IMG/VR virus record: IMGVR_UViG_3300032053_000025
Location: 1-64,000 of that record
DNA from: a virus
DNA: 64,000 nt
Reading direction: 5' to 3' (one strand)
Under the pieces are notes generated by a model. It was not told the DNA's origin. It worked only from the letters and a program-made list of their open reading frames with translations, and did no database searches. Positions within the stretch are counted from its first letter, which is position 1; each line of letters starts with the position of its first letter. This document shows, piece by piece, positions 1-64,000 of the stretch. A program made the position numbers and the translations under genes.

Positions 1-302
1 GGAAGAAATCCTTTAGTGGAACCTATAATACTAAGCCTATGGTATTTGGAAGTGTACTCAATCTAATTTCAAATTTTGTTGAGGCTAAGGTAATTAAGAC
101 TGTAAAAGAAGCTAAAGAAGCCATAACTGAGCTTATGGCTCAGGGAGTTGAATTGACTAAGGCAGATTCATTTAAAAAGGCAGAAGAGAAGGATGAGTTT
201 GCTGATATTGGTGCTAAGACAGAAAAACCGGCTAAGGTTGCGGATGAGTTTGAGGAAGAGGTTGAATTGGATAAAGCAGAAACTCCTGAAGAGGAGGACT
301 GA
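1..302 (+). CDS. C-terminal end of an unidentified acidic-tailed protein (partial)
   Basis: The reading frame is open from the window edge (first whole codon at 3) to the stop at 300-302, so this is the tail of a longer gene; the ATG at 39 is probably internal. About 99 residues are visible: a short hydrophobic/helical part, then a Lys/Glu-rich helix, then a strongly acidic end with EEEVELDK and a final PEEED. Acidic C-termini are typical of phage single-stranded DNA-binding proteins (gp32/gp2.5 type), which use them to bind replication partners. The replication genes that follow make that role possible, but no DNA-binding fold is visible here, so it is only a suggestion. Confidence 0.6.
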   Translation, partial: KKSFSGTYNTKPMVFGSVLNLISNFVEAKVIKTVKEAKEAITELMAQGVELTKADSFKKAEEKDEFADIGAKTEKPAKVADEFEEEVELDKAETPEEED

Positions 303-334
303 TTTTATTTAATGAATTAAAGACCTAAAAGGCA

Positions 335-368
335 GGGGCCGGGCATAATATATACTTATCCCGGTCCC
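335..368 (+). terminator. GC-rich hairpin after the first gene
   Basis: A 9-base stem, GGGGCCGGG (335-343) against CCCGGTCCC (360-368), pairs fully with one G.U; the loop is 16 AT-rich bases. It starts about 32 bases after the stop of the first gene. No T-run follows, so it may be a weak or factor-dependent terminator, an RNA processing site, or a stem linked to the tRNA-like element just downstream. Confidence 0.4.
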
Positions 369-384
369 AGTAAGTCTAAATTTG

Positions 385-454
385 TGGGGAGTAGCTTAAA
401 CTAAAGCAGAAAGTCGCACTTTCGATATGGCTTGAGGACCCATCTCCCCTACCA
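385..454 (+). tRNA. tRNA-like element, possibly degenerate
   Basis: The 70-base segment has several tRNA landmarks. An acceptor stem of six pairs runs 386-391 with 444-449. TA follows at 392-393. A D-arm pairs GCTT (394-397) with AAGC (404-407). An anticodon-like stem pairs GAAAG (409-413) with CTTTC (419-423). A T-arm-like stem pairs ATGG with CCAT. An encoded ACCA ends at 454. It departs from a normal tRNA: with the full stem the anticodon loop is only five bases, the variable loop is three bases, and the T loop reads TTGAGGA instead of TTCRANN. With a 4-pair anticodon stem the loop is GTCGCAC and the anticodon would be CGC (Ala), but the G3:U70 alanine identity pair is absent. It may be a relic, an unusual phage tRNA or a tRNA mimic. 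Confidence 0.35.
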
Positions 455-469
455 AAATTAAATAAGAAT

Positions 470-1030
470 ATGGGTAAAACTAAAAAGTGTGCGTGTGGAA
501 AGTTAATTTGGGAAGAATCCGAACGATGCAAATCTTGCGCAGGTATAGAAAATTATAGATTACATCCGTGGGAGATGATTGGTCAGAAAGGGGAAGAAAA
601 TCCACAATATATCGATGGGAGATCTTTAATTAAAAGGAATTGCTCGGTGTGTGGTGTCCCAGTTTCTCGTAGTAGTTTGTCGGGGTTATGCAAAAGCTGT
701 GCACATAGTGGTGATCATAATAATAATTGGAAAGGGGGTATTACAACCCACGCTTCAGGATACTTATATTTACATTCTCCCAAGCATCCTTACGCGGGTA
801 CTCATAACAGGGTTTTTATACACCGGCTTATTGTTGAAGAATATATTGGGAGGTATTTAAAGCCAACAGAACCCGTGCATCATCTTAATAAAATAAAAAA
901 CGATAATAGGCCAGAAAATTTAATGGCATTTATAAGTAATGGTGCGCATAGAAGATTCGAAAGTGGCCAAGAATGTAGGTTGGCAGAGATTATTTTTGAT
1001 GGAAGAAAATTAAAGAAAGGATTAAAATGA
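470..1030 (+). CDS. HNH endonuclease, probable homing enzyme
   Basis: The 186-residue protein starts with two small Cys pairs (C7/C9 and C20/C23), has another pair set (C58/C61, C74/C77), a WKGG motif at 87-90, and a C-terminal HNH domain. In that domain the HH pair at 137-138 and the following N-rich segment ending in PENL (148-151) match the HNH_3 type of phage endonuclease. Such enzymes nick or cut DNA to spread their own gene. The start codon has only a weak ribosome site. The stop overlaps the next start (ATGA at 1027), so the gene is built into the operon. A tRNA-like element and a GC-rich hairpin lie directly upstream, a common setting for free-standing homing genes. Confidence 0.8.
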   Translation: MGKTKKCACGKLIWEESERCKSCAGIENYRLHPWEMIGQKGEENPQYIDGRSLIKRNCSVCGVPVSRSSLSGLCKSCAHSGDHNNNWKGGITTHASGYLYLHSPKHPYAGTHNRVFIHRLIVEEYIGRYLKPTEPVHHLNKIKNDNRPENLMAFISNGAHRRFESGQECRLAEIIFDGRKLKKGLK

Positions 1031-1725
1031 TAAATTTGAGCCCCAGCAAGTTGAATATTTTAAAAGATTGTGAATGTTGTTTTTATAATATGATGAATAA
1101 CAATGTTCCTCGCCCCCGAGGAATTTTTCCTAGTTTACCGTCGGGGATCGATTCCTTAATAAAAGATCATGTTGATTCTTATCGAGGCAAACTGCCCCCC
1201 GAATTGGTGGGGAAACTTCCTGGAGCACTATACCCCGATTTTGTCAAGTTAAGTAAATGGCGAAATTGGCGAAGTGGTTTAGTAGTTAAAACGGACGAAT
1301 ATAAATTAATAGGGGCAATCGATGATTTGCTTATTGATGGGGATATTCATATTATAATTGATTTTAAAAGTAAGGGATCAGAACCTGCGACCTCGGGAGC
1401 GGAATATTATCAAACTCAATTGGATTGTTACAATTTTATGTTTAGAAAGAATGGGATGAAAACGGCAGACAAGTCATATTTAATCTATCTTTATCCGAAA
1501 ACTTCTCAACCTATGGATATTGATAAAAAAGAGGACCTTGATATAACCTTTGGAGTATCAATTAAAGAGATTGCTACTTCGGCAGATAATGCAGAGAAAT
1601 TTATTAATTATGCTGTTAAAATACTTAAAGGTAAACGACCAGAGCCTTCGGCAAAATGCGAGTATTGTAACTTTTCAAATGGGATACTGCAACTAACCAA
1701 AGGTATATTACCCAAATTAGACTAA
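1027..1725 (+). CDS. PD-(D/E)XK nuclease, RecB/Cas4-like
   Basis: The 232-residue protein opens with LSPSKLNILKDC, the usual N-terminal helix of RecB-like nucleases. GAIDD (96-100) and IIDFKSK (110-116; D112 and K114) supply the metal-binding D...DxK core. YQTQLDCY (128-135) is the QxxxY motif of the RecB/Cas4/AddB group. A CEYC pair near residue 211 may hold an iron-sulphur cluster or zinc together with earlier cysteines. These enzymes degrade DNA ends and support recombination. The gene is coupled to the HNH gene before it and followed by the replicative helicase, which fits a role in phage DNA replication or recombination. The exact substrate cannot be read from the sequence. Confidence 0.85.
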   Translation: MINLSPSKLNILKDCECCFYNMMNNNVPRPRGIFPSLPSGIDSLIKDHVDSYRGKLPPELVGKLPGALYPDFVKLSKWRNWRSGLVVKTDEYKLIGAIDDLLIDGDIHIIIDFKSKGSEPATSGAEYYQTQLDCYNFMFRKNGMKTADKSYLIYLYPKTSQPMDIDKKEDLDITFGVSIKEIATSADNAEKFINYAVKILKGKRPEPSAKCEYCNFSNGILQLTKGILPKLD

Positions 1726-1752
1726 TAGGTTTTAATATAAAGGAGTCATCTA

Positions 1753-4700
1753 ATGGATTGGTATAAGCAAGCAATTTTATCTAAGTTTACCCAGTATTTC
1801 AAAATTAAGAAATACCGTTACGAACGGGACGCAATTTTGTGCCCACATTGTAAAAATCCCTCCCTCACCGCACACAGAATTGGGACTACATATTTTTTAG
1901 AATGTTTGGATCCTTCATGTATAAGTAAGGGAAAGAAATTTACATTAAAAACAATCGTTCGTACACATGAACCTGATAAGAAGGATTGGGAAGGGGATAA
2001 AATAATTCAATATCTCAAAGAATTATTGGGCATTAAAGCCCTAACTCCTATAGACAAAATCAATATCAATGAATTATTCGATAGATTTGTCAAGGAAGGC
2101 TTCTCTTTAACTCCAGTGGCCCCAAATGGGTCAGGAGTAAACGAGAAACATTGTATTGAAACTTCTTGGACTTCTTTATCCCATAAAGATAAATTAGAAT
2201 GGCAATCTTGGTTAGATGTAGGCTTAAATATTGCTATTCGTACAGGTGAAATTTCTAATTTAACTACTGTTGATATAGATCATAAAGATATTTCAGATGA
2301 GATTAAGCAATTAACTGGAGATACTTGGTGTTTAGAATCTGGTAGAGGCTTCCATTTTTATTATCATTATGATGCAGACTTGCCAAAAACGAGGATTAAT
2401 AAATTAGATATTGATATTGAAAATACTGGTGGGGCCTGTATGGTGCCCCCAAGTATTACATCCAATAAAGGTCGTAAATATATTAACGACCTCCCCATAA
2501 TAGATATTCCTCCCAAATTTAAGGAATTTTTATTGGCTAATATTGGTCGAGTAGACAAACCGAAATCAGGCGAACTTGATTTTATTATTGACGACGAATC
2601 TTATTCTTGCCCATTATTAAAAGAAGGTGAAGGCAGAAATGTATTTTTATTTCATTATGGAAGCATATTAAGCAAGAAATTTTCATCCCAACAAGTTGAA
2701 GATGCTTTAAGTGTATTTAATAAGATAGCTTGTACTCCACCATTACAATATAGAGAAATTAAAACTCTAATTGGAAGTATAAATAAGTATCGAAAATTTG
2801 ACGAAAAGGGATTAGCAGATGAAATTTTGGCATATATTACAGATGTTAAGGAAGCTACATATAAGAATGTCGAAAGAGTAATATTTGGTGATGCAAGATT
2901 AAATGCCGAGGATAAGAAAAGGATAGATAAAATTATTGCTCATTTAAAAAGACAAGATTTAATACAGGAAAGAGGAAGATTATTAATTCCTATGCAGAGA
3001 ATGAAGTTGACTACGAATTTGATTAATGTTAGTCAGCCTCTCCCATTTAAATTGCCTTATTTTAATGAGTTGGGTAAGTTCTGTATGGGGGATATAATTT
3101 TAATCGGAGCGGGAAATAAAGTCGGAAAATGTATTGCTAAAGGACTGGTATTGACTAATCAAGGACTGCGAGATATTTCCGATATTGGTAAAGATAAACC
3201 AGAGGGATGGTCTTCCGTTAATAGACATGTACGAGTTTTTATCGGCAACAAACGTAAAAAAGGATATAGGCACCCCCAAGGTTTTTATAAAGAAAAAGTC
3301 AATACTACTATAAAAATAGTCACCGATCATGGTTATGAGTTAGAAGGTACCCCCGAACACCCTATTTTGGTTCAAACAATAGGTGCCAATCAAAATTTTA
3401 AAGATTTTAAAACATTGAACGCTATTGAGATAGGAGACAAAGCAGTAATAGTTACTCCCAATTTAGAAACCAAAGTTTTAGTTAGAAAATTTAAGGATTT
3501 TAAATACCGAGAATCTAAATATGCTCATGGGCTTTGTAACTTAACCTTATCTTCTAAAATAGACGAAGATATGGCTAAATTATTTGGATATATAACTGGA
3601 GATGGCTCTCTACAAAAAAATGTTTGTAAAATTTATCAAAATAGTAAAGATTTAGGTAATATTGAAGAACTTAAAACCATATGTAGCAAGTTTAATTTAC
3701 CCTATAAATCAAATTTGTCTAAGAATGGAAAGATGACTACTATCAATATTTTTTCCGTAGTTTTTACATCGTATGTTAGGAAATATTTGTTTGAAAATAA
3801 TTTTAATAGAGATTATAATTTGAAGTCGGTAGACAGATTTATTCCCTCTATCATTTTGCAAAATACTAAATCAATTCAGCGAGCGTTTATTGAAGGGCTG
3901 TATAACTGTGAAAGTTGGGTGACCAAGAATAATGTAATCACCATAGATTTATCTAACGAAAAATTGATCAAACAATTACACGTTTTATTATTAAATTTTG
4001 GAATTGTGAGTGCTTTGAGAATGCGATGTGGATATAAAAACCGGCCTACAGGAAGATTGACATTATCCCCTGAATTTTGCCATAAGTTTTTAAAAACCTT
4101 TAGTTTGGCGAAATACAAAGATGTTCAATTTAAAGGATTCAAAAATAGATCTTTTTCTTTACAACGGTGCGGAGTGAATGGGTCTACTTTAGAACCGGCT
4201 TATTATTTAGATAAAATTGTCAGTAAAGAAGTTATTAATGAAGAAAAATATGTTTATGATTTTAACCTTGAAAGTAAAAAATATCGCATTAATAATCAAT
4301 TTTGGAGTAATGGTTTTGTAAGCCACAATTCGCATATTGCTATGAATATTATACAACAATTAGTAGAACAAAAAGTAGATATGCCTAAAGTACTAATATC
4401 TTTAGAACCGGGAAGTAGACATACTGATATTGCTCTACAATTAGGTTTGGTAGAAGGAGATTATGAATATAATGCCGAACATTATGATCCTACTGAGGTA
4501 GAATTGTGTAATAATGCAATTACAATAATTGATTGGTTAAATCCAAAAACGTTTGAAACTACTCATACTATTTTTGAACATTTTGTTAGACAAATTACTA
4601 AACACAAAGGTCTATTAATTATTTTTGCCCAATTAAAGGATCCTATAAGAGGCACTGAAGGTAACTGGTTCGCCCCAAACATGATCAAACAAATGCCCGC

Positions 4701-4932
4701 TTTAGCGGCACGATATTTTTACGATGATGATGAAGGTGAAAGTGGATATTTTCTCATTGATGTTATTAGACAACGATACTGGCACACAAAAAGAATAAGT
4801 AAAATTCCATGCAAGTTTATGAGAGAAACGGGAAAATTAGTGCCAGTAAGTGAGAATTTAATTGCTGAACAGAAAGAGAATAAAGAAGTAAAAATTGAGG
4901 ATGGTAAAGAAGAAACCGAGGAGCAAAAATAA
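1753..4932 (+). CDS. Primase-helicase (prim-pol plus RecA-fold helicase) interrupted by an intein
   Basis: The translated product is 1059 residues; without the intein (residues 460-859) it is about 659. The N-terminus has a C4 zinc knuckle (C30, C33, C51, C56). A prim-pol-like domain follows, with VDID at 173-176, SGRGFHFYYH at 196-205 and DIENTGG-type residues near 221-227, as in the bifunctional primase/polymerase family. A RecA-like ATPase begins with Walker A GAGNKVGK at 452-459. The intein is placed directly after the Walker lysine; the ATPase resumes with SHIAM and a Walker B-like GLLIIFAQ. The protein probably primes and unwinds DNA at the phage fork. An AGGAGTC ribosome site precedes the start. 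ATP binding needs protein splicing, because the P-loop is rebuilt only after intein removal. Confidence 0.88.
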   Translation: MDWYKQAILSKFTQYFKIKKYRYERDAILCPHCKNPSLTAHRIGTTYFLECLDPSCISKGKKFTLKTIVRTHEPDKKDWEGDKIIQYLKELLGIKALTPIDKININELFDRFVKEGFSLTPVAPNGSGVNEKHCIETSWTSLSHKDKLEWQSWLDVGLNIAIRTGEISNLTTVDIDHKDISDEIKQLTGDTWCLESGRGFHFYYHYDADLPKTRINKLDIDIENTGGACMVPPSITSNKGRKYINDLPIIDIPPKFKEFLLANIGRVDKPKSGELDFIIDDESYSCPLLKEGEGRNVFLFHYGSILSKKFSSQQVEDALSVFNKIACTPPLQYREIKTLIGSINKYRKFDEKGLADEILAYITDVKEATYKNVERVIFGDARLNAEDKKRIDKIIAHLKRQDLIQERGRLLIPMQRMKLTTNLINVSQPLPFKLPYFNELGKFCMGDIILIGAGNKVGKCIAKGLVLTNQGLRDISDIGKDKPEGWSSVNRHVRVFIGNKRKKGYRHPQGFYKEKVNTTIKIVTDHGYELEGTPEHPILVQTIGANQNFKDFKTLNAIEIGDKAVIVTPNLETKVLVRKFKDFKYRESKYAHGLCNLTLSSKIDEDMAKLFGYITGDGSLQKNVCKIYQNSKDLGNIEELKTICSKFNLPYKSNLSKNGKMTTINIFSVVFTSYVRKYLFENNFNRDYNLKSVDRFIPSIILQNTKSIQRAFIEGLYNCESWVTKNNVITIDLSNEKLIKQLHVLLLNFGIVSALRMRCGYKNRPTGRLTLSPEFCHKFLKTFSLAKYKDVQFKGFKNRSFSLQRCGVNGSTLEPAYYLDKIVSKEVINEEKYVYDFNLESKKYRINNQFWSNGFVSHNSHIAMNIIQQLVEQKVDMPKVLISLEPGSRHTDIALQLGLVEGDYEYNAEHYDPTEVELCNNAITIIDWLNPKTFETTHTIFEHFVRQITKHKGLLIIFAQLKDPIRGTEGNWFAPNMIKQMPALAARYFYDDDEGESGYFLIDVIRQRYWHTKRISKIPCKFMRETGKLVPVSENLIAEQKENKEVKIEDGKEETEEQK
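3130..4329 (+). mobile_element. Intein with LAGLIDADG homing endonuclease in the helicase P-loop
   Basis: This 400-residue intein is in frame inside the primase-helicase. It begins with Cys (CIAKG, block A), has a block B GTPEHPILV segment, two LAGLIDADG dodecapeptides (LFGYITGDG at residues 610-618 and FIEGLYNCES at 712-721 of the full protein) and ends with the canonical HN followed by Ser as the first C-extein residue. All splice-site residues are intact, so it should splice. The site is the Walker A motif between GK and S, a known hotspot for inteins in replicative and RecA-fold ATPases. The reading frame is uninterrupted. Confidence 0.95.
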
Positions 4933-5570
4933 TGGATACTTGGAAGATTGCTGATATAGAGAAAATATTGAGTTCTCAAATAAGTAAAAATACGATTTCT
5001 ACGGGATGGGATGTAGCGACTCATCACACTGGAGTTTGCCGATTAGAAACAGATAACGATACTATTTATCTTAAAGAATTATTTAAAATTGATGATGTAT
5101 CTAAAGACGATATTAAAAATCGTATGGACTATTTTTTAGATAAGGTCAAGGCTCTACGCACCGAATGGCTTAAAAAGAAGTCTACTAAAAGAAATATTGT
5201 TGTAATAGAGGATACTTGGTTAGGCCCCGACTTCGATGGGGTGAAAAAGTTAATTCGATTTGGTGCTTTACTTTATGTTCGATTTAGAAAATATAGTGAT
5301 TATCTATTTTTTATAATGCCCGTGTCTGCAAGATCTCGAATTAAGTTTAACAAGAAAGATCAAATGGCAAATACTAAAATTAAAGTTGCTTGCTATACTA
5401 GAGATACTAAAGATGCACAAGGAAAGTTAAAGCATAAAAAAGGTGAAGCCAAACCTATTGATATTAAATTGTTGGTTGAGGAATATGTTAATAATATTTT
5501 TAAATTGGCTTTAGACGATTCGGATAAATGCGATGCGTTTGTATTGGCTATATGTGGATTAATAAAATGA
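4932..5570 (+). CDS. RuvC-like Holliday junction resolvase
   Basis: The 212-residue protein has the RNase H/RuvC catalytic layout: GWDVATHHTG near the start (D27), VIEDTWLG in the middle (E93) and DDSDKCDAFVLA at the end (D198 and D201). These acids bind the two metals used to cut four-way junctions. Phage members resolve branched DNA before packaging. The start overlaps the helicase stop (TAATG), and the next gene overlaps its stop (ATGA), so all three are translationally coupled. Length is close to bacterial RuvC (about 170-190), with a long charged insertion around residues 140-180. Confidence 0.8.
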   Translation: MDTWKIADIEKILSSQISKNTISTGWDVATHHTGVCRLETDNDTIYLKELFKIDDVSKDDIKNRMDYFLDKVKALRTEWLKKKSTKRNIVVIEDTWLGPDFDGVKKLIRFGALLYVRFRKYSDYLFFIMPVSARSRIKFNKKDQMANTKIKVACYTRDTKDAQGKLKHKKGEAKPIDIKLLVEEYVNNIFKLALDDSDKCDAFVLAICGLIK

Positions 5571-5899
5571 CAACCGAAAAGAAAGACAAAGGCACCCAAT
5601 TAGAATGGATATTTGCCAATTATTTAAAGCTAATTGAGCCTAACGCTCATCCTACTCCAGGCTCCAAGCATGGGGATGTTACTTCTACGATATTTTTCCC
5701 TGAAATGAAGAATTGGAATAAAAAGAATGTAATAGTAGCAAAGAATTTATGGGATAAATTGCTTACACAGTTGCCGATAGATAGCCAAAGGGTTCCAATT
5801 TTGGTTCAGGCAAATAATCAAGGGGATATATTTGTATCAATAAGGATTGATGATTTCTTTAGAAAGTTTGTGTATCCTATTTATCAAAAAGAGGAGTAA
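5567..5899 (+). CDS. Small PD-(D/E)XK endonuclease, Hjc-like
   Basis: The 110-residue protein starts at the ATGA overlapping the previous stop; the longer frame from 5528 only reads through the upstream gene. The segment TPGSKHGDV followed by FFPEMKNW gives the GD...ExK signature of the PD-(D/E)XK fold, as in archaeal Hjc resolvases and T7 endonuclease I. It sits between a RuvC-like resolvase and a RecA-like recombinase, so a second branched-DNA nuclease is the best guess. It could also be a VRR-NUC-type repair nuclease. A GAGG ribosome site for the next gene lies at its end. Confidence 0.7.
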   Translation: MTTEKKDKGTQLEWIFANYLKLIEPNAHPTPGSKHGDVTSTIFFPEMKNWNKKNVIVAKNLWDKLLTQLPIDSQRVPILVQANNQGDIFVSIRIDDFFRKFVYPIYQKEE

Positions 5900-5902
5900 A
5901 TA

Positions 5903-6994
5903 ATGGCAAAAGAATTAACATTAGCACAACAACAAGCAGATCGTAAAGAGAGGGCCAAAAATTTGGCCACCAGCATGAGTAAAGATGGATTAAAAATCAC
6001 CTATGCGGCCAATTTGAAAGATAAGGGAAGGCAATTATTTGGTTATGAACCTTTAGATAAATTAACAAATGGCGGTATAAAGCGCGGAGTATTTTCGACA
6101 ATTTGGGGAGATAAATGTTGCGGGAAAACGACTTTTGCCTATCGAATGATTGCTCAAGCCCAAAGGGAAGGAAAAATCTGTGCTTATGTAGATATGGAGA
6201 GAGGATATGACGAATATTGGGCATTAAAACAGGGAGTTAATATCCAAGATTTATTGCATGTATCTTGCGATACCGCTGAACAGGCTATGGATGCAATTAT
6301 AAATTATTGTAGCCAAAAACTGGTTGACTTAATTGTACTGGACAGTATTCATGGATTGGCTCCACACAATGTTATGTATGAAAAAAAGACTAAAACTTTG
6401 AAGTCTTCTAGTAACGATCATCAAGCCCCTTTAGCTAGGAAATTATCCCAATGGTTTCCTATGGTCGTGCCCCATATATCTAATGCCGATTGTGCAGGCT
6501 TGTTAATTGGACAAACAAGAACCGCTTTAGGCGGATATGTTGCAATTGAAACTTTGACCGGGGGTAGGGCACTTAAACATAACAGTCGATTAATCATCCA
6601 TGTGTGGGCAGGTAAAGGAGAAGATGCCCCTACAAAAAAGGAAGTAACTATAGTTCCTAAATTAAATGAGGAGGGGGATCCCATATTAGATAAGAAGGGC
6701 AATTCCATGATGGCTAAGCGTACAACCGAGATAAAGATTGGCACTTCTATAGCAATAAAAATTGATAAGAGTCAAACTCCTGGATGTGTTCAAGACACTA
6801 TGATTAGAGTTCCTTTGTATTCTGAAACCGGATTAGATAAACCTATAGAAGAAACTAAGATAGAACCCATAATCCCTAATGTAAACGAAGTATTAAAGGA
6901 GTCTATTGAAATTGACAAACAACTTGAGGAAGTCTTAGGACTTCCGACCGAACCTAAAAAGAAACGTGGCAGGCCTGCCACGAAGGGTAAATAA
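5903..6994 (+). CDS. RecA/UvsX-like recombinase
   Basis: The 363-residue protein has Walker A GDKCCGKTT (69-77), Walker B LIVLD (143-147) and the general RecA core order, including the LIGQTR segment that follows loop L1 in RecA proteins. It should form filaments on single-stranded DNA and drive strand exchange in replication-coupled recombination. The C-terminus ends in a very basic KKKRGRPATKGK, an AT-hook-like sequence, preceded by acidic residues; this tail could bind duplex AT-rich DNA. It is coupled by close spacing (3 bases) to the Hjc-like nuclease. Confidence 0.88.
   Translation: MAKELTLAQQQADRKERAKNLATSMSKDGLKITYAANLKDKGRQLFGYEPLDKLTNGGIKRGVFSTIWGDKCCGKTTFAYRMIAQAQREGKICAYVDMERGYDEYWALKQGVNIQDLLHVSCDTAEQAMDAIINYCSQKLVDLIVLDSIHGLAPHNVMYEKKTKTLKSSSNDHQAPLARKLSQWFPMVVPHISNADCAGLLIGQTRTALGGYVAIETLTGGRALKHNSRLIIHVWAGKGEDAPTKKEVTIVPKLNEEGDPILDKKGNSMMAKRTTEIKIGTSIAIKIDKSQTPGCVQDTMIRVPLYSETGLDKPIEETKIEPIIPNVNEVLKESIEIDKQLEEVLGLPTEPKKKRGRPATKGK
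6965..6982. repeat. Perfect 18-base palindrome at the 3' end of the RecA-like gene
   Basis: CGTGGCAGGCCTGCCACG reads the same on both strands. It lies in the codons for the RGRPAT part of the AT-hook-like tail, 10 bases before the stop codon ends. No T-run follows, so it is not a standard terminator. It could slow translation or mark RNA processing, or it may be a by-product of the coding sequence. Confidence 0.6.
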
Positions 6995-7007
6995 TATGGA
7001 GGATTAA

Positions 7008-7097
7008 ATGTTGGTAAAAAAGACCTGGCGAACAGTTGAAGTAGGATGGATAAAAGTGAATTTAAATATTGGGAAGGTTGGTTTTTATTTGGATTAA
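7008..7097 (+). CDS. Putative 29-residue peptide
   Basis: A 30-codon frame (MLVKKTWRTVEVGWIKVN...) sits in the gap after the RecA-like gene with a good GGAGG ribosome site at 6998-7002. It fills most of the gap before the next gene. The product is short, basic and aromatic, with no recognisable domain. Real small genes with the same spacing occur elsewhere in this operon, but the length alone makes it uncertain. Confidence 0.4.
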   Translation: MLVKKTWRTVEVGWIKVNLNIGKVGFYLD

Positions 7098-7134
7098 TCC
7101 CAATTTATATACGTCAAATTTAAGGAGAATTCAT

Positions 7135-7608
7135 ATGGAACCTATAAAACCTAAAATCGAGGCTAAATCGGCAGTTGAAGTTCGAGAAAAATTAAAGACA
7201 GAAGGGGGTTTGCAAGATTTGTATAATTATTGTGAAACCATCTTTGGAATTTTGGATAAAATTCATTTTGCTATTAAATCTAGACAAGTAATTGATGGCA
7301 ATCATGTTGATGAAAAATTGGATAAATTATTAGGATATAGGGGATTTATTGCACCTATTTTTGAGGCATTTGAAGCCGATATGGATGCCAACGCCAATGC
7401 GTTTTATATTAATCGTAAACATGAAATAGAACAAGCCGGAGATAAATTTGTATCTGCTTCAACTGAAAAAGCGGCCTCTTTAAGTGTATCCAAGCAAAGA
7501 GAATTAAGAAATTTGCTTCGAGGATATTTGAATCAAATCGATATTGATATTATGGTGTTACAATCTAAGTTAAAATATTATTCGGAGCGAGCAAAATTAG
7601 AAAGATAA
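7135..7608 (+). CDS. Unknown helical protein
   Basis: The start at 7135 is chosen because AAGGAGA stands at 7122-7128; an earlier in-frame ATG at 7069 lacks such a site. The 157-residue product is mostly charged alpha helix (EVREKLKTEGG near the start, RELRNLLRGYLNQIDIDI near the end). No signal peptide, membrane segment or known motif is seen. Its place between the recombinase and the DNA methyltransferase/polymerase suggests a DNA replication accessory role, but this is only context. Confidence 0.75.
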   Translation: MEPIKPKIEAKSAVEVREKLKTEGGLQDLYNYCETIFGILDKIHFAIKSRQVIDGNHVDEKLDKLLGYRGFIAPIFEAFEADMDANANAFYINRKHEIEQAGDKFVSASTEKAASLSVSKQRELRNLLRGYLNQIDIDIMVLQSKLKYYSERAKLER

Positions 7609-7619
7609 AGGAGAATAAT

Positions 7620-7856
7620 ATGAAAAAATTAACACTCAAGCAAGAAATAATCGATATTTATAATGATTGGACCGCCACAAATATAAGTGAGGTATTACTT
7701 AATCGAATAATGAAAGCAATAAACAAACGAGCAAATAAAATTGATGTAGGAGAACGAATAAAACTATTAATGTGGGAATGTAAAGGAACCAACACTTTTA
7801 CTTATGGTAAAATTGCCGAAACTATTGAGCAGATGATCATCAAGGAGATGAAATGA
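7620..7856 (+). CDS. Unknown small protein
   Basis: The 78-residue product is basic and helical, with an N-terminal KKLTLKQE and a C-terminal EQMIIKEMK. A good AAGGAG site stands 11 bases after the previous stop, and the stop overlaps the next start (ATGA). I do not recognise a family. Confidence 0.7.
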   Translation: MKKLTLKQEIIDIYNDWTATNISEVLLNRIMKAINKRANKIDVGERIKLLMWECKGTNTFTYGKIAETIEQMIIKEMK

Positions 7857-8092
7857 AGAGATATATAGTTAAACCCAATAAAAAACAATTAGATATAATT
7901 AAACTTCATTGGGCCATGTTTAAAGCCGAGGAAACTTTATTTTGGGCTAAAATGGGCGAATTAGAGAAGAAAATGAGCAAGGAAACTGGGATAAAAGAAC
8001 TCGAATTTTTCAACTCAGATGGCGATTGGTGTGGGGTTGGGAATTCAGACCGAACAATGAAGCTTCTGCAACGCAATATATTGGAGAAATAA
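7853..8092 (+). CDS. Unknown small protein
   Basis: The 79-residue product has an aromatic helix (LHWAMFKAEETLFWAKM) and a charged C-terminal half. It overlaps the genes on both sides (ATGA at 7853, TAATG at 8090-8094), so it is firmly inside the operon. The spacing argues for translational coupling with the methyltransferase that follows. Function is unknown. Confidence 0.7.
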   Translation: MKRYIVKPNKKQLDIIKLHWAMFKAEETLFWAKMGELEKKMSKETGIKELEFFNSDGDWCGVGNSDRTMKLLQRNILEK

Positions 8093-8889
8093 TGTTCGAT
8101 AATAAGATAACCTTATATTGTGGGGATTCCGGGGAAGTTATGAAATCTTTCCCTGATAATTGTATTGATTTGACGGTGACCTCCCCACCTTATGATAATT
8201 TAAGAACTTATAATGGTTATTCTTTTAATTTTGAATTGATTGCCCAACAATTATTTAGGGTTACTAAGCAAGGTGGAGTTGTGGTGTGGGTTGTTGGAGA
8301 TGCTACAATTAAAGGTAGTGAAACTGGAACGAGTTTTAAGCAAGCATTATATTTCAAAGAAATTGGGTTTAATTTACATGATACAATGATTTATCAAAAA
8401 ATAAATTATGTTCCATTAACGCACAATAGATACGAACAATCTTTTGAATACATGTTTATTTTATCTAAAGGTGCACCTAACATTTTCCACCCCATAAGAA
8501 TTCCTTGTAAAAATGCAGGAAAACTTGAAAAATATGGTTTAGAACGAAGGCAACATCATGGAAAAAATCATTCTATGAGACTGTATAATAAAACCACAGT
8601 AAAAGCAACGAAAGAACACAAAATCGCATCAAATATATTTTGTTATACTTTAGGAAAAGAAAAAACCGGCCATCCCGCACCCTTCCCAGAACAATTAGCA
8701 CGAGATCATATTTTATCTTGGAGTAATGAAAACAATATTATTCTTGACCCATTTGCTGGTTCGGGAACAACATTAAAAGTGGGGCTGCAATTAAATAGAA
8801 AAATAGTAGGTATTGAACTCTCCCAAAAATATATTGATGAAATAATAATCCCTAGATTAAAATCAATATCTAATAAAAAGGTGGAATAA
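8092..8889 (+). CDS. DNA methyltransferase, beta class (N4-cytosine or N6-adenine)
   Basis: The start at 8092 (TAATG overlap, TTGGAG site) is preferred over an upstream ATG inside the preceding gene. The 265-residue enzyme has motif IV TSPPY at 30-34 and the AdoMet motif DPFAGSGTT at 219-227. The order (catalytic motif first, AdoMet site last) defines the beta class. SPPY is common in N4-cytosine enzymes but also occurs in N6-adenine ones. No restriction gene is nearby, so it most likely protects phage DNA from host restriction. Confidence 0.88.
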   Translation: MFDNKITLYCGDSGEVMKSFPDNCIDLTVTSPPYDNLRTYNGYSFNFELIAQQLFRVTKQGGVVVWVVGDATIKGSETGTSFKQALYFKEIGFNLHDTMIYQKINYVPLTHNRYEQSFEYMFILSKGAPNIFHPIRIPCKNAGKLEKYGLERRQHHGKNHSMRLYNKTTVKATKEHKIASNIFCYTLGKEKTGHPAPFPEQLARDHILSWSNENNIILDPFAGSGTTLKVGLQLNRKIVGIELSQKYIDEIIIPRLKSISNKKVE

Positions 8890-11531
8890 TGAAATCTTTA
8901 CCATTGGTAAATATATACAACAAAAAACGTGAGATCTACCTGTTTTGTAGAGATGATAAGGGCAATTTATCTATCACAAAAAATAACGAATCTTACCCGT
9001 ATTTTTACGAGCCGGATGAACAAGGTAAATATACATCCTTCGATGGCAAGAAACTCCGCAAGGTTAGTGTAACCGAACCTTCAGAGGTTCGTAGATTAGC
9101 AAGTAATCAAGCATACGAGAGCGATGTTAGATATCCGCAGCGATATATTTTAGACAATATCGATATAATTACTCCAGCTCCCTATAAATATGCCTTAATG
9201 GATATTGAATGCTTAAAAGGGGAGAATGAATTTCCCGATCCTTTAACTGCCAAATTTCCAGTTACTTCGGTATCTTTATATAATAGTAAATATAATAAAA
9301 TTCGGACGTGGTTTATCGGAGATTTCGGCACCAAACGTAAACAGGCCGAATTAGATTTATTTAAAGCCTTCGTTGAGTATATGCAGAAGGCTAAGTTTGA
9401 TTTATTAAGTGGCTGGTTTATGAATGATTTTGACTGGCCCTACCTCTATCGAAGATTTGAGCAATTCCCCCAAAAATATTTCTTTGAGAAATCAAGCCAA
9501 TATAATAATCTAGCCTCTGCCATTTCTCCTATACATATGGTTAGGGGAGGCAAGAAAGAATATGATAATTTTTACCCGGCGGGCACAAGTATAGTGGACT
9601 ACTTGATGTTTTTCAAGAAGGTTTATAAAAACGAAAAAAGCTATGCGTTAGATAAGATAGCAGAAAAATATTTAGGTAGGGGTAAGGAAGAATTTAGCAA
9701 TGTAGATTTTAGTGTTATTGACGATAATATTAAATATCGCAATATTCGAGATGTCGAACTTATGAGGGACTTAGAACTCACCAAATTTAAGTTATTGCCC
9801 ATTTATGATGAAATGAGGAGATTAACAAAATGCCAATGGGAAGATTTCGTCTATCCCATGCGGCAAATCGATCCTTTAGTTTTAACTATTGCTAAACAAA
9901 AAGGGGTAATTCTTCCTTCTGCTCAGAGAGAAATGAACGACCCCGAAACATTTAAAGGTGCAGATAGAGATGCGTTAAAAGTTGGCAGATTTTTTAAAGT
10001 AGGTAAGTACGATTTAGATGGGGCCTACCTAAATATTATTAACGATTTAAATTTAGATGCTACTAATTTAAAACAGAAAGATAATGAAAACTGTATTGCT
10101 ATTTCTATTAGAGATAGAAAGACAGATGATATAATTGAAACTCATTATATTGAACAAAATCCAGAAGCGATTATGCCTACTTTAGCTCGGCAATTAATTG
10201 AGGCTAAAGCTAAGTATAAGGCATTAAAAAAGAATACGAATCCTGAACTACCCGAATATAAGAATATTGAATTGGTATACGAAGCAGTTAAAACAATTTT
10301 CCTCGTAGCCTGGGGAACCCTCGGCAACAAATTTTATAGATTGTATAATAAAATAATCAGTGGATTAATTACTTCCTCAGTAAGATTTTTGCTCCATCAT
10401 TTAATTAGGAAAACTAATGAAGATGGAAGCGAGGTAATTTATTTCGATACGGATGCCTTATTCTGTTTAGATCAAGGAATTAATATCCAACAAAAATTGG
10501 CTTCATGGATACAAGAATGGTCTCAAGAAAATTTCTATAAACCTTCTGCAATTAGAATTGATTATGAGGGGCATTTTGAAAGCTTATTTATTATTACTAC
10601 TAATAGATATAGGGGATATTTAAACATGGGAAAAGGCACGAAAAAAGAGGACAAAGGAATTCAGGTAAAAAGAGTTGACTCCTCGTATTTTATTGCTGAA
10701 TTTCAGGACGTTTTATTGGATAAGTTATTACTGGAAAAAATTGAACGAGACGAAACAGTTACTTGGGTACTAACCGAAATTGAAAGGATGAAAGTTTCCC
10801 CTTTCATTAAATTTTCCTTTCCATGTAGATTAGCAACTAAGGCTGAGCTATACAAGACTGAAGTTACTACCAAAAAAGGAAAGACCTATACTAAACTGCC
10901 ACCTATTCATGTACAAGCTTCAATGAATGCTAAAAAATTATATGATTTAGACTTTAGAGTAGGCGAGAATTATTATTATATTTATATTAATTATAATGAT
11001 AAAATGATTCCTATGGCCTTTGATGAGAAGAGGCTATCCCATATTAAAGGGGAGAATATTAATTGGGATAAAATGGTAGAAAGAAATATTCTGAACATTG
11101 CTACCTCCATATTCGATGCCATGAAATGGCCAATGGATGAGTTAATTACCCCAAAGGTTAGGAAGCCTAGAAAGGTGGCTTCAAATGCCTCAAAAAAGGC
11201 AGGGGAATGCCCTACAATCGACGATCTAAAGCAACCTAAGGTAAGTTTACCACCCAAAATTAAGGTTAAACCTGCAAATAATACCCAACTCATTGATACT
11301 ACAAGAGTAGTAACAGAATACTACATCTCCTCCCCTTTAATTACAGGCAATGTTAGAGTAGATATAAATGAGAAAATAATTTGGGCAATTCCTGCTTGGA
11401 ATAAGTTTATTGGGTTTGATTTAAGCATGTTTGTTAAAACTATTCATGCGGATAAAGTTGAGCAAATTTTAATAGGAGAAACGGTGGTGGCTAATATAAA
11501 ATTAGCAATCGTTCCGTACTTCCAAGAATAA
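8889..11531 (+). CDS. Family B DNA polymerase
   Basis: The 880-residue protein has a complete 3'-5' exonuclease: Exo I DIE (105-107), Exo II NDFD (179-182) and an Exo III-like Y283...D288. Polymerase motif A is KYDLDGAY (373-380), a variant of the usual DFxSLYP. Motif B lies around K468-G479 and motif C is YFDTDA (518-523) with both catalytic acids. It should copy the phage genome with proofreading. The divergent motifs A and B (LDGAY, LVAWGTLGN) set it apart from T4 gp43 and phi29-type polymerases; it looks like the type found in uncultured siphoviruses. The start overlaps the methyltransferase stop. Confidence 0.92.
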   Translation: MKSLPLVNIYNKKREIYLFCRDDKGNLSITKNNESYPYFYEPDEQGKYTSFDGKKLRKVSVTEPSEVRRLASNQAYESDVRYPQRYILDNIDIITPAPYKYALMDIECLKGENEFPDPLTAKFPVTSVSLYNSKYNKIRTWFIGDFGTKRKQAELDLFKAFVEYMQKAKFDLLSGWFMNDFDWPYLYRRFEQFPQKYFFEKSSQYNNLASAISPIHMVRGGKKEYDNFYPAGTSIVDYLMFFKKVYKNEKSYALDKIAEKYLGRGKEEFSNVDFSVIDDNIKYRNIRDVELMRDLELTKFKLLPIYDEMRRLTKCQWEDFVYPMRQIDPLVLTIAKQKGVILPSAQREMNDPETFKGADRDALKVGRFFKVGKYDLDGAYLNIINDLNLDATNLKQKDNENCIAISIRDRKTDDIIETHYIEQNPEAIMPTLARQLIEAKAKYKALKKNTNPELPEYKNIELVYEAVKTIFLVAWGTLGNKFYRLYNKIISGLITSSVRFLLHHLIRKTNEDGSEVIYFDTDALFCLDQGINIQQKLASWIQEWSQENFYKPSAIRIDYEGHFESLFIITTNRYRGYLNMGKGTKKEDKGIQVKRVDSSYFIAEFQDVLLDKLLLEKIERDETVTWVLTEIERMKVSPFIKFSFPCRLATKAELYKTEVTTKKGKTYTKLPPIHVQASMNAKKLYDLDFRVGENYYYIYINYNDKMIPMAFDEKRLSHIKGENINWDKMVERNILNIATSIFDAMKWPMDELITPKVRKPRKVASNASKKAGECPTIDDLKQPKVSLPPKIKVKPANNTQLIDTTRVVTEYYISSPLITGNVRVDINEKIIWAIPAWNKFIGFDLSMFVKTIHADKVEQILIGETVVANIKLAIVPYFQE

Positions 11532-11541
11532 GGAGGATAAA

Positions 11542-11676
11542 ATGTTATACAAATTATTTTATATATTAATGCTTATTGGTTATGGAGGATTAACTGTGAT
11601 GGCTCCAGATATTAAGAATAAGATTATTGGGATATTATTGTTGCTTGTAAATGGGATTCTATTTTGGAGAATTTAA
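11542..11676 (+). CDS. Small membrane protein, 44 residues
   Basis: The frame has a strong AAGGAGG site (11530-11536). It encodes two hydrophobic stretches, LFYILMLIGYGGLTVM and IIGILLLLVNGILF, separated by PDIKNK. This is a small hairpin-like inner-membrane protein. It lies between the DNA polymerase and the Dam-like gene with no spare sequence. Function is unknown; host-takeover or superinfection-exclusion proteins are often of this size. Confidence 0.65.
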   Translation: MLYKLFYILMLIGYGGLTVMAPDIKNKIIGILLLLVNGILFWRI

Positions 11677-11686
11677 GGAGAATAGT

Positions 11687-12103
11687 ATGCTAAACAAAGG
11701 ATTATTTACAAGTTTGTCACCAGACTGGGCAACCCCAAAATGGTTATATGAGGAATTAAATAAGGAATTTAATTTTAATTTTGATCCATGCCCTTTGCAC
11801 AATCCAGGGAACATTGATGGCTTATTAATTGATTGGAAAGAGCGAAATTATATCAACCCTCCTTATGGCCGGGCCATCATTAATTGGATTAAAAAAGCGT
11901 ATGAGGAGTCTAATAAAGGTAAATTATGTGTAATGCTAATTCCGTCAAGAACGGATACTAAATTTTGGCATGAGTATGTAATGAAGGCCAAACAAATTCG
12001 ATTTATAAAGGGTCGGTTGAAGTTTGGAGATGCTAAAGGCTCGGCTCCTTTTCCAAGTTGTATAGTAATATTTGATGGAGGAAATCATGATGAAAATCAT
12101 TAA
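11687..12103 (+). CDS. dam: Phage Dam-like DNA N6-adenine methyltransferase
   Basis: The start at 11687 has AAGGAG upstream; an earlier in-frame ATG overlaps the membrane-protein gene. The 138-residue protein has WATP (14-17), DPCP (33-36) and the catalytic NPPY (57-60), the hallmark order of the short phage Dam family (PF05869). It should methylate adenine, typically at GATC, using AdoMet. With the beta-class enzyme upstream, this phage carries two DNA methylases of different classes, which fits protection against several restriction systems. Confidence 0.85.
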   Translation: MLNKGLFTSLSPDWATPKWLYEELNKEFNFNFDPCPLHNPGNIDGLLIDWKERNYINPPYGRAIINWIKKAYEESNKGKLCVMLIPSRTDTKFWHEYVMKAKQIRFIKGRLKFGDAKGSAPFPSCIVIFDGGNHDENH

Positions 12104-12242
12104 AATAATAGGATTGCCGATTTTTCTTATTGCACTGATATTTGCCAGTGTTGTTATCGCATTTATAGAGTTCCTAAGTAGTCACAGAGAAGACAAGCAC
12201 ACTTTTTTGGAAATGATTGGTTGGTACTGGAAGGAATTATAA
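12087..12242 (+). CDS. Small single-span membrane protein, 51 residues
   Basis: A GGAGG site at 12078-12082 precedes the start, which overlaps the Dam-like gene by 17 bases. Residues 5-30 are a hydrophobic helix (IKIIGLPIFLIALIFASVVI), followed by a short polar tail ending WYWKEL. The next gene begins one base after the stop. No family recognised. Confidence 0.6.
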   Translation: MMKIIKIIGLPIFLIALIFASVVIAFIEFLSSHREDKHTFLEMIGWYWKEL

Positions 12243-12467
12243 ATGGAACCTAAAAAAACTCGCAACTCCAAATACATCTCAAGGGACAAACTTCAAGCTC
12301 AACAAAAATTAATCCTAAATCAAAATAAATGGTGGGTTGAGATTGATCTTAAATGCTCCTTATGCAAACGTAAATTTACAGTAACTACAACCCAACCTCA
12401 ATTATATACTACCGAAATTAAGGAGAATATTATATGTGTATTTTGCCCTAAGAAGGGAGTTAAATAA
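12243..12467 (+). CDS. Small zinc-ribbon-like protein
   Basis: The 74-residue protein has CSLC and CVFC pairs about 26 residues apart, the spacing of a zinc ribbon, flanked by basic residues (RKFTVTTT, PKKGVK). It may bind nucleic acid. It directly abuts the upstream membrane protein gene and overlaps the next start (TAATG). Confidence 0.7.
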   Translation: MEPKKTRNSKYISRDKLQAQQKLILNQNKWWVEIDLKCSLCKRKFTVTTTQPQLYTTEIKENIICVFCPKKGVK

Positions 12468-12697
12468 TGTTAAAATTCATCCAACAAAAATTGTCCTTAT
12501 TGCCACCTATGGCACCTATTGACCAGAAACGCAAAATATTGGAAGAAATTTATGATGAAGGCGAAAAAAGATATATGAAGTCTTGCGAGATTTCAGTTTT
12601 AGTTACTTCTGTTATTTATTCAAATATGACCGATGGATGTTTAGAGCTTTTACAAAAACATTATCAACCTAAAAAGGAGGATAAAGATGGCACATAA
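12467..12697 (+). CDS. Unknown small protein
   Basis: The 76-residue, mostly helical protein overlaps the previous stop and the next start, so it is part of the same translation chain. It contains CEISVLVTSVIYSNMTDGCLELLQ, a moderately hydrophobic helix pair. No motif recognised. Confidence 0.65.
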   Translation: MLKFIQQKLSLLPPMAPIDQKRKILEEIYDEGEKRYMKSCEISVLVTSVIYSNMTDGCLELLQKHYQPKKEDKDGT

Positions 12698-12860
12698 ATA
12701 TCACATAACAATTATTTATATGGATAACACTAGTGATATATTAATTGGAGATGTAACCGCAATCGGGCCTACACTATTTACAATTTATGGGGAATCTGGG
12801 GCAACTATGCAGGTGCCTATTCGCAATGTAAAATCTTTAACATATTATGAAATCATATGA
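12687..12860 (+). CDS. Unknown 57-residue beta-rich protein
   Basis: AAGGAGG at 12674-12680 precedes the start. The sequence alternates hydrophobic and polar residues (HITIIYMDNTSDILIGDVTAI), like a small beta-barrel; an SH3-like or Sm-like fold is possible. It overlaps both neighbours. Confidence 0.6.
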   Translation: MAHKYHITIIYMDNTSDILIGDVTAIGPTLFTIYGESGATMQVPIRNVKSLTYYEII

Positions 12861-13036
12861 TAAAAAAAGACACCACTCAATCCGAAATCAACAAAGCAAA
12901 AAAAATAATATACTCCAATGCTTCTATCAATATTAAAATCGGGGTATTATTCACTTTAATTGTTATACTTGTTAGATTAATGTTAGATTTAAGAAGCAAT
13001 ACGAAAAAGATAATGGATAAGTTTGAGGTTAAGTAA
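12857..13036 (+). CDS. Small single-span membrane protein, 59 residues
   Basis: The start overlaps the previous stop (ATGA). A charged N-terminal half is followed by one membrane helix (IGVLFTLIVILVRLML) and a basic tail. It closes the first early gene block, just before the promoter at 13.04-13.07 kb. Confidence 0.6.
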   Translation: MIKKDTTQSEINKAKKIIYSNASINIKIGVLFTLIVILVRLMLDLRSNTKKIMDKFEVK

Positions 13037-13039
13037 AGG

Positions 13040-13068
13040 TTGTAAGATAGCCAAATCTGTGCTATACT
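13040..13068 (+). promoter_or_regulatory. Sigma70-like promoter
   Basis: TTGTAA at 13040-13045 and TATACT at 13063-13068 are separated by exactly 17 bases. It lies in the only real gap in this part of the operon, after a stop codon. Transcription would begin near 13075, 30 bases before the exonuclease start, leaving room for its AAGGAGA site at 13094-13100. It would let the exonuclease and Mre11/Rad50-like genes be expressed apart from the upstream genes. Confidence 0.65.
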
Positions 13069-13106
13069 ATAAGTAGAGAATGGATATAATTAAAAGGAGA
13101 TTAAAT

Positions 13107-13898
13107 ATGAGCGATTCGCCAAAAATCCTGTTTCTTGACATCGAAACCTCGCCAAATATTGTTTATATGTGGAATATGTGGCAAGAATGGAAAAGTATGG
13201 AGATGATAGAAAGCGAGTGGTATATCCTTTGTTGGTGTGCAAAATATCTAAATAAAAAGGGAGTAATGACTTCGGCTCTTGTAGATTTTAAAGATCAATA
13301 TAAACAAGACCCAGAGAATGATAAAAAGATGTTGCAAGTATTGTGGAAACTATTGGACGAGGCCGAGATTGTGGTCGGGCATAATTGCATAGATTTTGAC
13401 TTGAAGAAAATAAATTCTAGGTTTATGAAACATGGCATGAAGCTGCCTTCCCCTTTTAGGGTTGTTGATACCTTGCTTAGTGCAAGAAAACACTTTGCAT
13501 TCACATCCAACAAATTGGGTGATTTAGGTAAAGTTTTAGGATTAGGAGAGAAATTAGAAACCGGAGGCTTCAAACTTTGGAGAGGATGTTTAAAGGGAGA
13601 TAAGGCATCCTGGAAGCGAATGGTGGATTATTGCTCTAGGGATGTGCTTCTATTGGAAGCTATATACAATAAACTTTTACCATATATTGAGCATCATCCC
13701 AATATGGGTGCATTTGTGGATAATGAAGAACCAATGTGTCCTAATTGTGCATCGAAGAATCTAATCAAACGAGGATTTGCCATAACGAATGCGGCTAAAT
13801 ATCAACGTATACAATGTTCAGATTGTGGTAGTTGGTCAAGATTCAAGAAGAATCTTATGGTTAAAGGTCAAGTTAAAACTACAAGTATAAGAAATTAA
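13107..13898 (+). CDS. DnaQ-like 3'-5' exonuclease with zinc ribbon
   Basis: The start at 13107 follows AAGGAGA; an ATG at 13080 lies at the predicted transcript start and is unlikely. The 263-residue protein has FLDIET (D11, E13), GHNCIDFD (91-98) and a C-terminal DYCSRDVLLLE, the DEDDy exonuclease pattern of the YprB/RNase H-like group. The last 40 residues hold CPNC and CSDC, a zinc ribbon that probably guides nucleic-acid binding. It likely trims DNA or RNA ends in repair or nucleotide recycling, and is the first gene after the promoter. Confidence 0.82.
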   Translation: MSDSPKILFLDIETSPNIVYMWNMWQEWKSMEMIESEWYILCWCAKYLNKKGVMTSALVDFKDQYKQDPENDKKMLQVLWKLLDEAEIVVGHNCIDFDLKKINSRFMKHGMKLPSPFRVVDTLLSARKHFAFTSNKLGDLGKVLGLGEKLETGGFKLWRGCLKGDKASWKRMVDYCSRDVLLLEAIYNKLLPYIEHHPNMGAFVDNEEPMCPNCASKNLIKRGFAITNAAKYQRIQCSDCGSWSRFKKNLMVKGQVKTTSIRN

Positions 13899-13911
13899 TT
13901 CATCTAAATAA

Positions 13912-15186
13912 ATGCAAAATTTATTCCTCAAAGAATTAGAATTAACTAATATACAATCCCATTCACATTTGCTCATCAATTTTGTGGATGGGGTCAACAT
14001 TATTTGCGGACCCACGGATAGTGGAAAATCCTCCATTATCCGCGCAATAGGCAACCTATTCTTCAACACTGGTGGTGACCTTCGTAAAGAAGGCACCAAA
14101 AAAAGTTCAATCAAAGGCACTCTCAGCAATGGAATAATCATCGAGAAAGTTAAATCAGAATCGGTCAATAGATATATTGTAACTAAAGGCACTCAAGTAG
14201 ATACTTATGACGCTATAGGTAAAACAATTCCCGAAGATATACTTAAAATTACGCAAATGCTACCCTTTACAGTAGAAAAGGAAGAGCTTATTCTGAATAT
14301 CTCCTCTCAGATAACTCTTCCTTTTTTAATGGGCAAAGATACTTCGGCTATTTTTAGGATGAAACTTTTAAACAAATTAACCAATAACGATTTAATAGAT
14401 ATAGTATTCCAAGGTTTAAACAAGGATATTCTACAATTAGGAAGGGATGAGAAATATGAAGCCGAAAATATTTCCAAATTGGAGAAAGATTTGGGAATTA
14501 TTAGCCTTGAATTATCAACCAAAAAAGAAAAAGCGAAAGAAATAAATGATAAATTAGTTTCCTTGAAATTGAAGTTTACGAAGTTGGAAACTTATCAAGC
14601 ATTACAATTGAAACTTAAATTAAATGCTGAGGAACTTGATAAGAATAAAATATTATTAAAATCAATTAAATTCCCAGAAGCTAGTATATTAAATTTCCTT
14701 CAAAAGAAGATCAAATCGGCAATGTCATTGCAAACTTTATGGAATAGATATTGTCATACACAGGAAGAATTAAAGGATAATAAGGTTTTGCTTAAAAATA
14801 TTAAAGTGATTCCGTCAGATATTGTATCTAAACTACAATTAAAGATAACCAAGATTTTACACTTAATAGAGCTAAAAATGAAACTACAACAAGTTACTTT
14901 AGCTTTAGAAGAAGCGAAGAATAATTATAGTAAACTTGTTATACCTAAATTTAATATTGCTGAGATTAAAAAGAAGATTGATAGACTGAATTTATTGGTA
15001 GATAGGCAAGATAAAATTAGGAATATATTGGAAGATTTGGGAGAGACTTCAACATTATTGGTGGATTGTAAAAATGAAATTGATAATTCCAACAAAGAGT
15101 ATAAGGATATTTTAATGAAGGTTAAGGTGTGTCCATTGACTAATTTGCCTATTAATGGGGATTGTTTAAAGGGAGTGAAGATATGA
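13912..15186 (+). CDS. N-terminal half of a split Rad50/SbcC-like ATPase
   Basis: The 424-residue protein begins with the SMC/Rad50 ATP-binding lobe: Walker A GPTDSGKSS at 33-41. From about residue 170 to 400 it is coiled coil. It ends at C407PLTNLPINGDC418, which resembles the zinc-hook apex of Rad50/SbcC, then stops. The ABC signature and Walker B needed for a working ATPase are absent here and occur in the separate gene at 16584-17207. The two proteins should assemble, with the Mre11-like nuclease encoded between them, to bind and process DNA ends. Its stop overlaps the nuclease start (ATGA). Confidence 0.82.
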   Translation: MQNLFLKELELTNIQSHSHLLINFVDGVNIICGPTDSGKSSIIRAIGNLFFNTGGDLRKEGTKKSSIKGTLSNGIIIEKVKSESVNRYIVTKGTQVDTYDAIGKTIPEDILKITQMLPFTVEKEELILNISSQITLPFLMGKDTSAIFRMKLLNKLTNNDLIDIVFQGLNKDILQLGRDEKYEAENISKLEKDLGIISLELSTKKEKAKEINDKLVSLKLKFTKLETYQALQLKLKLNAEELDKNKILLKSIKFPEASILNFLQKKIKSAMSLQTLWNRYCHTQEELKDNKVLLKNIKVIPSDIVSKLQLKITKILHLIELKMKLQQVTLALEEAKNNYSKLVIPKFNIAEIKKKIDRLNLLVDRQDKIRNILEDLGETSTLLVDCKNEIDNSNKEYKDILMKVKVCPLTNLPINGDCLKGVKI

Positions 15187-16106
15187 GTAAATTCCTTATC
15201 GTAACTGACATTCATCTTTCGGGTAAAAATCCTACCCAGTACATAGGTGATTATTGGCAAGATACTTTTGCCAAATTTATCGAAATCCTACAACTATCTA
15301 AGCAATATAAATGTGAAGCTATATTTTCCGGTGGGGATCTATTAGACTCCCCATTATTATCATTAACTTTAACGGATTTAATCATTGACGCTATCAACAA
15401 AAATAATATTCCTTTCTATGCAATCCCGGGCAACCATGAAGAAAATAATCATAATTGGAGCTTATCAGAAAATACAACCTTAGCACATATGTTTAGAAGG
15501 TCGGATTTGATTAAATTTTTGGATACATATGAGGATGATAAAGTTATAATTAAAGGTTGGGGATATTATCATGGCATTGAAGATGCAATTAAAGAAGGAT
15601 TGCTTAATGTACCTAAAACTAAGAAATGGAAGATCGGTCTTGTTCATGCTTTGATAACCGAAAAGAAATTCTTACCTTCGGTATTACATGTTCAAGCAGA
15701 AACAATACAATCAAATATAGATGCAATATTTTCTGGCCACTATCATCAACCATATCATATTATAGGAGATACTGAAGTATATAATTTAGGTGCAATCGGT
15801 CTTAGGGATATAAATGAAATTAAAATTAAACCTTCGGTGGTTATAATTGATACTTTAACAAGAGAGGTTACTCCAATCCAATTAAAGAATGTTAGGAAGG
15901 GCAAGGAATTGTTCGATTTGGCGGGTATAGAAGCGTCTAAAGAATATGATAAGAATATTGATGATTTTATTGCTTCATTGGAAACTTCGGTGGTGACGGA
16001 GGAAGGATTGAGGGGATCTATAGAAGGATTAGCTAAGGAAAAAAATATTGACAAGGATATAATAACCGATTTAATTAACCGAGTTGGTTTAGCGGAGGAT
16101 AAATAA
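15183..16106 (+). CDS. SbcD/Mre11-like nuclease (gp47 type)
   Basis: The start at 15183 (ATGA overlap, AGGGAG site) is preferred over 15162. The 307-residue protein shows the calcineurin-like phosphoesterase motifs in order: DIH (9-11), GGDLLD (50-55), GNHE (83-86) and GHYH (185-188). These bind two manganese ions in Mre11/SbcD/T4 gp47. The C-terminal 70 residues are helical and could bind the Rad50 coiled coil. It is flanked by the two halves of the Rad50-like ATPase. Confidence 0.88.
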   Translation: MSKFLIVTDIHLSGKNPTQYIGDYWQDTFAKFIEILQLSKQYKCEAIFSGGDLLDSPLLSLTLTDLIIDAINKNNIPFYAIPGNHEENNHNWSLSENTTLAHMFRRSDLIKFLDTYEDDKVIIKGWGYYHGIEDAIKEGLLNVPKTKKWKIGLVHALITEKKFLPSVLHVQAETIQSNIDAIFSGHYHQPYHIIGDTEVYNLGAIGLRDINEIKIKPSVVIIDTLTREVTPIQLKNVRKGKELFDLAGIEASKEYDKNIDDFIASLETSVVTEEGLRGSIEGLAKEKNIDKDIITDLINRVGLAEDK

Positions 16107-16107
16107 T

Positions 16108-16356
16108 ATGTTTTTAATATCGTTCTATAAAAATATTCCTTGTAAATGCGAAGAAGAAGGGTGCCCGGGTACTGAAGAATCCCATAGGGTATTAGTATTT
16201 GACCATGTGGAACTTATACAGGCACTTCAATATTTACACCAATATGAATTCCGACTTGAAGCTGTGGTGGAGGAAGAAATATGTATTGGATTATCCGACT
16301 TTAAGGAATTTATCAAAGAACAAGAGAAAGCAAAGGAGGAAAACAATGGAAAATAA
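16108..16356 (+). CDS. Unknown small acidic protein in the Mre11/Rad50-like block
   Basis: The 82-residue protein has CKCEEEGC near the N-terminus, which could bind a metal, and a helical acidic C-terminus. It overlaps the next gene by 11 bases. Position inside the DNA-end-processing block hints at a link with that complex, but the sequence gives no function. Confidence 0.65.
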   Translation: MFLISFYKNIPCKCEEEGCPGTEESHRVLVFDHVELIQALQYLHQYEFRLEAVVEEEICIGLSDFKEFIKEQEKAKEENNGK

Positions 16357-16582
16357 TTATCAAGAACGATTAGATTCAATTCGATCTACTGTCGAAGAAC
16401 AGAAGGTTAAGCAAGCAAGGTTGCTCGCCAAAAAGGAGCAATTAGAAAAATCTCAACAAGAAATTGTGTCTGAGCTCGCTTCTGAGGAATTAACACCGGA
16501 TAAATTACAATCAACCATCACAACTTTAGATAAGGAAGTTGCTGAGGAACTTTCTAAACTCGAAGAACAAGTAGGGATATAA
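16346..16582 (+). CDS. Short coiled-coil protein in the split Rad50-like block
   Basis: AAGGAGG at 16333-16339 sets the start at 16346 rather than the longer frame from 16199. Almost all of the 78 residues form a charged heptad coiled coil (QERLDSIRSTVEEQKVKQ, KEVAEELSKLEEQVGI). It lies one base before the ATPase C-terminal half. It could be a detached piece of the Rad50 coiled coil or a linker that joins the two half-ATPases. Confidence 0.7.
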   Translation: MENNYQERLDSIRSTVEEQKVKQARLLAKKEQLEKSQQEIVSELASEELTPDKLQSTITTLDKEVAEELSKLEEQVGI

Positions 16583-16583
16583 A

Positions 16584-17207
16584 ATGAACGATAGATTAAC
16601 TCAACTATCTCAATATTCAACCCAATTAACTTCCGAAGTTAATGAACTTTCGGGCAAGTGTAATTTATTGGGGGATCAGATTGCTGAAAGTAATGGTAAA
16701 ATTGAAGTAATTCTCAAGAATAAAGTTAAATATGCAAAAGAAGTTGAGATATTATCCGCCATTCAAGAAATATCTAAATTAAAGATTCGTAATGGTCTTG
16801 AAGCTTTAATCTCCTATGCTTTAAGATATGTATTTCAGAAGGATTATCAATTTAAGGTTCTTTTTGATAAGCGCGGAAATTATGGAGAAGCCTACTTTAA
16901 GATATATCCCGAAGGCCGGCAGGAAGCCGGAGATCCTATTGATGAGAATGGAGGGGGCATATTAGATATAGTAGGATTAGCTTTACGGGTGGCATTAATG
17001 GAAATTAGTGTGCCTAAAATTAAAGGATTCCTTTGTTTAGACGAATCTACTAAGCATGTATCTTCACAATATATTGAGAATACTGGTAAATTTTTAAAGG
17101 CTATTCAGTTGAAAGTACATAGACAAATCCTACTAGTCACACATCAATCTGCTCTTATGGAATTTGGAGATAATTCTATAGATATAACCAAGGTAAAGGG
17201 GTTATAA
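16584..17207 (+). CDS. C-terminal half of a split Rad50/SbcC-like ATPase
   Basis: The 207-residue protein starts with about 60 residues of coiled coil, then has the ABC signature NGGGILDIVGLALR (122-135), Walker B GFLCLDEST (148-156, D153 and E154) and the H-loop LLVTHQ (183-188). There is no Walker A. It therefore supplies exactly what the gene at 13912-15186 lacks. Together they should form one Rad50-like head. Both halves keep all key residues, so this looks like a working split, not decay. Confidence 0.82.
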   Translation: MNDRLTQLSQYSTQLTSEVNELSGKCNLLGDQIAESNGKIEVILKNKVKYAKEVEILSAIQEISKLKIRNGLEALISYALRYVFQKDYQFKVLFDKRGNYGEAYFKIYPEGRQEAGDPIDENGGGILDIVGLALRVALMEISVPKIKGFLCLDESTKHVSSQYIENTGKFLKAIQLKVHRQILLVTHQSALMEFGDNSIDITKVKGL

Positions 17208-17449
17208 TGAGGAAGAAATGCCACGATTGTTATTTATCTTTCAGTGTTCTTTTTGTCAATGGATTTATTTGCTCTGGCATAAGCAACAAACATACTATTC
17301 ATCCTATGGATAAACTTCATTTATGTATTAAGAGTGATATTTGCAATCGCCATCAGGAGATGACTGTCAAAGAAGCGGCTATAATTTGCTCATTATTAAC
17401 TAAAAATATGGCGGAATTGTCGCCATCTATTAAAAGGAGAATAAAATGA
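17207..17449 (+). CDS. Unknown Cys/His-rich small protein
   Basis: The 80-residue protein has CHDC near the start and further Cys/His residues (CSGISNKH, LCIKSDICNRHQ), so it may bind zinc. It overlaps the previous stop (TAATG) and the next start (ATGA). No family recognised. Confidence 0.65.
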   Translation: MRKKCHDCYLSFSVLFVNGFICSGISNKHTIHPMDKLHLCIKSDICNRHQEMTVKEAAIICSLLTKNMAELSPSIKRRIK

Positions 17450-17655
17450 TGTTTGGGATTATTGTTATAGTTATACTTGCTATTACTGCTTGTATTGTGG
17501 ATTTTTATCTTGAGGATAAGAGGCGGGAGGAAACAGAAATTGTAAACTTGAAACAGGTGATTGCTCATCAAAAACAATTAATATTGGGGCTTCAATTAGA
17601 AAATTGCAATCTTAAAACCAAACCTGTGAAGAAATCAAAAAGGAGCAAGAAATGA
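17446..17655 (+). CDS. Single-span membrane protein with coiled coil
   Basis: Residues 3-20 form one membrane helix (FGIIVIVILAITACIV). A charged helix and a basic end (KKSKRSKK) follow. The 69-residue layout resembles i-spanin or small anchor proteins, but no lysis genes are nearby. It overlaps both neighbours by ATGA. Confidence 0.65.
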   Translation: MMFGIIVIVILAITACIVDFYLEDKRREETEIVNLKQVIAHQKQLILGLQLENCNLKTKPVKKSKRSKK

Positions 17656-18038
17656 TAACATTTTCAATGAATTTGATTCAAATATTAATCACTGTTCTAA
17701 TAGGAACCTTTGGCTATGCTTCAGGTAAAGTATTAACTGGGGTATTAATCAAAGTTATATTTTCCAATCCTAAAGTTATTGCTTGGGGACAAGCAAGACA
17801 GAATAAAGCCAAAAAGAATATAGCTAAAGGTAAGCGTCAAGAAATCTATGAGCAATTACAGCACTTGGGCGAATTCATGGATTATTTAGGCACTCAACTA
17901 AAAAGAGATACTATGAAGCAAATGTACAAAGATTTTATTGATAAAGATAGGCGAAATTATTGGGTTAAAACAGTTATGGATATGTTTGCTCCTGAGCCTA
18001 TAAAACCTAAAGTTGTAGATGCAACCAAACCTAAATAA
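17652..18038 (+). CDS. Membrane-anchored helical protein
   Basis: The 128-residue product has one hydrophobic N-terminal segment (IQILITVLIGTFGYASGK), possibly a second short one, then a long basic helical cytoplasmic part and a Pro/Lys-rich end. It overlaps the genes on both sides. Function unknown. Confidence 0.65.
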   Translation: MITFSMNLIQILITVLIGTFGYASGKVLTGVLIKVIFSNPKVIAWGQARQNKAKKNIAKGKRQEIYEQLQHLGEFMDYLGTQLKRDTMKQMYKDFIDKDRRNYWVKTVMDMFAPEPIKPKVVDATKPK

Positions 18039-18529
18039 TGCATATAGGCGAAATAGAAGTATTATTAGCTAGGCATTTAGACTCAAGAATCAATTTAATA
18101 ATCCCCAATATTTCTTATGGCTTAGGCACCCACGAGATAGATTTATTGGTGGTTACACCTGCCCATTATGCTTATGAAATTGAGATTAAAACTTCTATAT
18201 CCGATCTAAAGGCAGACTTAAAGAAACCTCATGGGCATAGAAGCAATAAGATCAAACTTCTCTATTTTGCTGTGCCTAATGAAATTAAGGATAAGGCCCT
18301 AGAACTTATCCCTGAGCGGGCCGGATTATATGTATTGGAGTATAATAAAGAACGGAATTATACTTTTGTACATATCATAAAGGCCCCTATAGTTAATAAA
18401 CTAGCAAGAAAATTAACAGATAAAGAATTAATTAAGATAGGCTCCTTAGCCTGTATGAGGATTTGGAATTTAAAAGAGATTATTTACAAATTGCAGAAAG
18501 ATACAAATGGACGACTTAATAATAGATAA
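18038..18529 (+). CDS. PD-(D/E)XK nuclease, MmcB-like
   Basis: In the 163-residue protein HEIDLLVVT (D35) and YEIEIKTS (E47/E49, K51) form a PD-(D/E)XK core as in the MmcB/restriction-endonuclease-like families. It is the third protein of this fold in the window. It lies downstream of the Mre11/Rad50-like block, so a DNA repair or host-DNA degradation role is plausible. Its end overlaps the next gene by 23 bases. Confidence 0.7.
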   Translation: MHIGEIEVLLARHLDSRINLIIPNISYGLGTHEIDLLVVTPAHYAYEIEIKTSISDLKADLKKPHGHRSNKIKLLYFAVPNEIKDKALELIPERAGLYVLEYNKERNYTFVHIIKAPIVNKLARKLTDKELIKIGSLACMRIWNLKEIIYKLQKDTNGRLNNR

Positions 18530-18956
18530 TTCAAACGCCCATACAATCTTGGAGAGTATTAGAGGATTTAATTTAGTGGTCCTCTATACACTTCCAGATA
18601 AATCTATTAAAACCGAGATTGCTACCTATACTAATTCTTATAGTCCTCAACAAGCATTCCCAACAATTAAAGCTATACTTTTAAAAGCTTTTATGAACCA
18701 TATTATTATTGAAGGTAGTGCTTCCATTACACCCGAAACTTATTATACCGTACAGTGCCCTAAATGTAGCCATGAAGCAGAAATTGTAGACTATGTTAAT
18801 TATCAAAACTTAAAAGGCTATCCTCACGATATAATTTGCCGGCATTGTGCTGCAAGTAAGGATTCCCAAACGCAATTAGAAAATGTAATTGGAATTTGTA
18901 AACTTAATTTATTTCAACGTTCAATCAGAGAGGCCTTCAATGTCAGAAATATTTAA
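18507..18956 (+). CDS. Unknown protein with a C4 zinc finger
   Basis: The 149-residue protein has a mixed N-terminal half and a CPKC...CRHC zinc-binding pair set around residues 83-112. The start lies inside the preceding gene. No catalytic motif is visible. Confidence 0.65.
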   Translation: MDDLIIDNSNAHTILESIRGFNLVVLYTLPDKSIKTEIATYTNSYSPQQAFPTIKAILLKAFMNHIIIEGSASITPETYYTVQCPKCSHEAEIVDYVNYQNLKGYPHDIICRHCAASKDSQTQLENVIGICKLNLFQRSIREAFNVRNI

Positions 18957-19098
18957 AGCTATTTTATTATTGATAGGAATTTATTGCTTATTTTTATTCA
19001 TAATTCCCGCTATATTAATGTGGTTATTTGAAAAATTAGGTACTTGGAAATTGTATAAGAAGTGGTTGAATGTTATTTTAAACGAGGATATAATATAA
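18940..19098 (+). CDS. Small membrane protein, 52 residues
   Basis: The start at 18940 (MSEIFK) is chosen because the longer frame from 18889 only duplicates the upstream gene. One long hydrophobic helix (AILLLIGIYCLFLFIIPAIL) is followed by an amphipathic basic segment. Its stop overlaps the start of the glycan cassette (TAATG). Confidence 0.6.
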   Translation: MSEIFKAILLLIGIYCLFLFIIPAILMWLFEKLGTWKLYKKWLNVILNEDII

Positions 19099-20372
19099 TG
19101 AATATTGGAGTAATTTTAGCTAGCGGTTCAGGAAATAGATTTCAATCTACCATTCCTAAACAGTACACAAAATTGAATGGTAGGCCGGTTATCTACTATG
19201 TTTTAGATGAATTTATTAAGTCTAAATTATTTGATAAAATTATAGTAGTAATCGATGATTTTAGGTTTAAATATTTGCTGGATAAATATCCAGTAATTGT
19301 AATTAAAGGGGGCGATACTCGCAATCGATCCATTGGGGAAGCAATCAAATATATATCTGATTATATTCCCAATACCCGAAATGTATTATTTCACGACGCG
19401 GTTCGCCCCTTAATTAAAGCCGAAGATTTATTCCAATATATGGATAGTTTAAATGGGGAAACAGTAATAGCCTCAATTACCACTGAAAAAGTAACCGATT
19501 CTTTATTATTTATTGATAGGTCAACAACCTGTTTAGTACAAACTCCCGAAGCTTTTGATTTTGAAATATTAAAATCAAGATTTAATCCTAAAGCAAATTA
19601 TACTGCAATTTATGAGCATTTAAAGCCCGCTATTAATGAGGAAATTGCACATATAGAATTAGGGCATCCAAACTATAAAATTACATATCAATACGATTTA
19701 TATATGCTTGAGCACTTAATTAAATACAATCAATATAAATCTACAATGCCTAATTTACAAGGCAAGAATATTCTATTGTTAGGTTCGACCGGAGGTATAG
19801 GTAAGGAAGTCTATAATCAATTAAAACAATTTCAACCTTTGAATATTTATTGCCCTTTACATTCAGAGATAGATTTATCCACTTATTTTATTGACAAATT
19901 GATGTCCAAATATACCTCAATCGATGTAATAATTAACTGTGCAGGTATAGCAATTAAAGATGAGGCTGAGAACTATGATATTCAAGAAAAAATATACAAT
20001 CAAACCTTTGATATTAATGTAAAAGCTCACTTACAGTTGATTAATTTTGCTGAACGTCAAAAGAGGCGGATTAATATAGTAACTATCAGTTCATCCTCAG
20101 TTACTAAGGGCAGACCTGGATATGGGATTTATTCTGCCTCTAAAATAGCCCTACAGAGCCTCATAGAGGCACAATCGGAAGCTTTAGCTGCCTCAGGTAT
20201 CTTTGTTACGTGTATATGCCCTGAACGAGTGGCAACTTCAATGGCAACAAATTTGCATGGGGAAGTTAATTTAGATGAAATGTTAAGTGTAGCTGAAGTT
20301 GCCCAAGCAATACTCTCATATAGTGATGTAAAAATAGGCGGAAAAATAATATATTTAAGAAGGGGGTTCTAA
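19098..20372 (+). CDS. Bifunctional cytidylyltransferase/short-chain reductase, Bcs1/Acs1-like (CDP-ribitol synthase)
   Basis: The 424-residue protein is a fusion. Residues 1-215 match IspD/TarI cytidylyltransferases: LASGSGNRF (7-15), PKQY (20-23), HDAVRP (99-104) and QTPEAF (148-153). Residues 220-424 are a short-chain dehydrogenase: GSTGGIGKEV (229-238), NCAG (280-283) and YSASK (Y345, K349). The same order occurs in Haemophilus Bcs1/Acs1, which reduces ribulose-5-phosphate and makes CDP-ribitol. That product is the donor for ribitol-phosphate transferases, and LicD/fukutin-type transferases follow directly. Substrate is inferred from architecture; another CDP-polyol cannot be excluded. 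The true start is at 19098, not the upstream ATG in frame. Confidence 0.82.
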   Translation: MNIGVILASGSGNRFQSTIPKQYTKLNGRPVIYYVLDEFIKSKLFDKIIVVIDDFRFKYLLDKYPVIVIKGGDTRNRSIGEAIKYISDYIPNTRNVLFHDAVRPLIKAEDLFQYMDSLNGETVIASITTEKVTDSLLFIDRSTTCLVQTPEAFDFEILKSRFNPKANYTAIYEHLKPAINEEIAHIELGHPNYKITYQYDLYMLEHLIKYNQYKSTMPNLQGKNILLLGSTGGIGKEVYNQLKQFQPLNIYCPLHSEIDLSTYFIDKLMSKYTSIDVIINCAGIAIKDEAENYDIQEKIYNQTFDINVKAHLQLINFAERQKRRINIVTISSSSVTKGRPGYGIYSASKIALQSLIEAQSEALAASGIFVTCICPERVATSMATNLHGEVNLDEMLSVAEVAQAILSYSDVKIGGKIIYLRRGF

Positions 20373-20374
20373 AA

Positions 20375-22243
20375 ATGCCTTACCGTAACCCGAATAATGC
20401 AGTAACAGTACTAACTTCATTAACCTCCATATTAACTACTTATGGTTTGAAGTATTTTCTTGATGGAGGAACCTTACTAGGAATTATACGTCAGAAGGCT
20501 TTCATCGAAAAAGACGGAGATATGGATATTGGTATTTTTACCAATGAATGGCAAGGATCAGAAGAGCATATTATATCAGCTTTAATAAATAAGGACTTTA
20601 AAATAGATAGGAATAATCCTCAATGTTTTGCTGTTAAGAAGGACAATATTCATATTGATTGCTGGAAATTCAATGAGAGGGACAATGATTATTTTCATTA
20701 TGGCTGGCAAGGCGAGTTTAGTTTTTGTAAAGACACTTTAGATACTTTAGATAAAGTTATTTTTATGAATCAAGAATTTACAACTCCCCATAATCCTAAA
20801 AAGTATCTCAAACATTTATATGGAGAGGATTGGCAAACTCCTAAATCTATGAATAAACCTTATGATTATCCTAACTATTCTGATAAGTCAACTTCAATGA
20901 GAGGATTGGCAAACTCCTATTCAATGAGAGTATTTTTGAAACAAGTTATTGATTTGCTCAATCAAAATGAAATTAGATATACCTTGATTTGTGGCTCGTT
21001 GCTTGGCGCATATAGGGATAAAAATATAATAGAAGGGGATGATGATTTTGATTTAGGCTTATTTGCGAAGGATTATGAGAAAGTTCGGCAATTATTAATT
21101 GATAATAATATCGTAATTAAAGCTCTATGGAGGAGAGAAATTTCAATTTTATCTACTCCACCTATCCCTAAATGTCAAATAGACCTATTCTTCTTAGAAA
21201 AGGAAGGTTCAAATTTATATTTATATTTATATAGCCAGAAACCCAATCCTTTATCTAAGAAATGGAATTTAGAATGGCGAAGGCAATTTCCGGCAAAATA
21301 TTTCAAGGAATTTGTACCTATTGATTTTATTGGATTAGAGGTTATGATACCTAAAGATACAGAAAAAATATTAGAACATCATTATGGAAACTGGAAGGTT
21401 AAGGATTCTAATGCTGAAGGAAATTTATGGAAACCAGATTCGATTGACCATAATTATAGAGAAATTGCAATTGTATCTACAAATTTTTTACGTAATGACA
21501 CCACGAAAGCATTTATAGAATCTATACAAAAAATACTGCCTAAAGAATGGTATAGGATTTATTTAGCAGACCAAGGCCCCTATGATGCAGAGATGGAGTT
21601 ATATTATGCAAAATTAAGGTTAGAAGGGCATGTTATTCAATGGTTGCCATACAACTGTGGATTAAGTTTTGCGAGGAATTACTTAGTTAAACAATCTAAA
21701 GAACCATACATATATTTAATGGATAATGATTTTATCCTTACTCCAGAGAGCGATCCTTCGCCAATGTTACAAATTTTAGAAGATAATCCTAATATAGGTA
21801 TTGTTGGTGCTAAATTAATCGAACATGAAGACTATCATTTTAATTTGATATGGTCGCTAAATCCTCGCAAATTATATTATGTGCCTACTTTGCCAACTTC
21901 AATTAGGCAAACTAAAGCATATAAATGCCAGAAAGCAATTTCATATAGGTTATGTGATATTGTCCTTAATTTTGCTTTATATAAAAGAGAAGTATTAAAT
22001 GACCTTTTATGGGATGAGGAATTAAAATTAGTCGAGCACTCCTCGTATTTTTTAAAACTAAAAGAATTAAACAAATGGCAGGTTGCATATACCCCAGATG
22101 TATTAGCTATTCATACTAAAGATAGGAAGGATGAAACTTATAGGACGTTTAGAGGTATTTTAAATGCTGAAAAATGCGAACAATTATTTCTTAAAAAATG
22201 GAAATTAGATAAACAAGATATAATCAAAATAAGAGGAGTATAA
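20375..22243 (+). CDS. Tandem LicD-type phosphotransferase fused to a GT2 glycosyltransferase
   Basis: The 622-residue protein has two LicD/fukutin-like domains. The first has GGTLLG (31-36) and KDGDMDIG (46-53). The second has GSLLG (207-211) and GDDDFDLG (221-228). From about residue 360 a GT2-like domain follows (REIAIVST, NCGLSFARN, and a DxD-type MDND at 449-452). LicD enzymes transfer phosphocholine, and the related FKTN/FKRP proteins transfer ribitol phosphate from CDP-ribitol. Placed 2 bases after a CDP-ribitol synthase, it is the likely consumer. It probably builds a ribitol-phosphate-bearing glycan. Both LicD domains keep their acidic residues. Confidence 0.8.
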   Translation: MPYRNPNNAVTVLTSLTSILTTYGLKYFLDGGTLLGIIRQKAFIEKDGDMDIGIFTNEWQGSEEHIISALINKDFKIDRNNPQCFAVKKDNIHIDCWKFNERDNDYFHYGWQGEFSFCKDTLDTLDKVIFMNQEFTTPHNPKKYLKHLYGEDWQTPKSMNKPYDYPNYSDKSTSMRGLANSYSMRVFLKQVIDLLNQNEIRYTLICGSLLGAYRDKNIIEGDDDFDLGLFAKDYEKVRQLLIDNNIVIKALWRREISILSTPPIPKCQIDLFFLEKEGSNLYLYLYSQKPNPLSKKWNLEWRRQFPAKYFKEFVPIDFIGLEVMIPKDTEKILEHHYGNWKVKDSNAEGNLWKPDSIDHNYREIAIVSTNFLRNDTTKAFIESIQKILPKEWYRIYLADQGPYDAEMELYYAKLRLEGHVIQWLPYNCGLSFARNYLVKQSKEPYIYLMDNDFILTPESDPSPMLQILEDNPNIGIVGAKLIEHEDYHFNLIWSLNPRKLYYVPTLPTSIRQTKAYKCQKAISYRLCDIVLNFALYKREVLNDLLWDEELKLVEHSSYFLKLKELNKWQVAYTPDVLAIHTKDRKDETYRTFRGILNAEKCEQLFLKKWKLDKQDIIKIRGV

Positions 22244-22244
22244 A

Positions 22245-23645
22245 ATGCCATATCAATTACCTATAATTACCGAAAGTTTAATGCCGATGGATCTAAAAGC
22301 TGTAGAAAATTTAATTATTCCTAAAGTGGAAAATAAGGATATAGGGATAGTATTTGATAGTTTTCTTAGGGATAAATTGGTATTTAATTTAATTGAGAGT
22401 ATATGCAAATATGCACCCGGTTATAGAATGTATATTGCAGACCAAGGAATATTTGACCCTATTAAAAATTCCCTTTATTTAAGGTTAGAAGCTAAAGGTC
22501 ATAAGATTATTTATTGCGGTTTCGATTCAGGTGTAGCAAGATGTAGAAATGAAGCAATTAAACAAGCAACAGAACCTTATGTATTCCTATGCGATGGAGA
22601 CAACATATTTATACCTCAAACTAATTTAGAAAAATTAAAAGACTTAATGAAGTCTAGATTTACTCTATATTGGCTTGCAGGTTTAGAAGTAATTGATGAT
22701 AAGCCTATGTATTATGAAAATAACTTAGCCATAAAAGATAGGGTAGTACATTATACTCCTCAGACTGAGGAGTTTAAAAATAGTAATAAAGCCGTATTTA
22801 TGTGCGATATGACTATGAATCAAGGCTTAGTTAAGACTAAGTTATTTGACATTGTTAAATATGACTCAAGAATGATGTTAGCAGAGCATCTAGATTTATT
22901 TTTGCAGATTCAGACTAAAACCAAATACAAAGTCGGTATTACTAAACTATCCTCCATAGGTAATCAAAATTTTAAAATAGACAATCCTATTTATAATAAG
23001 TATAGAGGTCGCAATAAATTGTTTTGGCAGTATTATATTGAAAAATGGGGAATAGATTATGTTAACGATTGGAAGATTGAAACTCCTGATAATAAACTCG
23101 AATATGTATTAGTAGAGGAGAAACCTATAATTCCTCTCCCAATAATTCCAATAATACCAGTTATGCCTATAGTTAAAACAGAGATTGCAATGGTTAAGCA
23201 ACCTCCAATTACAATTATACCTACACCTGTGACTGCCCCTAAACCAATACCGATAATTCCTAAACGAACAGAACCTTATAATGAAGTTACTCAAGCCTTA
23301 TTAGATTTTGCTTCAATTTTAGATTCCAATGAAAAGGATTATTATTTGCTGAAAGGCACATGCTTGAATTATTTATTGCATAAACCTTTGTTGAATAAAG
23401 TTTATATCGGTCTTGCTTTAAATAAATCTATTGTAGAAATTTTGGTTAAAAAAGGATATGAGCAAAATGCGGCCAATATATTCAGGAAGAATGGTATCGA
23501 TTTTATAATTGAGTCTTATATTCCTTCAAGGTTTAAAGAAGGCAATGCTTTAGAAGGAAAGAATTTTAAAGTTCCTTATCCTGCGGTAGCGTATTTAATC
23601 GAACAATTTGGTAAAGATTGGGCTTTAACAATATTAAAGGAATAA
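22245..23645 (+). CDS. GT2-like protein with proline-rich linker and degenerate LicD-like domain
   Basis: The 466-residue protein has an N-terminal GT2-like domain (IGIVFDSFLRDK, YIADQG, and a CDGDN DxD). A proline/isoleucine-rich linker (about residues 288-342) leads to a C-terminal domain with LKGTCLNYLL, which aligns with the GG(T/S)LLG start of LicD but lacks the DxD acids. The end (FGKDWALT) also resembles the LicD C-terminus. The transferase half could be active while the LicD-like half is probably a binding module. It overlaps the next gene (TAATG). Confidence 0.7.
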   Translation: MPYQLPIITESLMPMDLKAVENLIIPKVENKDIGIVFDSFLRDKLVFNLIESICKYAPGYRMYIADQGIFDPIKNSLYLRLEAKGHKIIYCGFDSGVARCRNEAIKQATEPYVFLCDGDNIFIPQTNLEKLKDLMKSRFTLYWLAGLEVIDDKPMYYENNLAIKDRVVHYTPQTEEFKNSNKAVFMCDMTMNQGLVKTKLFDIVKYDSRMMLAEHLDLFLQIQTKTKYKVGITKLSSIGNQNFKIDNPIYNKYRGRNKLFWQYYIEKWGIDYVNDWKIETPDNKLEYVLVEEKPIIPLPIIPIIPVMPIVKTEIAMVKQPPITIIPTPVTAPKPIPIIPKRTEPYNEVTQALLDFASILDSNEKDYYLLKGTCLNYLLHKPLLNKVYIGLALNKSIVEILVKKGYEQNAANIFRKNGIDFIIESYIPSRFKEGNALEGKNFKVPYPAVAYLIEQFGKDWALTILKE

Positions 23646-24418
23646 TGGCAGAATTAGCAATAATAACGACAACACTATTTAGGGATAACCTTACCAAACA
23701 ATTCTTTACTAATCTTAGAAATTTGTTAGGTAAAGGTAACTATAAATTATACCTTGCAGATTTAGGGGTTTATTCAATAGAAGCAGAGCATAATTATCAT
23801 TGGTTGTTAGAAGTTCGAGGACACCATTATGAATGGTTACCTTTCAATTGTGGATTGGGTCATACTTATAATGCCCTTTTAGCCAAAGTTAAGGAACCTT
23901 TCATATATTTTATCAATAATGATGCTATATTGGCTTTAAAGTGCCATCCTAAGCCTCTACAAGCCGTTCTGTTGCACGATCTATCTATAGGTGCAGTAGG
24001 AGGTCAAACAATAGGGAAATCGACTAATAGGCACAATTTAAGCCTATCTCACAAGCCTAAAACAAGATTATTAGTTACTCCTGTACCTTTAGCGGCAAAA
24101 AGAAAATTGCCTATAGAATCTTGTAGGAATTTGGATTATTATTTGTGTGATTATGTTGAAGGCCCAGTATTGTTCAGAAGAGAAGTATTTGAGGATATTA
24201 ACTTCGATCCTTCATTTAAGAATGGTAATTTATTGGATTTATTTTTAAGATTAAAAGCAACTGAAAAATGGAATGTTGCTCAGGTACCTACTATGCAGAT
24301 TAAGAATTTAATTAATAAAAAAAGGGGAGTATATAAGATGTTTAATTTACCTGAAGATAAGTTATTTATGGATAAATGGGGATTAAAAAAGAAAGATTTT
24401 ATTATAGTAGGAGAATAA
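23645..24418 (+). CDS. GT2-like glycosyltransferase
   Basis: The start at 23645 overlaps the previous stop. The 257-residue protein shares its plan with the GT2 domain of the tandem LicD protein: AIITTTLFRDN, YLADLG, WLPFNCGLGHTYN. The DxD position reads NNDA, so one acid is lost. It may act on a sugar nucleotide in the same pathway or have lost catalysis. I cannot assign a sugar. Confidence 0.7.
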   Translation: MAELAIITTTLFRDNLTKQFFTNLRNLLGKGNYKLYLADLGVYSIEAEHNYHWLLEVRGHHYEWLPFNCGLGHTYNALLAKVKEPFIYFINNDAILALKCHPKPLQAVLLHDLSIGAVGGQTIGKSTNRHNLSLSHKPKTRLLVTPVPLAAKRKLPIESCRNLDYYLCDYVEGPVLFRREVFEDINFDPSFKNGNLLDLFLRLKATEKWNVAQVPTMQIKNLINKKRGVYKMFNLPEDKLFMDKWGLKKKDFIIVGE

Positions 24419-24420
24419 TT

Positions 24421-25065
24421 ATGGAAAAGCTATTATTTATAGGAAGCCATTTAGACGATATAGAAATTGCAGCGGGAGGCACTGTTGCTAAAGCAATTCA
24501 AAAAGGACACGTTATAAAAACGGTCATTATGTCTAAATCCGACTATACTAACTATGACGGAAAAATATTACGGACATGGACTGAAGCCCACGAAGAAGGA
24601 ATAGAGGCCCTACATATTTTAGGCGTAACCGATATAGATATTTTATCTTTTTCCGTAAAGGATACTCCTTATGATTCTTCCTCTATAGAGGCACTTAATA
24701 AAATTATGGATAAATTTCAACCTACACAAATCATAACCCACTGGCCATTTGATACACATCAATCTCATCGCAATACTGCATTGGCTTCTATATCAGCAGG
24801 ACGGAACTTTAATAACATATTAATGTATGAATCCTTTCCACCTAGCGGAAGAAGTTATGTAGCATTTAAACCTCAAGTATATTCGGATATTACCGATGTT
24901 TTAGCACTCAAGATGCAATCCTTAAAAGCACATAAAAGTCAATATAAGAAATATGGAGAACTGTGGATAGATGCCGTAATTGGAAGAGCCCAATTAAGAG
25001 GGTGGGAATGTGGTAATAAGTATGCTGAATGTTTTGAATTATTAAGAAGCGACCTAATACTATGA
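24421..25065 (+). CDS. PIG-L/LmbE-type N-deacetylase
   Basis: The start at 24421 is preferred because the ORF start at 24376 overlaps the previous gene. The 214-residue protein has SHLDD (9-13) and THWPFDTHQSHRN (106-118), the zinc-binding motifs of LmbE/PIG-L deacetylases (H10, D13, H113 or H116). The family removes acetyl groups from GlcNAc-type sugars. Within this cassette it probably deacetylates a glycan intermediate. Confidence 0.85.
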   Translation: MEKLLFIGSHLDDIEIAAGGTVAKAIQKGHVIKTVIMSKSDYTNYDGKILRTWTEAHEEGIEALHILGVTDIDILSFSVKDTPYDSSSIEALNKIMDKFQPTQIITHWPFDTHQSHRNTALASISAGRNFNNILMYESFPPSGRSYVAFKPQVYSDITDVLALKMQSLKAHKSQYKKYGELWIDAVIGRAQLRGWECGNKYAECFELLRSDLIL

Positions 25066-25205
25066 TACATTATTATCCTCATAATGATTGGATTGAACAT
25101 AAATTAGAAGGCACTCAATGTATTTGCGAACCTAAAATTGATTGGCATTTAGGTATAGTTATTCATAATTCTGCCGATGGCAGAGAAGAGAAGGAGAGTA
25201 TATGA
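25062..25205 (+). CDS. Unknown 47-residue protein
   Basis: The frame overlaps the PIG-L stop (ATGA at 25062) and the next start (ATGA at 25202), which makes it a real member of the operon. The product is His/Cys-rich (CICEP, then HLGIVIHNSADGREE). Small proteins with this layout are common among phage hypotheticals; function is not known to me. Confidence 0.6.
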   Translation: MIHYYPHNDWIEHKLEGTQCICEPKIDWHLGIVIHNSADGREEKESI

Positions 25206-26425
25206 TAATTTCAATTCACCAGCCCGAGGCTTTCTGTCATTTATCCCTTTTAGATACAATATCTAAATCTGAGTTGTTTATTATTGGGGACGATTTTCAA
25301 TATCAGAAATCGTACTTTGACAATCGCAATAAAATTCGATCCAACTCTAAAGAAGGCTGGTCATGGCTAACTATCCCCGTTCAAGCTTCCAACAATCATA
25401 TTGCTATAAAGGATATTAAGGTAGCTTCGGGTGATTGGAAGAATAAATTACTCAATCAATTAACATCGAGCTATCAACATGCTCCTTATTTTAATGTTTA
25501 TTTTCCTCAATTGCAAGAATTATTGAAGACACAAAGCGAATACCTTATTGATTATACTTTACCTATACTACAATGGTTCCTACTCCAATTTAAAATTTAT
25601 ACTCCAATTAAATTAATGAGCAAATTAAATATCCAATCTGATAATGGTTCTGATAAGGTTTTGGAAATTTGTAAAAAGGTGGGAACAAATACTTACTTAT
25701 CGGGTCCAAGTGGGAAGGATTATCTGAATTTAGCTTCCTTTAAGGAAGCAGGAATAGACTTGCAGTATCATAATTATTTACATCCTTATTACCAATCATT
25801 TCCAAAGGTAGATATGCTCCCAGGCTTATCTGCTTTAGATTGTTTATTCTCACATGGACCAAACTCAAACAATATTATGCAGGCTAAAGGTATAGGTAGC
25901 ATGGCTACAATTATGGGGAATATTGAATATAAACATAGGTCCATTCTTGAGGTATTTGGCGGGGATGGTACGGGCCAATTATCATCATATGGTAACACAG
26001 TTGATTGTTCTAATTTAACAATATGGGAATTAGATTTGCAAAATGTATATAAACTTAGGGATAAATATCCTCATGCTAATGTTAAGCATGTTGATTCTTT
26101 AATTGAAGCCAAAAAGACTAATCAAACCTTTGATATTATTATAATTGATACTCCGGCATTGATGTCTAACAATAAATTATTACCTCAAATATCAAACTTA
26201 CTTACCGAGGATGAGGATGGAATACTTATATTTAGAGCAATTAAACAATCGTGGAATAATCATCCTTCAGTGGAAGTTGACCAACCCATTGAATATTGGA
26301 AATTAATTTTTCAACAGGACTTTGATATTATTAATATGAAAGAAGTGCAAAGAGAATATTTTTGGAGTGAAGGTAAGTGGAAATTATGGTTAAGCAATTA
26401 CCTTTTCCAATTAAGGAGGATATAA
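25202..26425 (+). CDS. WbqC-like protein fused to a class I methyltransferase
   Basis: The 407-residue protein starts with IHQPEAF and has GDDFQYQKSYFDNRNKIRS (residues 29-47), typical of the WbqC family found in O-antigen and glycan gene clusters. From about residue 245 a Rossmann domain follows (ILEVFGGDGTGQ, then IIIIDTP), an AdoMet-dependent methyltransferase. WbqC proteins are linked to amino-sugar modification. The fusion suggests stepwise modification of one sugar. The next gene starts one base after its stop. Confidence 0.75.
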   Translation: MIISIHQPEAFCHLSLLDTISKSELFIIGDDFQYQKSYFDNRNKIRSNSKEGWSWLTIPVQASNNHIAIKDIKVASGDWKNKLLNQLTSSYQHAPYFNVYFPQLQELLKTQSEYLIDYTLPILQWFLLQFKIYTPIKLMSKLNIQSDNGSDKVLEICKKVGTNTYLSGPSGKDYLNLASFKEAGIDLQYHNYLHPYYQSFPKVDMLPGLSALDCLFSHGPNSNNIMQAKGIGSMATIMGNIEYKHRSILEVFGGDGTGQLSSYGNTVDCSNLTIWELDLQNVYKLRDKYPHANVKHVDSLIEAKKTNQTFDIIIIDTPALMSNNKLLPQISNLLTEDEDGILIFRAIKQSWNNHPSVEVDQPIEYWKLIFQQDFDIINMKEVQREYFWSEGKWKLWLSNYLFQLRRI

Positions 26426-26426
26426 A

Positions 26427-27338
26427 ATGAGTAAAATATTCAAGCCTTTTAAACTCCCTAATGACTCTGTAGATGTAAATACTCTACAATTCCCTTTATT
26501 AGCCAGCAGAAAGCTGGATGGATTGAGACTAGTTGTCAACAAGGGTGGTATGTTTACTTGTTCATTAAAACAATTTCCCAATGTGCAATTGCAGGGCAGG
26601 TTCGAGCATTTAATGAAGATTTCCAGAGGACTAAATTTACTCTTAGATGGAGAATTATTAGCTAAGAGTTTAACTTTCTATGAATTAAGTGGGCTTTGCA
26701 GGAGGCTAGACGCACCCTTACCAGAGGATTTATATTTTTATGCCTTTGATGCGGTACAAAACGAGCAATATGATATGGAGTTTAGCAAGAGGATATCTTA
26801 TTTAGACAATATAGCAAAATATTCTTATGTTAAGGTTCTAGAACAAAGATTAGTTAAATCTATAGAAGAAGTCTGGGCATTTTATGAAGAGGCATTAAAA
26901 GAAGGTCATTGTGATGGGCTAATCTTGAGAAGCCCAATGGGTAGATATAAATGTGGTAGAGCAACTATCAATGAAGGTTTGGGATATAAATTAAAGCCAT
27001 TCGAGACAATAGACTCCGCAATTATAGGGGTTGTACAAGCAACTGAGGTAGATCCAAGGGCAGAAAAGACAATCAACGAGCTGGGGCGGAGTACAACCTC
27101 TAAGAAATTAGGGGATAGAATTTTAATTGAAAAAGCCTCTGCTTTTGTTGTCAAGTATGAAGGAAAAGATTTGAAAGTTACTATTGCAATGACTGATATA
27201 GAGAAAGAAGAAATTTGGAAGAATAAGGATTCTTATATTGGAAGATGGATTGAATTCAAAGCCATGAGGGTGGGAATGCTTGAAGATGGTTTGCCAAGGC
27301 ACCCCACAACCCTGAGAATGAGAACCGATAAAGACTAA
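26427..27338 (+). CDS. ATP-dependent DNA ligase
   Basis: The 303-residue enzyme has the adenylation motif KLDGLR (K29), motif III LDGEL, motif IV DGLILR and motif V YKLKPF, followed by an OB-fold domain. The length fits the minimal T7-type ligases. It joins nicks in phage DNA. Its place inside the glycan cassette is odd; it is coupled by 1-base and 1-base gaps to its neighbours. Confidence 0.88.
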   Translation: MSKIFKPFKLPNDSVDVNTLQFPLLASRKLDGLRLVVNKGGMFTCSLKQFPNVQLQGRFEHLMKISRGLNLLLDGELLAKSLTFYELSGLCRRLDAPLPEDLYFYAFDAVQNEQYDMEFSKRISYLDNIAKYSYVKVLEQRLVKSIEEVWAFYEEALKEGHCDGLILRSPMGRYKCGRATINEGLGYKLKPFETIDSAIIGVVQATEVDPRAEKTINELGRSTTSKKLGDRILIEKASAFVVKYEGKDLKVTIAMTDIEKEEIWKNKDSYIGRWIEFKAMRVGMLEDGLPRHPTTLRMRTDKD

Positions 27339-27339
27339 T

Positions 27340-27552
27340 ATGCACTATATGCCTAAAAATACCAACTATTTAGCGATACTCGATAAGACCGAATCCATAG
27401 GCAAACAAATTAACGCAAATAAAATGATTGATTTGCGTATAGCAAGGGGCGGTTGTTTTGTTGCCCGTTATTATATTAAGACTGCAAAAATTAAAGGTAT
27501 TGAAGTAGACTTAATGTATGAAGTCAAGATTTATGACAATCTGAAATCATAG
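27340..27552 (+). CDS. Unknown small protein
   Basis: The 70-residue basic protein (IDLRIARGGCFVARYYIK in the middle) follows the ligase after one base. No motif recognised. Confidence 0.6.
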   Translation: MHYMPKNTNYLAILDKTESIGKQINANKMIDLRIARGGCFVARYYIKTAKIKGIEVDLMYEVKIYDNLKS

Positions 27553-27562
27553 GAGAATAATA

Positions 27563-28258
27563 ATGGAAATTAAGCAATACAAAGACTATCAAATCCAACT
27601 TCGATCCTCCTCAGATGCAGGAGTATTCCAAGAAATTATCATTAACAATTGTTATGGTATTGATTTTAAATGGTTTGATAAAGTAAAGACCATCATTGAT
27701 ATTGGTGGCCATATAGGTATATTTAGTTTATTTATTGCTCCTTATGTTGATAAGATTTATACCTTTGAACCTTATTGGCAAAATTATAGATTATTGGTAG
27801 AAAATGTAGACCAGAATAATTTACTATCTAAAATTAAATGTCATCAAAAAGCAGTTACCCATTATGAAGGAGTAATTGATTTTTATGAATCTAAACAAAC
27901 CCATGTAAGACATACTATTGTACCTCCGGGGCAATTAAAATTTTGCGACCAAGGGGAGAAAATAATTGTGCCTTGCACTTCTCTCTTCAATATTATGTCT
28001 ACTATTGGGCATCCAACCTTATTGAAAATAGATATTGAAGGTGGAGAATATTCCTTACTATTCAATACACCCGAGCAAGCATTTAAAAATATTACTTACA
28101 TTGTTATGGAAACTCACCATGACGAATCTTCCCTTTTCAATAAAGACGATCTTATCAAAAAATTAGAAAGTTATGGCTACAAAGTTTCCTGGAAATTTAA
28201 CTGGAAAGACCCAGACTATAAAATGACAACCGGAGATTTAATAGCCATAAAAGAATAG
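27563..28258 (+). CDS. FkbM-family methyltransferase
   Basis: The 231-residue protein has the AdoMet motif DIGGHIG (46-52), FEP (68-70) and a C-terminal KIDIEGGE motif, the FkbM signature. FkbM enzymes O-methylate sugars or lipids in polysaccharide and natural-product clusters. A GGAG site precedes the start. It likely caps or modifies the glycan made here. Confidence 0.85.
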   Translation: MEIKQYKDYQIQLRSSSDAGVFQEIIINNCYGIDFKWFDKVKTIIDIGGHIGIFSLFIAPYVDKIYTFEPYWQNYRLLVENVDQNNLLSKIKCHQKAVTHYEGVIDFYESKQTHVRHTIVPPGQLKFCDQGEKIIVPCTSLFNIMSTIGHPTLLKIDIEGGEYSLLFNTPEQAFKNITYIVMETHHDESSLFNKDDLIKKLESYGYKVSWKFNWKDPDYKMTTGDLIAIKE

Positions 28259-28265
28259 GAGTAAA

Positions 28266-29141
28266 ATGAGTTATAAACTCCAATTATTAAAAGAAAGTTT
28301 AATACCAATTACTGCCCAAGATTTAATTAATATAGGTGGAATTCCACCTATAGACCCCACCAAACAAGTGGCTATTGTTATTGATTCCTTCCTTAGAGAT
28401 AAATGTTTATTAATCCTCCTTAAAAGTATATTTAAATTCGCACCTCATTATAAAATTTATATTACAGGCCAGGGCATCTATAGTAAAGAGAAAGATGCCC
28501 TTTTTTGTTTATTGAAGGTAGCAGGCCATACCATAATTAATTGTGGCTTTGATGCAGGATTAGGTCAATGTCACAAAAAGATAGTAGAATTTGTGACTGA
28601 GCCTTATATATTTTTCTGCCATGAGGACGCTTTATTTACTGATAAAACTAACTTAGAATCAATGGTTAATATAATCAAACTTAATAGATATAGATTAGGT
28701 TGGCTATCTCCTTCTTCCTTATTCAATCAACCTTCCCATTTATTATTGAAAAATTTAAATTTAGCTATTACTCCTCTTGAAGTAGAATTTAAAAATAGTC
28801 ATAGAGATCCATTTATTTGCGATATTGCAGGTACTCAAGGTTTAGTTAAATCAACCTTATTTAGTTCAATCCAATATGATGCTCAATTTAAAATGAATGA
28901 AACTTTAGACTTAATGTTAAACATGAAATTTAATACTGTTAATAGAGTAGCAATCACCAACCAATCTATATTATGGCATCAAGAACCTTGTGAGCATCCT
29001 ATCTATCTTCAATATAAGCATAGGGAATGGTATTATGACCAATTATTAAGGACTAAATGGCAATTTACAAGTATTAATGGAAGAAAAATTAAAAGGGATA
29101 ATACTAAGTTTCTTTATGTTATGGAGGAAAATAATGGATAA
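28266..29141 (+). CDS. GT2-like glycosyltransferase paralog
   Basis: The 291-residue protein aligns with the N-terminal part of the protein at 22245 (SFLRDK, GQGIY, NCGFDAGLG, TEPYIFF). The DxD site reads CHEDA, so the first acid is replaced by His. A GGAG site precedes the ATG. The last 8 bases overlap the next gene. Confidence 0.7.
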   Translation: MSYKLQLLKESLIPITAQDLINIGGIPPIDPTKQVAIVIDSFLRDKCLLILLKSIFKFAPHYKIYITGQGIYSKEKDALFCLLKVAGHTIINCGFDAGLGQCHKKIVEFVTEPYIFFCHEDALFTDKTNLESMVNIIKLNRYRLGWLSPSSLFNQPSHLLLKNLNLAITPLEVEFKNSHRDPFICDIAGTQGLVKSTLFSSIQYDAQFKMNETLDLMLNMKFNTVNRVAITNQSILWHQEPCEHPIYLQYKHREWYYDQLLRTKWQFTSINGRKIKRDNTKFLYVMEENNG

Positions 29142-29889
29142 ATCTATCGCAGTAATTATGCCCTGCTTTAAACGTAACGAATTATTAGCCCAAACTGTAG
29201 AAACATATAAGCAATTTATGCCTAAAGATTGGGTATTATTAATTGGGGATCAAGACCCTTCTGAGGCTAAATTTAAGCAATATAATGCTGGCAATATTCA
29301 TTATTATCCCCTCCCCTATGATTGCGGGATTAGCTTAGCCAGAAATATGTTGATTAAAGAAGCCTCTAAATCAGGCTTCGAATACGGATTATTATCTGCC
29401 GATAGTATACCATTAATTAAAACGCCGGATTTAACTCCATATATTGAATTCCTTAAAATGGATCCTAATCATGGAATTATCGGGCTTCCTACGAGCGATA
29501 ATTTAAAGAAAGAGGATTTATGGAATGCTAATTTGTCCATTGATTCTGAGGGAATTCATTTATGGCCCGCTAACGAGTATACCGAGTTTAATGGGATTAA
29601 ATATAAGAAATGCCAGATTGTTAGCAATTTCTTTTTGTTTAAATTGCAATTAGCACTTGAGAACCCTTGGAGGGAGGAATTAAAATTAGCAGAGCATGAA
29701 TCGTTTTTCATTGACCTAATGCAGAAAACTTTATACAAGGTTTTCCATACTCCCTATAGGTTCGCTACATATATTCAATCTCGACCACCAGATTATGATA
29801 TTTATAGGCGAAGGTTGTATGATACTTATATCCCGTTGCTTCGTAAACTTTATGGGCTGAGGGCCTGGATAATTTACCATAATCGTTAA
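29134..29889 (+). CDS. GT2-like glycosyltransferase
   Basis: The start at 29134 follows GGAGG. The 251-residue protein has VIMPCFKRNELL, LIGDQDPS and DCGISLARN, clearly GT2. The usual DxD is replaced by SADS. It is the fifth protein or domain of one paralogous set in this cassette. Confidence 0.75.
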   Translation: MDKSIAVIMPCFKRNELLAQTVETYKQFMPKDWVLLIGDQDPSEAKFKQYNAGNIHYYPLPYDCGISLARNMLIKEASKSGFEYGLLSADSIPLIKTPDLTPYIEFLKMDPNHGIIGLPTSDNLKKEDLWNANLSIDSEGIHLWPANEYTEFNGIKYKKCQIVSNFFLFKLQLALENPWREELKLAEHESFFIDLMQKTLYKVFHTPYRFATYIQSRPPDYDIYRRRLYDTYIPLLRKLYGLRAWIIYHNR

Positions 29890-29900
29890 CAGGAGGTTTA

Positions 29901-30062
29901 ATGTTATTAGGAGCTCGAGTTCTAGCTAGGATTGACAATAAAGTCAAAGAATGTAGAGTAATTGATATTCAAGGGGACAATCTACAATTGGAAGCTGTTA
30001 CCGGCGAAATTATAAGCCGAAAATATTGGCAAGTAAATGGGGTTAAAAATGAGCAAGCCTAA
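29901..30062 (+). CDS. Unknown 53-residue protein
   Basis: AGGAGG at 29891-29896 precedes ATG. The small protein looks like a compact beta-barrel (LLGARVLARIDNKVKECRV). Its stop overlaps the next gene. Function unknown. Confidence 0.6.
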   Translation: MLLGARVLARIDNKVKECRVIDIQGDNLQLEAVTGEIISRKYWQVNGVKNEQA

Positions 30063-30777
30063 TCAGTTAATTATTCTTGGGGGAGGAGTATCGGTAACTG
30101 AAGGAATTGAATTAGGCCTTTGGGATAAAATTAAAGACCACTATGTTATGGGACTTAATTTTGCCTTCAAAACATTTAATCCAACCTTCACTTGTTTTGT
30201 TGACCCTATAAGTTTCTACCGAACATATAAGAGTGATATATTTAATCTGCCTTTAATTGTAGGTCGATATTCGAAAGATATTGTTAAGGATATTTGGCCC
30301 AATACAATTCTATTAAAGGATACTTGGATTTATAAGAGGGATTGCTCTGAGGGAGTTTACAATATATTTTTATGTGGAATATTTGGATTATCGTTAGCAA
30401 TTTATTTAGCAGATAAGATAGATATAAAAGAAATTTTCATGTTAGGGATAGATGGTGGAAACATAACTGGCAACCATGATAAATTTGGAAAATGGGAATC
30501 ACATTACTATAGTTCAGAATTTACCCATAAGGGAACAGGTAAAATTAAGACCTATCATAAAGATGATGCTATACATAAAATGTATAAGGCTTTTGAGCAA
30601 GTTCAAGACATCAATATTTACAATGTTTCGCCTTTAAGTAGGATTAAACAGTTTCCTAAGATTGATTATTTGACATTCTTCGATAAAATTGAGACTACAA
30701 CTTATGACCAAAACTTACTTAGACTTGATATTAAACAACATTGCATAGATTTAGCAAACTTGCAAAAACAACATTAA
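30049..30777 (+). CDS. MptE-like/DUF115-type Rossmann protein
   Basis: The start at 30049 is chosen from the ATG in the overlap; the frame from 30037 is longer only by a few codons. The 242-residue protein begins ILGGGVSV and has VMGLNFAFKTFNP and CFVDPISFYR, the pattern of MptE-like/DUF115 proteins, which include transferases in flagellin and surface glycosylation. It could also be related to sialyltransferase-type folds. It ends the glycan cassette. Confidence 0.6.
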   Translation: MSKPNQLIILGGGVSVTEGIELGLWDKIKDHYVMGLNFAFKTFNPTFTCFVDPISFYRTYKSDIFNLPLIVGRYSKDIVKDIWPNTILLKDTWIYKRDCSEGVYNIFLCGIFGLSLAIYLADKIDIKEIFMLGIDGGNITGNHDKFGKWESHYYSSEFTHKGTGKIKTYHKDDAIHKMYKAFEQVQDINIYNVSPLSRIKQFPKIDYLTFFDKIETTTYDQNLLRLDIKQHCIDLANLQKQH

Positions 30778-30788
30778 TAGGTTATACT
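30760..30788 (+). promoter_or_regulatory. Possible sigma70-like promoter
   Basis: TTGCAA (30760-30765) and TATACT (30783-30788) have a 17-base spacer and the same form as the promoter at 13040. However, transcription would begin near 30795, so the AGAGGTG site of the next gene would lie upstream of the start. It may serve only genes further along, or be chance. Confidence 0.35.
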
Positions 30789-30801
30789 AGAGGTGAGAAT
30801 A

Positions 30802-31119
30802 ATGTGGCTTAATTATTTATACATTTTTGGCATTGCATTGATAGAATCCTTTGGATTAGGATTAAATGCTAAATTTCTCCAAAGGGGCAAGAAATTACCT
30901 TGCTATATTACATCCTCTATTAATGCTTTATTATATTTGACTGTGTTAGGCGTAGCAGTTGAGAATTTACACAACTGGCCCGCCAAGTTAGTGTATGTTC
31001 AGGGTTTTGCGATCGGGGACATATTGACATTAATGTTTGATGCTAAATTAGAGAAACTTGCTAAGTCCAAAGGGATTAAAAATTTTAAGAAGAAATTAAA
31101 ACGGTGGAGGGTTAAGTGA
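30802..31119 (+). CDS. Membrane protein resembling UPF0316/DUF5698
   Basis: The ATG at 30802 has GAGGTG upstream. The 105-residue protein has hydrophobic segments (YLYIFGIALIESFGLGL, INALLYLTVLGVAV) and a basic C-terminus. ALLYLTVLG and QGFAIGDIL recall the DUF5698 (UPF0316) family, whose role is unknown. The next start overlaps its stop (ATGA). Confidence 0.6.
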   Translation: MWLNYLYIFGIALIESFGLGLNAKFLQRGKKLPCYITSSINALLYLTVLGVAVENLHNWPAKLVYVQGFAIGDILTLMFDAKLEKLAKSKGIKNFKKKLKRWRVK

Positions 31120-31337
31120 AATATCTTAGCAATAAACCATTCTCGGTGCCTGTAGGCACCTTACCATTCAATATTAAGCCTAATTGCGATTCATGCTGGC
31201 ATTTTAAACGTTCAAACTTCTTTAGTAAACATCAATGTAATAATTGCCATTCATGGAAAAACTTCCTCAAAAAGGAAGTTAATTTTAAACAGGTTATTGA
31301 TAATTTTCTATATCAATTATTTTTGGAGAAGAAATAA
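31116..31337 (+). CDS. Small zinc-binding protein
   Basis: The 73-residue protein has CDSC and CNNC pairs spaced as in a zinc finger. A perfect 7-base inverted repeat (GGTGCCT/AGGCACC, 31145-31160) lies in the coding sequence. No family recognised. Confidence 0.6.
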   Translation: MKYLSNKPFSVPVGTLPFNIKPNCDSCWHFKRSNFFSKHQCNNCHSWKNFLKKEVNFKQVIDNFLYQLFLEKK

Positions 31338-31338
31338 C

Positions 31339-32907
31339 ATGGCAACCTTATTTACAGCAGATTTGCATGGTAATGATACAACGATTGCTCTTCTAAGAGG
31401 ATTTAAGACTAAAGAAGAGCATGATAGTTGGCTTATTCATTGTTGGAATCAACAAGTTAATAAAAATGATTTAGTATATGTATTAGGTGATTTTTGTAAA
31501 GGTAATCACCATGAAGTAAGATCATTTAGAATGAAATTAAAAGGTAAAATTATTTTAATCCTCGGAAACCACGACCATTGTTTCTCTCTTGAAACCGAAA
31601 TATTAACAACCGCCGGATATAAATCCTTTAAATATTTAAAAATGGGAGATATTATTCCCACAATTAATAAAGAACAAAATATTATAGAAATGAACCCCAT
31701 CGAAAATATAATGCAGGCATGGGTAGATCAAGCATATATGTTTAACGGAAGGTCTGCTTCGGGGGTTTTCAGTAAAAATCACGAACATATAATTTTGCAA
31801 AATACTTATTTAAAAAATAAAACCGAACCAATAGAACGTAAATGGGTTAAATTACCTTCTTCTACCATTTGGAATTATAAATCTCGTTTATTAATGCCCG
31901 CTTCATTTATAAGTGGCCAGGAAGATATTAATATTTCAGATAACTGGCTATCGTTTTTTGGATGGTTATTTAGCGATGGGGGATTTGATAAACAAGGGGC
32001 CATTACTTTATACCAAAGTAAACCAAAAAATATACCAATTATTGAACATTTATTAACACAACTTAAATTAACATATACGACTACTATAAGAAAAAATAAA
32101 ACCCCTAATTGGTATAATAACAAACTCATTAAGGGCAATTATCCAGCATTTGAATTTAGAATAAAGAGCGTAATAGGAAAACCAATATTAGAACAATTTT
32201 CCATAACCCACCGCCACCAATTACCTTCTTGGTTTTTTAATCTTTCTGATAGGCAAGTGCGGTTGTTCCTTACCTCTTATAAATTGGGAAACGGAAGCAA
32301 GGGTAATTCCCCCTCAGAGTGTGTATGGGGAACAAAAGAATTATTATCCAGTCTTATGGGACTGTGTATTACGCATGGAATAGATTGTAATCTAGTGGAG
32401 CAAAATACTAGAAAGGGGGTCTATTATTTATGTTTGCGTAACAGACCTTTTGTAAAAAATATGCAGTACAAAAGAAATTATGGCATTAGAGAGATACCAG
32501 TAACCAATAGACAAATTATTTCTTATAATAATATGATGTACGATATAGAAGTTAAAAATCACACCTTTTTTATTAGACACAATGGAAAATCTTTAATTAC
32601 AGGAAATTCTAACCGTATCCAAAATTTACCAGAATTATTCACTGGGATTTATGATATCAAGGAAATTAAAATCCGGGGATTCAAAACCACATTATGCCAT
32701 TATTCGTTACGGACATGGCCATCATCAAATTTTAATTCATTTATGCTCCACGGGCATAGTCATGGAGGCTTATTACCTCAAGGCAAGCAACTTGATGTTG
32801 ACATAGGTTCTAATCATGGAATCTTATATACTGAGGATGATATCTTAGCTATTATGAAACTTCGTGGGGACAATTTTAATTACATCGATAAATCCATAAC
32901 TCCTTAA
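31339..32907 (+). CDS. Calcineurin-like phosphoesterase interrupted by an intein
   Basis: The product is 522 residues; without the intein (residues 81-423) it is about 179. The host protein has DLHGND near residue 8, GDFCKGNH, GNHDH at 76-80 and a C-terminal LHGHSHG, a complete metallophosphoesterase. The intein sits right after GNHDH, so the enzyme needs splicing to rejoin this metal-binding motif. Such phage enzymes may act on nucleotides, cyclic dinucleotides or RNA ends; an RNA ligase lies close by. The ATG at 31339 has a GGAGA site. Confidence 0.85.
   Translation: MATLFTADLHGNDTTIALLRGFKTKEEHDSWLIHCWNQQVNKNDLVYVLGDFCKGNHHEVRSFRMKLKGKIILILGNHDHCFSLETEILTTAGYKSFKYLKMGDIIPTINKEQNIIEMNPIENIMQAWVDQAYMFNGRSASGVFSKNHEHIILQNTYLKNKTEPIERKWVKLPSSTIWNYKSRLLMPASFISGQEDINISDNWLSFFGWLFSDGGFDKQGAITLYQSKPKNIPIIEHLLTQLKLTYTTTIRKNKTPNWYNNKLIKGNYPAFEFRIKSVIGKPILEQFSITHRHQLPSWFFNLSDRQVRLFLTSYKLGNGSKGNSPSECVWGTKELLSSLMGLCITHGIDCNLVEQNTRKGVYYLCLRNRPFVKNMQYKRNYGIREIPVTNRQIISYNNMMYDIEVKNHTFFIRHNGKSLITGNSNRIQNLPELFTGIYDIKEIKIRGFKTTLCHYSLRTWPSSNFNSFMLHGHSHGGLLPQGKQLDVDIGSNHGILYTEDDILAIMKLRGDNFNYIDKSITP
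31579..32607 (+). mobile_element. Intein in the phosphoesterase active-site motif
   Basis: This 343-residue element starts with Cys (CFSLETEILTTAGYK, block A) and ends LITGN before Ser. LAGLIDADG-like motifs FFGWLFSDGG (206-215) and LFLTSYKLGNG (309-319) are present. The penultimate residue is Gly, not the usual His, and block B reads KNHEH in place of the usual TxxH. These are known variants, but splicing efficiency is uncertain. Frame is intact. Confidence 0.85.
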
Positions 32908-32912
32908 CTAAA

Positions 32913-33284
32913 ATGAAAATCCCATACATATCCAAACAATGCGGCAAAGTCTTACATATTTATGATCCTGTTTATCAGCAAAACTATTACTATTTTAATT
33001 GCAGAACTCATAAAGAATATGTGAAACTCCTAAAATCTAAATTTAATATCGATAGAGAGCCTAATGAAGATATAGGTGGGAATTGTTCTATACATGAGCA
33101 TAGAGGTATATTTATCGTTTTTATATGGACAATTAGAAGAGGGCCGGATATTATTGCCCACGAAGTTTTACATGCAGTAAGTTGGATATTGAGAAATAGG
33201 GATATACCACTTAAAGATGATACCGAAGAAGCTTATGCTTATTTAACTCAATTTTTGATGAAGGAAATATTGGCTAAACGATGA
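32913..33284 (+). CDS. Small HExxH metalloprotease-like protein
   Basis: The 123-residue protein has HEVLHAVSW, a zinc-binding HExxH, and a downstream acidic helix DDTEEAYAYL that may supply the third ligand. This recalls SprT-like or small metallopeptidases. The substrate is not known. Confidence 0.65.
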   Translation: MKIPYISKQCGKVLHIYDPVYQQNYYYFNCRTHKEYVKLLKSKFNIDREPNEDIGGNCSIHEHRGIFIVFIWTIRRGPDIIAHEVLHAVSWILRNRDIPLKDDTEEAYAYLTQFLMKEILAKR

Positions 33285-33397
33285 CACATTCAGAAGCTTC
33301 ACCACTATTCCGATTATTCGTTCTTTTATTCCTGCCAATTATAGGTTTAATTGGTATGTTTGTATGTTTATTTGAGGAGGTTTATGATGGGCAATAG
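33281..33397 (+). CDS. Small membrane protein, 38 residues
   Basis: The start overlaps the previous gene (ATGA). One hydrophobic segment (LFRLFVLLFLPIIGLIG) is followed by a short acidic tail. It overlaps the next gene. Small size limits certainty. Confidence 0.5.
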   Translation: MTHSEASPLFRLFVLLFLPIIGLIGMFVCLFEEVYDGQ

Positions 33398-33548
33398 ATA
33401 TGAGTTTAAAATTGCAATATTAAATAAGGCATATACTAATCAACTTATAGTTGCCTTAGCACATCAAGGTTATGGTCCTTATTTAACTTCGGAAAATGAG
33501 GTAGGTATCACAATTTCTGATAGCGAATTAACTAAAATAAAGGAGTAA
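33387..33548 (+). CDS. Unknown 53-residue protein
   Basis: GAGGAGG at 33374-33380 best fits the ATG at 33387; an adjacent ATG at 33384 is also possible. The protein is small and mixed alpha/beta (NQLIVALAHQGYG), with no motif. Confidence 0.6.
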   Translation: MGNRYEFKIAILNKAYTNQLIVALAHQGYGPYLTSENEVGITISDSELTKIKE

Positions 33549-33550
33549 TT

Positions 33551-34144
33551 ATGGTTTATCCCGAATTTCAAGCATTTAAAAAGATACCTAGATTAAATAG
33601 AGATATAACCATCACCGAAAAAATTGATGGTTCAAATATTGTGTTTTATATTGACGAAGTAGATAATTTATTTGTCGGTAGTCATAGAAGATGGTTAGAT
33701 GAACACAATGACAACCACGGCTCATATAACTGGGCTATGGAATACAAACCAGAATTATTAAAACTGGGGGTGGGCTATCACTATGCTGAAATAATGGGGG
33801 AGGGAATACAAAGAACCTATGGTTTAAAAGAAAAAAGAGTATATTTATTCAACACGAGTCGCTGGTGTTTGCATGATGCCGAGCCCGGATTGGTCAGTAT
33901 AGACCCAAAAACCAAAATAGAAAAGTATCAGGAGCGGGCTCCCAAGTGTTGTTATATCGTTCCTGTATTATATGAGGGTATTTTTAGTATGGATGCCATT
34001 GATTATTGTTTAGAATTTTTACAAGATTTTGGGAGCCGGGCTGTAATGGGATTTAATAAGCCGGAGGGATTGGTAGTGTGGCATCATGCTGCAGGTCAAT
34101 ACTTTAAAAAAACCATTGAAAACGATGAGGGCAAACATGGATAA
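33551..34144 (+). CDS. RNA ligase, Rnl2-like
   Basis: The 197-residue protein has the adenylation motif EKIDGSN (K24) and a C-terminal PEGLVVW and FKKT, motifs IV and V of the RNA_ligase family (PF09414). It should seal RNA ends, as in T4 repair of cleaved tRNAs. With the intein phosphoesterase upstream it could form an RNA end-healing and sealing pair. The next gene overlaps its 3' end. Confidence 0.82.
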   Translation: MVYPEFQAFKKIPRLNRDITITEKIDGSNIVFYIDEVDNLFVGSHRRWLDEHNDNHGSYNWAMEYKPELLKLGVGYHYAEIMGEGIQRTYGLKEKRVYLFNTSRWCLHDAEPGLVSIDPKTKIEKYQERAPKCCYIVPVLYEGIFSMDAIDYCLEFLQDFGSRAVMGFNKPEGLVVWHHAAGQYFKKTIENDEGKHG

Positions 34145-34664
34145 CCTTAAAAAACTATTCAAACAGTTCTACCAAGGCTTAATAATAACCTTCTGTGGCC
34201 TTCTGGGGGCTCTAGGGGGCGTTGTAAACAAGGACTATCGTAGATTTGCCTTACCTGTAATCCTTACATTATATGTAATATTTAAGCTTCCTGATTGGAA
34301 AGTTTTATCAATGTTATTTATGATGTTAGCATTTTCGATCGGATATGGAATCCCAGATTCCTTAGATTCTGGATCAGTCTTAGGTAGATTCTTTATGAAT
34401 ATATTCAATAACAATACAATATTATCCAATTTAGCTTGCAGGGGCATAGTAGCTATAATTATAATCCTATCATGTCTTTCAATCCCTATTATCAAGCATA
34501 ATTGGATACCTTATGGGGTATATTCAATAATATTTCTATGCTTATTTGCTTATATAAGCTTTCAATCATGGGGAATAATACCCTTTAGGGGTAAAGAACT
34601 GAATGTGGTTGATCTAATCGTTTATAGTTTGATCGGAATTTATGTAATTTTATTGGTTAAATAA
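34137..34664 (+). CDS. Multi-span membrane protein
   Basis: The start at 34137 follows GAGGG and overlaps the RNA ligase stop. The 175 residues include about five to six hydrophobic segments (GLIITFCGLLGALGGVV, GIVAIIIILSCLSIPII, VDLIVYSLIGIYVILLV). Length and topology fit an uncharacterised inner-membrane protein. Function unknown. Confidence 0.65.
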   Translation: MDNLKKLFKQFYQGLIITFCGLLGALGGVVNKDYRRFALPVILTLYVIFKLPDWKVLSMLFMMLAFSIGYGIPDSLDSGSVLGRFFMNIFNNNTILSNLACRGIVAIIIILSCLSIPIIKHNWIPYGVYSIIFLCLFAYISFQSWGIIPFRGKELNVVDLIVYSLIGIYVILLVK

Positions 34665-34674
34665 GGAGGATAAT

Positions 34675-34896
34675 ATGATAAAATTAAAAATAGGAGATAA
34701 AGTAGAAATATTGCAATGTTCTTGTCTAACTCACAATGCTTGTGAGCCTAATTGCATTGGCTGCTTAGGAAAAGTGATTGAGACACCTAAAGATTATCTA
34801 AACGATCCTCGCTATAAGAACCGCAATATTACAGTGCGGTTTTCTCCTACCAGTTGGTGCATGTTTAATAGAAGTGAACTTACAATATTAAAATAA
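34675..34896 (+). CDS. Unknown Cys-rich small protein
   Basis: The 73-residue protein has CSCLTHNACEPNCIGC (residues 15-30), which could bind zinc. A good AAGGAGG site stands upstream. No family recognised. Confidence 0.65.
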   Translation: MIKLKIGDKVEILQCSCLTHNACEPNCIGCLGKVIETPKDYLNDPRYKNRNITVRFSPTSWCMFNRSELTILK

Positions 34897-34905
34897 GGAG
34901 ACTAA

Positions 34906-35094
34906 ATGATTACAGTATCCATATTTATTAACGGCAATCCAATATTAACCCGCTCTGCGGTAAATCAATTAAAAGACACCTTAAAAGGCGAAGCGACTTA
35001 CAAGGTTGATGATGGTTCTATTATTTTACATAAACGTAGTAAAGGTGCAATACCTTTAGCTATTAAGCTTCTTAAACTAATAAAGGAGATATAA
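34906..35094 (+). CDS. Unknown small protein
   Basis: The 62-residue basic protein (LKDTLKGEATYKVDDG, then KRSKGAIPLA) is coupled to the next gene by TAATG. AAGGAG precedes its ATG. Unknown function. Confidence 0.6.
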   Translation: MITVSIFINGNPILTRSAVNQLKDTLKGEATYKVDDGSIILHKRSKGAIPLAIKLLKLIKEI

Positions 35095-35387
35095 TGATTA
35101 AACATTTCTTAGTTACTATTGATGACCATTCCAATGAATCTAATGATTATACTCCTGCCAAATTAGCCTCAATTATATTAGAAATTTTAAACGATCCCCA
35201 TTGGATTATTAATGCTCTTTCAGTCGAACCTTTAGATATTGTAGACCATAATAAATATCCCTCAACATTATGTGAATGCTCTAATCATCAATCTGGTTAT
35301 ACCTGGACTCCCAACGACCTACCACACTGTAATAAATGTGGCAAATTAGCCAGTCCTCCTACTAATACAACCAACAATAATCAATAG
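35094..35387 (+). CDS. Zinc-binding protein, last rightward gene
   Basis: The 97-residue protein has CECSNHQ and CNKCGKL, a zinc finger-like set, and a Thr/Asn-rich end. It is the last rightward gene before the convergent junction. No family recognised. Confidence 0.6.
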   Translation: MIKHFLVTIDDHSNESNDYTPAKLASIILEILNDPHWIINALSVEPLDIVDHNKYPSTLCECSNHQSGYTWTPNDLPHCNKCGKLASPPTNTTNNNQ

Positions 35388-35489
35388 TAACTATCCTACC
35401 TCTACAATGCCTCAAAATCGAGCGTAGAGGCATATCCTTGCCATTATTATTCATTGAAGCATACATTCCTACTAGGCAATTCCAATAAA

Positions 35490-35514
35490 AAGGGATAGTT
35501 ATGAGCTATCCCTT
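35490..35514 (-). terminator. Strong terminator at the end of the leftward late operon
   Basis: AAGGGATAG (35490-35498) and CTATCCCTT (35506-35514) form a perfect 9-pair stem with a 7-base loop. On the minus strand the stem runs into TTTTTATTGG, so it is a rho-independent terminator for the leftward late genes. On the plus strand only ATAATT follows, so it is weaker for the rightward genes. A second inverted repeat, CCTCTAC (35399-35405) with GTAGAGG (35424-35430), lies nearby. The rest of 35388-35541 shows no gene. Confidence 0.75.
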
Positions 35515-35541
35515 ATAATTGCAATCATTTATCTATTTTAT

Positions 35542-35799
35542 TTATGCGTCTCTCCAAATACCTAACTCCAAATAACCATGCCATGAGCCTCCCTTGCCTT
35601 TAACTAATATTGAACCTTCAACTGTAATCGAATTATCCTCATGCTCAATAATCTTATGCAAACTTAAGGTTGATAGTCCATATCCAGCCTTAGGAGGCAT
35701 AAACATCCATTTAATATCCTTATCACCTTCTCTTATCCATTTTGAATATTCTCCTTGTTTAGTAGGAAATTTATTATTCTCTAGTCTTAAACCTTTCAT
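35542..35799 (-). CDS. Unknown small protein, last leftward gene
   Basis: The 85-residue protein has beta-strand-like stretches and a GSWHGYLELGIW motif near the end. It lies 28 bases from the late-operon terminator and 12 bases from the next gene. It could be a small virion or tail-tip component. No family recognised. Confidence 0.6.
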   Translation of the reverse strand: MKGLRLENNKFPTKQGEYSKWIREGDKDIKWMFMPPKAGYGLSTLSLHKIIEHEDNSITVEGSILVKGKGGSWHGYLELGIWRDA

Positions 35800-35811
35800 T
35801 ATAATTCTCCT

Positions 35812-36189
35812 TTATTTAATTGAAGCTTGTGGCTTTAAACCTATCAAACCATCTTTCCAAAATAAATGTGGTTTACCTCTATATTCCTTCCCGAAAGTTG
35901 TAGGTTCGTATTCTATCTTTCCTTTAATAAAATTTAGGATTATATTTAATACATCATTATCTTTTCTCACCATTAAAATTACTTTGGCGATTATTTGCCT
36001 ATTACCTTGAGGCAATATAGCATGGACTACTACATGATTATATGATTGATAGTCTGTCAATGTGACGGTTTTACCCATAAAGGAATATTTTAATTGTTTG
36101 ATATTCTTGTTAGGCATATTAAGCCATTTGGAATCTTCTGGAGATCCCCCGATAAATTCGGTTAAATCTTCAAATATAATGCTGTACAT
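35812..36189 (-). CDS. Unknown protein at the end of the late operon
   Basis: The 125-residue protein starts after a strong AGGAGG site. It has a beta-rich look (TVTLTDYQSYNHVVVHA, KVILMVRKDND). It follows three tail-tip genes in the same direction. Function unknown. Confidence 0.65.
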   Translation of the reverse strand: MYSIIFEDLTEFIGGSPEDSKWLNMPNKNIKQLKYSFMGKTVTLTDYQSYNHVVVHAILPQGNRQIIAKVILMVRKDNDVLNIILNFIKGKIEYEPTTFGKEYRGKPHLFWKDGLIGLKPQASIK

Positions 36190-36198
36190 TTTACCCTC

Positions 36199-36708
36199 CT
36201 AATTAAATCCCATTGCAACTTTTACTTGCAAATTAGTATAAATTGCAGGTTGATTCTCCCAAATATCATTAATGATTTCTATACCTACAAATAGATCCAT
36301 ATTGTATGATTCCGCAATTATATTTGATTTGGGGGAATGTTCGTGCATAATAAAGGTAGTATTAATCATAATTGCACTACAATTATCAAACCTTTGCAAA
36401 TCGTCAATTAATTCTTGAGGCCCCTTAAAAATTAGATTTGTATGTATAGAAGGAATTTTACAAATTGGAATTCCTAGTATAGGCACACTAAAAGCAGAAA
36501 TATAAGTGTCAGATCCCACGGACCAATAATCTATAGTTTGCCAATCGCTTTCATAATGATTGGCTTTCTTCATATAATTAATTTCTAAGGTTCGGGTTTT
36601 CTTAGTTAATCTATCTTGGGATTGTTTTAATTTACTTATTTCTTCTTTAGAAGTTATAGTTTTAACCCAAGTTTTATATATTTTGTTTTTAGTGGATTTA
36701 TATTGCAT
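36199..36708 (-). CDS. Tail-tip-associated protein with shared TKNK N-terminus
   Basis: The 169-residue protein starts MQYKSTKNKIYKTWVK, which matches the N-termini of the next two genes upstream in the operon (YxQTKNK). The rest is beta-rich (TYISAFSVPILGIPICKI). The repeated N-terminus suggests a docking peptide for one virion site. It overlaps the next gene by 11 bases. Confidence 0.6.
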   Translation of the reverse strand: MQYKSTKNKIYKTWVKTITSKEEISKLKQSQDRLTKKTRTLEINYMKKANHYESDWQTIDYWSVGSDTYISAFSVPILGIPICKIPSIHTNLIFKGPQELIDDLQRFDNCSAIMINTTFIMHEHSPKSNIIAESYNMDLFVGIEIINDIWENQPAIYTNLQVKVAMGFN

Positions 36709-37756
36709 ATTTTTTGGACTCCATAAAAGTATTAGGGGCGGTTAAACTCACAATTAATTTAACTTTAGCTTGCATTAATTTAGTTTGATACCAAGGTAGA
36801 TTAGTCGAGGTATCTATAGTTTTAGTCCAACTCACAGGCTCCACATTCTCATAATATACATCCCATAATGGAATCCAATCCTCCCAAACATCCCCACTTA
36901 ATTCTAATGGAAATCTACATATAGTCTGCCCCTCAACTATTAATCTATACCTATTATCCCCTGTTTTTACAAAATATTGATTAGACCAAATTGAATCTAC
37001 AATTGAAGCCGAAGTTACCTCTTCGGATTCAGTATATAAAATACTTTTATACCTGCCAGTTCTATATACCTCCCCACCGGGGCCGGCAGATGTAAATCCA
37101 CTATTATACAAATCATATATAGGTAAAGTTGAATCAAACGGGCGACGCACATGCACTGAAACCATACCCGCAAAGGAAAAAAAACCATCCTTTTCCTCCT
37201 GAGTCTGTAATCGCCAGCCCACGTAGGGAGTCGTTGACCAATAAGGGAAAATAGGGTATTTGCAATAAGAATTTTCGTCCCAAGGATGATAATACAAAAA
37301 ATGAGCAGTAGCAGTGCCAGGAACGGGGTGGTCCTGGCCTTTATAGATTAATTCTCCTTCGCTATAAAGCTCCATTTCATCATAATGATAAGTAAAGGTC
37401 CCTACATTATCGGCAATTCCAGAAAAAGGAAGTGCCCCCGGAATATTAAATATAGCTTTAGCATTAACATAAGGAAGCATATCTTCACTAATATCTAAAT
37501 CAATAGAAAAAGTATATGGAATCGGAGTATAAAATACCTTATTCATTATATCTGGCACATTCCTATAATCAATTGAAACTTGGGTGCCACCCACTTGAAT
37601 AACCTGCCATGCAGTTTCATAAGCAGGTTTAGCAATTAAACTATCCTGGGTAAGAATAGGAGTAACCTTATGAATAATTTTATTAGTCTTATTCTTAATT
37701 GTCTGGGATTGCTCCCACATTTTAGCAATTTTATTTTTGTTTTGTTTGTATAACAC
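36698..37756 (-). CDS. Tail-tip protein with shared KNK N-terminus
   Basis: The start is a GTG at 37756 after GGAGGG. The 352-residue protein begins LYKQNKNKIAKMWEQ, shared with both neighbours. It has an all-beta body with many aromatic residues (YYHPWDENSYCKYPIF), as in carbohydrate-binding or receptor-binding proteins. No known fold can be named. Confidence 0.65.
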   Translation of the reverse strand: MLYKQNKNKIAKMWEQSQTIKNKTNKIIHKVTPILTQDSLIAKPAYETAWQVIQVGGTQVSIDYRNVPDIMNKVFYTPIPYTFSIDLDISEDMLPYVNAKAIFNIPGALPFSGIADNVGTFTYHYDEMELYSEGELIYKGQDHPVPGTATAHFLYYHPWDENSYCKYPIFPYWSTTPYVGWRLQTQEEKDGFFSFAGMVSVHVRRPFDSTLPIYDLYNSGFTSAGPGGEVYRTGRYKSILYTESEEVTSASIVDSIWSNQYFVKTGDNRYRLIVEGQTICRFPLELSGDVWEDWIPLWDVYYENVEPVSWTKTIDTSTNLPWYQTKLMQAKVKLIVSLTAPNTFMESKKYAI

Positions 37757-38186
37757 CTATGTCCCTCCAATTATTAATATACAAATAAAAATTTGCTAAT
37801 AATGGGCCTTGACCTGCCCAGCTCCCAACAGAAATATAAACAAAGGCATAGAAATTATTATTCAATTCTCGAACAAACATAACAACAGAATTCATGCTTG
37901 GTTCTACCCCATAATCTGCTTTAGAAAAAGGAATAAATACAGGTACCAATTTTAAATCTGAACTATCAGAAGCTTCCCAATTATCTAATTTAATTTCAGC
38001 ATAATAAGGAGCATCATAAACCACATTATAATTCTCTTCAATTAGGTATATATTTTTCCCTTTTTGATAGTTGGCAGACTTATAATTAATATTCAATCGT
38101 TCAATTTGGGCAACTGTAAGTTCATTACGTTGGATTTGTTCCCAAATTAAAGATAATTTATTTTTTGTTTGGTTATAGTTTTCCAT
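37731..38186 (-). CDS. Small tail-tip protein with shared TKNK N-terminus
   Basis: The 151-residue protein begins NYNQTKNKLSLIWEQ. Its start overlaps the hub stop (TAATG) and its end overlaps the next gene by 26 bases. The body is beta-rich (YYAEIKLDNW, SVVMFVREL). It probably attaches to the tail tip together with the two paralogs. Confidence 0.6.
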   Translation of the reverse strand: MENYNQTKNKLSLIWEQIQRNELTVAQIERLNINYKSANYQKGKNIYLIEENYNVVYDAPYYAEIKLDNWEASDSSDLKLVPVFIPFSKADYGVEPSMNSVVMFVRELNNNFYAFVYISVGSWAGQGPLLANFYLYINNWRDIGVIQTKQK

Positions 38187-41100
38187 TATTTTATTTCTTC
38201 TCCAGTAGATACATCATATTTAGAACATTGCTTAATAAGTTTCTCTGGGATAGGTAAAGGTTCTACAGGATAATAATTATTCACCCCACCTGAAACGGGG
38301 ATTGAATTTGCTTGTGTATCAAAAGGAACATTGTCTGCTTGAAGATCCGCAGACATGCTTGAAGCATCAATAGTTAAAGTCTTAACAATTAAAGGGAATC
38401 CATTATCATTCTTATAAATATTTAGCATCGTGGTGTTGACCAAATTAATCCTGCTTAATAATGTTACCCCATAAAATTCGATTGCATCTAAAGTTAACTT
38501 AATTGAAGCTGAAGTTTCAATTTTACTTGTATCCCCATTAGAATCACATAATAGTTTATATTCTTCTAAGGCTACGGCCTTGGCAAAAGCAACATTATCA
38601 TAATGTTCGGCAATAACCCAATATAAACCATCTTCCTTCTCTTCTAATTTAGCCTTAGCAATATATCTTCCATTTGCACAAGATACCTCTTTATAAGGAG
38701 CAGAGCCTACATAATAATATCCCAACTCAGTCTCTTTATTTTCGCGCACCGACTGCCTTTTGTAACCAGCATTTACAAACTTAAACAAACTATTAGCCAC
38801 AGGCTGAAGAGAAGTTCCAACATAATAAGAACCCCAAACCCCATTAGGCATCCAACCATAACCAAAATCTCCAGGAAGGCCAAATTTTTCAATAGATACC
38901 CACCAAAAATAAGTAAAATTGGGTACAAATTCAAATGTACCATTATTCAATTTATCTATCTCATAAGTCCCGGGATTAAACGAACTCCATAAAGCTACTT
39001 GCTCCTCAATTTGAGTACCTAAATCAACCATTATACCTCTGCAATCTTCGTCAGAAGCCTGCTCATTAGTAGGAACTATAGTTTTGACTATAGGTTTATT
39101 TATTTTAATATTGTTTACAATAACATCATACCAATGTAATTGAGAATTTAATGTAACCAAAGGAAGTTCAATAATATTAGCGTTTTTAGCAGCATAACCT
39201 AAACAAGAAAGGCTTATTAATTCGGATTTACTATCCATATCAATATCATTAATATAACCATCAAAAACAAGCCTGCTTCTAATGTAAATTTTAATCCTAT
39301 TCTTACTTGTTATAGGAGAATCAACTCCTGCTAAAGTATGATTGGGGTCATCATGTTTCCTTATTAAATTAAAAGTAGCGGTAGCAGTAAATGCAGTTTC
39401 ATCACCACTATCTTGATAAGTAACTTTAATTGAAGGTAATTGTACATCGCTTAATAAAACATCGGTACCCCCAACATCTAAATATACAGAAAAATCATCT
39501 AAAATAATATTATCGAAAGTTGAAGGAGATAAATTTGCGAGTTTGTTAAAACATAGTTTAGTATTAACAAAATAAACATACTTTTGTAAAAATGCAAGTT
39601 TAGTATTGATAATCTTCTTAAATACAAAGGCTAATAATGTTTGAATCTTATATGAAGTTTCCTTAAGAAACGCTAATTTAGTATTGATAATTGAAGCTTC
39701 GCTTTCATCCAATAAATATAAACTATCTTCCTCTGTATCCCCTACATAAGTAAAATTAAAATCCTCTTTGATACTTATTGAGTTTAATTGTATTGTATCT
39801 CCCGTAGGAAAAGTAGTTCTTATTGAAGGATCTAATAAATCGAATTTGACTATATTTCCATTATCACAAGCAATATAACCTTGATGAGTGGTAAAATTAA
39901 TTGCTATGGCTTTAGCCTTGCTTTCGGACAAAGTATAGGTTTCGGAAGTGGGAATAGCTTCATCAATATTTACTTTGATTAGGGTAGCTGGAGTTGTATC
40001 TGTAATTATATATAAACTATCATCATGAATAAATTTAGATTCATATAAACTTCCAAATCTAATATTGGAAGTTATTGAAGCATTGGCAACCTTGTAAAAT
40101 TGGATATTTGAGGTTATTGATTCTTGAACATTAGACTTGTAAAATTTAATGTTTGAATTAATTAACTCTTGAATTCCTATTTTATAAAATGTAATATTAG
40201 AATTAAGAACTTCTTGGACTCCAGCTTTGTAAAATTTGATATTAGAATTAATAGAGGAAACTACTGTTTTATAAAATGTAATTAACGAGATTATACTCTC
40301 CGAATTAGTTGATCCATAAAAATAAATATTAGAAGTTATAGTTTGATTGTTCGTCTTTTTAAATAGAACATTAGAATTAATTGATTCTGAGCCCCTTAAA
40401 GTAATAAATTTGATATTGGAGGTTATAGATTCAGTTGCAGTTTTATAGAATTTGATTAAAGAATTAATGCTTTGATTATTAATTTTCTTAAATAAAATAT
40501 TAGATGTTATTGATGAGGTTGCTACTTTGAAAAATTTAATTATTGAGGTTATTGTTTGGGAATTAGTAACTACTTCATTAAACTCATAACATCCCATGTC
40601 GGGATTTGCCCCTGAATAAGTTTCTACATATCCGGAAACCACAACCCCTGCATTTTTACAGGGGGAATTTGTAGGCCATGTAGCTACAGTTGCCGAATCG
40701 AACAAAGGATTGGTAATTATATCATTTGCTCCCAAATTACCATTGCTCCGATTTGTCGTATTATTATAAAAACAATTATAGTTTTCTGTTATTGTATTCC
40801 CATATAAAGCAACTCGATTGCCCTCAAATATACAATCATATGCTGTTATGGTTCCATTATCTGTTCTAAACGCCGAAGAATTGCTCCCCCCATATGTTAC
40901 TCCAAAACCCCGTATTGTACTTTTATAACCTTTGGTTCCTCCACCTAAATTATATGTAGCAAAAACTATGTTTGTCCAGTTAATCGCTCGTATGAAACAA
41001 TTTCTAATATAAACCAAATTTCCAGTATTGGTGCTTGTAGCAATAACAGTATTATATGTTTTTTCTCCAGCAATAAAATCCTTATCATAAATAATAGTTA

Positions 41101-41416
41101 AATCTTGTAATGTAATATTACATCCTGTTGCTGTAAAACCCAACCAAGTACCCCACGAAGAATTCCAACTCTGAACCGAAGTTGCGGGTTTAATAATTAC
41201 TTTAGTCCAATCCCCCGAAGTACCCCGTATAGTAAGAGTAGCTAAAGTAGATATCAACCCAACTTCATCGTCATATGTCCCATCTGCCAACCATATAGTG
41301 TCGGTGGTTGCAGCAACAGAGACTGCCTTGCCAACAGTTTTGTATGGATGTGCCTGACTCCCATCACCCGGAGCGGCATCCAAACCATCTATGTCATCTA
41401 CATACCAATTTGCCAT
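38186..41416 (-). CDS. Large tail-tip hub with beta-helix, 14-15-residue repeats and baseplate-like end
   Basis: The 1076-residue protein has four parts. Residues 1-280: a right-handed beta-helix (WYVDDIDG, PGDGSQAHPYKT, IWLADGTY), as in pectate-lyase-like adhesins. Residues 287-460: twelve SITSNIxFYK repeats of 14-15 residues. Residues about 460-575: a beta-propeller-like section. Residues 576-626: four INTKLAFLK repeats. The last 450 residues resemble tail hub/adsorption proteins (FSVYLDVGGTDVLLSDVQL). It should sit at the tail tip and bind host surface sugars or cut them. AGGAG precedes the ATG. Confidence 0.75.
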   Translation of the reverse strand: MANWYVDDIDGLDAAPGDGSQAHPYKTVGKAVSVAATTDTIWLADGTYDDEVGLISTLATLTIRGTSGDWTKVIIKPATSVQSWNSSWGTWLGFTATGCNITLQDLTIIYDKDFIAGEKTYNTVIATSTNTGNLVYIRNCFIRAINWTNIVFATYNLGGGTKGYKSTIRGFGVTYGGSNSSAFRTDNGTITAYDCIFEGNRVALYGNTITENYNCFYNNTTNRSNGNLGANDIITNPLFDSATVATWPTNSPCKNAGVVVSGYVETYSGANPDMGCYEFNEVVTNSQTITSIIKFFKVATSSITSNILFKKINNQSINSLIKFYKTATESITSNIKFITLRGSESINSNVLFKKTNNQTITSNIYFYGSTNSESIISLITFYKTVVSSINSNIKFYKAGVQEVLNSNITFYKIGIQELINSNIKFYKSNVQESITSNIQFYKVANASITSNIRFGSLYESKFIHDDSLYIITDTTPATLIKVNIDEAIPTSETYTLSESKAKAIAINFTTHQGYIACDNGNIVKFDLLDPSIRTTFPTGDTIQLNSISIKEDFNFTYVGDTEEDSLYLLDESEASIINTKLAFLKETSYKIQTLLAFVFKKIINTKLAFLQKYVYFVNTKLCFNKLANLSPSTFDNIILDDFSVYLDVGGTDVLLSDVQLPSIKVTYQDSGDETAFTATATFNLIRKHDDPNHTLAGVDSPITSKNRIKIYIRSRLVFDGYINDIDMDSKSELISLSCLGYAAKNANIIELPLVTLNSQLHWYDVIVNNIKINKPIVKTIVPTNEQASDEDCRGIMVDLGTQIEEQVALWSSFNPGTYEIDKLNNGTFEFVPNFTYFWWVSIEKFGLPGDFGYGWMPNGVWGSYYVGTSLQPVANSLFKFVNAGYKRQSVRENKETELGYYYVGSAPYKEVSCANGRYIAKAKLEEKEDGLYWVIAEHYDNVAFAKAVALEEYKLLCDSNGDTSKIETSASIKLTLDAIEFYGVTLLSRINLVNTTMLNIYKNDNGFPLIVKTLTIDASSMSADLQADNVPFDTQANSIPVSGGVNNYYPVEPLPIPEKLIKQCSKYDVSTGEEIK
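40037..40558 (-). repeat. Twelve tandem 14-15-residue repeats in the tail hub
   Basis: Residues 287-460 repeat SI(T/N)SNIxFYK with spacing 14, 14, 14, 15, 14, 15, 14, 15, 15, 15, 14. The DNA copies are similar but not identical, so the protein pattern is under selection. The stretch probably forms a beta-solenoid spacer. Confidence 0.85.
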
Positions 41417-41417
41417 T

Positions 41418-41837
41418 TTATTCTCCTACCATAAAGTTGCCAGTTAAATCGTCTATTTGAAATATAATCTTATGATTTTCATTGGTTATTGAATTATACT
41501 GTAACCCCAATATATGTTTAGTATTAATTATATCTTCTATTTGTTGCCCTACTGCAAGCAAGGTATCCCGTTTCCTATAATAAATTAATCTTATATTATG
41601 CTTGCCTTTATTAAATTCAAATACTTCTTCCTGCCGTTCGCCAAATCCTATTATACCTAATAAAACATCAACCATAAATACTTTAGATTTATCCTTGTTT
41701 AATAATAAGAAATATGATATATCGGAGAATCGTTCCCGTACTTCGGTCCAATGTATATCTAAACCGTCGGCCCCATGTTGTTCGATTGTGGAGTTATCCT
41801 TAAATATAACTATCCAATTAAAATTTAGTTCGTTCAT
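41418..41837 (-). CDS. Unknown tail-region protein
   Basis: The start at 41837 (AAAGGAAAT site) is preferred over 41891, which lies in the broken HNH gene. The 139-residue protein has FNWIVIFKDNSTIEQHGADG and a mixed beta core. It lies directly upstream of the tail hub and could be a hub chaperone or an injected protein. No family recognised. Confidence 0.65.
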   Translation of the reverse strand: MNELNFNWIVIFKDNSTIEQHGADGLDIHWTEVRERFSDISYFLLLNKDKSKVFMVDVLLGIIGFGERQEEVFEFNKGKHNIRLIYYRKRDTLLAVGQQIEDIINTKHILGLQYNSITNENHKIIFQIDDLTGNFMVGE

Positions 41838-41860
41838 TATATTTCCTTTTGTTAAATGGT

Positions 41861-42766
41861 TTACATCTTGTCTTGAAAAAAATTTACCCAATAAGTTCTA
41901 TTATAATTGGCTCGGACATTACATATAAGGCATAAAGTAAGCAAATTATTTTTATTACAATTGTCTTTGTTATAATCTATATGATGTACATGCAAAATCT
42001 CGTTAAATTAGGCTAAATGTTCTTCTTCGGTCATGCCACAATTCTGGCATTTGTAGTCGTCGCGTTTACGGATTAAATCTTTTAACTGGCAATTAAATTC
42101 ATATGGATATTCTCCTTTAGAACATCCACCCAACCAATTTGGGTTTTTATCTCCTCGGAATTTTTCACCATTACCATAATTCGGGTTGTTTGGTCCTTCC
42201 ATATGTCTATTCAACTGGGCCATACTGAATTTAGCTTTAACTTCGGGGCGTTTAGAGGAAGAACGATCCCCCCGTAATTTAAAATTAGGTCTATAGCCTT
42301 TAATATATTCAGAAAACCCATATAGATTTAAATATTTGCAGATAGTCCCATAACTCAACCCATACATCTTGGCAATATCAGTACTAGACTTCAATTCTAC
42401 TACATACAATCTATATAAATCTTCTTTTTTAATTTTGACTTCGTTTCCCTTGCTTCCACAATTTCTAATAGAAACTCCTGCTTTTTTTAATCGAACTATA
42501 AGAGCACCACAAGACATATTAAATTGCTTAGATAACTCCGTTGTGGGTTTGCCTTCTTGGCAATACAATTTTATTAACAAATCAGAATCAATATACCTGC
42601 GTTCTTTACACAAATTATGATGGCGAGGAATATCATATCTCCATAAATTTTTTATCACTGCTTTGCGAGTACAATTTAGGATAATGGAAACGTCTCCCGC
42701 TGAATTATTTTCTTCGACATATAATTTATATAAAAGTTGTTTATCTAAAACTATTTTCTTGCTCAT
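41861..42766 (-). pseudogene. HNH endonuclease interrupted by one nonsense codon
   Basis: The frame from 42766 gives 252 residues (four helix-turn-helix-like repeats such as DLLIKLYCQEGKPTTELSKQF, a GEKFRGDKNPNWLGG segment, then CQNCGMTEEEHLA) and stops at TAA 42008-42010. The same frame continues after this stop with NEILHVHHIDYNKDNC and LLTLCLICN, the catalytic HNH motif and its second CxxC, ending at TAA 41861-41863. Without the single TAA this would be a complete homing endonuclease of about 301 residues. It is thus a recent nonsense pseudogene, or a gene read through by stop suppression. AGGAG precedes the start. Confidence 0.85.
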
Positions 42767-42807
42767 TAATGGCTCCTGGCGGTTCCATTGTATTGAACCC
42801 GCCTATC

Positions 42808-42827
42808 TATAACATTTTATTGTTATA
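42808..42827. repeat. Inverted repeat at the upstream border of the HNH insertion
   Basis: TATAACA (42808-42814) and TGTTATA (42821-42827) form a perfect 7-pair stem. A second, bulged GC hairpin (GGCGG/CCGCC, about 42778-42803) is adjacent. Both lie between the HNH gene and the next virion gene. They may mark the insertion boundary or be a weak stop for transcription. Confidence 0.4.
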
Positions 42828-42847
42828 ACTACTTGCGATTAAACAAG

Positions 42848-43342
42848 TTACAACTCGTCCCATTGGACTTTGATGACCTTCTCATTTCCAACTCCTGTAG
42901 GCGTACTTACACTCGAACTAGTCTGCAAAACAATATACTTAGAATATCCAACTTCGGTAAATAAAGTCTCATCTTCAAGAGACTCATCTTCCAAGGATTG
43001 AATAGCCAAAGCACTTTCGATAGCTGTAGGAATTGCACTTACAGCCTTAGCAGATTCAGTATTAACTGGTTGTGTATAAGTCTGATTAGCTATAGCCTTA
43101 ATTAACTCATCCGTTTTGTAAGTTCCCGATAACTTAAACAATTTCATGTTTGATAATTCGGCAAATGTTCCACCAACCTTAATTTTAAGATATTTCTCAA
43201 ACGAAAATTCTCCTACTGCAACCTTATAGGTTGAAGTATTAAGATTAGGCGAATCGTTTGACCCGAAGTTTAAATTTGTTAAACTATCGGTAACTGATTG
43301 TCCAACACCATTTGCTTCCGAAAAACTCACGCTTGCTGGCAT
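42848..43342 (-). CDS. Unknown virion or tail protein
   Basis: The start at 43342 follows GGGGGTGAG; an upstream in-frame GTG (43351) overlaps the ribosome site. The 164-residue protein is beta-rich and Ser/Thr-rich (TVSFSEANG-like start, acidic EDESLEDETL in the middle). It lies in the tail block. No domain recognised. Confidence 0.6.
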   Translation of the reverse strand: MPASVSFSEANGVGQSVTDSLTNLNFGSNDSPNLNTSTYKVAVGEFSFEKYLKIKVGGTFAELSNMKLFKLSGTYKTDELIKAIANQTYTQPVNTESAKAVSAIPTAIESALAIQSLEDESLEDETLFTEVGYSKYIVLQTSSSVSTPTGVGNEKVIKVQWDEL

Positions 43343-43380
43343 GGTTCTCACCCCCTTTCTTTAAATTGTTGTATATCTAT

Positions 43381-43944
43381 CTAACTAATTGTAAATATCT
43401 CATAACTATTCCCCGATTCGATACTAACCTTCACCAAATCAATAGGAGTATTCGATGTATAAATCCATAAGTTACCACTTGCATCTAAATCGATCCTTTT
43501 AGCATTACTTACTAATTGCCCAGACTCATCTAAAGTTAATGTTGAAACAAATGTAAATGCAGCATAATCCACTAATATTATTGAGGTTATTGAACCTCCA
43601 ATTAAAAAGTATAAGTAAGTATCATCATTAATTAAATCTACCGAAGGTTCTGTAATTCCTAAAGGTAAAGCTAAGTATGTTGCAACCATTGTAGATATTA
43701 CTACTTGGACGGCCAAATTAGTGTCATCATCTAAACATAAATATAGATTAAGCCCGCCAACCATAATCCTTGTAATTTCGGTGGCGGTTATTGCTAATTC
43801 ATAGTAAACTATAGAAGGATCGAATGCGGAGCATTTTAATAAATAGCAAGTATCTTCTACAGAGTCTGTGACTCCTAAATAAAGATAATTGCCAGATATT
43901 ATGCTGGCTGTTATTGTTCGATTTGGATATGTATAATTTTTCAT
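43381..43944 (-). CDS. Beta-propeller-like tail protein
   Basis: The 187-residue protein is a chain of short hydrophobic strands with Tyr and Gly turns (YLYLGVTDSVEDTCYLL, NLYLCLDDD, LWIYTSN), like blades of a beta propeller. It resembles the propeller-like stretch in the tail hub. It may be a tip adhesin part. An AAAGGAC site precedes it. Confidence 0.6.
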   Translation of the reverse strand: MKNYTYPNRTITASIISGNYLYLGVTDSVEDTCYLLKCSAFDPSIVYYELAITATEITRIMVGGLNLYLCLDDDTNLAVQVVISTMVATYLALPLGITEPSVDLINDDTYLYFLIGGSITSIILVDYAAFTFVSTLTLDESGQLVSNAKRIDLDASGNLWIYTSNTPIDLVKVSIESGNSYEIFTIS

Positions 43945-43964
43945 TTGATTGTCCTTTAATTAAC

Positions 43965-44600
43965 TCACGCTGTGGTAAATATCACTACCAGGCATGGCGT
44001 TTCTAACGCCCCTTCACTATTGGCTTTGATTATGCATTTAAGATTACAATATAAATCCTTTGCGGCCTCAAGAGGGCCCTTACCATCGTTCAAAAATAAA
44101 AAGTGCCCATCTGCGCTAGAACCAAGCTTAGATCCAACCCAATGGTCTCCTGGAGGAGTTAAAGTAGTACAAATCCCCCACCAAAAACTTTGGGTCGGGT
44201 CACCCTCACCTAATGATAGAAAATCAATGGTATCCAAATCACTAGAATCCCATAACTCTAAAACCGGCTCACTACCAGTAATGCCTGAGAAGGCAAAACA
44301 GAATGGATATTGACCTGCCCCATCAGCACTACCAAATCCTAACACTTCCTTCAATAAATTAGCATCATTATCGGCCAAGAAGCATTTTGGCACCTCTACA
44401 GCTATAGCACCAATAGGCACACCAGCGGCCACTATCTTGGCCGTAATAGGCAAGGATTCTCCATCAGCAACACTTACACTACCATTACTAAATAACAAAT
44501 AATCTAATACCAAAGAAAGTAATGTAAATTCTACTCCACTTTCTCCTCTTGCAGAATCTATATCTCCAGTATTAACATATATTGAACACGTTGTAGACAT
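43965..44600 (-). CDS. Unknown virion protein
   Basis: The 211-residue protein follows AAGGAGG. It has a beta-sandwich-like pattern (SVSVADGESLPITAKIV, PVLELWDSSDLDTIDF) and an SFWWGI core. Its place next to the distal-tail-like gene suggests a tail-tip or minor tail role. Confidence 0.6.
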   Translation of the reverse strand: MSTTCSIYVNTGDIDSARGESGVEFTLLSLVLDYLLFSNGSVSVADGESLPITAKIVAAGVPIGAIAVEVPKCFLADNDANLLKEVLGFGSADGAGQYPFCFAFSGITGSEPVLELWDSSDLDTIDFLSLGEGDPTQSFWWGICTTLTPPGDHWVGSKLGSSADGHFLFLNDGKGPLEAAKDLYCNLKCIIKANSEGALETPCLVVIFTTA

Positions 44601-44643
44601 TATTTATTCCTCCTTATAAAATCTTTTAAACTACTATTATCTA

Positions 44644-45060
44644 TCACCAAGAATTGCAACGAAAAGTCAGTTTTAATTCAACTACATTCGTAATATTTCC
44701 ATTAGGCACTCTTTCAATTGCTAGCAATCTTTTAACATTACAATCATAAGTAGCAATCGAAGATTTATCTATTTTTAATACTCCTGGATAATTAATTGGA
44801 ATTGCCGACTCTAAAGTGTCTATTAATGCCATTAAGGCTGTATAATTTGCGCCTTTAAGAAAGAAATGAATAGTTAAATCATAAGCTTTTAAACCACCAT
44901 CAATAACTAAACTTCCTTTGGCCCTAGGATTTTCATGTTCTATAATATGCTTTTCCGTGTGAGGAAAAGGACCACTATCCTTTTGTACATATAGAAATGT
45001 ATATACTAGCGTAGTGCCGTCTGCTTGAAATAACTTGAATGAAGGTTTCCAGTCTGCCAT
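44644..45060 (-). CDS. Distal-tail-like protein
   Basis: The start at 45060 is preferred over the 45081 frame; the site GGAGG lies upstream. The 138-residue beta-rich protein is encoded right after the tape measure, where siphoviruses place Dit. Features such as HIIEHENPRAKGSLVIDGGLK fit, but no family is certain. Confidence 0.45.
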   Translation of the reverse strand: MADWKPSFKLFQADGTTLVYTFLYVQKDSGPFPHTEKHIIEHENPRAKGSLVIDGGLKAYDLTIHFFLKGANYTALMALIDTLESAIPINYPGVLKIDKSSIATYDCNVKRLLAIERVPNGNITNVVELKLTFRCNSW

Positions 45061-45061
45061 T

Positions 45062-47779
45062 TTATCCTCCCTTACCACCAAAAGTTTGTTCTTTGATTCT
45101 TCTATTTAATGCTTGTGCGATTCCCGAAGAAGGATTATCTATTGAATTTTTAAATGCAGATAGAACCTTATCAACTAAAGATTCAGAGTCAATATTTACA
45201 TTGATTTGAGACTCTACTTGTACAGGAATTGTTTGATTGATTATTGATGGGCTTCTTTTAGCCTCTTCAAAACCTTGAAAGATTGCATCCCTAATGCCAG
45301 ATAAGCCACGTTCGCTGAAATCCTGTGGAAGAGGATTTCCTGCTTCATCTCGTAAAGGAGATAATCCCCTGGGAGGCTCAATTCCCTTAGCCATAGGAGT
45401 AGTTAATTCGGGGGTTAATTTATATTTGTCCCTAATCCCCATTAGATATCGTAAACTCGCAGTTTGGTCAGGAAACATAATATCTTCCAAAACCCCTGCG
45501 GTTTTGTAAAATTCTTTTGCTTGATAATCCTTAAACATATCTGCAAATTCGGCTTTAAAGGCATCTAAAGATTTGCCACTTAACGATTCTACTTTGCCCC
45601 CCTGTAAAACCTTAGCAATATCAATTGCTACATCGGAACCATATTTTTGGGATACTTCAAAAATCTTCATTTGATCTGAAGTAACTTTATTTTGATGTAA
45701 TTTTTCTCTCGTAATTTCCTGTTCTAAAGACAATTTTCGTTTCAACAAATCATTATTATCTAAAGTTATTCCTAAAGCATCATGCAATCGAGCTTCCTGT
45801 TCTAATAAGGTTTTGGCAGAAGCTCCCCTTAATTTCAATTTCTCCATTTCAGCATTAATTAACATATCGGTTAATTTAGTTTCTTCTGCTAAGGCCGCTT
45901 CGGCTTCTTCCTTAGTCAAAGCCAAGACTCCATTTTTATCAGTTAAACCTTTAACCTGTTTATCAATCTCAGTATTTTCTGCTTTGCCGAGTTCAATTAT
46001 CTCTTGCTCCCATTTTTTATATTGTATTTGAGAAGCAATAACATTCTGCAAACCAGAGTTGCCCTTAATTTCGGGATATTTTCCTTGGTCATACATCTGC
46101 ATTTGGGATTTAATGGTAGCAACTTCGGGGGCATATTTTTCCCTAACACTCAATACGATTTCTTTCACTCTCTCTAGTTTAGTAAATTCATCTAATTTTT
46201 TATTCGCAACCTCTAACTCCGTGAAATCTACCTTTCCTAAACGAGGATTGACTTGTGTTAAGTTATTTAAAGCTACATCAATAGCCTTCACCATAGCAAT
46301 GGTAGAATTAGATTGTGGGGCTTTTGAATACACATCCCTTAATTTAATTAATTCCTTAAAATTAGCAATACTCGATAATTTGGTTTCTATATTGGTGCGT
46401 TCAATAGCATTAGCTTTAGCCATTTCGGATTGATCGACTTTACTTCTATCAATTAAAGAAGAAATAACCAGGAGAATTTTAGACATCATGTCTAAACTTT
46501 CTTTAAAAGGAGCCGTATTTGCAACTACAGTAGTCAGCAAATTCCAAGAGGAGGTTAATTGTTTAGCTTTATAGGCAGTAGTGCCCATCATAATTTGCAG
46601 GGCCTTCTCAGCTTGTCCCGCTGAGGATAATGAGTCCACTCTAGCTAAAACTGCCCTATCATAATTCTGCATTAAAGCCATAAATGCAGTCATCTGCCTT
46701 CTTGAAGCTATCCCTTGTGCAATATCCAATTTTTGTTTTTGAGTTAAATTATCCCATTTAGCGGCAACTTCATCTAAAATTGTTCCAGCACTTCTATATA
46801 TGCCCGTATTTTGTTGTACTGCTTTGCCTGAAGCATCCATATAAACAGGAACCCTAGCTATACTTGATATTACTTTTGCCCCTGTAGTTAAAATTCGAGA
46901 ATACATGAACTGTAAAGAATTGCCGGCTTCAGTGCCGGATTTTCTTGTAACTTCGATGATTCCAGTTACATGGCCTAAAAAGGAATCTATAGTTATACCC
47001 AACTGATTAGCGGTAGCTCCTGCACGTTTAGTTGCTTCTGCTAAATCAGTCGCAGTAACGGCATATTGCCGTTCAACATTAATCCATTTGTCTAATATTT
47101 GTGCACTCTCATTAATTGGGAGGTTGAAGCCTTCTATGGCTGCGGTTAAGGCATTGACCGTTTCTTTTAATCCCATACCCATAGTTACAGAACCTATCAT
47201 AGCTAGACGGGTAAGTTGAATCGTATCCGCAACTGTTCTTCCTTGCTGTTGGAAGGTTTTGGCTGCTTCAATAGCTTCAGAAGCAGAAGTACCATAAGCC
47301 TGCGCCAATCCAATTAAGGCAATCTTCATATAACTATATTCTTGAGTTGTACCTTTACCTACAATTTGAATATGTGCTAACGCAGTTTCCATTTCAACTA
47401 AAAATTTAGATTGCTCTTGAATTAATGAGAATACACCCATCATAGCCATCCTTAAAGCCATCCATACAGGGGCAACAATAGCAGCTCGCCTCAAGGCTCG
47501 TTCAAAATCACCCATTGCACTTGCGGATTTTGGTGCACCTCTATTAATCATTTCAAAAGTCTTACCAGAAGCAGTTGAAATTTTCAACATAGACTGCTCA
47601 CTAACTTTTCCATATTTATCCATAACAGGAATAGACATCCCTACAGCTTTGGTCACAGTTTCACTAGATTTCCCCATACCATTAAGATAAAGTTGAGCCT
47701 TGGTTAGGTCGGAATCTAACTTCTGCAAACCTGTAGTATCCGCAGTTACTTGTATAAGTTTTTTATACACATCATCCAT
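45062..47779 (-). CDS. Tape measure protein
   Basis: The 905-residue protein is long, helical and repetitive, with the TP901-type core: KTFQQQGRTVADTIQLTRLA, WINVERQYAVTATDLAEA and SLQFMYSRILTTG, the family found in siphovirus tape measures. It sets tail length and is injected first. Membrane-active hydrophobic stretches (VAPVWMALRMAMMGVFSLI) appear near residue 100. It lies after four small tail genes, the usual order. Confidence 0.85.
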   Translation of the reverse strand: MDDVYKKLIQVTADTTGLQKLDSDLTKAQLYLNGMGKSSETVTKAVGMSIPVMDKYGKVSEQSMLKISTASGKTFEMINRGAPKSASAMGDFERALRRAAIVAPVWMALRMAMMGVFSLIQEQSKFLVEMETALAHIQIVGKGTTQEYSYMKIALIGLAQAYGTSASEAIEAAKTFQQQGRTVADTIQLTRLAMIGSVTMGMGLKETVNALTAAIEGFNLPINESAQILDKWINVERQYAVTATDLAEATKRAGATANQLGITIDSFLGHVTGIIEVTRKSGTEAGNSLQFMYSRILTTGAKVISSIARVPVYMDASGKAVQQNTGIYRSAGTILDEVAAKWDNLTQKQKLDIAQGIASRRQMTAFMALMQNYDRAVLARVDSLSSAGQAEKALQIMMGTTAYKAKQLTSSWNLLTTVVANTAPFKESLDMMSKILLVISSLIDRSKVDQSEMAKANAIERTNIETKLSSIANFKELIKLRDVYSKAPQSNSTIAMVKAIDVALNNLTQVNPRLGKVDFTELEVANKKLDEFTKLERVKEIVLSVREKYAPEVATIKSQMQMYDQGKYPEIKGNSGLQNVIASQIQYKKWEQEIIELGKAENTEIDKQVKGLTDKNGVLALTKEEAEAALAEETKLTDMLINAEMEKLKLRGASAKTLLEQEARLHDALGITLDNNDLLKRKLSLEQEITREKLHQNKVTSDQMKIFEVSQKYGSDVAIDIAKVLQGGKVESLSGKSLDAFKAEFADMFKDYQAKEFYKTAGVLEDIMFPDQTASLRYLMGIRDKYKLTPELTTPMAKGIEPPRGLSPLRDEAGNPLPQDFSERGLSGIRDAIFQGFEEAKRSPSIINQTIPVQVESQINVNIDSESLVDKVLSAFKNSIDNPSSGIAQALNRRIKEQTFGGKGG

Positions 47780-47780
47780 T

Positions 47781-48134
47781 TTATTTATCCTTTTTCTTTG
47801 GAGTAAAGAAACTAATTCTTGCTTGTGGTTCTGGTCCTTGTTTAGATTTAGGATTATCTATTTCTTTTTGTTCTCTATCTATCTTCCCTACAAAATAAGC
47901 CTCAGATCTAATTTGGTCTTTAATAACTTCTTCACAAAGGTTAGGTTTTTTTATTGCCAAATCTTGGTATAATTGATGTATTTCATTCAGATACGACATA
48001 AAGAATAATTGCAATCTAGTAAAATCCGAAGTGTTATTAAATAATTGAACCCCATCAAGCTCCTTCGAGTTATTAAATAAACTCTGCCATTTATAAGACC
48101 TCGCCAGGATTCGTAGTGGCTCTTCTTTATACAT
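47781..48134 (-). CDS. Probable tail assembly protein (chaperone region)
   Basis: The 117-residue helical protein lies directly before the tape measure, where siphoviruses place tail assembly chaperones. Its start overlaps the end of the preceding gene by 8 bases. No slippery sequence for a programmed frameshift was seen. Function is from position only. Confidence 0.5.
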   Translation of the reverse strand: MYKEEPLRILARSYKWQSLFNNSKELDGVQLFNNTSDFTRLQLFFMSYLNEIHQLYQDLAIKKPNLCEEVIKDQIRSEAYFVGKIDREQKEIDNPKSKQGPEPQARISFFTPKKKDK

Positions 48135-48363
48135 TTTTCGCCCTAATCTTTTTAATTATTCGGTTAAATTTTCGTTTAGTTTCTACAAACTCAATTTTGT
48201 CCTGCAAAAGCAGGAACCCTTGTAGTAGTATTTGTTCGGATAATATAAACTTCTGTTTAATCCCCGAGTGATTCTTAAACATAGATTTTAAAGTAGAATA
48301 ATTCTTATCCATATCTGAATAAATTGTATTTAATATACGAATTTGCTGGGTTAATTTATCCAT
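48127..48363 (-). CDS. Small helical tail-region protein
   Basis: The 78-residue, entirely helical and basic protein (MDKLTQQIRILNTIYSDM) lies between the chaperone-like genes. Nothing more can be said from the sequence. Confidence 0.5.
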   Translation of the reverse strand: MDKLTQQIRILNTIYSDMDKNYSTLKSMFKNHSGIKQKFILSEQILLQGFLLLQDKIEFVETKRKFNRIIKKIRAKNV

Positions 48364-48374
48364 AGAAACCTCGC

Positions 48375-49031
48375 TTATTGCTCGTTGTCTTTATTAATCT
48401 TATATATCACCATAGAAAAATAATTCGTGGCTTGCATTTTAATTTGTTCTTTAGCATTCATAAATAATTCATAACTATCAAACGCCTTAACCCACTTATC
48501 TTCTTGAAATTTTTCCAATGCAAGATATGTAGAAAAGGAAGTATTAAGGTAAACCAATTCAGACTCTATAGTATAAGATAAATGTTCAATCTTCTCTTCA
48601 GATATATTATTTATGTCCTGTTTTAATTGATAAATTTGACCCCTTAAATTGACAATCATTGGGTCGTCGTTATTAGAGACATCGCCAAACTCAGCTAATT
48701 TAAGCTGTAAATCTTTGATTTGTTCGTTGATTTGCAATTGTTCGTTTGTCATTGCCTCAATATCTACACCCTTAGCCTTCAGCAATATTATAACCTGCTT
48801 CCTGAATAGAAATTTACTATCCTTTAGAAGTTCAGTATGCCTTTTTAACATTGCTTCTCTTAACAATTGTTGTTTAGGATAATCTAAGGCTTTAACCTTA
48901 TACTTAACTTCATTAAAATCCCATTCAATTTCATTATCCTTGAGCATTTGCTCAAGCCTTTGTAAATCTTCTTGCAATATTAATTTATCGGTTGCTTCTT
49001 GTGCAATTTGGTCTCTGTCTAAATTTTCCAT
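48375..49031 (-). CDS. Helical protein, possible tail chaperone
   Basis: The start at 49031 fits the GGAG site; the 49058 frame starts earlier. The 218-residue product is almost wholly coiled-coil-like helix (EDLQRLEQMLKDNEIEWDFN, QLKQDINNISEEK). Its place between tail tube and tape measure fits tail assembly chaperones. Confidence 0.5.
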   Translation of the reverse strand: MENLDRDQIAQEATDKLILQEDLQRLEQMLKDNEIEWDFNEVKYKVKALDYPKQQLLREAMLKRHTELLKDSKFLFRKQVIILLKAKGVDIEAMTNEQLQINEQIKDLQLKLAEFGDVSNNDDPMIVNLRGQIYQLKQDINNISEEKIEHLSYTIESELVYLNTSFSTYLALEKFQEDKWVKAFDSYELFMNAKEQIKMQATNYFSMVIYKINKDNEQ

Positions 49032-49074
49032 TTTATTCTCCATAATTGGCGCGGCCACAAAAATAGCCAGTCCG

Positions 49075-49320
49075 TTACTTCGGCTGGCTCTGAGTAAAAT
49101 CTATAATGGTCGGAATTTTAGCATTGATAATTCGTTTCAATCCCCGGGCATTCTCATATATAACGTTCCGGGCAATAGACAAATATACCTGCTTCAATTG
49201 ATCTTGGGATAATGGAGGATTAGCAACTTGCAAATCTTCCAACCTCTTAATCAAAGTCCCGACTAAAATTCTTGATTGATCATCAATAAGATTAAATATA
49301 ATTCCGAGTAAATTTTCCAT
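49075..49320 (-). CDS. Unknown small protein after the tail tube gene
   Basis: The start at 49320 follows GGAGG; the 49338 frame begins upstream of that site. The 81-residue helical protein (NLIDDQSRILVGTLIKRLED) follows the major tail protein gene and a hairpin. Function unknown. Confidence 0.55.
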   Translation of the reverse strand: MENLLGIIFNLIDDQSRILVGTLIKRLEDLQVANPPLSQDQLKQVYLSIARNVIYENARGLKRIINAKIPTIIDFTQSQPK

Positions 49321-49359
49321 ACAGTCTATCCTCCGCATACATGAATATCTATGGGATGG

Positions 49360-49383
49360 AGGGAGAGCACCGAGGCTCTCCCT
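49360..49383 (-). terminator. Hairpin after the major tail protein gene
   Basis: AGGGAGAGC (49360-49368) pairs perfectly with GCTCTCCCT (49375-49383), a 9-pair stem with a 6-base loop. It follows the tail tube stop by about 20 bases on the minus strand. No T-run follows, so termination is probably partial; it may protect the upstream RNA. Confidence 0.55.
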
Positions 49384-49402
49384 AACACCAATCCCGATTA
49401 TG

Positions 49403-50620
49403 TTATATGTCTCCTTCGGTCTCGCTGATTGTCAACGATTGCCCCGTAAGGGTATTTCCTTGTGATGTATAAGCCCCAACTGCGGTTGTACCTTTCAATT
49501 CAGATATTGCTAAATTAATCGCCTTATACCCTATTGAAAAAGTATCCTTAGTATTGTCGGTGTATATTTTTACCTTTATGGTGTTATCATCGGCAAAATC
49601 CCTTAATGATAATTTGCCGAATCCTGCGGCTTGACCAGAAAGTGCTTCTTCCAATGTATAAGTTTCAAGCAACTTTCCTATTGTAATTGTAACTGTCTTT
49701 TTGTTTACCCCGAACAATATTTTTTCGGGATTGCCGATTTCTCCTTCATCGGCCCTATCTAATTTGACATCGATTGTAACACTCTGTATTCTTGTCAATC
49801 GACCACCAGTAACCAAGAATAAATCTGCACAATCGGCCTTTAAGGCTCCCACATCGGAAGTATTGGTAGTAAATACTGTTTGCCCGCCTATAAAGGTAGT
49901 TGCGGTATACCAATATTTTATTGTTTCCCCAACTGCACAATCATCAACAGTTAAAACCCCACCAAGATAAGAATAATCCGTAACTTTTGTAAGTTCAGTG
50001 GCTACTCCTAGTGCAGTAATTTTAACTACTCTCAAAATTACATCTGCTGTTTTAGGGTCTGCAACTGCAACAGGGTCAGAAACCGTAATATCCACGTGGT
50101 CTAATGACTCGAGATCCCCAGACTCTACAACTTTTTGTTTGAAAATTAAATACTTATTATCCCCTTGCCAGTTAATCCAGTCCTCACTAATAAAATCGAA
50201 ACTACGTTCAATTTGAGCCGTAGGGCTTCCTATAGTGATTGAAAAACCAGACACTCTAGCTTTAGGAATCCATAAGGTGCCTAAAAAGGTGCCCCCATCT
50301 TTAGTTAAATAGCTTGCAAAATCAAATACAGAAGTGGAAAAATCACTTAATGTTAATGTATCATCTGAATCTGCAACATTGGCTATTTTACGAAAGAAGT
50401 CTAACTTGCCATATTCTTTCTGTGTTAATCTAACAGGAACATTGGGAGTGCCTTCTACCCAATCTACTGTACCATCGGTACCTACTTCTTCAATTTCTTC
50501 TCTGTTGGATGTGCCTGTATTATCGATATTTTGAACTCTATCGATTTGCGCCCAATCGCCTAAACCCATCACAGGTATACATCTTAATCCCACAGCCGAA
50601 AACCTGACCATATTACTCAT
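49403..50620 (-). CDS. Major tail (tube) protein
   Basis: The 405-residue protein is beta-rich and Thr/Asp-rich throughout (VGTDGTVDWVEGTPNVPVRL, DTLTLSDFSTSV). Its position between the head-tail connectors and the tape measure, a ribosome site presented in a hairpin loop and a stem-loop after it all fit an abundant tail tube protein. It is longer than many tube proteins (150-250), so it may carry an extra surface domain around residues 180-260. Confidence 0.7.
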   Translation of the reverse strand: MSNMVRFSAVGLRCIPVMGLGDWAQIDRVQNIDNTGTSNREEIEEVGTDGTVDWVEGTPNVPVRLTQKEYGKLDFFRKIANVADSDDTLTLSDFSTSVFDFASYLTKDGGTFLGTLWIPKARVSGFSITIGSPTAQIERSFDFISEDWINWQGDNKYLIFKQKVVESGDLESLDHVDITVSDPVAVADPKTADVILRVVKITALGVATELTKVTDYSYLGGVLTVDDCAVGETIKYWYTATTFIGGQTVFTTNTSDVGALKADCADLFLVTGGRLTRIQSVTIDVKLDRADEGEIGNPEKILFGVNKKTVTITIGKLLETYTLEEALSGQAAGFGKLSLRDFADDNTIKVKIYTDNTKDTFSIGYKAINLAISELKGTTAVGAYTSQGNTLTGQSLTISETEGDI

Positions 50621-50623
50621 ATT

Positions 50624-50644
50624 TTTTGCCCTCCTTTGGCAAAA
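50624..50644 (-). promoter_or_regulatory. Ribosome-site hairpin before the major tail gene
   Basis: On the minus strand TTTTGCC and GGCAAAA form a 7-pair stem around a 7-base loop; the AGGAGG ribosome site (50630-50635) lies mostly in that loop. The rest of the gap (50645-50743) has an alternative stem, ATTAACC/GGTTAAT (50655-50661 and 50681-50687). The gap holds no gene. Confidence 0.55.
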
Positions 50645-50743
50645 GCTAAATTTTATTAACCGTTTCTCTCCAATAGAATTGGTTAATGATATTTATTACA
50701 ATTCTTTTTAAAATCATACGATTATCTATAAGCACTTACTTAA

Positions 50744-50995
50744 TTATTTACCCAACTTGCCTCTGACATATCCGTTTAAGTCTGCTAAATCGACTTTAAC
50801 CGAAGCAACATCATCCTTGATATTTCCCAGTTCTTTTGTATTCGCAGTGACATCGTCCTGCAAATGTTTTAAATGATTTGACTCTATTCTGCGAGTAACT
50901 AAAAAATTATATACCAATGCAATGCCAGTGAAGCCGAACCCAGCTACCGTCAGTATTGATGGAAAAACAAGCATTCGAGTAAATGACCAGTCCAT
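50744..50995 (-). CDS. Small membrane protein with coiled coil
   Basis: The start at 50995 is coupled to the upstream stop; a GAGG site lies in that gene. The 83-residue protein has one membrane helix (LVFPSILTVAGFGFTGIALV) and a coiled-coil cytoplasmic part (ELGNIKDDVASVKVDLADL). It might be a holin-like or spanin-like protein placed among tail genes, or a membrane anchor for tail assembly. Confidence 0.6.
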   Translation of the reverse strand: MDWSFTRMLVFPSILTVAGFGFTGIALVYNFLVTRRIESNHLKHLQDDVTANTKELGNIKDDVASVKVDLADLNGYVRGKLGK

Positions 50996-50996
50996 A

Positions 50997-51521
50997 TTAA
51001 TCCTCAACTTTCGTTTTTGTAACATGCAAAGTTATCAAAGTTCTAAATCTATCATCGAGTTCCAATTGAGATTTATCAATATCCCCACCTACGGGAACAT
51101 CATCAATTAAATCTACTATGATTCTACCATCAGTATCAGGTCCCGATTCGAAACTTGCATCGGAAGAAACCCCACCAATAGTAGTATATTCGTAGTATGT
51201 AAATCCATTTTTTAAATAATCACAAATCATATCCGTTAAATCTTCAACTTGTCCACCCGAAGTTCCTTTAACATGGATTAATATTAGACTTTTTCTTAAT
51301 TTAGAATTAGATCCAACTTCTACATTGTCTCGTATTGTTGACCCCAACAAAACGCAAATTACTGCGTTTTTAGTTTCTCTGCTTAAAGGAGTATTAGCAA
51401 ATTCTTTGAAGGATTTTACACATGTAACATTAGTATAGGGATTTGGATTTGCAGTTAATCCTGCCGATATTGCAATTATACAACTCTTGATTATATTTCG
51501 TTTTTCTCTATAGATACCCAT
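50997..51521 (-). CDS. Neck or tail-terminator-like protein
   Basis: The 174-residue protein (start after GGGAGAG) has a mixed fold with VKGTSGGQVEDLTDMICDY. Its place between connectors and tube, and its size, fit a tail terminator or head closure component. No family is certain. Confidence 0.5.
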   Translation of the reverse strand: MGIYREKRNIIKSCIIAISAGLTANPNPYTNVTCVKSFKEFANTPLSRETKNAVICVLLGSTIRDNVEVGSNSKLRKSLILIHVKGTSGGQVEDLTDMICDYLKNGFTYYEYTTIGGVSSDASFESGPDTDGRIIVDLIDDVPVGGDIDKSQLELDDRFRTLITLHVTKTKVED

Positions 51522-51887
51522 TTAGCTCTCCCGATAAAGTTGGATACGGCAATAAATACTGCTCAGGTCTTTTATTTGGCAACGACCGTCATTTGTTTTG
51601 TAGCCTACATACTCAACCCCATCTATGACAAATTTCTGAGATAGTTTAAGTAGAGGTTTATAACGAATAAAAGTGATAATCTCCATTCCTTGGGATGTAG
51701 ATATACCGCCCATCTTCCATTTAACTTGTTCAGAAGTTAAAGGGTTGCAGATAGCTTGAATTGGAATGGAACCTGTAAGGATAACTTTCTTATCCTGTTC
51801 TTCGGGGTCGCTTATAATACTGCGACCTACATATACTTGGATTTTTTTGCCTTGTTCGGACATTAAATCATCTAAAGGGTCGAGCAT
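51522..51887 (-). CDS. Head-tail joining protein (putative)
   Basis: The 121-residue protein is beta-rich (KKIQVYVGRSI, KKVILTGSIPIQAI). It is one of five small genes between capsid and tube, the usual site for connector and stopper proteins. AAGGAG precedes the ATG. Confidence 0.55.
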   Translation of the reverse strand: MLDPLDDLMSEQGKKIQVYVGRSIISDPEEQDKKVILTGSIPIQAICNPLTSEQVKWKMGGISTSQGMEIITFIRYKPLLKLSQKFVIDGVEYVGYKTNDGRCQIKDLSSIYCRIQLYRES

Positions 51888-51899
51888 TTATATTACTCC

Positions 51900-52409
51900 T
51901 TATTTATTAAGTGTAGCCACCAATTGATTCACTTCATTAGTAATCTGAAAGGTTGCAACTTCGATGTAATTCATAGCTGTAATCGCCTTCCGGGGGGTCA
52001 TGGGGTAAAACCCTTTTTCAAATCTACCTATACCCGACCCAGGTTTGAATTCCCCTCTAATTTTAGGGTTTTCATCATATCCGGGAGGAATCGTTCTTCC
52101 GCTTTTTGCCACCCCCCAGTTTAACCATCTCCAAAAAGGGGCCATAGAGTTCATCTTATCAAGATCCCCAATCCAGAACCCATATCCCTTACCTAATTCA
52201 TTAAAAAACTTATATTCAATAGCATTTTCTAATTTGCTATCGCTACCAGGACGAGTTTTCTTATTCTTAATAATGGAAATCATTAATTGATGAACTCGTT
52301 GGCCCAGCAAATCCAACTTAGCAGGTAACTCCTGCTCAAAAATCTTGTGCATCCTCGAACCAAAATCAATTAAATTCTCTCCGCTATCTATAACTCTAAT
52401 GCTTATCAT
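51900..52409 (-). CDS. HK97 gp10-like tail completion protein (putative)
   Basis: The 169-residue protein has the plan of HK97 gp10-like factors: a helical start (SRMHKIFEQELPAKLDLLGQ), a central basic part and a C-terminal helix. Its place is correct for a tail completion protein. Confidence 0.5.
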   Translation of the reverse strand: MISIRVIDSGENLIDFGSRMHKIFEQELPAKLDLLGQRVHQLMISIIKNKKTRPGSDSKLENAIEYKFFNELGKGYGFWIGDLDKMNSMAPFWRWLNWGVAKSGRTIPPGYDENPKIRGEFKPGSGIGRFEKGFYPMTPRKAITAMNYIEVATFQITNEVNQLVATLNK

Positions 52410-52416
52410 AAATCAC

Positions 52417-52758
52417 CTATAACAAATCATTATCCTTAATCTCATATTCAAATCTGCCCAAGAAATAACTATTGGTGCCTATTATTGCTTTTAGAGTTAA
52501 ATAATGAGATTCAAGAGCAGACATATCATTAGTATTAGCTTTAGGAATATGAATTGACAATAGCCCCCCAGATTCAGCAACACAATCAGAACTTTCCAAT
52601 AATTGTGAATCTGAAACTCCTAACTCTGCTTCAAATGTAAGATCAGTAAAATCCGTAACTAAATCTCCATAAGAGTCGTAGATAGCAAATGTTAAATATA
52701 TATCCTCATTCTGGAAAAATTTAGATTTTTGCTCTAATAAAACTGCGGAATATTGCAT
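52417..52758 (-). CDS. Small Ig-like or connector protein
   Basis: The 113-residue protein is a beta-sandwich-like chain (EDIYLTFAIYDSYGDLVTDF, GLLSIHIPKANTN). It could be a decoration protein or head-tail adaptor. Position supports a structural role. Confidence 0.55.
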   Translation of the reverse strand: MQYSAVLLEQKSKFFQNEDIYLTFAIYDSYGDLVTDFTDLTFEAELGVSDSQLLESSDCVAESGGLLSIHIPKANTNDMSALESHYLTLKAIIGTNSYFLGRFEYEIKDNDLL

Positions 52759-52775
52759 AATTTACTCCTATCAAT

Positions 52776-53342
52776 TTAGCTTAAATCTAGTATAGTGTTA
52801 CAACCTATTCTATCATGAGAAAATTTTAAGATTAGTTTTTCTATTCTTTCTTCTTTGGATAACTTGTTTGGGTATCTTACCGATACTGTGCCTGTACTAT
52901 AAGAAACAAAATCGGGTCTAATTAAAATTGAGGCTACCATTACAATTAAAGATTGTTCTTTGACTTGAGGTATTGGATATACTTCGGTTTCGTCTGCACT
53001 TAGATCGAAGTGTATTGAATAATTATAGCTATCTAAATACACTAAAGCAGACTTGATAAAATCCAATAATTCGGCGGTTGAATATTTATAATAAGTAAAA
53101 GTTATACTTACTACATTCCCACTTGCAACACTACCTACATTGATAGTTACTGTTTGTGAAGCATAAGTATAAAGATTGGTTGCTAAGGTAGTTCCGTTGA
53201 CCGCCACCGAAGTAACCGCTTGAACGTTAGAGCAAGCTATAGTGAATGTTCGACCACTACCGGCCTCATAGACCTCAGTGTCCGTCCTTAATTTATCCTC
53301 CACAGTGCTACGGATTTTAGTCTCGATCTTGTTTATAGTCAT
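52776..53342 (-). CDS. Head-tail connector-like protein
   Basis: The start at 53342 (GAGGG site) is preferred over 53360. The 188-residue protein has a beta-rich N-terminal half and a helical end (SKEERIEKLILKFSHDRIG). Its place just after the capsid and the 53317 gene fits an adaptor. Confidence 0.5.
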   Translation of the reverse strand: MTINKIETKIRSTVEDKLRTDTEVYEAGSGRTFTIACSNVQAVTSVAVNGTTLATNLYTYASQTVTINVGSVASGNVVSITFTYYKYSTAELLDFIKSALVYLDSYNYSIHFDLSADETEVYPIPQVKEQSLIVMVASILIRPDFVSYSTGTVSVRYPNKLSKEERIEKLILKFSHDRIGCNTILDLS

Positions 53343-53916
53343 TTTTATCCCTCGGGTCATACTTCAATATTTTTGTTGGTTCATATATTATCTTAGCTAA
53401 AAGCAATTCATTTCCTCGTAATCCTACACAAACCCAACCATTAATATAAAATACTTTTAATATAGGGTCAGCACTTTTCAATTTAACAAAAAGTGTGGAA
53501 ACATTTATATTCTTTTTCCCACCCTTATAATCATTGACTTCGATTGCCTCTTGAAATAACGTATCAATAACAAAATTCAAATATGTTAATAGTCTATTAG
53601 CCCCTTGAGGGGTTTTTGCCAATAAAACTAAATATTTTCGAGTTGGAACCATCTTGGAGATATTGGTATTTATATCTGTAATTTCTACTTGTTTATCTGC
53701 GAAACCTGTAATAACTCCTATTGCATCATTTTCGCCAAATATAACCTTATCCCCAAATTTTAACTTCTTAAATAATACATCTAAGTTAGATTTAATTGAT
53801 AGGCGCAATCTTTGTTGAGTAATGTAAAATTCACTGAATATGTCTGGAGTTTCTTTGATTTGGATTGCAATTTGAAGCTTTTCTTGCTTAGTTAATGTGC
53901 TTTTTAGTTTAAACAT
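53317..53916 (-). CDS. Unknown structural protein after the capsid gene
   Basis: The 199-residue protein has a helical start, a beta-barrel-like centre (FGDKVIFGENDAIGVITGFA) and a basic end. It overlaps the next gene by 26 bases. It follows the capsid terminator, so it may need read-through or its own RNA. Confidence 0.55.
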   Translation of the reverse strand: MFKLKSTLTKQEKLQIAIQIKETPDIFSEFYITQQRLRLSIKSNLDVLFKKLKFGDKVIFGENDAIGVITGFADKQVEITDINTNISKMVPTRKYLVLLAKTPQGANRLLTYLNFVIDTLFQEAIEVNDYKGGKKNINVSTLFVKLKSADPILKVFYINGWVCVGLRGNELLLAKIIYEPTKILKYDPRDKNDYKQDRD

Positions 53917-53950
53917 GTGTGCCTCGGTTGTGGTAAATCATTGATTAAAA

Positions 53951-53980
53951 TAGGAACGGGGGAGCAATCTCCCGTTCCTA
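53951..53980 (-). terminator. Terminator after the major capsid gene
   Basis: A 13-pair stem (53951-53963 with 53968-53980, one G.U) closes a GCAA tetraloop. On the minus strand TTTT follows, so it is a classical rho-independent terminator. It lies 7 bases after the capsid stop and should limit expression of the genes downstream. Confidence 0.85.
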
Positions 53981-53986
53981 ACTTAC

Positions 53987-55009
53987 TCACGCATGAAGGT
54001 AGCTAGAAAGATCCCCGGACTTGATTATAGCATTGGGGAGGTTGCAAAACCATATAATGCTCTCGTAACCATACACACCAAAACCCAGAACTTCAGTACC
54101 AGCAACCTGAGTCGGTGCAGGGTCAACAAAGATAGCCCTATAGGTTTTCGCATCAATTTCGGCACCCATCATCTTCGCAATAGCGGGAGAAATCTTCCGT
54201 CTTACAAAGGTAATAGGTTTGCCCATTCCGATACGAGTATTCCGAGCCATAAAGATCATTTTGTTAGCATCCAACAGTGCAGTAACGGCACTGTCATCCG
54301 CATATCCACCGGAACCGATATTATGAGCTCCACCGGTCCATTTTACTGTCCCGAAGATTTTCATAACATCAATGCCGAGTTCCTTGAGTTTAGCAAGCAA
54401 CCCAACATTGTAATTCCAAGTGTCCGCATAATCTTTATCATAGGTGTCAATTTTTTCCTTTATCGTAGACCCACACAGTAAAAGATAATCGTTTCCGTAA
54501 TCTTCAACTGCATGCTTCATGGCAAAAATTATGTCATAAATGTCGTCCGCCGATTCAGGAAGTACTGCCGCTATTGCATCTTCCAACGCATGAGTTCCAC
54601 CAACCATTCCAGGAGTCTTGCCATCTATAATGGCGTTAAGAATCATGCGAAGCTCCAATTTATCAAGAGCCCCTATAATTCTTTCTTTCTTCCTAGAAAA
54701 GATTGTAGTGTCGGGAGAATCCATTACATCAGGCACCAACACATACTGCTTTTTGGAATTCAAATGCTTAAAAGTCAACAGCGTGTCCGCTACAGGACTC
54801 GTCTTTACAGCCGTAATAACGCCGGTGGAAGTGGCTACGTCCAATATTTCGTCCGCATCCGTATCCTGAGCATCATAACGGTACACATGTTCCCCGGGTT
54901 CGGCTTCATCCAAATTAGCGAGTGCGCTAACCTCAACAGGAGTGTTGAGTGACGGATTAACCGGAACGCCGATGGTCTTTGCTATTTTCAATACTAATTC
55001 TTCGTACAT
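53987..55009 (-). CDS. Major capsid protein
   Basis: The start at 55009 fits the AAAGGTGG site; an in-frame GTG at 55021 lies in it. The 340-residue protein has no signal or membrane part and reads like an HK97-type coat: FSRKKERIIGALDKLELRM, then GMGKPITFVRRKISPAIAKM and a C-terminal VLGFGVYGYESIIW. Codons here use more C and G at third positions than the neighbours, as in a highly expressed gene. A strong terminator follows and a protease/scaffold gene precedes it. Confidence 0.85.
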   Translation of the reverse strand: MYEELVLKIAKTIGVPVNPSLNTPVEVSALANLDEAEPGEHVYRYDAQDTDADEILDVATSTGVITAVKTSPVADTLLTFKHLNSKKQYVLVPDVMDSPDTTIFSRKKERIIGALDKLELRMILNAIIDGKTPGMVGGTHALEDAIAAVLPESADDIYDIIFAMKHAVEDYGNDYLLLCGSTIKEKIDTYDKDYADTWNYNVGLLAKLKELGIDVMKIFGTVKWTGGAHNIGSGGYADDSAVTALLDANKMIFMARNTRIGMGKPITFVRRKISPAIAKMMGAEIDAKTYRAIFVDPAPTQVAGTEVLGFGVYGYESIIWFCNLPNAIIKSGDLSSYLHA

Positions 55010-55086
55010 TTTTGTTACCACCTTTTTTGAGATTTGTTACATTTACTTTATCTTTTTATACAATCTATCTTTACTACATTATCTTC

Positions 55087-56835
55087 CTATTTTTTGGACC
55101 AGTGTAATCTTGCTACCATTTTATCGTCAACTTCTTTACGCACCTTTTTATAATGCTCATCATCCGCACTAGGTTTATCTCCCACATGAGTTGAGGCCGT
55201 TTTTAACACAACTTTCTTAGCTATTGCCAATTGATACTGAGCCTCATCAATCAACTGGTCATCAGTTAAATCCTTGGCTAAATCGCCAAGTTCACTACGC
55301 CTATCTCCAACCAATTTTGCTTGGGCAAAATATAATACTTTCGCTTCACCCAACTGCTTAGTTAAATCCACTATCTGAGTTTCTTGAGTTAAACTTGCAA
55401 TTGCTAAAGTATCAACTTTAGTCAAAGTTTCAACTAAAGAAGCCTTCGCCAATTTTGAATCGTTCTTCGCTTTGCGGATTTTTTCCGCAGCCTTCTTCAA
55501 TAATACCTGTATACTTGCCTTATCCATCTTCCAAACCGCTGGATCCATTGCTAATTCCTCCTTATTAGGAATATGCTTCGCTTCCGCAAAGCTTTCAATT
55601 TCTCGTTTAGTATTGTGTGCAATATCTAATGGTGTTTTTAATCCACATTTAGCACATTTTACTTCTATCTTATCCATGTCAGAGGAAATTGCATAGGGGT
55701 TTTCCATATTGCAAGCCAAACATCTGACAGTACCCTGACGTAAAAACTTCAACCTCTTTAATAATTCATTGGGAGTTTGATCTTTAAACTTTACATCATA
55801 CTCTTTTGCACAGGATTGGCATTTTAAAGTTGCCTCTAATGTGGCATTCTTTAAGATTAACCAATTGCTTCCTCTGCAATTTGCACATGAAAAATCGAAA
55901 TCAATCTTCTGTGCAGGCAGTAATACTTTGCCTGCCTTGTCTACTATTGATAAACAATTTGGGCATTTTATTGGGCTTGTTGAGCCTTGTATGAATATTG
56001 ACTCGAAGTTGCTTCCGCAATGCGCACAGATTATTTTTATAGGCCCTTCGGGAGTTGGAGGCACAATTGGGGGAGGTACAATTGTTGCTCCTAATTGCTG
56101 GTCTGCTTGAGCAAATAACATACTTTTGCAGACTTCGTTACAACCACCTTCACCTTTACATTTATCACACATTAAAGTGTTGTCCTTTAAAAAGGAAGTA
56201 TTTAATGATGCAACCGCCAAATCACTCATCAATAAAGTATCATAATGCTGTTTTGCTACTTCTAATACTAACGCATCGGGAGAAGCCGCAATAGTGTTCC
56301 CATCTAAATTTAACAAAATAGCACAACCGGCAAACTGAAATTTCTCAATTATATAATTTCCATTAGCTAAATTTTTGACATCTTTTTTATTATGCCAGAC
56401 TTCATAAGACACCTTAAGGGTTTTCTTCTTAAACATTTCCTGAACTTTAGCCCATTCAGTATTAAATATTTTTTTATAAAAGGTCCCCCAAATTATAACC
56501 TTTTTCTCCTTTTCTATGTAGCGAAATTCAATAACCGCCCCACAAACATAACGCCGCACGTGATCTATATTAACAGGCTTCGCAATAAGAGTGGGTAATT
56601 TGCGTAAAATCTCAACACTAGGCAAAATTTCTTTATTATTATTTGCCTTGTCTGCCCAACAATAAGAAGCCTTGAAAATAGCTAAATCTACGGAATCTTC
56701 AAGAACAATTCCCTTAGCTTTTGCAATTTGCAATATCTCACTACGCTCCTCAGCAGTTTCTAAGAATAATACCTCGGAATTTTCCTGCATTTCCATTAAA
56801 AAATTCTCTAATTCTATCATATTATAATCCATCAT
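55087..56835 (-). CDS. Prohead protease/scaffold fusion with four zinc-binding clusters
   Basis: The 582-residue protein has three parts. Residues 80-190 resemble a prohead protease: PVNIDH (H92) and LKVSYEV (S143, E145), then FAGCAILL. Residues 223-397 hold four Cys clusters: C223/C226/C232/C236, C270/C273/C291/C294, C317/C320/C339/C342 and C372/C375/C394/C397, of which the last three are zinc ribbons. Residues about 430-560 are coiled coil, as in scaffolds. Located just before the capsid gene, it should guide prohead assembly and then cut itself. The zinc insert is not normal for scaffold proteins. Confidence 0.75.
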   Translation of the reverse strand: MMDYNMIELENFLMEMQENSEVLFLETAEERSEILQIAKAKGIVLEDSVDLAIFKASYCWADKANNNKEILPSVEILRKLPTLIAKPVNIDHVRRYVCGAVIEFRYIEKEKKVIIWGTFYKKIFNTEWAKVQEMFKKKTLKVSYEVWHNKKDVKNLANGNYIIEKFQFAGCAILLNLDGNTIAASPDALVLEVAKQHYDTLLMSDLAVASLNTSFLKDNTLMCDKCKGEGGCNEVCKSMLFAQADQQLGATIVPPPIVPPTPEGPIKIICAHCGSNFESIFIQGSTSPIKCPNCLSIVDKAGKVLLPAQKIDFDFSCANCRGSNWLILKNATLEATLKCQSCAKEYDVKFKDQTPNELLKRLKFLRQGTVRCLACNMENPYAISSDMDKIEVKCAKCGLKTPLDIAHNTKREIESFAEAKHIPNKEELAMDPAVWKMDKASIQVLLKKAAEKIRKAKNDSKLAKASLVETLTKVDTLAIASLTQETQIVDLTKQLGEAKVLYFAQAKLVGDRRSELGDLAKDLTDDQLIDEAQYQLAIAKKVVLKTASTHVGDKPSADDEHYKKVRKEVDDKMVARLHWSKK

Positions 56836-57398
56836 TATTCCTCCAGAAGCCCAACCGCAATTAAAATATTAGTAATATCTTTCCGCCCCGTGCTAACAAT
56901 CAGCCTATTTACTCCTATTTTTTTCACACCATTAAAATCCCTGCTTACTTGAATCTTGCCTAATTTTATTCCTTGTAAATTTCCTTCTATTAAACTTGTA
57001 AATCCCTTAATCCCACTTAGAAGTTTCTTTATTGAAATATTAAAATCCTTGATTCCTGATATTTGTTGGTCTTTTAAAACTGTAAATTGTTTGGTGCCTG
57101 TAAATTTTCTATCAATCTTACCTTCACACAGTTTGTTGCCTACTAAACCAAACTGCAAACTTGAATCAAATCCTTTGCTTCCTAAAATGCTATATTCTAA
57201 TTCAACTGGAAATTGTTTAACCCCATTTAAATCAAACTCATATTTGAATGGTACGTATACTGCTAATTTCTTCCTCTTTTTTGTGGTGGTTCCTCCATGT
57301 CTTTTAACAACCGGAGGGATTATAATTTCTTCAACCCCACCTAAACCCCAAGTAATTAATTTTTGTAAGTATCCTAAACCTCTTGTAATTAGGTTCAT
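56835..57398 (-). CDS. Repeat protein with exact 14-residue period
   Basis: The 187-residue protein has eight GxK repeats starting at residues 59, 73, 87, 101, 115, 129, 143 and 157, exactly 14 apart (LNGVKQF, FTGTKQF, ISGIKDF, LSGIKGF, FNGVKKI). The N-terminal 45 residues are basic (KRHGGTTTKKRKK). It starts at TAATG over the upstream stop. It may be a beta-solenoid head decoration or fibre part. The period matches the repeats in the tail hub. Confidence 0.7.
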   Translation of the reverse strand: MNLITRGLGYLQKLITWGLGGVEEIIIPPVVKRHGGTTTKKRKKLAVYVPFKYEFDLNGVKQFPVELEYSILGSKGFDSSLQFGLVGNKLCEGKIDRKFTGTKQFTVLKDQQISGIKDFNISIKKLLSGIKGFTSLIEGNLQGIKLGKIQVSRDFNGVKKIGVNRLIVSTGRKDITNILIAVGLLEE

Positions 57399-57853
57399 TA
57401 AATTATTGGCTCCCTCTTAAAAGGATCTGTCATTGTAGGTAATCCATTGGAATCTAAAAGATTAAATTGATATAAAACCGCTATTCCGTCCTCAGCATAT
57501 AAAATAAGCTTATTTTCCTTGATTTCCCATTTGCCCTTCTCGATATTTAAAATTGTAGTTACATTCAATCCAATTGTAGTTAAACTTGCTTGTTCGGCTA
57601 AACCACCTGTATTATTAGTAGCCGATTGGTATCGTTCGTAATTATTTAATGAGGCACCGCCATCGGTGCGTATTGCATAATCTTTGGTGTCATCATACTC
57701 GGCAAATTCATAGGAATAAAATCCCTCGGCAACTTCATTCATTGAGGCATCAGTAATTACTAAAGAATTATCCGATAAATCTCTAATTCTGATAGTGGGA
57801 GTTAATCCGGTCTTAGGTATTCCATTATCTGTAAAGAATGAAGTTATTAACAT
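57398..57853 (-). CDS. Virion fibre-like protein
   Basis: The 151-residue beta-rich protein has a GLTPTIRIRDLSDNSLV start and EGFYSYEFAEYDD, a layout seen in phage fibre or baseplate domains. It overlaps the neighbours. It probably helps attach or extend the fibres. Confidence 0.6.
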   Translation of the reverse strand: MLITSFFTDNGIPKTGLTPTIRIRDLSDNSLVITDASMNEVAEGFYSYEFAEYDDTKDYAIRTDGGASLNNYERYQSATNNTGGLAEQASLTTIGLNVTTILNIEKGKWEIKENKLILYAEDGIAVLYQFNLLDSNGLPTMTDPFKREPII

Positions 57854-59553
57854 ATTTTATCCTTGTCAGTATAAATATATTTTTTACCTGTTATTTTTTC
57901 AAGGTCTTTAACGGCATTAAACATGTCTACAGTAATTTCTTTTTTTCCTTTTTCACTATGATATGACCAAGCCATTCCATCACTTTCTATTTGTGTCATC
58001 TCTATAATTTCTTTCGGAATATTTTTAAAATTATGTGGTGAAATTGTAGTAATATTTCCTGCCTCATCTCTTACTCTACATTCTGCCAAACCTACTGAAT
58101 AAAAATTATCAATATAAAATATGTTTTCTGCATCGGCATTTAAAATTGTTATTATAATTGAATCAATAGCATCTTTATTTGCATCACTTACTGCAGAAAT
58201 ATCCCAAGTTACTGATTCCTGAGTATTTGCAACTAATACAGTATAAGTTTTTTCTGTAGTAGTTCCCCCACTATCATGTATTCCTATTTTTATATTCGCT
58301 CCAGTTCTTGAAGAATATATATCGAATTTTAGAGTTTTTATTTTTGTCAAATCTATTACTGGAGATACTGTACGAGTAAGGGTTTTATTAAGACTGCCTG
58401 TTATCGCCGCCACTCCTTTTAATGAATAAGAACCTTGAGTTTTGATGGTGACTTCGGAGTAGGATTGAAGAGAATGTAAATTTAACTCCATCATTTCTAC
58501 TTCATTCATAAAAAATGCTGTTGTAGAATTATCATTACCAGCAGTTCCAATTATTCTATAATATCTATAAGAGGTGGAATTTGAAAAGGTAAATTCTTGC
58601 CATTCATACTTCCCCCCATCTCCATCACCAGAACTGATTGTAGTCCAATTAGAATTATCATTAGAACCATCAAAATTAAAATTACCAAAACAATATGCTA
58701 CATTTTGTAAATTAATAAATCTTAACTTTCTTACCTTCTTTGTTACTCCGCTACCAAAATCATATTTCCACCAACCGCCATTAACCCCGTCATTTATTAA
58801 ATAAGTAGCCGTATTACCATCTGCTGAAAGAGATGCTGGATTACCTACTCTTTCAGCATTTGATGTGGCAGTTCCACCAGTTACAACATTAGAACCATAA
58901 GTATCATTCAATCCATTACTCACATACGCTGCCTGTGCCGCTCCATCAGAAGCATATTCCATATTATCTATTGCAATATCTGTAGCATCTGCATACAGCT
59001 GAACCTCATCTACCGGACTTGAACTCGGAATTGTTCCTTTTTTTATTGCTATAACACCTACTCCATTTGTACCTACAGTACCTCCATTTACTAAAATATT
59101 TATCAAACCTTGATATAAAGGATCAAAATAAGTTTTTAACGTAGATTTTACAACACTCCATAGATTTTTCTTTAAAACATTTGAAGCGGCACTATCAATA
59201 ATTGGAATTTCATCATTATCAGCAAAAGAGGTTTTATCCGTTGCTGCATGTAATAAAGTAGCTATTGTGGTCGCTGTTTCTACCGGAGACAATTCAGTCC
59301 AAGAAGAAATATATTTATAAAATTTATCCTCGTCTTTAATATAAACTATCATTCCTTCTTTAGGGGTAATAAAATCCCAACCTGCACCATTGTCATCAAC
59401 TATATAATTATCCTTTAAATTCCAAGCACCAGTCGCCCCAGCTCCAACAATATATCGTTTGCCTTTAGAATAGGCAGGAGGACTTGTTAAATCTTTGTCC
59501 TCTACTGCGGGTTGAAAAAATGAAGTCTCTCGTGGGTCAACCTTGTACGACAT
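57847..59553 (-). CDS. Fibre/receptor-binding protein with discoidin-like domain
   Basis: The 568-residue protein starts MSYKVDPRE and shares GMIVYIKDEDKFYKY with the collagen-like fibre. The middle (about residues 230-350) has a discoidin (F5/8 type C)-like core with NGGWWKYDFGSG, RKLRF and YRYYRIIG, which bind sugars. A later beta-sandwich (FDIYSSRTGANIKIG) may be another binding module. It should recognise the host surface. Confidence 0.75.
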   Translation of the reverse strand: MSYKVDPRETSFFQPAVEDKDLTSPPAYSKGKRYIVGAGATGAWNLKDNYIVDDNGAGWDFITPKEGMIVYIKDEDKFYKYISSWTELSPVETATTIATLLHAATDKTSFADNDEIPIIDSAASNVLKKNLWSVVKSTLKTYFDPLYQGLINILVNGGTVGTNGVGVIAIKKGTIPSSSPVDEVQLYADATDIAIDNMEYASDGAAQAAYVSNGLNDTYGSNVVTGGTATSNAERVGNPASLSADGNTATYLINDGVNGGWWKYDFGSGVTKKVRKLRFINLQNVAYCFGNFNFDGSNDNSNWTTISSGDGDGGKYEWQEFTFSNSTSYRYYRIIGTAGNDNSTTAFFMNEVEMMELNLHSLQSYSEVTIKTQGSYSLKGVAAITGSLNKTLTRTVSPVIDLTKIKTLKFDIYSSRTGANIKIGIHDSGGTTTEKTYTVLVANTQESVTWDISAVSDANKDAIDSIIITILNADAENIFYIDNFYSVGLAECRVRDEAGNITTISPHNFKNIPKEIIEMTQIESDGMAWSYHSEKGKKEITVDMFNAVKDLEKITGKKYIYTDKDKIC

Positions 59554-59563
59554 ATATTTTCCT

Positions 59564-60991
59564 TTATTTTTTTATTGCATTAACCAAATAAATTATATTC
59601 CCAGTTGGATTATCTTGTAATCGCCATTCACCCTGCCAACCAAATTTATATATATCTTGAATATCTATCAAACTACCCAATCTTTCCTTAATTACTTGCT
59701 CATTATAAACTCTTAAATGACTTTCATCCAAAAAATTGGGTACTGAAAATATTAACCTTTTTTCTTTAGGTATATTTGATAAAATCTTATAATCATCTAA
59801 ATGCTCTAATACTTCGGTGGCAATATAGGTATCATATTCGCCTTCATAATTTGATTTATCATAAGCATTACCCACAACAACTTGAGGACTATTGGCAATT
59901 TTAACTGCTTCGTGTGAGAAATCAAACCCGTTATAATTTTTAATAAAATTTTTTAAATTTGCAATTCCACATCCGATATCTAAACATCTATCTTCGCCAA
60001 CTAACTGCCCTATTTTATTGTACAGATGGTAATACCTAGACATGTCTGAAGAATTTGCAAATAATTTGTCATAATAATCCGATTTTTTTTCAACTTTAGA
60101 TCGTATAGTTAATACGTTATTATTGGTTGCTAATTCTGCATATTCTAACCATTTAATCCGGTTATTCGGTCCACATAACTCTGCCATAAATTCTATGGCT
60201 TCTTTAAAATCTGCGTTTACTTTAATTGCTTGTAAGCAGGCATCCTTGGCCTCATCATTTTTGTTAAGTGCCCAATAACATCTAGCCAACATTAACCAGG
60301 CTTCTGCCCATTCGGGGGGCCAATTTGTCCGGGTCAAATAATCTTTATACCAGTAAATTGCAGTAATCCAATCCTTACGATACCAAAATTCCCGCGCCAG
60401 ATAGAAACATTCACGAATCAGATTAGGATTATTACTTAATTCTTGTTTCAATATCCTTAATGCTCTATCAGGATCGTGTTGATGTGCCTTGCTATAGCCA
60501 AAGGTAATTTTTATATCCGACTTGTTATTATCGGTATAACTCAAATAATTATGAATGTTACCTTTCCAATATACTTCTGGGCATCGCTTGAATAATCGAG
60601 GAAAATAAAATTGGTCGCCCGTTATATTGGCTTCCATTATACAATTAATAGTTTTTTGATTGTGTGATTCCGCAAATTCTATTGCCTTGCGGATTTTTAG
60701 TAGCCCTCCGATTTCGAGAGATTCATCTGCATCAATGCTAAGGATAAAATCGGTATCGGCTTTGGATAAAATAAAATTGCGGGCGGAACAAAATGAATCG
60801 TGCCAAACATCCTCGGTATAAATATTATCGGTATATTTCTTTGCTATTTCAATAGTATTATCTTGGCTGCCGGTGTCTGAAATATAGAGTGCATCTGCCT
60901 CTTTTATACTTTCAAGGCACTTGGCCAGACATTCCGACTCATTTTTTACAATTAGGCACACACCAATAGTAAGCTTTTTATTTTGTTCCAT
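59564..60991 (-). CDS. GT2-TPR-methyltransferase fusion in the virion operon
   Basis: The 475-residue protein has an N-terminal GT2 domain (LIVKNESE, YISDTGSQDNT, and IDADE at 86-90 as DxD), TPR-like helices (about 200-275: WAEAWLMLARCYWALNKNDE) and a C-terminal methyltransferase (LDIGCGIANL, ATEVLEHL). TPR-linked transferases often modify proteins. It lies between the collagen-like fibre and the discoidin fibre genes, so it may glycosylate the virion fibres. A TATAAT box lies upstream but has a poor spacer. Confidence 0.8.
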   Translation of the reverse strand: MEQNKKLTIGVCLIVKNESECLAKCLESIKEADALYISDTGSQDNTIEIAKKYTDNIYTEDVWHDSFCSARNFILSKADTDFILSIDADESLEIGGLLKIRKAIEFAESHNQKTINCIMEANITGDQFYFPRLFKRCPEVYWKGNIHNYLSYTDNNKSDIKITFGYSKAHQHDPDRALRILKQELSNNPNLIRECFYLAREFWYRKDWITAIYWYKDYLTRTNWPPEWAEAWLMLARCYWALNKNDEAKDACLQAIKVNADFKEAIEFMAELCGPNNRIKWLEYAELATNNNVLTIRSKVEKKSDYYDKLFANSSDMSRYYHLYNKIGQLVGEDRCLDIGCGIANLKNFIKNYNGFDFSHEAVKIANSPQVVVGNAYDKSNYEGEYDTYIATEVLEHLDDYKILSNIPKEKRLIFSVPNFLDESHLRVYNEQVIKERLGSLIDIQDIYKFGWQGEWRLQDNPTGNIIYLVNAIKK

Positions 60992-61069
60992 AAAATATTA
61001 AAGCATATATTGCCAATTATAGTTTTATAAAATTGTTCCCAATAAACACGATTCCGATTTGCTAAAGAA

Positions 61070-61645
61070 TTATGTGGTAGAAATAATTAAGCAGCCATAG
61101 TCAGAAGAATACGTAGCACCCGGCCCAGTTTGGCCTTGGGGCCCTGTAATACCAATAGTTCCTCGATCCCCTTTACTTCCTTTGGTACCCTGTATGCCCT
61201 GAGATCCTAATGTACCTCGATCTCCCTTAGTTCCCTGAATACCTTGAGAACCCAAGGTACCTCTATCGCCCTTACTACCTTTGGTGCCTTGAATTCCGGC
61301 AGTCCCTTGTATACCTTGGGACCCTAAAGTTCCTCTATCACCTTTGGTGCCTTGAATACCCTGTTGGCCCAAATATTCTGCCCAAGTAGTGCCACTAGTA
61401 CAATGATAATACTTATCTTCGTCGTCTACCCATACTATCATACCTTCCAAAGGTGTGTCATAAAGAAAAGAAGTAGCCGCTACATTACAATAAGCTATCT
61501 GTCCTACATTTGCGCCATCAGTAAGTAAATACCTATCACCTTTTGCGGCTGCTCCAGTTAAACTAATTAATCCTGCCGCTGTAACTCTGTCCTTCACACT
61601 TGGTTGCCAAACAAAATTTTCTAAAACGGGTACTCTGTAACTCAT
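61070..61645 (-). CDS. Collagen-like fibre protein
   Basis: The 191-residue protein has an N-terminal domain shared with the discoidin fibre (MSYRVPVLE, GMIVWVDDEDKYYH), then about 28 Gly-X-Y triplets (GTKGDRGTLGSQGIQGT pattern), then a short C-terminal cap. Gly-X-Y runs form collagen triple helices, so a trimeric rod is expected. AAGGAG precedes the start. The repeats have few prolines (only late GPQ and GPG). Confidence 0.85.
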   Translation of the reverse strand: MSYRVPVLENFVWQPSVKDRVTAAGLISLTGAAAKGDRYLLTDGANVGQIAYCNVAATSFLYDTPLEGMIVWVDDEDKYYHCTSGTTWAEYLGQQGIQGTKGDRGTLGSQGIQGTAGIQGTKGSKGDRGTLGSQGIQGTKGDRGTLGSQGIQGTKGSKGDRGTIGITGPQGQTGPGATYSSDYGCLIISTT

Positions 61646-61657
61646 ATTAATTCTCCT

Positions 61658-61855
61658 TTACTCCAAAATAAAAAACTTCAATATGGAATCATAGATTCCA
61701 GTTATCTTAGCATTCAAACTATCTTTTACCAATTTTTCTGTAGGATAATGGGTATCATCTGGAGTGGCTTGGAAAGAAGAAACCTTGTTGGTTTTATCTT
61801 CCTTCCCATTAATATCCTGAACTCCACTAGTTTTGCGAGTTAATATTGATTTCAT
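61658..61855 (-). CDS. Short fibre-associated protein
   Basis: The 65-residue protein has SSFQATPDDTHYPTEKLVKD, a piece frequent in phage tail fibre proteins. It probably is a small fibre linker or N-terminal adaptor. It lies between the Ig-like gene and the collagen fibre. Confidence 0.6.
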   Translation of the reverse strand: MKSILTRKTSGVQDINGKEDKTNKVSSFQATPDDTHYPTEKLVKDSLNAKITGIYDSILKFFILE

Positions 61856-61864
61856 TGATTATCC

Positions 61865-62194
61865 TTATTCGCACAAACCTTCACCAGCAATCTGGATTGA
61901 AGTTTTTGTAGATTTTAACCCTTGACGCAAGTCTAAACTTGCGTTCCATTGTAAGTCTATTTTAGCTTTACCTTCGGGAGGTAAAGATGTAGGTGCCGAT
62001 AAAATTGAAATTTCGGCATTATTTAACGTTACTTTGATATTGATAATTGGGATAAATTTACCTCTATCATCCTTTTCATCGTTTAGAATGTAGACTGACA
62101 AATTTGATTGAGTGCCTGCTGGCACTACACCAAATGTAATCTCATCATCTAAAGAGATTTCTTCAGTATATTGGCTGTCTTTATAGAGTTTCAT
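61865..62194 (-). CDS. Ig-like virion decoration protein
   Basis: The 109-residue beta-rich protein (ISLDDEITFGVVPAGTQSNL, KAKIDLQWNASLDL) resembles an immunoglobulin-like domain, as in many phage surface proteins. Its start overlaps the portal stop (TAATG). Confidence 0.6.
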   Translation of the reverse strand: MKLYKDSQYTEEISLDDEITFGVVPAGTQSNLSVYILNDEKDDRGKFIPIINIKVTLNNAEISILSAPTSLPPEGKAKIDLQWNASLDLRQGLKSTKTSIQIAGEGLCE

Positions 62195-64000
62195 TATTTG
62201 TCCTCTTTTTTATTCAAGGATTGTAAATAGTCGATTAATTGGGTTTGTTTTGCCATTAATGCAGCCTTCGCCTTCTGGAACAATCCCGCTTCTTCCGCTT
62301 TCTTTAAATTTCTTACTTGGCTCCATGCAACCTTAAATGAATATGCCTCGATTTTCTTGTTGTTGCCGGGAAATTTCTTTTGAGCAGACTTCCATGCAGA
62401 ATTAAATACCTGCATGAATTTTCGTTGGCCCTCAATTCCTAATTCGGTCTGAACTGCTTGAGGAAGCTCAGCAATATTTTGATATGGGGCTCCAGCAAGT
62501 TCCAACTCTTTCTGAGCCCGATCTAATAACCATTTTTTAGCTTTTTTGATATCCCAATCATTCTGCTTATTGAAGATAAAAGACTGGATCTCAACTTTCT
62601 CCGAATCAATTCGTTTAGCGACCAAGGCAGAAATTCCTAACTCTGCATCAATAACTTCGGTCTTAAATGATTCTTTGTCACATTCTTTTGGATCGATTTG
62701 TCGCACACGAATATAGTTGGTAGTGCTAAAATCTCTCTTCCATTTGGCGACTGAAAAATTCTCCTCAATCTCTTCATCACCATATAAAACATCATCGTCT
62801 AAATATTCTCCCTCAGAACTTTGAGGCTGTAAGGATGCTTGCTTAAAATTCATTTTTTCTGGGCCCTGCTTACTTTCGGGCATTTTCTCAACTTTATCGG
62901 GATACTGTTTTTGTCTTAATATTTCCTCACCGGTAACATTTTGTTCGTTGTTCTGGGTAATCTTCGCGTACATAAAATATTCGTCCCCTTGCTTGGATTC
63001 CCTTAAACGATACCGTCTTTCCAACTCATAATCAACTTGTCCCTTAGAAGTAATAAAATCAGCAGTCTCATTAGAAATCAATCCTCTATCCGACATACTT
63101 CTCATCATTGTACAGAAAGCATCCGACATAAATTCCGTAACCGGCTTATAGCCAACAATCCACTTCTTAGAATTAGATTTAGTCGAATTTACATTCTTCT
63201 CTTTAATCAACGATATTAAATCATTTAAAATTGCGGCGAAATCTTTAATCCCAGTATTAACTTCTTTCATAAAAACTAAAGGCGATAATACACTTTCTCT
63301 TCGGCTTGCGGACGAAATATCCACGACCTCTACAAATCCGAACCCTGCCAATATATTCTTCTCAGCAGAAGTAAATAAAGCCTGTTTAAACATAGGTTCA
63401 ACTTCGGGAATAATCTGATTAATTTTCTCACCAAAATTCCCGACCCTTAATGGCATTTTATTCGATAACTGCAATCCATCGTTCCCATTAACATCAAATC
63501 GATTTACTTTATCCATCATTTCTTGTAAATCATTTTTGATTACTTTTAATTCTTCTTTACTCCAAGTAATCCCGGCCTTTAATAAATCGGGATCCCCCTC
63601 TAAAACCTGTAGCATATAAGGTATAACTTTTTCAACAAGATTTATTTCCTTGTCTTTTAACATATCTATAATTTTCCAGTTTTTATAAATGCCACGTCTA
63701 AATAAAAATGGTACTGGATATTTATCGAAAATTCTAACCCCGGGCTTATATAAGAAGTGAGATTCTGCTTCAATTGGTTCTCTATCCTTAACATCTGAAC
63801 CTATAAAATAATCGTAAGCAAATAAATCCTGTTTGCCAGTTTTTTCCTTGTCCTCTGCATACACACTTCCACCATCTGCAAAAACCATAGAAACAGGTAA
63901 ATTTATACCATCAATTTCTTCCCATTTAAGAATCTTCAATACTGGGAAGGATGCACATTTCCATAATTCTTTATAATACTCTTTCTGTAATCCTCTTAAA
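62194..64000 (-). CDS. Portal protein with ChaB-like C-terminus (cut at window edge)
   Basis: The frame is open to the right edge, so the gene is longer; the TTG at 63939 is only an internal possible start. Visible parts include SSASRRESVLSPLVFMKEV and a helical stem, typical of portal proteins, which form the DNA gate of the head. Near the end AELPQAVQ, FMQVFNSAWKSA and FKVAWSQV (62314-62475) match ChaB, a small domain rarely seen on portals. It is the first gene of the late operon visible here. Confidence 0.7.
   Translation of the reverse strand, partial: LRGLQKEYYKELWKCASFPVLKILKWEEIDGINLPVSMVFADGGSVYAEDKEKTGKQDLFAYDYFIGSDVKDREPIEAESHFLYKPGVRIFDKYPVPFLFRRGIYKNWKIIDMLKDKEINLVEKVIPYMLQVLEGDPDLLKAGITWSKEELKVIKNDLQEMMDKVNRFDVNGNDGLQLSNKMPLRVGNFGEKINQIIPEVEPMFKQALFTSAEKNILAGFGFVEVVDISSASRRESVLSPLVFMKEVNTGIKDFAAILNDLISLIKEKNVNSTKSNSKKWIVGYKPVTEFMSDAFCTMMRSMSDRGLISNETADFITSKGQVDYELERRYRLRESKQGDEYFMYAKITQNNEQNVTGEEILRQKQYPDKVEKMPESKQGPEKMNFKQASLQPQSSEGEYLDDDVLYGDEEIEENFSVAKWKRDFSTTNYIRVRQIDPKECDKESFKTEVIDAELGISALVAKRIDSEKVEIQSFIFNKQNDWDIKKAKKWLLDRAQKELELAGAPYQNIAELPQAVQTELGIEGQRKFMQVFNSAWKSAQKKFPGNNKKIEAYSFKVAWSQVRNLKKAEEAGLFQKAKAALMAKQTQLIDYLQSLNKKEDK

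What the first reader, a model, noticed from the sequence alone, without database searches (positions are those of the whole stretch)
19098..30777. Phage-borne glycan cassette of about 12 kb
Seen: fused cytidylyltransferase-reductase, tandem LicD-GT2, several GT2 paralogs, PIG-L, WbqC-methyltransferase, FkbM and an MptE-like protein in one coupled operon. Known: these families build and modify bacterial surface glycans. Inference: the phage makes a decorated glycan for its virion or for the host surface. A set this large is unusual in a siphovirus.
Basis: partly seen in the sequence, partly recalled or inferred. Interest (0 to 1): 0.82.

Follow-up and report, generated by a model that had tools for sequence, protein, structure and literature searches.

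The report
Phage polyol-phosphate glycan gene cassette
An uncultured tailed phage carries about ten genes predicted to make an activated sugar alcohol and build a phosphate-linked, trimmed and methylated sugar chain inside the cell, most likely to coat part of its own particle, although the target has not been shown.

Summary
Ten of the twelve genes at 19098-30777 look like glycan genes: an IspD-reductase fusion, a LicD-LicD-GT2 protein, four further GT2 paralogs, PIG-L, WbqC and FkbM (the tenth, the 'MptE-like' gene, is unassigned). Three corrections. An ATP-dependent DNA ligase and a 70-aa ORF sit inside the set. 'MptE-like' is not supported. The methyltransferase half of the WbqC protein is unverified. 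What it most likely makes is a polyol-phosphate glycan. The fused enzyme keeps both sets of catalytic motifs. In 8 of 10 bacterial loci the same fusion lies beside a CDP-alditol phosphotransferase (LicD or TagF-type), against 1 of 8 stand-alone IspD loci. The phage LicD domains match human FKRP, the ribitol-phosphate transferase. No cassette protein has a clear membrane helix, and no flippase, polymerase or initiating enzyme was found, so the acceptor is probably cytosolic. The phage head operon places a collagen-like protein beside another GT2-methyltransferase, a neighbourhood that recurs in two of three unrelated viral contigs. A virion target is therefore favoured over host surface or DNA, but not shown. 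It is a new variant of a known kind: 'Flandersviridae' phages have an ispD+licD pair.

The parts
19098..20372 (+). Bifunctional CDP-alditol synthase (IspD/TarI-like cytidylyltransferase + short-chain reductase), 424 aa
   Evidence: Pfam IspD and adh_short; PDB hits to IspD, ribitol-5-P cytidylyltransferases and SDRs; all catalytic motifs kept in an alignment with 9 bacterial fusions and YerA41
20375..22243 (+). LicD-LicD-GT2 protein, 622 aa: two phosphotransferase domains and GT2a
   Evidence: Pfam LicD and Glycos_transf_2; PDB hits FKRP E 8e-6 and B4GALNT1 E 2.5e-7; LicD halves homologous
22245..23645 (+). GT2b with proline-rich linker and a degenerate LicD-like tail lacking the D-x-D site
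   Evidence: Pfam GT2; paralogy and weak tail match; partial model matches B4GALNT1 and TarP/TarS
23645..24418 (+). GT2c
   Evidence: 34% identical to GT2a, E 1e-48; the ATG at 23645 overlaps the stop of GT2b
24421..25065 (+). PIG-L/BshB-type N-deacetylase
   Evidence: PF02585 E 3e-17; NCBIfam BshB1 below cut-off; PHROG 11796
25202..26425 (+). WbqC family protein with a C-terminal half that by eye resembles a SAM methyltransferase
   Evidence: PF08889 E 4e-54 over residues 7-223; second half unassigned
26427..27338 (+). ATP-dependent DNA ligase inside the cassette, not a glycan gene
   Evidence: PF01068 and PF14743
27563..28258 (+). FkbM family methyltransferase
   Evidence: PF05050 E 5e-11, TIGR01444 above its cut-off
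28266..29141 (+). GT2d
   Evidence: 37% identical to GT2b, E 8e-65
29134..29889 (+). GT2e
   Evidence: 32% identical to GT2a, E 1e-28; Pfam GT2 8e-5
30037..30777 (+).
   Evidence: No family match; structure model unusable
59564..60991 (-). GT2-TPR-methyltransferase protein in the head operon; candidate attaching enzyme of the same system
   Evidence: Pfam; 48-53% identical relatives in three viral contigs
61070..61645 (-). Collagen-like protein with Thr/Ser-rich G-X-Y repeats; candidate virion acceptor
   Evidence: PF01391 E 1e-14; sequence; collagen-like proteins beside the same GT in L047 and L049
57847..59553 (-). DUF2793 + F5/8 type C protein of the head operon, N-terminus similar by eye to the collagen-like protein
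   Evidence: Pfam; sequences

Best explanation
The cassette is a cytosolic pathway for a polyol-phosphate-bearing glycan. The fused enzyme reduces a sugar phosphate (probably a pentulose 5-phosphate) and charges it with CTP to give a CDP-alditol, probably CDP-ribitol. The two LicD domains move the alditol phosphate from it onto a growing glycan, as FKTN/FKRP do. The five GT2 paralogs add the sugars; PIG-L removes an N-acetyl group; FkbM and perhaps the WbqC protein methylate or otherwise cap the chain. The most likely acceptor is a virion protein, with the collagen-like head-operon protein beside the GT2-TPR-methyltransferase as the first candidate. Shown here: families, motifs, gene order, neighbourhoods. 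Inferred: the substrates, the order of steps and the acceptor.
For: Both halves of the synthase keep the motifs shared by bacterial fusions (KQ[YF], GGxxRxxS, HDAVRP, QTPxAF, GxxGG/GIG, NxA, YxxxK, PERxxTxM). The fusion lies beside a CDP-alditol phosphotransferase in 8 of 10 bacterial loci against 1 of 8 stand-alone IspD loci (Fisher p 0.015). LicD matches FKRP. The ISPD/FKTN/FKRP logic and the bifunctional Acs1 are documented (PMC4873967; PMC10918830). No cassette protein reaches a clear transmembrane score, while membrane ORFs nearby do. Two bacterial fusion-LicD pairs lie in flagellar loci, one beside flagellin and a nucleotide-sugar set that reads as the pseudaminic acid pathway; flagellin glycosylation is cytosolic (general knowledge). 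Head operon: collagen-like protein next to GT2-TPR-MT, repeated in L047 and L049. Virion glycosylation is known in mycobacteriophages (Freeman 2023, cited in PMC11256854).
Against: The cassette lies with replication genes on the other strand from the head operon, 30 kb away, so the link between them is by inference. The synthase scores about equally with IspD and ribitol models and below every cut-off, so the alditol is not identified. LicD also matches a cholinephosphotransferase model. The collagen link rests on two of three contigs. No substrate or product has been measured.
Confidence: 0.5

Rival explanations
1. The cassette alters the host surface: the enzymes act on the host's lipid-linked glycan precursors in the cytosol, adding alditol phosphate and other groups so that other phages cannot adsorb, during infection or in a lysogen.
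For: The fusion occurs in capsule-type loci with ABC export genes and TagF-like enzymes (L022, L024). The phage has a tyrosine integrase. Benler et al. proposed surface change for the ispD+licD pair of Flandersviridae (PMC8008677).
Against: No initiating phosphoglycosyl transferase, flippase, polymerase or ligase was found, and no clear membrane helix in the cassette. No repressor was identified. Host unknown.
Confidence: 0.27
2. The cassette builds a glycan on modified bases of the phage DNA, as proposed for Yersinia phage YerA41, which carries the same kind of IspD-reductase fusion.
For: YerA41 and its near relative vB_Yru_GN1 have the only other near-full-length fusions found in 50,697 phage records, and YerA41 has a T modification of about 1 kDa (PMC9023294), whose discoverers linked these genes to sugar-modified nucleotides (PMC7354516). 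The cassette lies among replication genes.
Against: No thymidylate synthase/hydroxymethylase family gene in the nearly complete genome, with a working control, and no TET hit in the larger ORFs scanned with Pfam, although the TET-specific search had no working control. The phage carries ordinary DNA methyltransferases. The YerA41 link is itself unproven.
Confidence: 0.15
3. The genes are unrelated acquisitions, partly decayed or with separate tasks (phosphocholine transfer, bacillithiol-type deacetylation), and do not form one pathway.
For: A DNA ligase and a small ORF interrupt the set, the GT2b tail has lost its LicD site, and some GT2 copies lack a full D-x-D motif.
Against: Full-length ORFs, tight spacing with ribosome-binding sites, intact motifs in the synthase and LicD domains, and the donor synthase directly next to its expected transferase.
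Confidence: 0.08

Closest known systems
Acs1/Bcs1-type bifunctional CDP-ribitol synthase of Haemophilus influenzae capsule loci
   Same: Cytidylyltransferase fused to a reductase, as documented in PMC4873967 and PMC10918830; cytidylyltransferase N-terminal in the relatives aligned here
   Different: Borne by a phage, 27-31% identical to the bacterial fusions found here, paired with a tandem LicD protein; product not tested
ISPD / FKTN / FKRP ribitol-phosphate pathway of alpha-dystroglycan
   Same: IspD-type donor enzyme plus two LicD-type transferase domains; LicD matches FKRP by sequence
   Different: Both LicD domains in one polypeptide fused to a GT2; reductase built in; acceptor unknown; only distant homology
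ispD+licD insertion in 'Flandersviridae' gut phages (PMC8008677)
   Same: Adjacent ispD-family and licD-family genes in the replication module
   Different: There only the two genes are described, read as isoprenoid and teichoic-acid functions; here a ten-gene glycan set in an apparently unrelated phage with Shine-Dalgarno sites
Yersinia phage YerA41 sugar gene block
   Same: IspD-reductase fusion among glycosyltransferase genes
   Different: KpsC-like transferases in place of LicD/GT2; DNA is heavily modified there; 26% identity
Vibrio phage VH2_2019 block (PIG-L, two WbqC-like, methyltransferase, GT)
   Same: PIG-L, WbqC, methyltransferase and GT together near the replication genes
   Different: No alditol synthase, no LicD, GT of another kind
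Virion glycosylation of mycobacteriophages such as Che8
   Same: Phage glycosyltransferases that act on the phage's own structural proteins
   Different: No CDP-alditol or LicD step known to me there; acceptors are capsid and tail tube

Membership tests
Bifunctional CDP-ribitol synthase (Acs1 type) | Cytidylyltransferase domain with intact IspD-fold motifs | tested here: met
Bifunctional CDP-ribitol synthase (Acs1 type) | Fused SDR reductase with cofactor motif and YxxxK | tested here: met
Bifunctional CDP-ribitol synthase (Acs1 type) | Ribitol-5-phosphate specificity | tested here: inconclusive
   NCBIfam ispD 115 bits and ribitol model 81 bits, both below cut-off
LicD/fukutin family phosphotransferase | LicD profile match with the D-x-D site | tested here: met
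   Pfam 81.5 bits against cut-off 22.6; motif in both halves
LicD/fukutin family phosphotransferase | Transfers alditol phosphate from a CDP donor | not testable with these tools
   Gene context only
GT2 glycosyltransferases | GT-A fold with D-x-D | tested here: inconclusive
   Pfam match for GT2a, GT2b and GT2e; D-x-D present in GT2a and GT2b only; model of GT2b partial
MptE-like (PF01973) | Profile match | tested here: not met
   None at E<=10 with working controls
Virion glycosylation system | Glycan on a structural protein | not testable with these tools
   Needs mass spectrometry; neighbourhood evidence
DNA hypermodification system | Base hydroxymethylase of the thymidylate synthase family | tested here: not met
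   PF00303 absent, control rings in 9 genomes
DNA hypermodification system | TET/JBP dioxygenase | tested here: inconclusive
   No match, but the control did not ring; no hit in the Pfam scans of larger ORFs
Wzx/Wzy- or ABC-dependent surface polysaccharide locus | Initiating transferase, flippase or exporter, polymerase | tested here: not met
   No such Pfam match in the ORFs scanned and no clear membrane helix in the cassette
'Flandersviridae' | Shared terminase and colinear genome | not tested
   No reference genome of that group was compared; the terminase has no match in 50,697 phage records

The most novel reading that the evidence does not exclude
The phage synthesises tandem ribitol-phosphate units, chemically like the FKTN/FKRP core of human dystroglycan, and mounts them on a collagen-like fibre of its head: a viral polyol-phosphate glycoprotein.
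Probability: 0.17. Interest if true: 0.82.

Novelty: new variant of a known kind. Interest (0 to 1): 0.56.

Why it matters
If true, a phage carries a complete donor-to-transfer route for alditol phosphates. That would explain why ispD-like and licD-like genes occur together in phages (earlier read as isoprenoid and teichoic-acid genes), gives a concrete acceptor to test, and offers soluble relatives of FKRP in a compact system.

Tried and rejected
Close viral relatives of the cassette: seven of eight scans of IMG/VR, with cassette proteins, DNA polymerase and terminase, found none; only the head-operon GT gave three loci. The five-GT alignment was too diverse to scan. The LicD pair in genome contigs gave a single hit in a SAR86 MAG without glycan neighbours that I could recognise. 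No plasmid match to the LicD-GT2 protein. Structure of the 'MptE-like' protein failed (pLDDT 36); GT2b was modelled only over about residues 13-116. A tree of the fusions does not place the phage enzyme: long branch, no starred clade. Isoprenoid synthesis was rejected as the role of the IspD part because of the fused reductase and the LicD/TagF neighbours. Identifying the host failed: Shine-Dalgarno sites speak against Bacteroidota (general knowledge), nothing more.

Full report
What is there. The window is bases 1-64000 of an 88,621-bp virus record. Its first 143 and last 143 bases are nearly identical (126 identical bases in a row, two differences before them), so the record is close to a complete genome although it is classed as linear. 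Replication genes and the cassette run on the plus strand; packaging, head and tail genes run on the minus strand. Pfam and PHROGs recognise a primase with an intein, a RecA-like protein, DNA polymerase, a DnaQ-like exonuclease, a tape measure protein, integrase and three DNA methyltransferases. Terminase, portal, major capsid protein, protease and tail tube were named by reading the sequences, without a profile match. No sheath was seen, which fits a siphovirus.

The cassette. From 19098 to 30777 there are twelve genes on one strand, most of them overlapping or within 10 bp, many with Shine-Dalgarno sites. Ten look like parts of a glycan pathway, counting the unassigned last gene. A DNA ligase (26427-27338) and a 70-aa ORF are inside. 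The five GT2 domains are paralogs in one family, with GT2b/GT2d and GT2a/GT2c as the closest pairs. The 622-aa protein holds two LicD domains and one GT2 domain; both LicD domains keep the catalytic D-x-D. GT2b has a LicD-like tail that has lost it.

What the donor is. The first gene fuses an IspD/TarI-type cytidylyltransferase to a short-chain reductase. To learn what such fusions do, I ran the protein against samples from the phylum, a class and two orders of bacteria around a SAR86 MAG (Pseudomonadota, general knowledge): 399, 369, 300 and 395 genomes, some drawn more than once. I took the surroundings of ten full-length fusions and eight stand-alone IspD matches. Eight of ten fusions have a CDP-alditol phosphotransferase of the LicD (2) or TagF/PF04464-like (6) kind as a neighbour; one of eight stand-alone genes has (Fisher p 0.015). 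Four of the ten supplied query sequences, so the independent part is 4 of 6 against 1 of 8 (p 0.09). A ninth locus, L033, has a neighbour that by eye is TagF-like. One of the ten, L014/L024, is interrupted by a TAG codon. In the phage the fused gene is directly followed by a LicD protein whose second LicD domain matches human FKRP (E 8e-6). The published logic is the same: ISPD makes CDP-ribitol, the LicD proteins FKTN and FKRP use it, and H. influenzae Acs1 combines reductase and cytidylyltransferase (PMC4873967, PMC10918830). The phage enzyme keeps the conserved motifs of both halves. I conclude that a CDP-alditol is made and used; that it is ribitol is likely but not shown.

Where the glycan goes. 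None of the cassette proteins has a clear transmembrane helix (maximum hydropathy 1.94 for the unassigned protein and 1.65 for the rest, against 2.5-3.0 for membrane ORFs nearby). No initiating transferase, flippase, polymerase or ligase was found in the ORFs scanned. That points to a cytosolic acceptor, or to work on host precursors. Two of the bacterial fusion-LicD pairs (L021, L023) lie in flagellar loci; L021 also holds flagellin genes and a nucleotide-sugar set that reads as the pseudaminic acid pathway, a setting where protein is glycosylated in the cytosol (general knowledge). In the phage head operon a GT2-TPR-methyltransferase (59564-60991) lies next to a collagen-like protein with Thr/Ser-rich repeats (61070-61645) and a DUF2793/F5-F8C protein (57847-59553). 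Three viral contigs encode relatives of this enzyme at 48-53% identity, and in two of them (L047, L049) a collagen-like protein lies within one gene of it, although their other genes do not match this phage apart from HNH-type genes in L048. Thus a virion acceptor is the best guess. The bond between cassette and head operon is an inference.

DNA as target. Yersinia phage YerA41 and its near relative vB_Yru_GN1 have the only other near-full-length fusions found in 50,697 phage records, and YerA41 DNA carries a thymidine modification of about 1 kDa with 184-Da distal units (PMC9023294). Its authors linked those genes to nucleotide modification (PMC7354516). I therefore looked for a base-hydroxylating enzyme here: none of the thymidylate synthase family (controls ring), and no TET by Pfam in the larger ORFs (the dedicated TET search had no working control). 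This rival is kept at 0.15.

Novelty. Phage ispD+licD pairs were described in Flandersviridae (PMC8008677), the PIG-L/WbqC/methyltransferase/GT combination occurs in Vibrio phage VH2_2019, and virion glycosylation is established in mycobacteriophages (cited in PMC11256854 and PMC12619734). What is new is the size and completeness of the set, the tandem LicD-GT2 architecture and the reading of these genes as one alditol-phosphate pathway. I file it as a new variant of a known kind.

Limits. One uncultured genome, host unknown, no close relatives of the cassette in IMG/VR by peptide-pattern scans, which find close relatives only. All functions are predicted from sequence.

Noticed in passing
window 1-143 and record 88479-88621 (L004 8479-8621): The two ends of the record are nearly identical over 143 bases (126 identical in a row, two mismatches before), so the 'linear' record is probably a complete, circular or circularly permuted genome of about 88.5 kb.
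   Followed up: yes
window 1753-4932 and 31297-32907: Two apparent inteins with LAGLIDADG domains: one in the primase (Intein_splicing and LAGLIDADG_3 hits), one interrupting a metallophosphoesterase.
   Followed up: partly
window 59564-61645; L047 3152-8017; L049 3205-9011: A GT2-TPR-(methyltransferase) gene recurs beside collagen-like proteins in otherwise unrelated viral contigs; this may be a general phage collagen-glycosylation module.
   Followed up: partly
L003 14601-15554 (record 78601-79554): A second collagen-like protein, with a signal-anchor-like N-terminus, beside the integrase gene.
   Followed up: no
window 33551-34144 and 26427-27338: An RNA ligase and an ATP-dependent DNA ligase, the latter inside the glycan cassette.
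   Followed up: no
L021 8906-11942 and L023 9027-12064: Bacterial IspD-SDR fusion plus a 566-567-aa LicD protein within flagellar gene clusters, suggesting alditol-phosphate decoration of flagellin; a literature search for flagellin, LicD and glycosylation island together found no paper.
   Followed up: partly
window 62194-63939, L003 564-2210: Portal- and terminase-like proteins have no PHROG match, and the terminase no tblastn match among 50,697 phages: the phage is a very divergent lineage.
   Followed up: partly

What the first reader, a model, noticed from the sequence alone, without database searches (positions are those of the whole stretch)
19098..22243. Predicted CDP-ribitol synthase next to tandem LicD/fukutin-like transferases
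Seen: IspD/TarI-type domain plus SDR domain in one protein, then two intact LicD domains two bases later. Known: Bcs1/Acs1 makes CDP-ribitol, and FKTN/FKRP of the LicD-related class use it. Inference: a phage ribitol-phosphate pathway, possibly new.
Basis: partly seen in the sequence, partly recalled or inferred. Interest (0 to 1): 0.78.

Follow-up and report, generated by a model that had tools for sequence, protein, structure and literature searches.

The report
Phage CDP-alditol and LicD sugar-phosphate cassette
A bacterial virus carries, inside its DNA-replication region, an enzyme that probably makes an activated sugar alcohol next to a protein that probably attaches the sugar alcohol's phosphate to a sugar chain, a kind of surface chemistry usually made by bacteria or, in muscle, by humans.

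Summary
ORF 19098-20372 is an IspD/TarI-like cytidylyltransferase fused to a short-chain reductase (SDR), both with complete active sites. The first LicD half folds like human FKRP.

The cassette is real and recurrent: two other records of the same phage family (86 and 78 kb) have IspD-SDR, GT2 and LicD side by side, and the fusion is among their best-conserved shared proteins. In bacteria, IspD-SDR genes outside the Actinomycetota often lie near LicD (21 of 33 loci).

Best reading: the phage makes a CDP-alditol and uses LicD to put alditol phosphate on a glycan. "Ribitol" is not established: the phage enzymes score far below the curated ribitol-5-phosphate cutoff (81 vs 166 bits), which Proteus and Streptomyces fusions pass. 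The acceptor is unknown.

It is not wholly new: Benler 2021 reported adjacent ispD and licD in the replication module of gut phages, read as isoprenoid and choline genes. New are the SDR fusion, the LicD-LicD-GT2 protein, the phage family and the functional reading. Side lead: phage YerA41, with a homologous fusion, has 184-Da repeats on thymidine that match tetritol phosphate.

The parts
19098..20372 (+). IspD/TarI-like cytidylyltransferase (aa 1-211) fused to SDR reductase (aa 216-424): predicted CDP-alditol synthase
   Evidence: Pfam and NCBIfam; model pLDDT 88.4; VIA Z 26.9 to IspD 1vpa, 26.1 to TarI 6xhs, 25.7 to human L-xylulose reductase 1pr9; R14, K21, D100, R103, R141, K194, G229/G233/G235, N307, S332, Y345, K349 invariant in 29 sequences
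20375..20899 (+). LicD domain 1, closest to the single LicD of the two related phages
   Evidence: 33-37% to L094/L095 LicD; model matches FKRP 6kal, Z 17.4, 2.7 A over 157 residues
20900..21436 (+). LicD domain 2, more divergent, motif intact
   Evidence: phmmer to FKRP 6kaj E 7.8e-6; 23-25% to L094/L095 LicD
21437..22243 (+). GT2 glycosyltransferase domain fused to the LicD pair
   Evidence: Pfam GT2 E 2e-8; phmmer to B4GALNT1 9h6j E 2.5e-7; 30-34% to the stand-alone GT2 of L094/L095
22245..23645 (+). GT2 with a proline-rich linker and a C-terminal stretch (from about 23229) that aligns with LicD but lacks the D-x-D motif
   Evidence: Pfam GT2 E 2.5e-6; alignments A3 and A4
23618..24418 (+). 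GT2-like paralogue
   Evidence: no Pfam match; 34% to the GT2 domain above in alignment A6
24421..25065 (+). PIG-L/BshB-like N-deacetylase
   Evidence: Pfam PIG-L E 3e-17
25202..26425 (+). WbqC-like protein with a C-terminal extension
   Evidence: Pfam WbqC E 4e-54
27563..28258 (+). FkbM-family methyltransferase
   Evidence: TIGR01444 81.9 bits, cutoff 37.7
28266..29141 (+). GT2-like paralogue
   Evidence: no Pfam match; 23-27% to the GT2 of L094/L095
29077..29889 (+). GT2-like glycosyltransferase
   Evidence: Pfam GT2 22.7 bits, just under the cutoff of 23.3
30037..30777 (+). conserved protein of unknown fold, shared with both related phages near the cassette
   Evidence: 32-34% to L094/L095; no Pfam match

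Best explanation
The two genes form a donor-and-transferase pair. The fused SDR reduces a ketose (or aldose) phosphate to an alditol phosphate and the IspD-like domain couples it to CTP, giving a CDP-alditol. The most likely single candidate is CDP-ribitol from ribulose 5-phosphate (my estimate about 0.4; another pentitol about 0.25; tetritol or other the rest). The LicD domains then transfer alditol phosphate from CDP-alditol to sugars, at least one probably set by the fused GT2 domain, so that one polypeptide could build sugar-alditol-P or sugar-alditol-P-alditol-P. Neighbouring GT2 paralogues, PIG-L, WbqC-like and FkbM enzymes extend or trim the glycan. The proteins look soluble and lie with replication genes, so the acceptor is in the host cytoplasm during replication: a host lipid-linked envelope precursor (superinfection exclusion) or a virion protein. 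Shown: domains, conserved active sites, fold, neighbourhood, recurrence. Inferred: activity, alditol, order of transfer, acceptor, benefit.
For: Domain architecture and active sites. LicD half 1 folds like FKRP, a CDP-ribitol-using transferase. IspD-SDR beside LicD is a repeated bacterial pattern: 21 of 33 non-actinobacterial loci hold LicD, 13 within 100 bases, against 0 of 47 actinobacterial loci (whose printed 32 and 48 count one Bacteroidales locus without LicD, L064, on the wrong side); LicD occurs in only 2 of 14 whole control genomes. The closest cellular relatives with a LicD neighbour, Clostridia L012-L014, have LicD, a stand-alone IspD and IspD-SDR in a row. The cassette recurs in two related phages. 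IspD-bearing records of the family all have LicD (3 of 3) against 1 of 17 without IspD. Literature: Bcs1 makes CDP-ribitol (PMC10299916, passages); FKTN and FKRP use it (PMC4873967, passages); a bacterial LicD protein, Cps7C, is a CDP-polyol transferase related to FKRP (PMC11666461, passages); the E. faecalis EPA locus with a TarI homologue and LicD proteins makes a ribitol-phosphate polymer (PMC7188991, passages). No hydrophobic segment of the transmembrane kind in the cluster proteins at 19-30 kb.
Against: The phage fusion scores 81 bits on the ribitol-5-phosphate cytidylyltransferase model (cutoff 166) and 115 on ispD (cutoff 181); the related phages and Clostridia behave the same way, unlike Proteus or Streptomyces fusions. 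The tree puts them in a separate clade. LicD proteins also use CDP-choline. Two other phages with a homologous fusion lack LicD in the stretch read (L009, L010). The cassette is accessory: 3 of 20 family records, many of them fragments. No acceptor is known.
Confidence: 0.6

Rival explanations
1. The IspD domain is a methylerythritol-phosphate cytidylyltransferase that boosts host isoprenoid synthesis, and LicD is a separate phosphocholine transferase (the reading of Benler et al. 2021 for adjacent ispD and licD genes in Flandersviridae phages).
For: The best NCBIfam hit is ispD, 115 bits, above the ribitol model at 81. Benler et al. proposed this for another phage group (PMC8008677, passages).
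Against: 115 bits is below the ispD cutoff of 181. The IspD domain is fused to a reductase that the MEP step does not need, and no other MEP gene or choline kinase appeared in the Pfam scans. IspD-SDR genes sit with LicD in bacterial polysaccharide loci.
Confidence: 0.08
2. The cassette decorates the phage's own DNA with an oligosaccharide carrying alditol phosphate, as suspected for Yersinia phage YerA41, whose homologous fusion lies in a cluster its authors link to sugar-modified nucleotides.
For: YerA41 fusion 26% identical over 96%. YerA41 thymidine carries a substituent of about 1 kDa with 184-Da steps (PMC9023294, sections 13, 27 and 34 read); its authors' cluster remark is in PMC7354516 (passages). 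The window cassette also lies among replication genes.
Against: No thymidylate synthase, deoxynucleoside kinase or TET-like gene appeared in Pfam scans of about 90 ORFs of this virus. This virus has ordinary Dam and N6/N4 DNA methyltransferases, and the pooled Pfam list of the two related phages holds two Mom proteins, which fits restriction-sensitive DNA. YerA41 has no LicD in the 29 kb read.
Confidence: 0.08
3. LicD transfers phosphocholine or phosphoethanolamine (or a phosphonate) made by the host, and the fusion feeds an unrelated CDP-sugar step.
For: The LicD protein's best NCBIfam hit is the choline phosphotransferase Mf1, 92.9 bits (cutoff 225). Mf1 is a proven choline transferase that resembles FKRP (PMC11982090, passages).
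Against: The score is far below the cutoff. The CDP-alditol synthase architecture is next to LicD in 3 of 3 IspD-bearing phages of the family and near it in many bacteria. No choline kinase or PEP mutase was seen in the Pfam scans.
Confidence: 0.14
4. The cassette works as described but its alditol is not a pentitol: for example a tetritol or a hexitol.
For: Separate clade and low ribitol-model score. The YerA41 184-Da step equals a tetritol phosphate, not ribitol phosphate at 214.
Against: YerA41 is a very distant relative on a long branch. Ribulose 5-phosphate is the substrate of the characterised Bcs1.
Confidence: 0.3

Closest known systems
Bcs1/Acs1-type bifunctional CDP-ribitol synthase (H. 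influenzae) and bacterial 'bifunctional cytidylyltransferase/SDR' proteins
   Same: IspD-like domain then SDR in one chain; catalytic residues kept; LicD often near in bacteria
   Different: Phage and Clostridia proteins are shorter, form their own clade, and fall below the ribitol-5-phosphate model cutoff
FKTN/FKRP and bacterial LicD CDP-polyol transferases (Cps7C, EPA LicD proteins)
   Same: LicD/NTase fold, D-x-D-x-D motif, CDP-alditol source next door; half 1 matches FKRP at Z 17.4
   Different: Two LicD domains and a GT2 in one soluble phage protein; substrate untested
Flandersviridae phages with adjacent ispD and licD (Benler et al. 2021, PMC8008677)
   Same: ispD and licD side by side in the replication module of a phage, present in only some members
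   Different: No SDR fusion or LicD-LicD-GT2 fusion is described in the passages read; other phage group (Bacteroides hosts); read there as isoprenoid and choline genes. Those genomes were not examined here
Yersinia phages YerA41 and GN1
   Same: Homologous IspD-SDR fusion in a phage sugar-enzyme cluster near DNA polymerase
   Different: 26% identity, KpsC-like transferases instead of LicD, deoxynucleoside kinase present, DNA heavily modified

Membership tests
Bcs1-type CDP-ribitol synthase | IspD/TarI-like domain followed by SDR domain in one polypeptide | tested here: met
Bcs1-type CDP-ribitol synthase | Catalytic residues of both domains conserved (roles recalled from IspD and SDR biochemistry) | tested here: met
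   invariant across 29 aligned fusions
Bcs1-type CDP-ribitol synthase | Passes the NCBIfam D-ribitol-5-phosphate cytidylyltransferase cutoff (166 bits) | tested here: not met
   81 bits; L094 81.5, L095 79.7; Proteus 183.5 and Streptomyces 168.6 pass; Parabacteroides 161 and Prevotella 160 just miss
Bcs1-type CDP-ribitol synthase | Groups with characterised Bcs1/Acs1 in a tree | tested here: inconclusive
   separate clade with Clostridia, but no characterised Bcs1 was in the tree
Bcs1-type CDP-ribitol synthase | Makes CDP-ribitol from ribulose 5-phosphate, NADPH and CTP | not testable with these tools
   needs enzyme assay
LicD family (PF04991) | Score above the curated cutoff | tested here: met
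   81.5 vs 22.6 bits
LicD family (PF04991) | Metal-binding D-x-D motif in both halves | tested here: met
   alignment A5
FKTN/FKRP-like alditol-phosphate transferase | FKRP catalytic-domain fold | tested here: met
   half 1 Z 17.4, next unrelated chain 13.1; half 2 only by sequence, E 7.8e-6
FKTN/FKRP-like alditol-phosphate transferase | Uses CDP-ribitol on a sugar or alditol phosphate | not testable with these tools
   needs enzyme assay
MEP-pathway IspD | Passes the ispD equivalog cutoff (181 bits) | tested here: not met
   115 bits
Phage thymidine hypermodification cluster (YerA41 type) | Pyrimidine-modifying genes (thymidylate synthase-like, dNK, TET) present | tested here: inconclusive
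   none seen in Pfam scans of about 90 ORFs; small ORFs and unknown families remain

The most novel reading that the evidence does not exclude
IspD-SDR enzymes define a class of phages that build short teichoic-acid-like alditol-phosphate chains on their own particles. In YerA41 the chain would be HexNAc plus 2-4 tetritol phosphates on thymidine; in the window's family it would sit on a virion protein or DNA, made by a one-protein LicD-LicD-GT2 version of the human dystroglycan ribitol-phosphate pathway.
Probability: 0.13. Interest if true: 0.88.

Novelty: new variant of a known kind. Interest (0 to 1): 0.52.

Why it matters
If the pair works as predicted, phages carry their own CDP-alditol chemistry rather than only meeting ribitol phosphate as a receptor, and published 'isoprenoid' ispD genes beside licD in gut phages need another look. 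It offers a compact, soluble, possibly two-step LicD enzyme related to FKRP, the protein lost in some muscular dystrophies, for structural and biochemical work. It also gives a concrete, testable proposal for the unidentified YerA41 thymidine modification.

Tried and rejected
Rejected: 'the fusion is a CDP-ribitol synthase' as a settled statement. Rejected as phage relatives: four 'Bacteriophage sp.' records that gave IspD hits (H3, H5, H6, H7) show no fused SDR and no LicD, and their neighbours read by eye as bacterial chromosomal genes; the MaAM05 hit lies beside ribosomal-protein genes. Led nowhere: single-protein scans of viral contigs (no relative); a PDB sequence search for a solved IspD-SDR fusion (none among the best 60 rows); the GT2 half of the LicD model is below pLDDT 50 in much of its length, so its matches to TarP/TarS/RmlT (Z about 9.6) show only a GT-A fold; a search for a TarI-ribitol contact paper. 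L009's neighbour at 3882-4862 looked TagF-like to me by eye but matched neither the TagF profile made here nor Pfam, so I do not claim it; L010's neighbour is TagF-like (PF04464).

LicD survey: 34 viral LicD loci, 4 with a stand-alone IspD of 202-221 aa within the stretch, 0 with an IspD-SDR fusion; that scan missed L094, L095 and G019, so it undercounts. Host: a Shine-Dalgarno-like motif precedes 24 of 62 window ORFs against 1 of 12 and 0 of 14 in two Bacteroidota loci, but 6 of 23 and 5 of 19 in L094/L095; with the Clostridia sister clade this hints at a Bacillota-like host, weakly.

Own error found: the script counted L064 (Bacteroidales, no LicD hit) as actinobacterial; its printed 21 of 32 and 0 of 48 should read 21 of 33 and 0 of 47.
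Full report
Observation. The first, 19098-20372, is IspD (aa 5-207) plus SDR (aa 263-386 in Pfam; aa 216-424 by fold). The second, 20375-22243, begins two bases after the first stops and holds LicD, LicD and GT2. The window belongs to an 88,621-base virus record with tail and other structural genes on the minus strand and a plus-strand block of replication genes: primase with an intein, RecA-like, DNA polymerase B, exonuclease, SMC-like, phosphoesterase and ligase genes. The cassette lies in that block.

Are the enzymes intact? Residues R14, K21, D100, R103, R141 and K194 of the cytidylyltransferase and the glycine motif, Asn, Ser and Tyr-x-x-x-Lys of the SDR are invariant in 29 aligned fusions; which of them are catalytic is recalled from IspD and SDR work. 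The model of the fusion (mean pLDDT 88.4) matches IspD and TarI equally (Z 26.9, 26.1, 25.4) and, for the SDR half, human L-xylulose reductase at Z 25.7, close to FabG-type rows. LicD half 1 matches all six listed FKRP entries at Z 15.9-17.4, above the next family (LnuA, 13.1). LicD half 2 matches FKRP by sequence (E 7.8e-6). Both halves keep D-x-D-x-D.

Relatives in phages. Single-protein scans found nothing. Alignment-based scans found L009 (34%) and L010 (29%), then L094 and L095 (48-49%). In L094 (86-kb contig) the order is IspD-SDR, GT2, LicD, polysaccharide-type epimerase; in L095 (78 kb) IspD-SDR, GT2 and LicD follow in the same order. The GT2 and the LicD are the separate counterparts of domains fused in the window. 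These records belong to the window's phage family: counting alignments of at least 150 aa, 31 and 25 proteins of the window's virus have a match, with median identity 32% and 30%; the fusion ranks second of 31 and first of 25. Scans with two structural proteins gave 21 further records. I searched 17 of these 21 (not those of L121, L123, L125 and L127) together with the window's record and those of L094 and L095: of the 20, IspD is in 3 and LicD in 4, the same 3 plus G019, where a 722-aa protein is GT2-TPR-LicD-LicD. Many of the 20 are fragments. The cassette is therefore accessory but kept.

Relatives in bacteria. With a LicD profile made here from the Proteus neighbour, LicD lies in 21 of 33 non-actinobacterial loci, 13 of them within 100 bases of the fusion, and in 0 of 47 actinobacterial loci (corrected for L064). 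On a Parabacteroides plasmid, fusion and LicD lie two bases apart inside a Wzy-type locus. The nearest cellular sequences are four Clostridia-type MAGs; three have LicD, a stand-alone IspD and IspD-SDR in a row and the fourth has a stand-alone IspD and, by eye, a phosphatase-like gene instead. The tree (51 rows, IQ-TREE) joins the window with L094 and L095 (99/96) and these with the Clostridia (100/100), apart from the other fusions; YerA41 is a very long branch of unsure place.

Which alditol? NCBI's ribitol-5-phosphate cytidylyltransferase model (cutoff 166) gives Proteus 183.5, Streptomyces 168.6, Parabacteroides 161, Prevotella 160, but window 81, L094 81.5, L095 79.7, and two Clostridia-type fusions 72 and 90. 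The ispD model (cutoff 181) gives window 115. So the clade is assigned to neither. I keep 'CDP-alditol' and hold ribitol as the likeliest single guess, since ribulose 5-phosphate is at hand in every cell and LicD is a known partner of CDP-ribitol.

Literature seen. Passages only: PMC4873967 (ISPD, FKTN, FKRP; notes ISPD-LicD fusions in bacteria), PMC10299916 (Bcs1), PMC11666461 (Cps7C, a LicD enzyme that uses a CDP-polyol), PMC7188991 (E. faecalis EPA: TarI homologue EF2172 and LicD proteins proposed to add ribitol phosphate in a polymer whose structure contains it), PMC11982090 (Mf1), PMC11269942, PMC6697681, PMC7354516 (YerA41), PMC8008677; PMC13137986 was irrelevant. Abstract and sections 13, 27 and 34 of PMC9023294. 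PMC8008677 is the key prior art: some 'Flandersviridae' phages have an insertion of adjacent ispD and licD in the replication module; the authors knew of neither enzyme in phages before and read them as isoprenoid and phosphorylcholine genes. I did not examine those genomes. My searches (listings) showed no paper that proposes a phage-encoded CDP-alditol pathway; the library holds open-licence papers only.

Acceptor. The cluster proteins at 19-30 kb show no transmembrane-like segment (highest 19-residue Kyte-Doolittle mean 1.65; the next gene, 30037-30777, reaches 1.94), and I saw no flippase or lipid-priming enzyme among them. DNA as acceptor is disfavoured here: no pyrimidine-modifying gene in the Pfam scans, normal DNA methyltransferases, and two Mom matches in the pooled scan of the related phages. 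That leaves envelope precursors or virion proteins. The choice is open.

Side lead on YerA41. Its fusion is 26% identical over 96%. Its thymidine adducts were reported at m/z 918, 1102 and 1286, with counterparts 572, 756 and 940, a common 346 and steps of 184, unidentified. By calculation, thymidine 242.090 + C4H8O3 104.047 + HexNAc 203.079 + n x C4H9O6P 184.014 gives [M+H]+ 918.25, 1102.27 and 1286.28 for n = 2, 3, 4, and HexNAc + n x 184.014 + H+ gives 572.11, 756.13 and 940.14. 184 is the nominal mass of a tetritol-phosphate residue and of no other of the 14 residues I tried; 571 has four decompositions in the set tried. The fit is to nominal masses only, reads the reported 346 as a neutral loss, and C14H22N2O8 has other structures (for example a trihydroxypentyl-deoxyuridine); the authors themselves saw no hexose, hexosamine or HexNAc step. 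It is a lead, not a result.

Verdict. Real, recurrent and worth an assay. The chemistry class is well supported, the specific sugar is not, and the ispD-licD pairing in phages is already in print with another reading.

Noticed in passing
L002 (YerA41, MW570730.1) 13989-15368, and PMC9023294: The unidentified 184-Da repeat on YerA41 thymidine equals a tetritol-phosphate residue, and all three adduct masses fit thymidine + C4H8O3 + HexNAc + 2-4 tetritol phosphates (nominal masses only).
   Followed up: partly
window 22245-23645, C-terminal part from about 23229: A GT2 protein ends in a proline-rich linker and a stretch that aligns with LicD but has lost the D-x-D motif; the 853-aa protein of L094 (14279-16840) seems by eye to end similarly.
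   Followed up: partly
L141 3263-5431 (record G019, same phage family): A 722-aa GT2-TPR-LicD-LicD protein with both LicD motifs intact, in a record where no IspD was found: tandem LicD recurs without the donor enzyme.
   Followed up: partly
L012, L013, L014 around 6400-9300: Clostridia MAGs with LicD, stand-alone IspD and IspD-SDR in a row: two cytidylyltransferases side by side, perhaps for two CDP-alditols.
   Followed up: no
window 1753-4932 and 31297-32907: Primase-like ORF with a LAGLIDADG intein; the 31297 phosphoesterase ORF matches the intein part of an L094 protein (25% over 296 aa), so it probably holds an intein too.
   Followed up: no
L092 8629-8886 (virus position about 87,630): A phage-encoded acyl carrier protein (PP-binding E 2e-10).
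   Followed up: no
MT835701, MT836480, MT836784, MT837822, MW495066: Records labelled phage whose IspD hits lie among genes that look bacterial-chromosomal (by eye, or by their own annotation in MW495066).
   Followed up: partly
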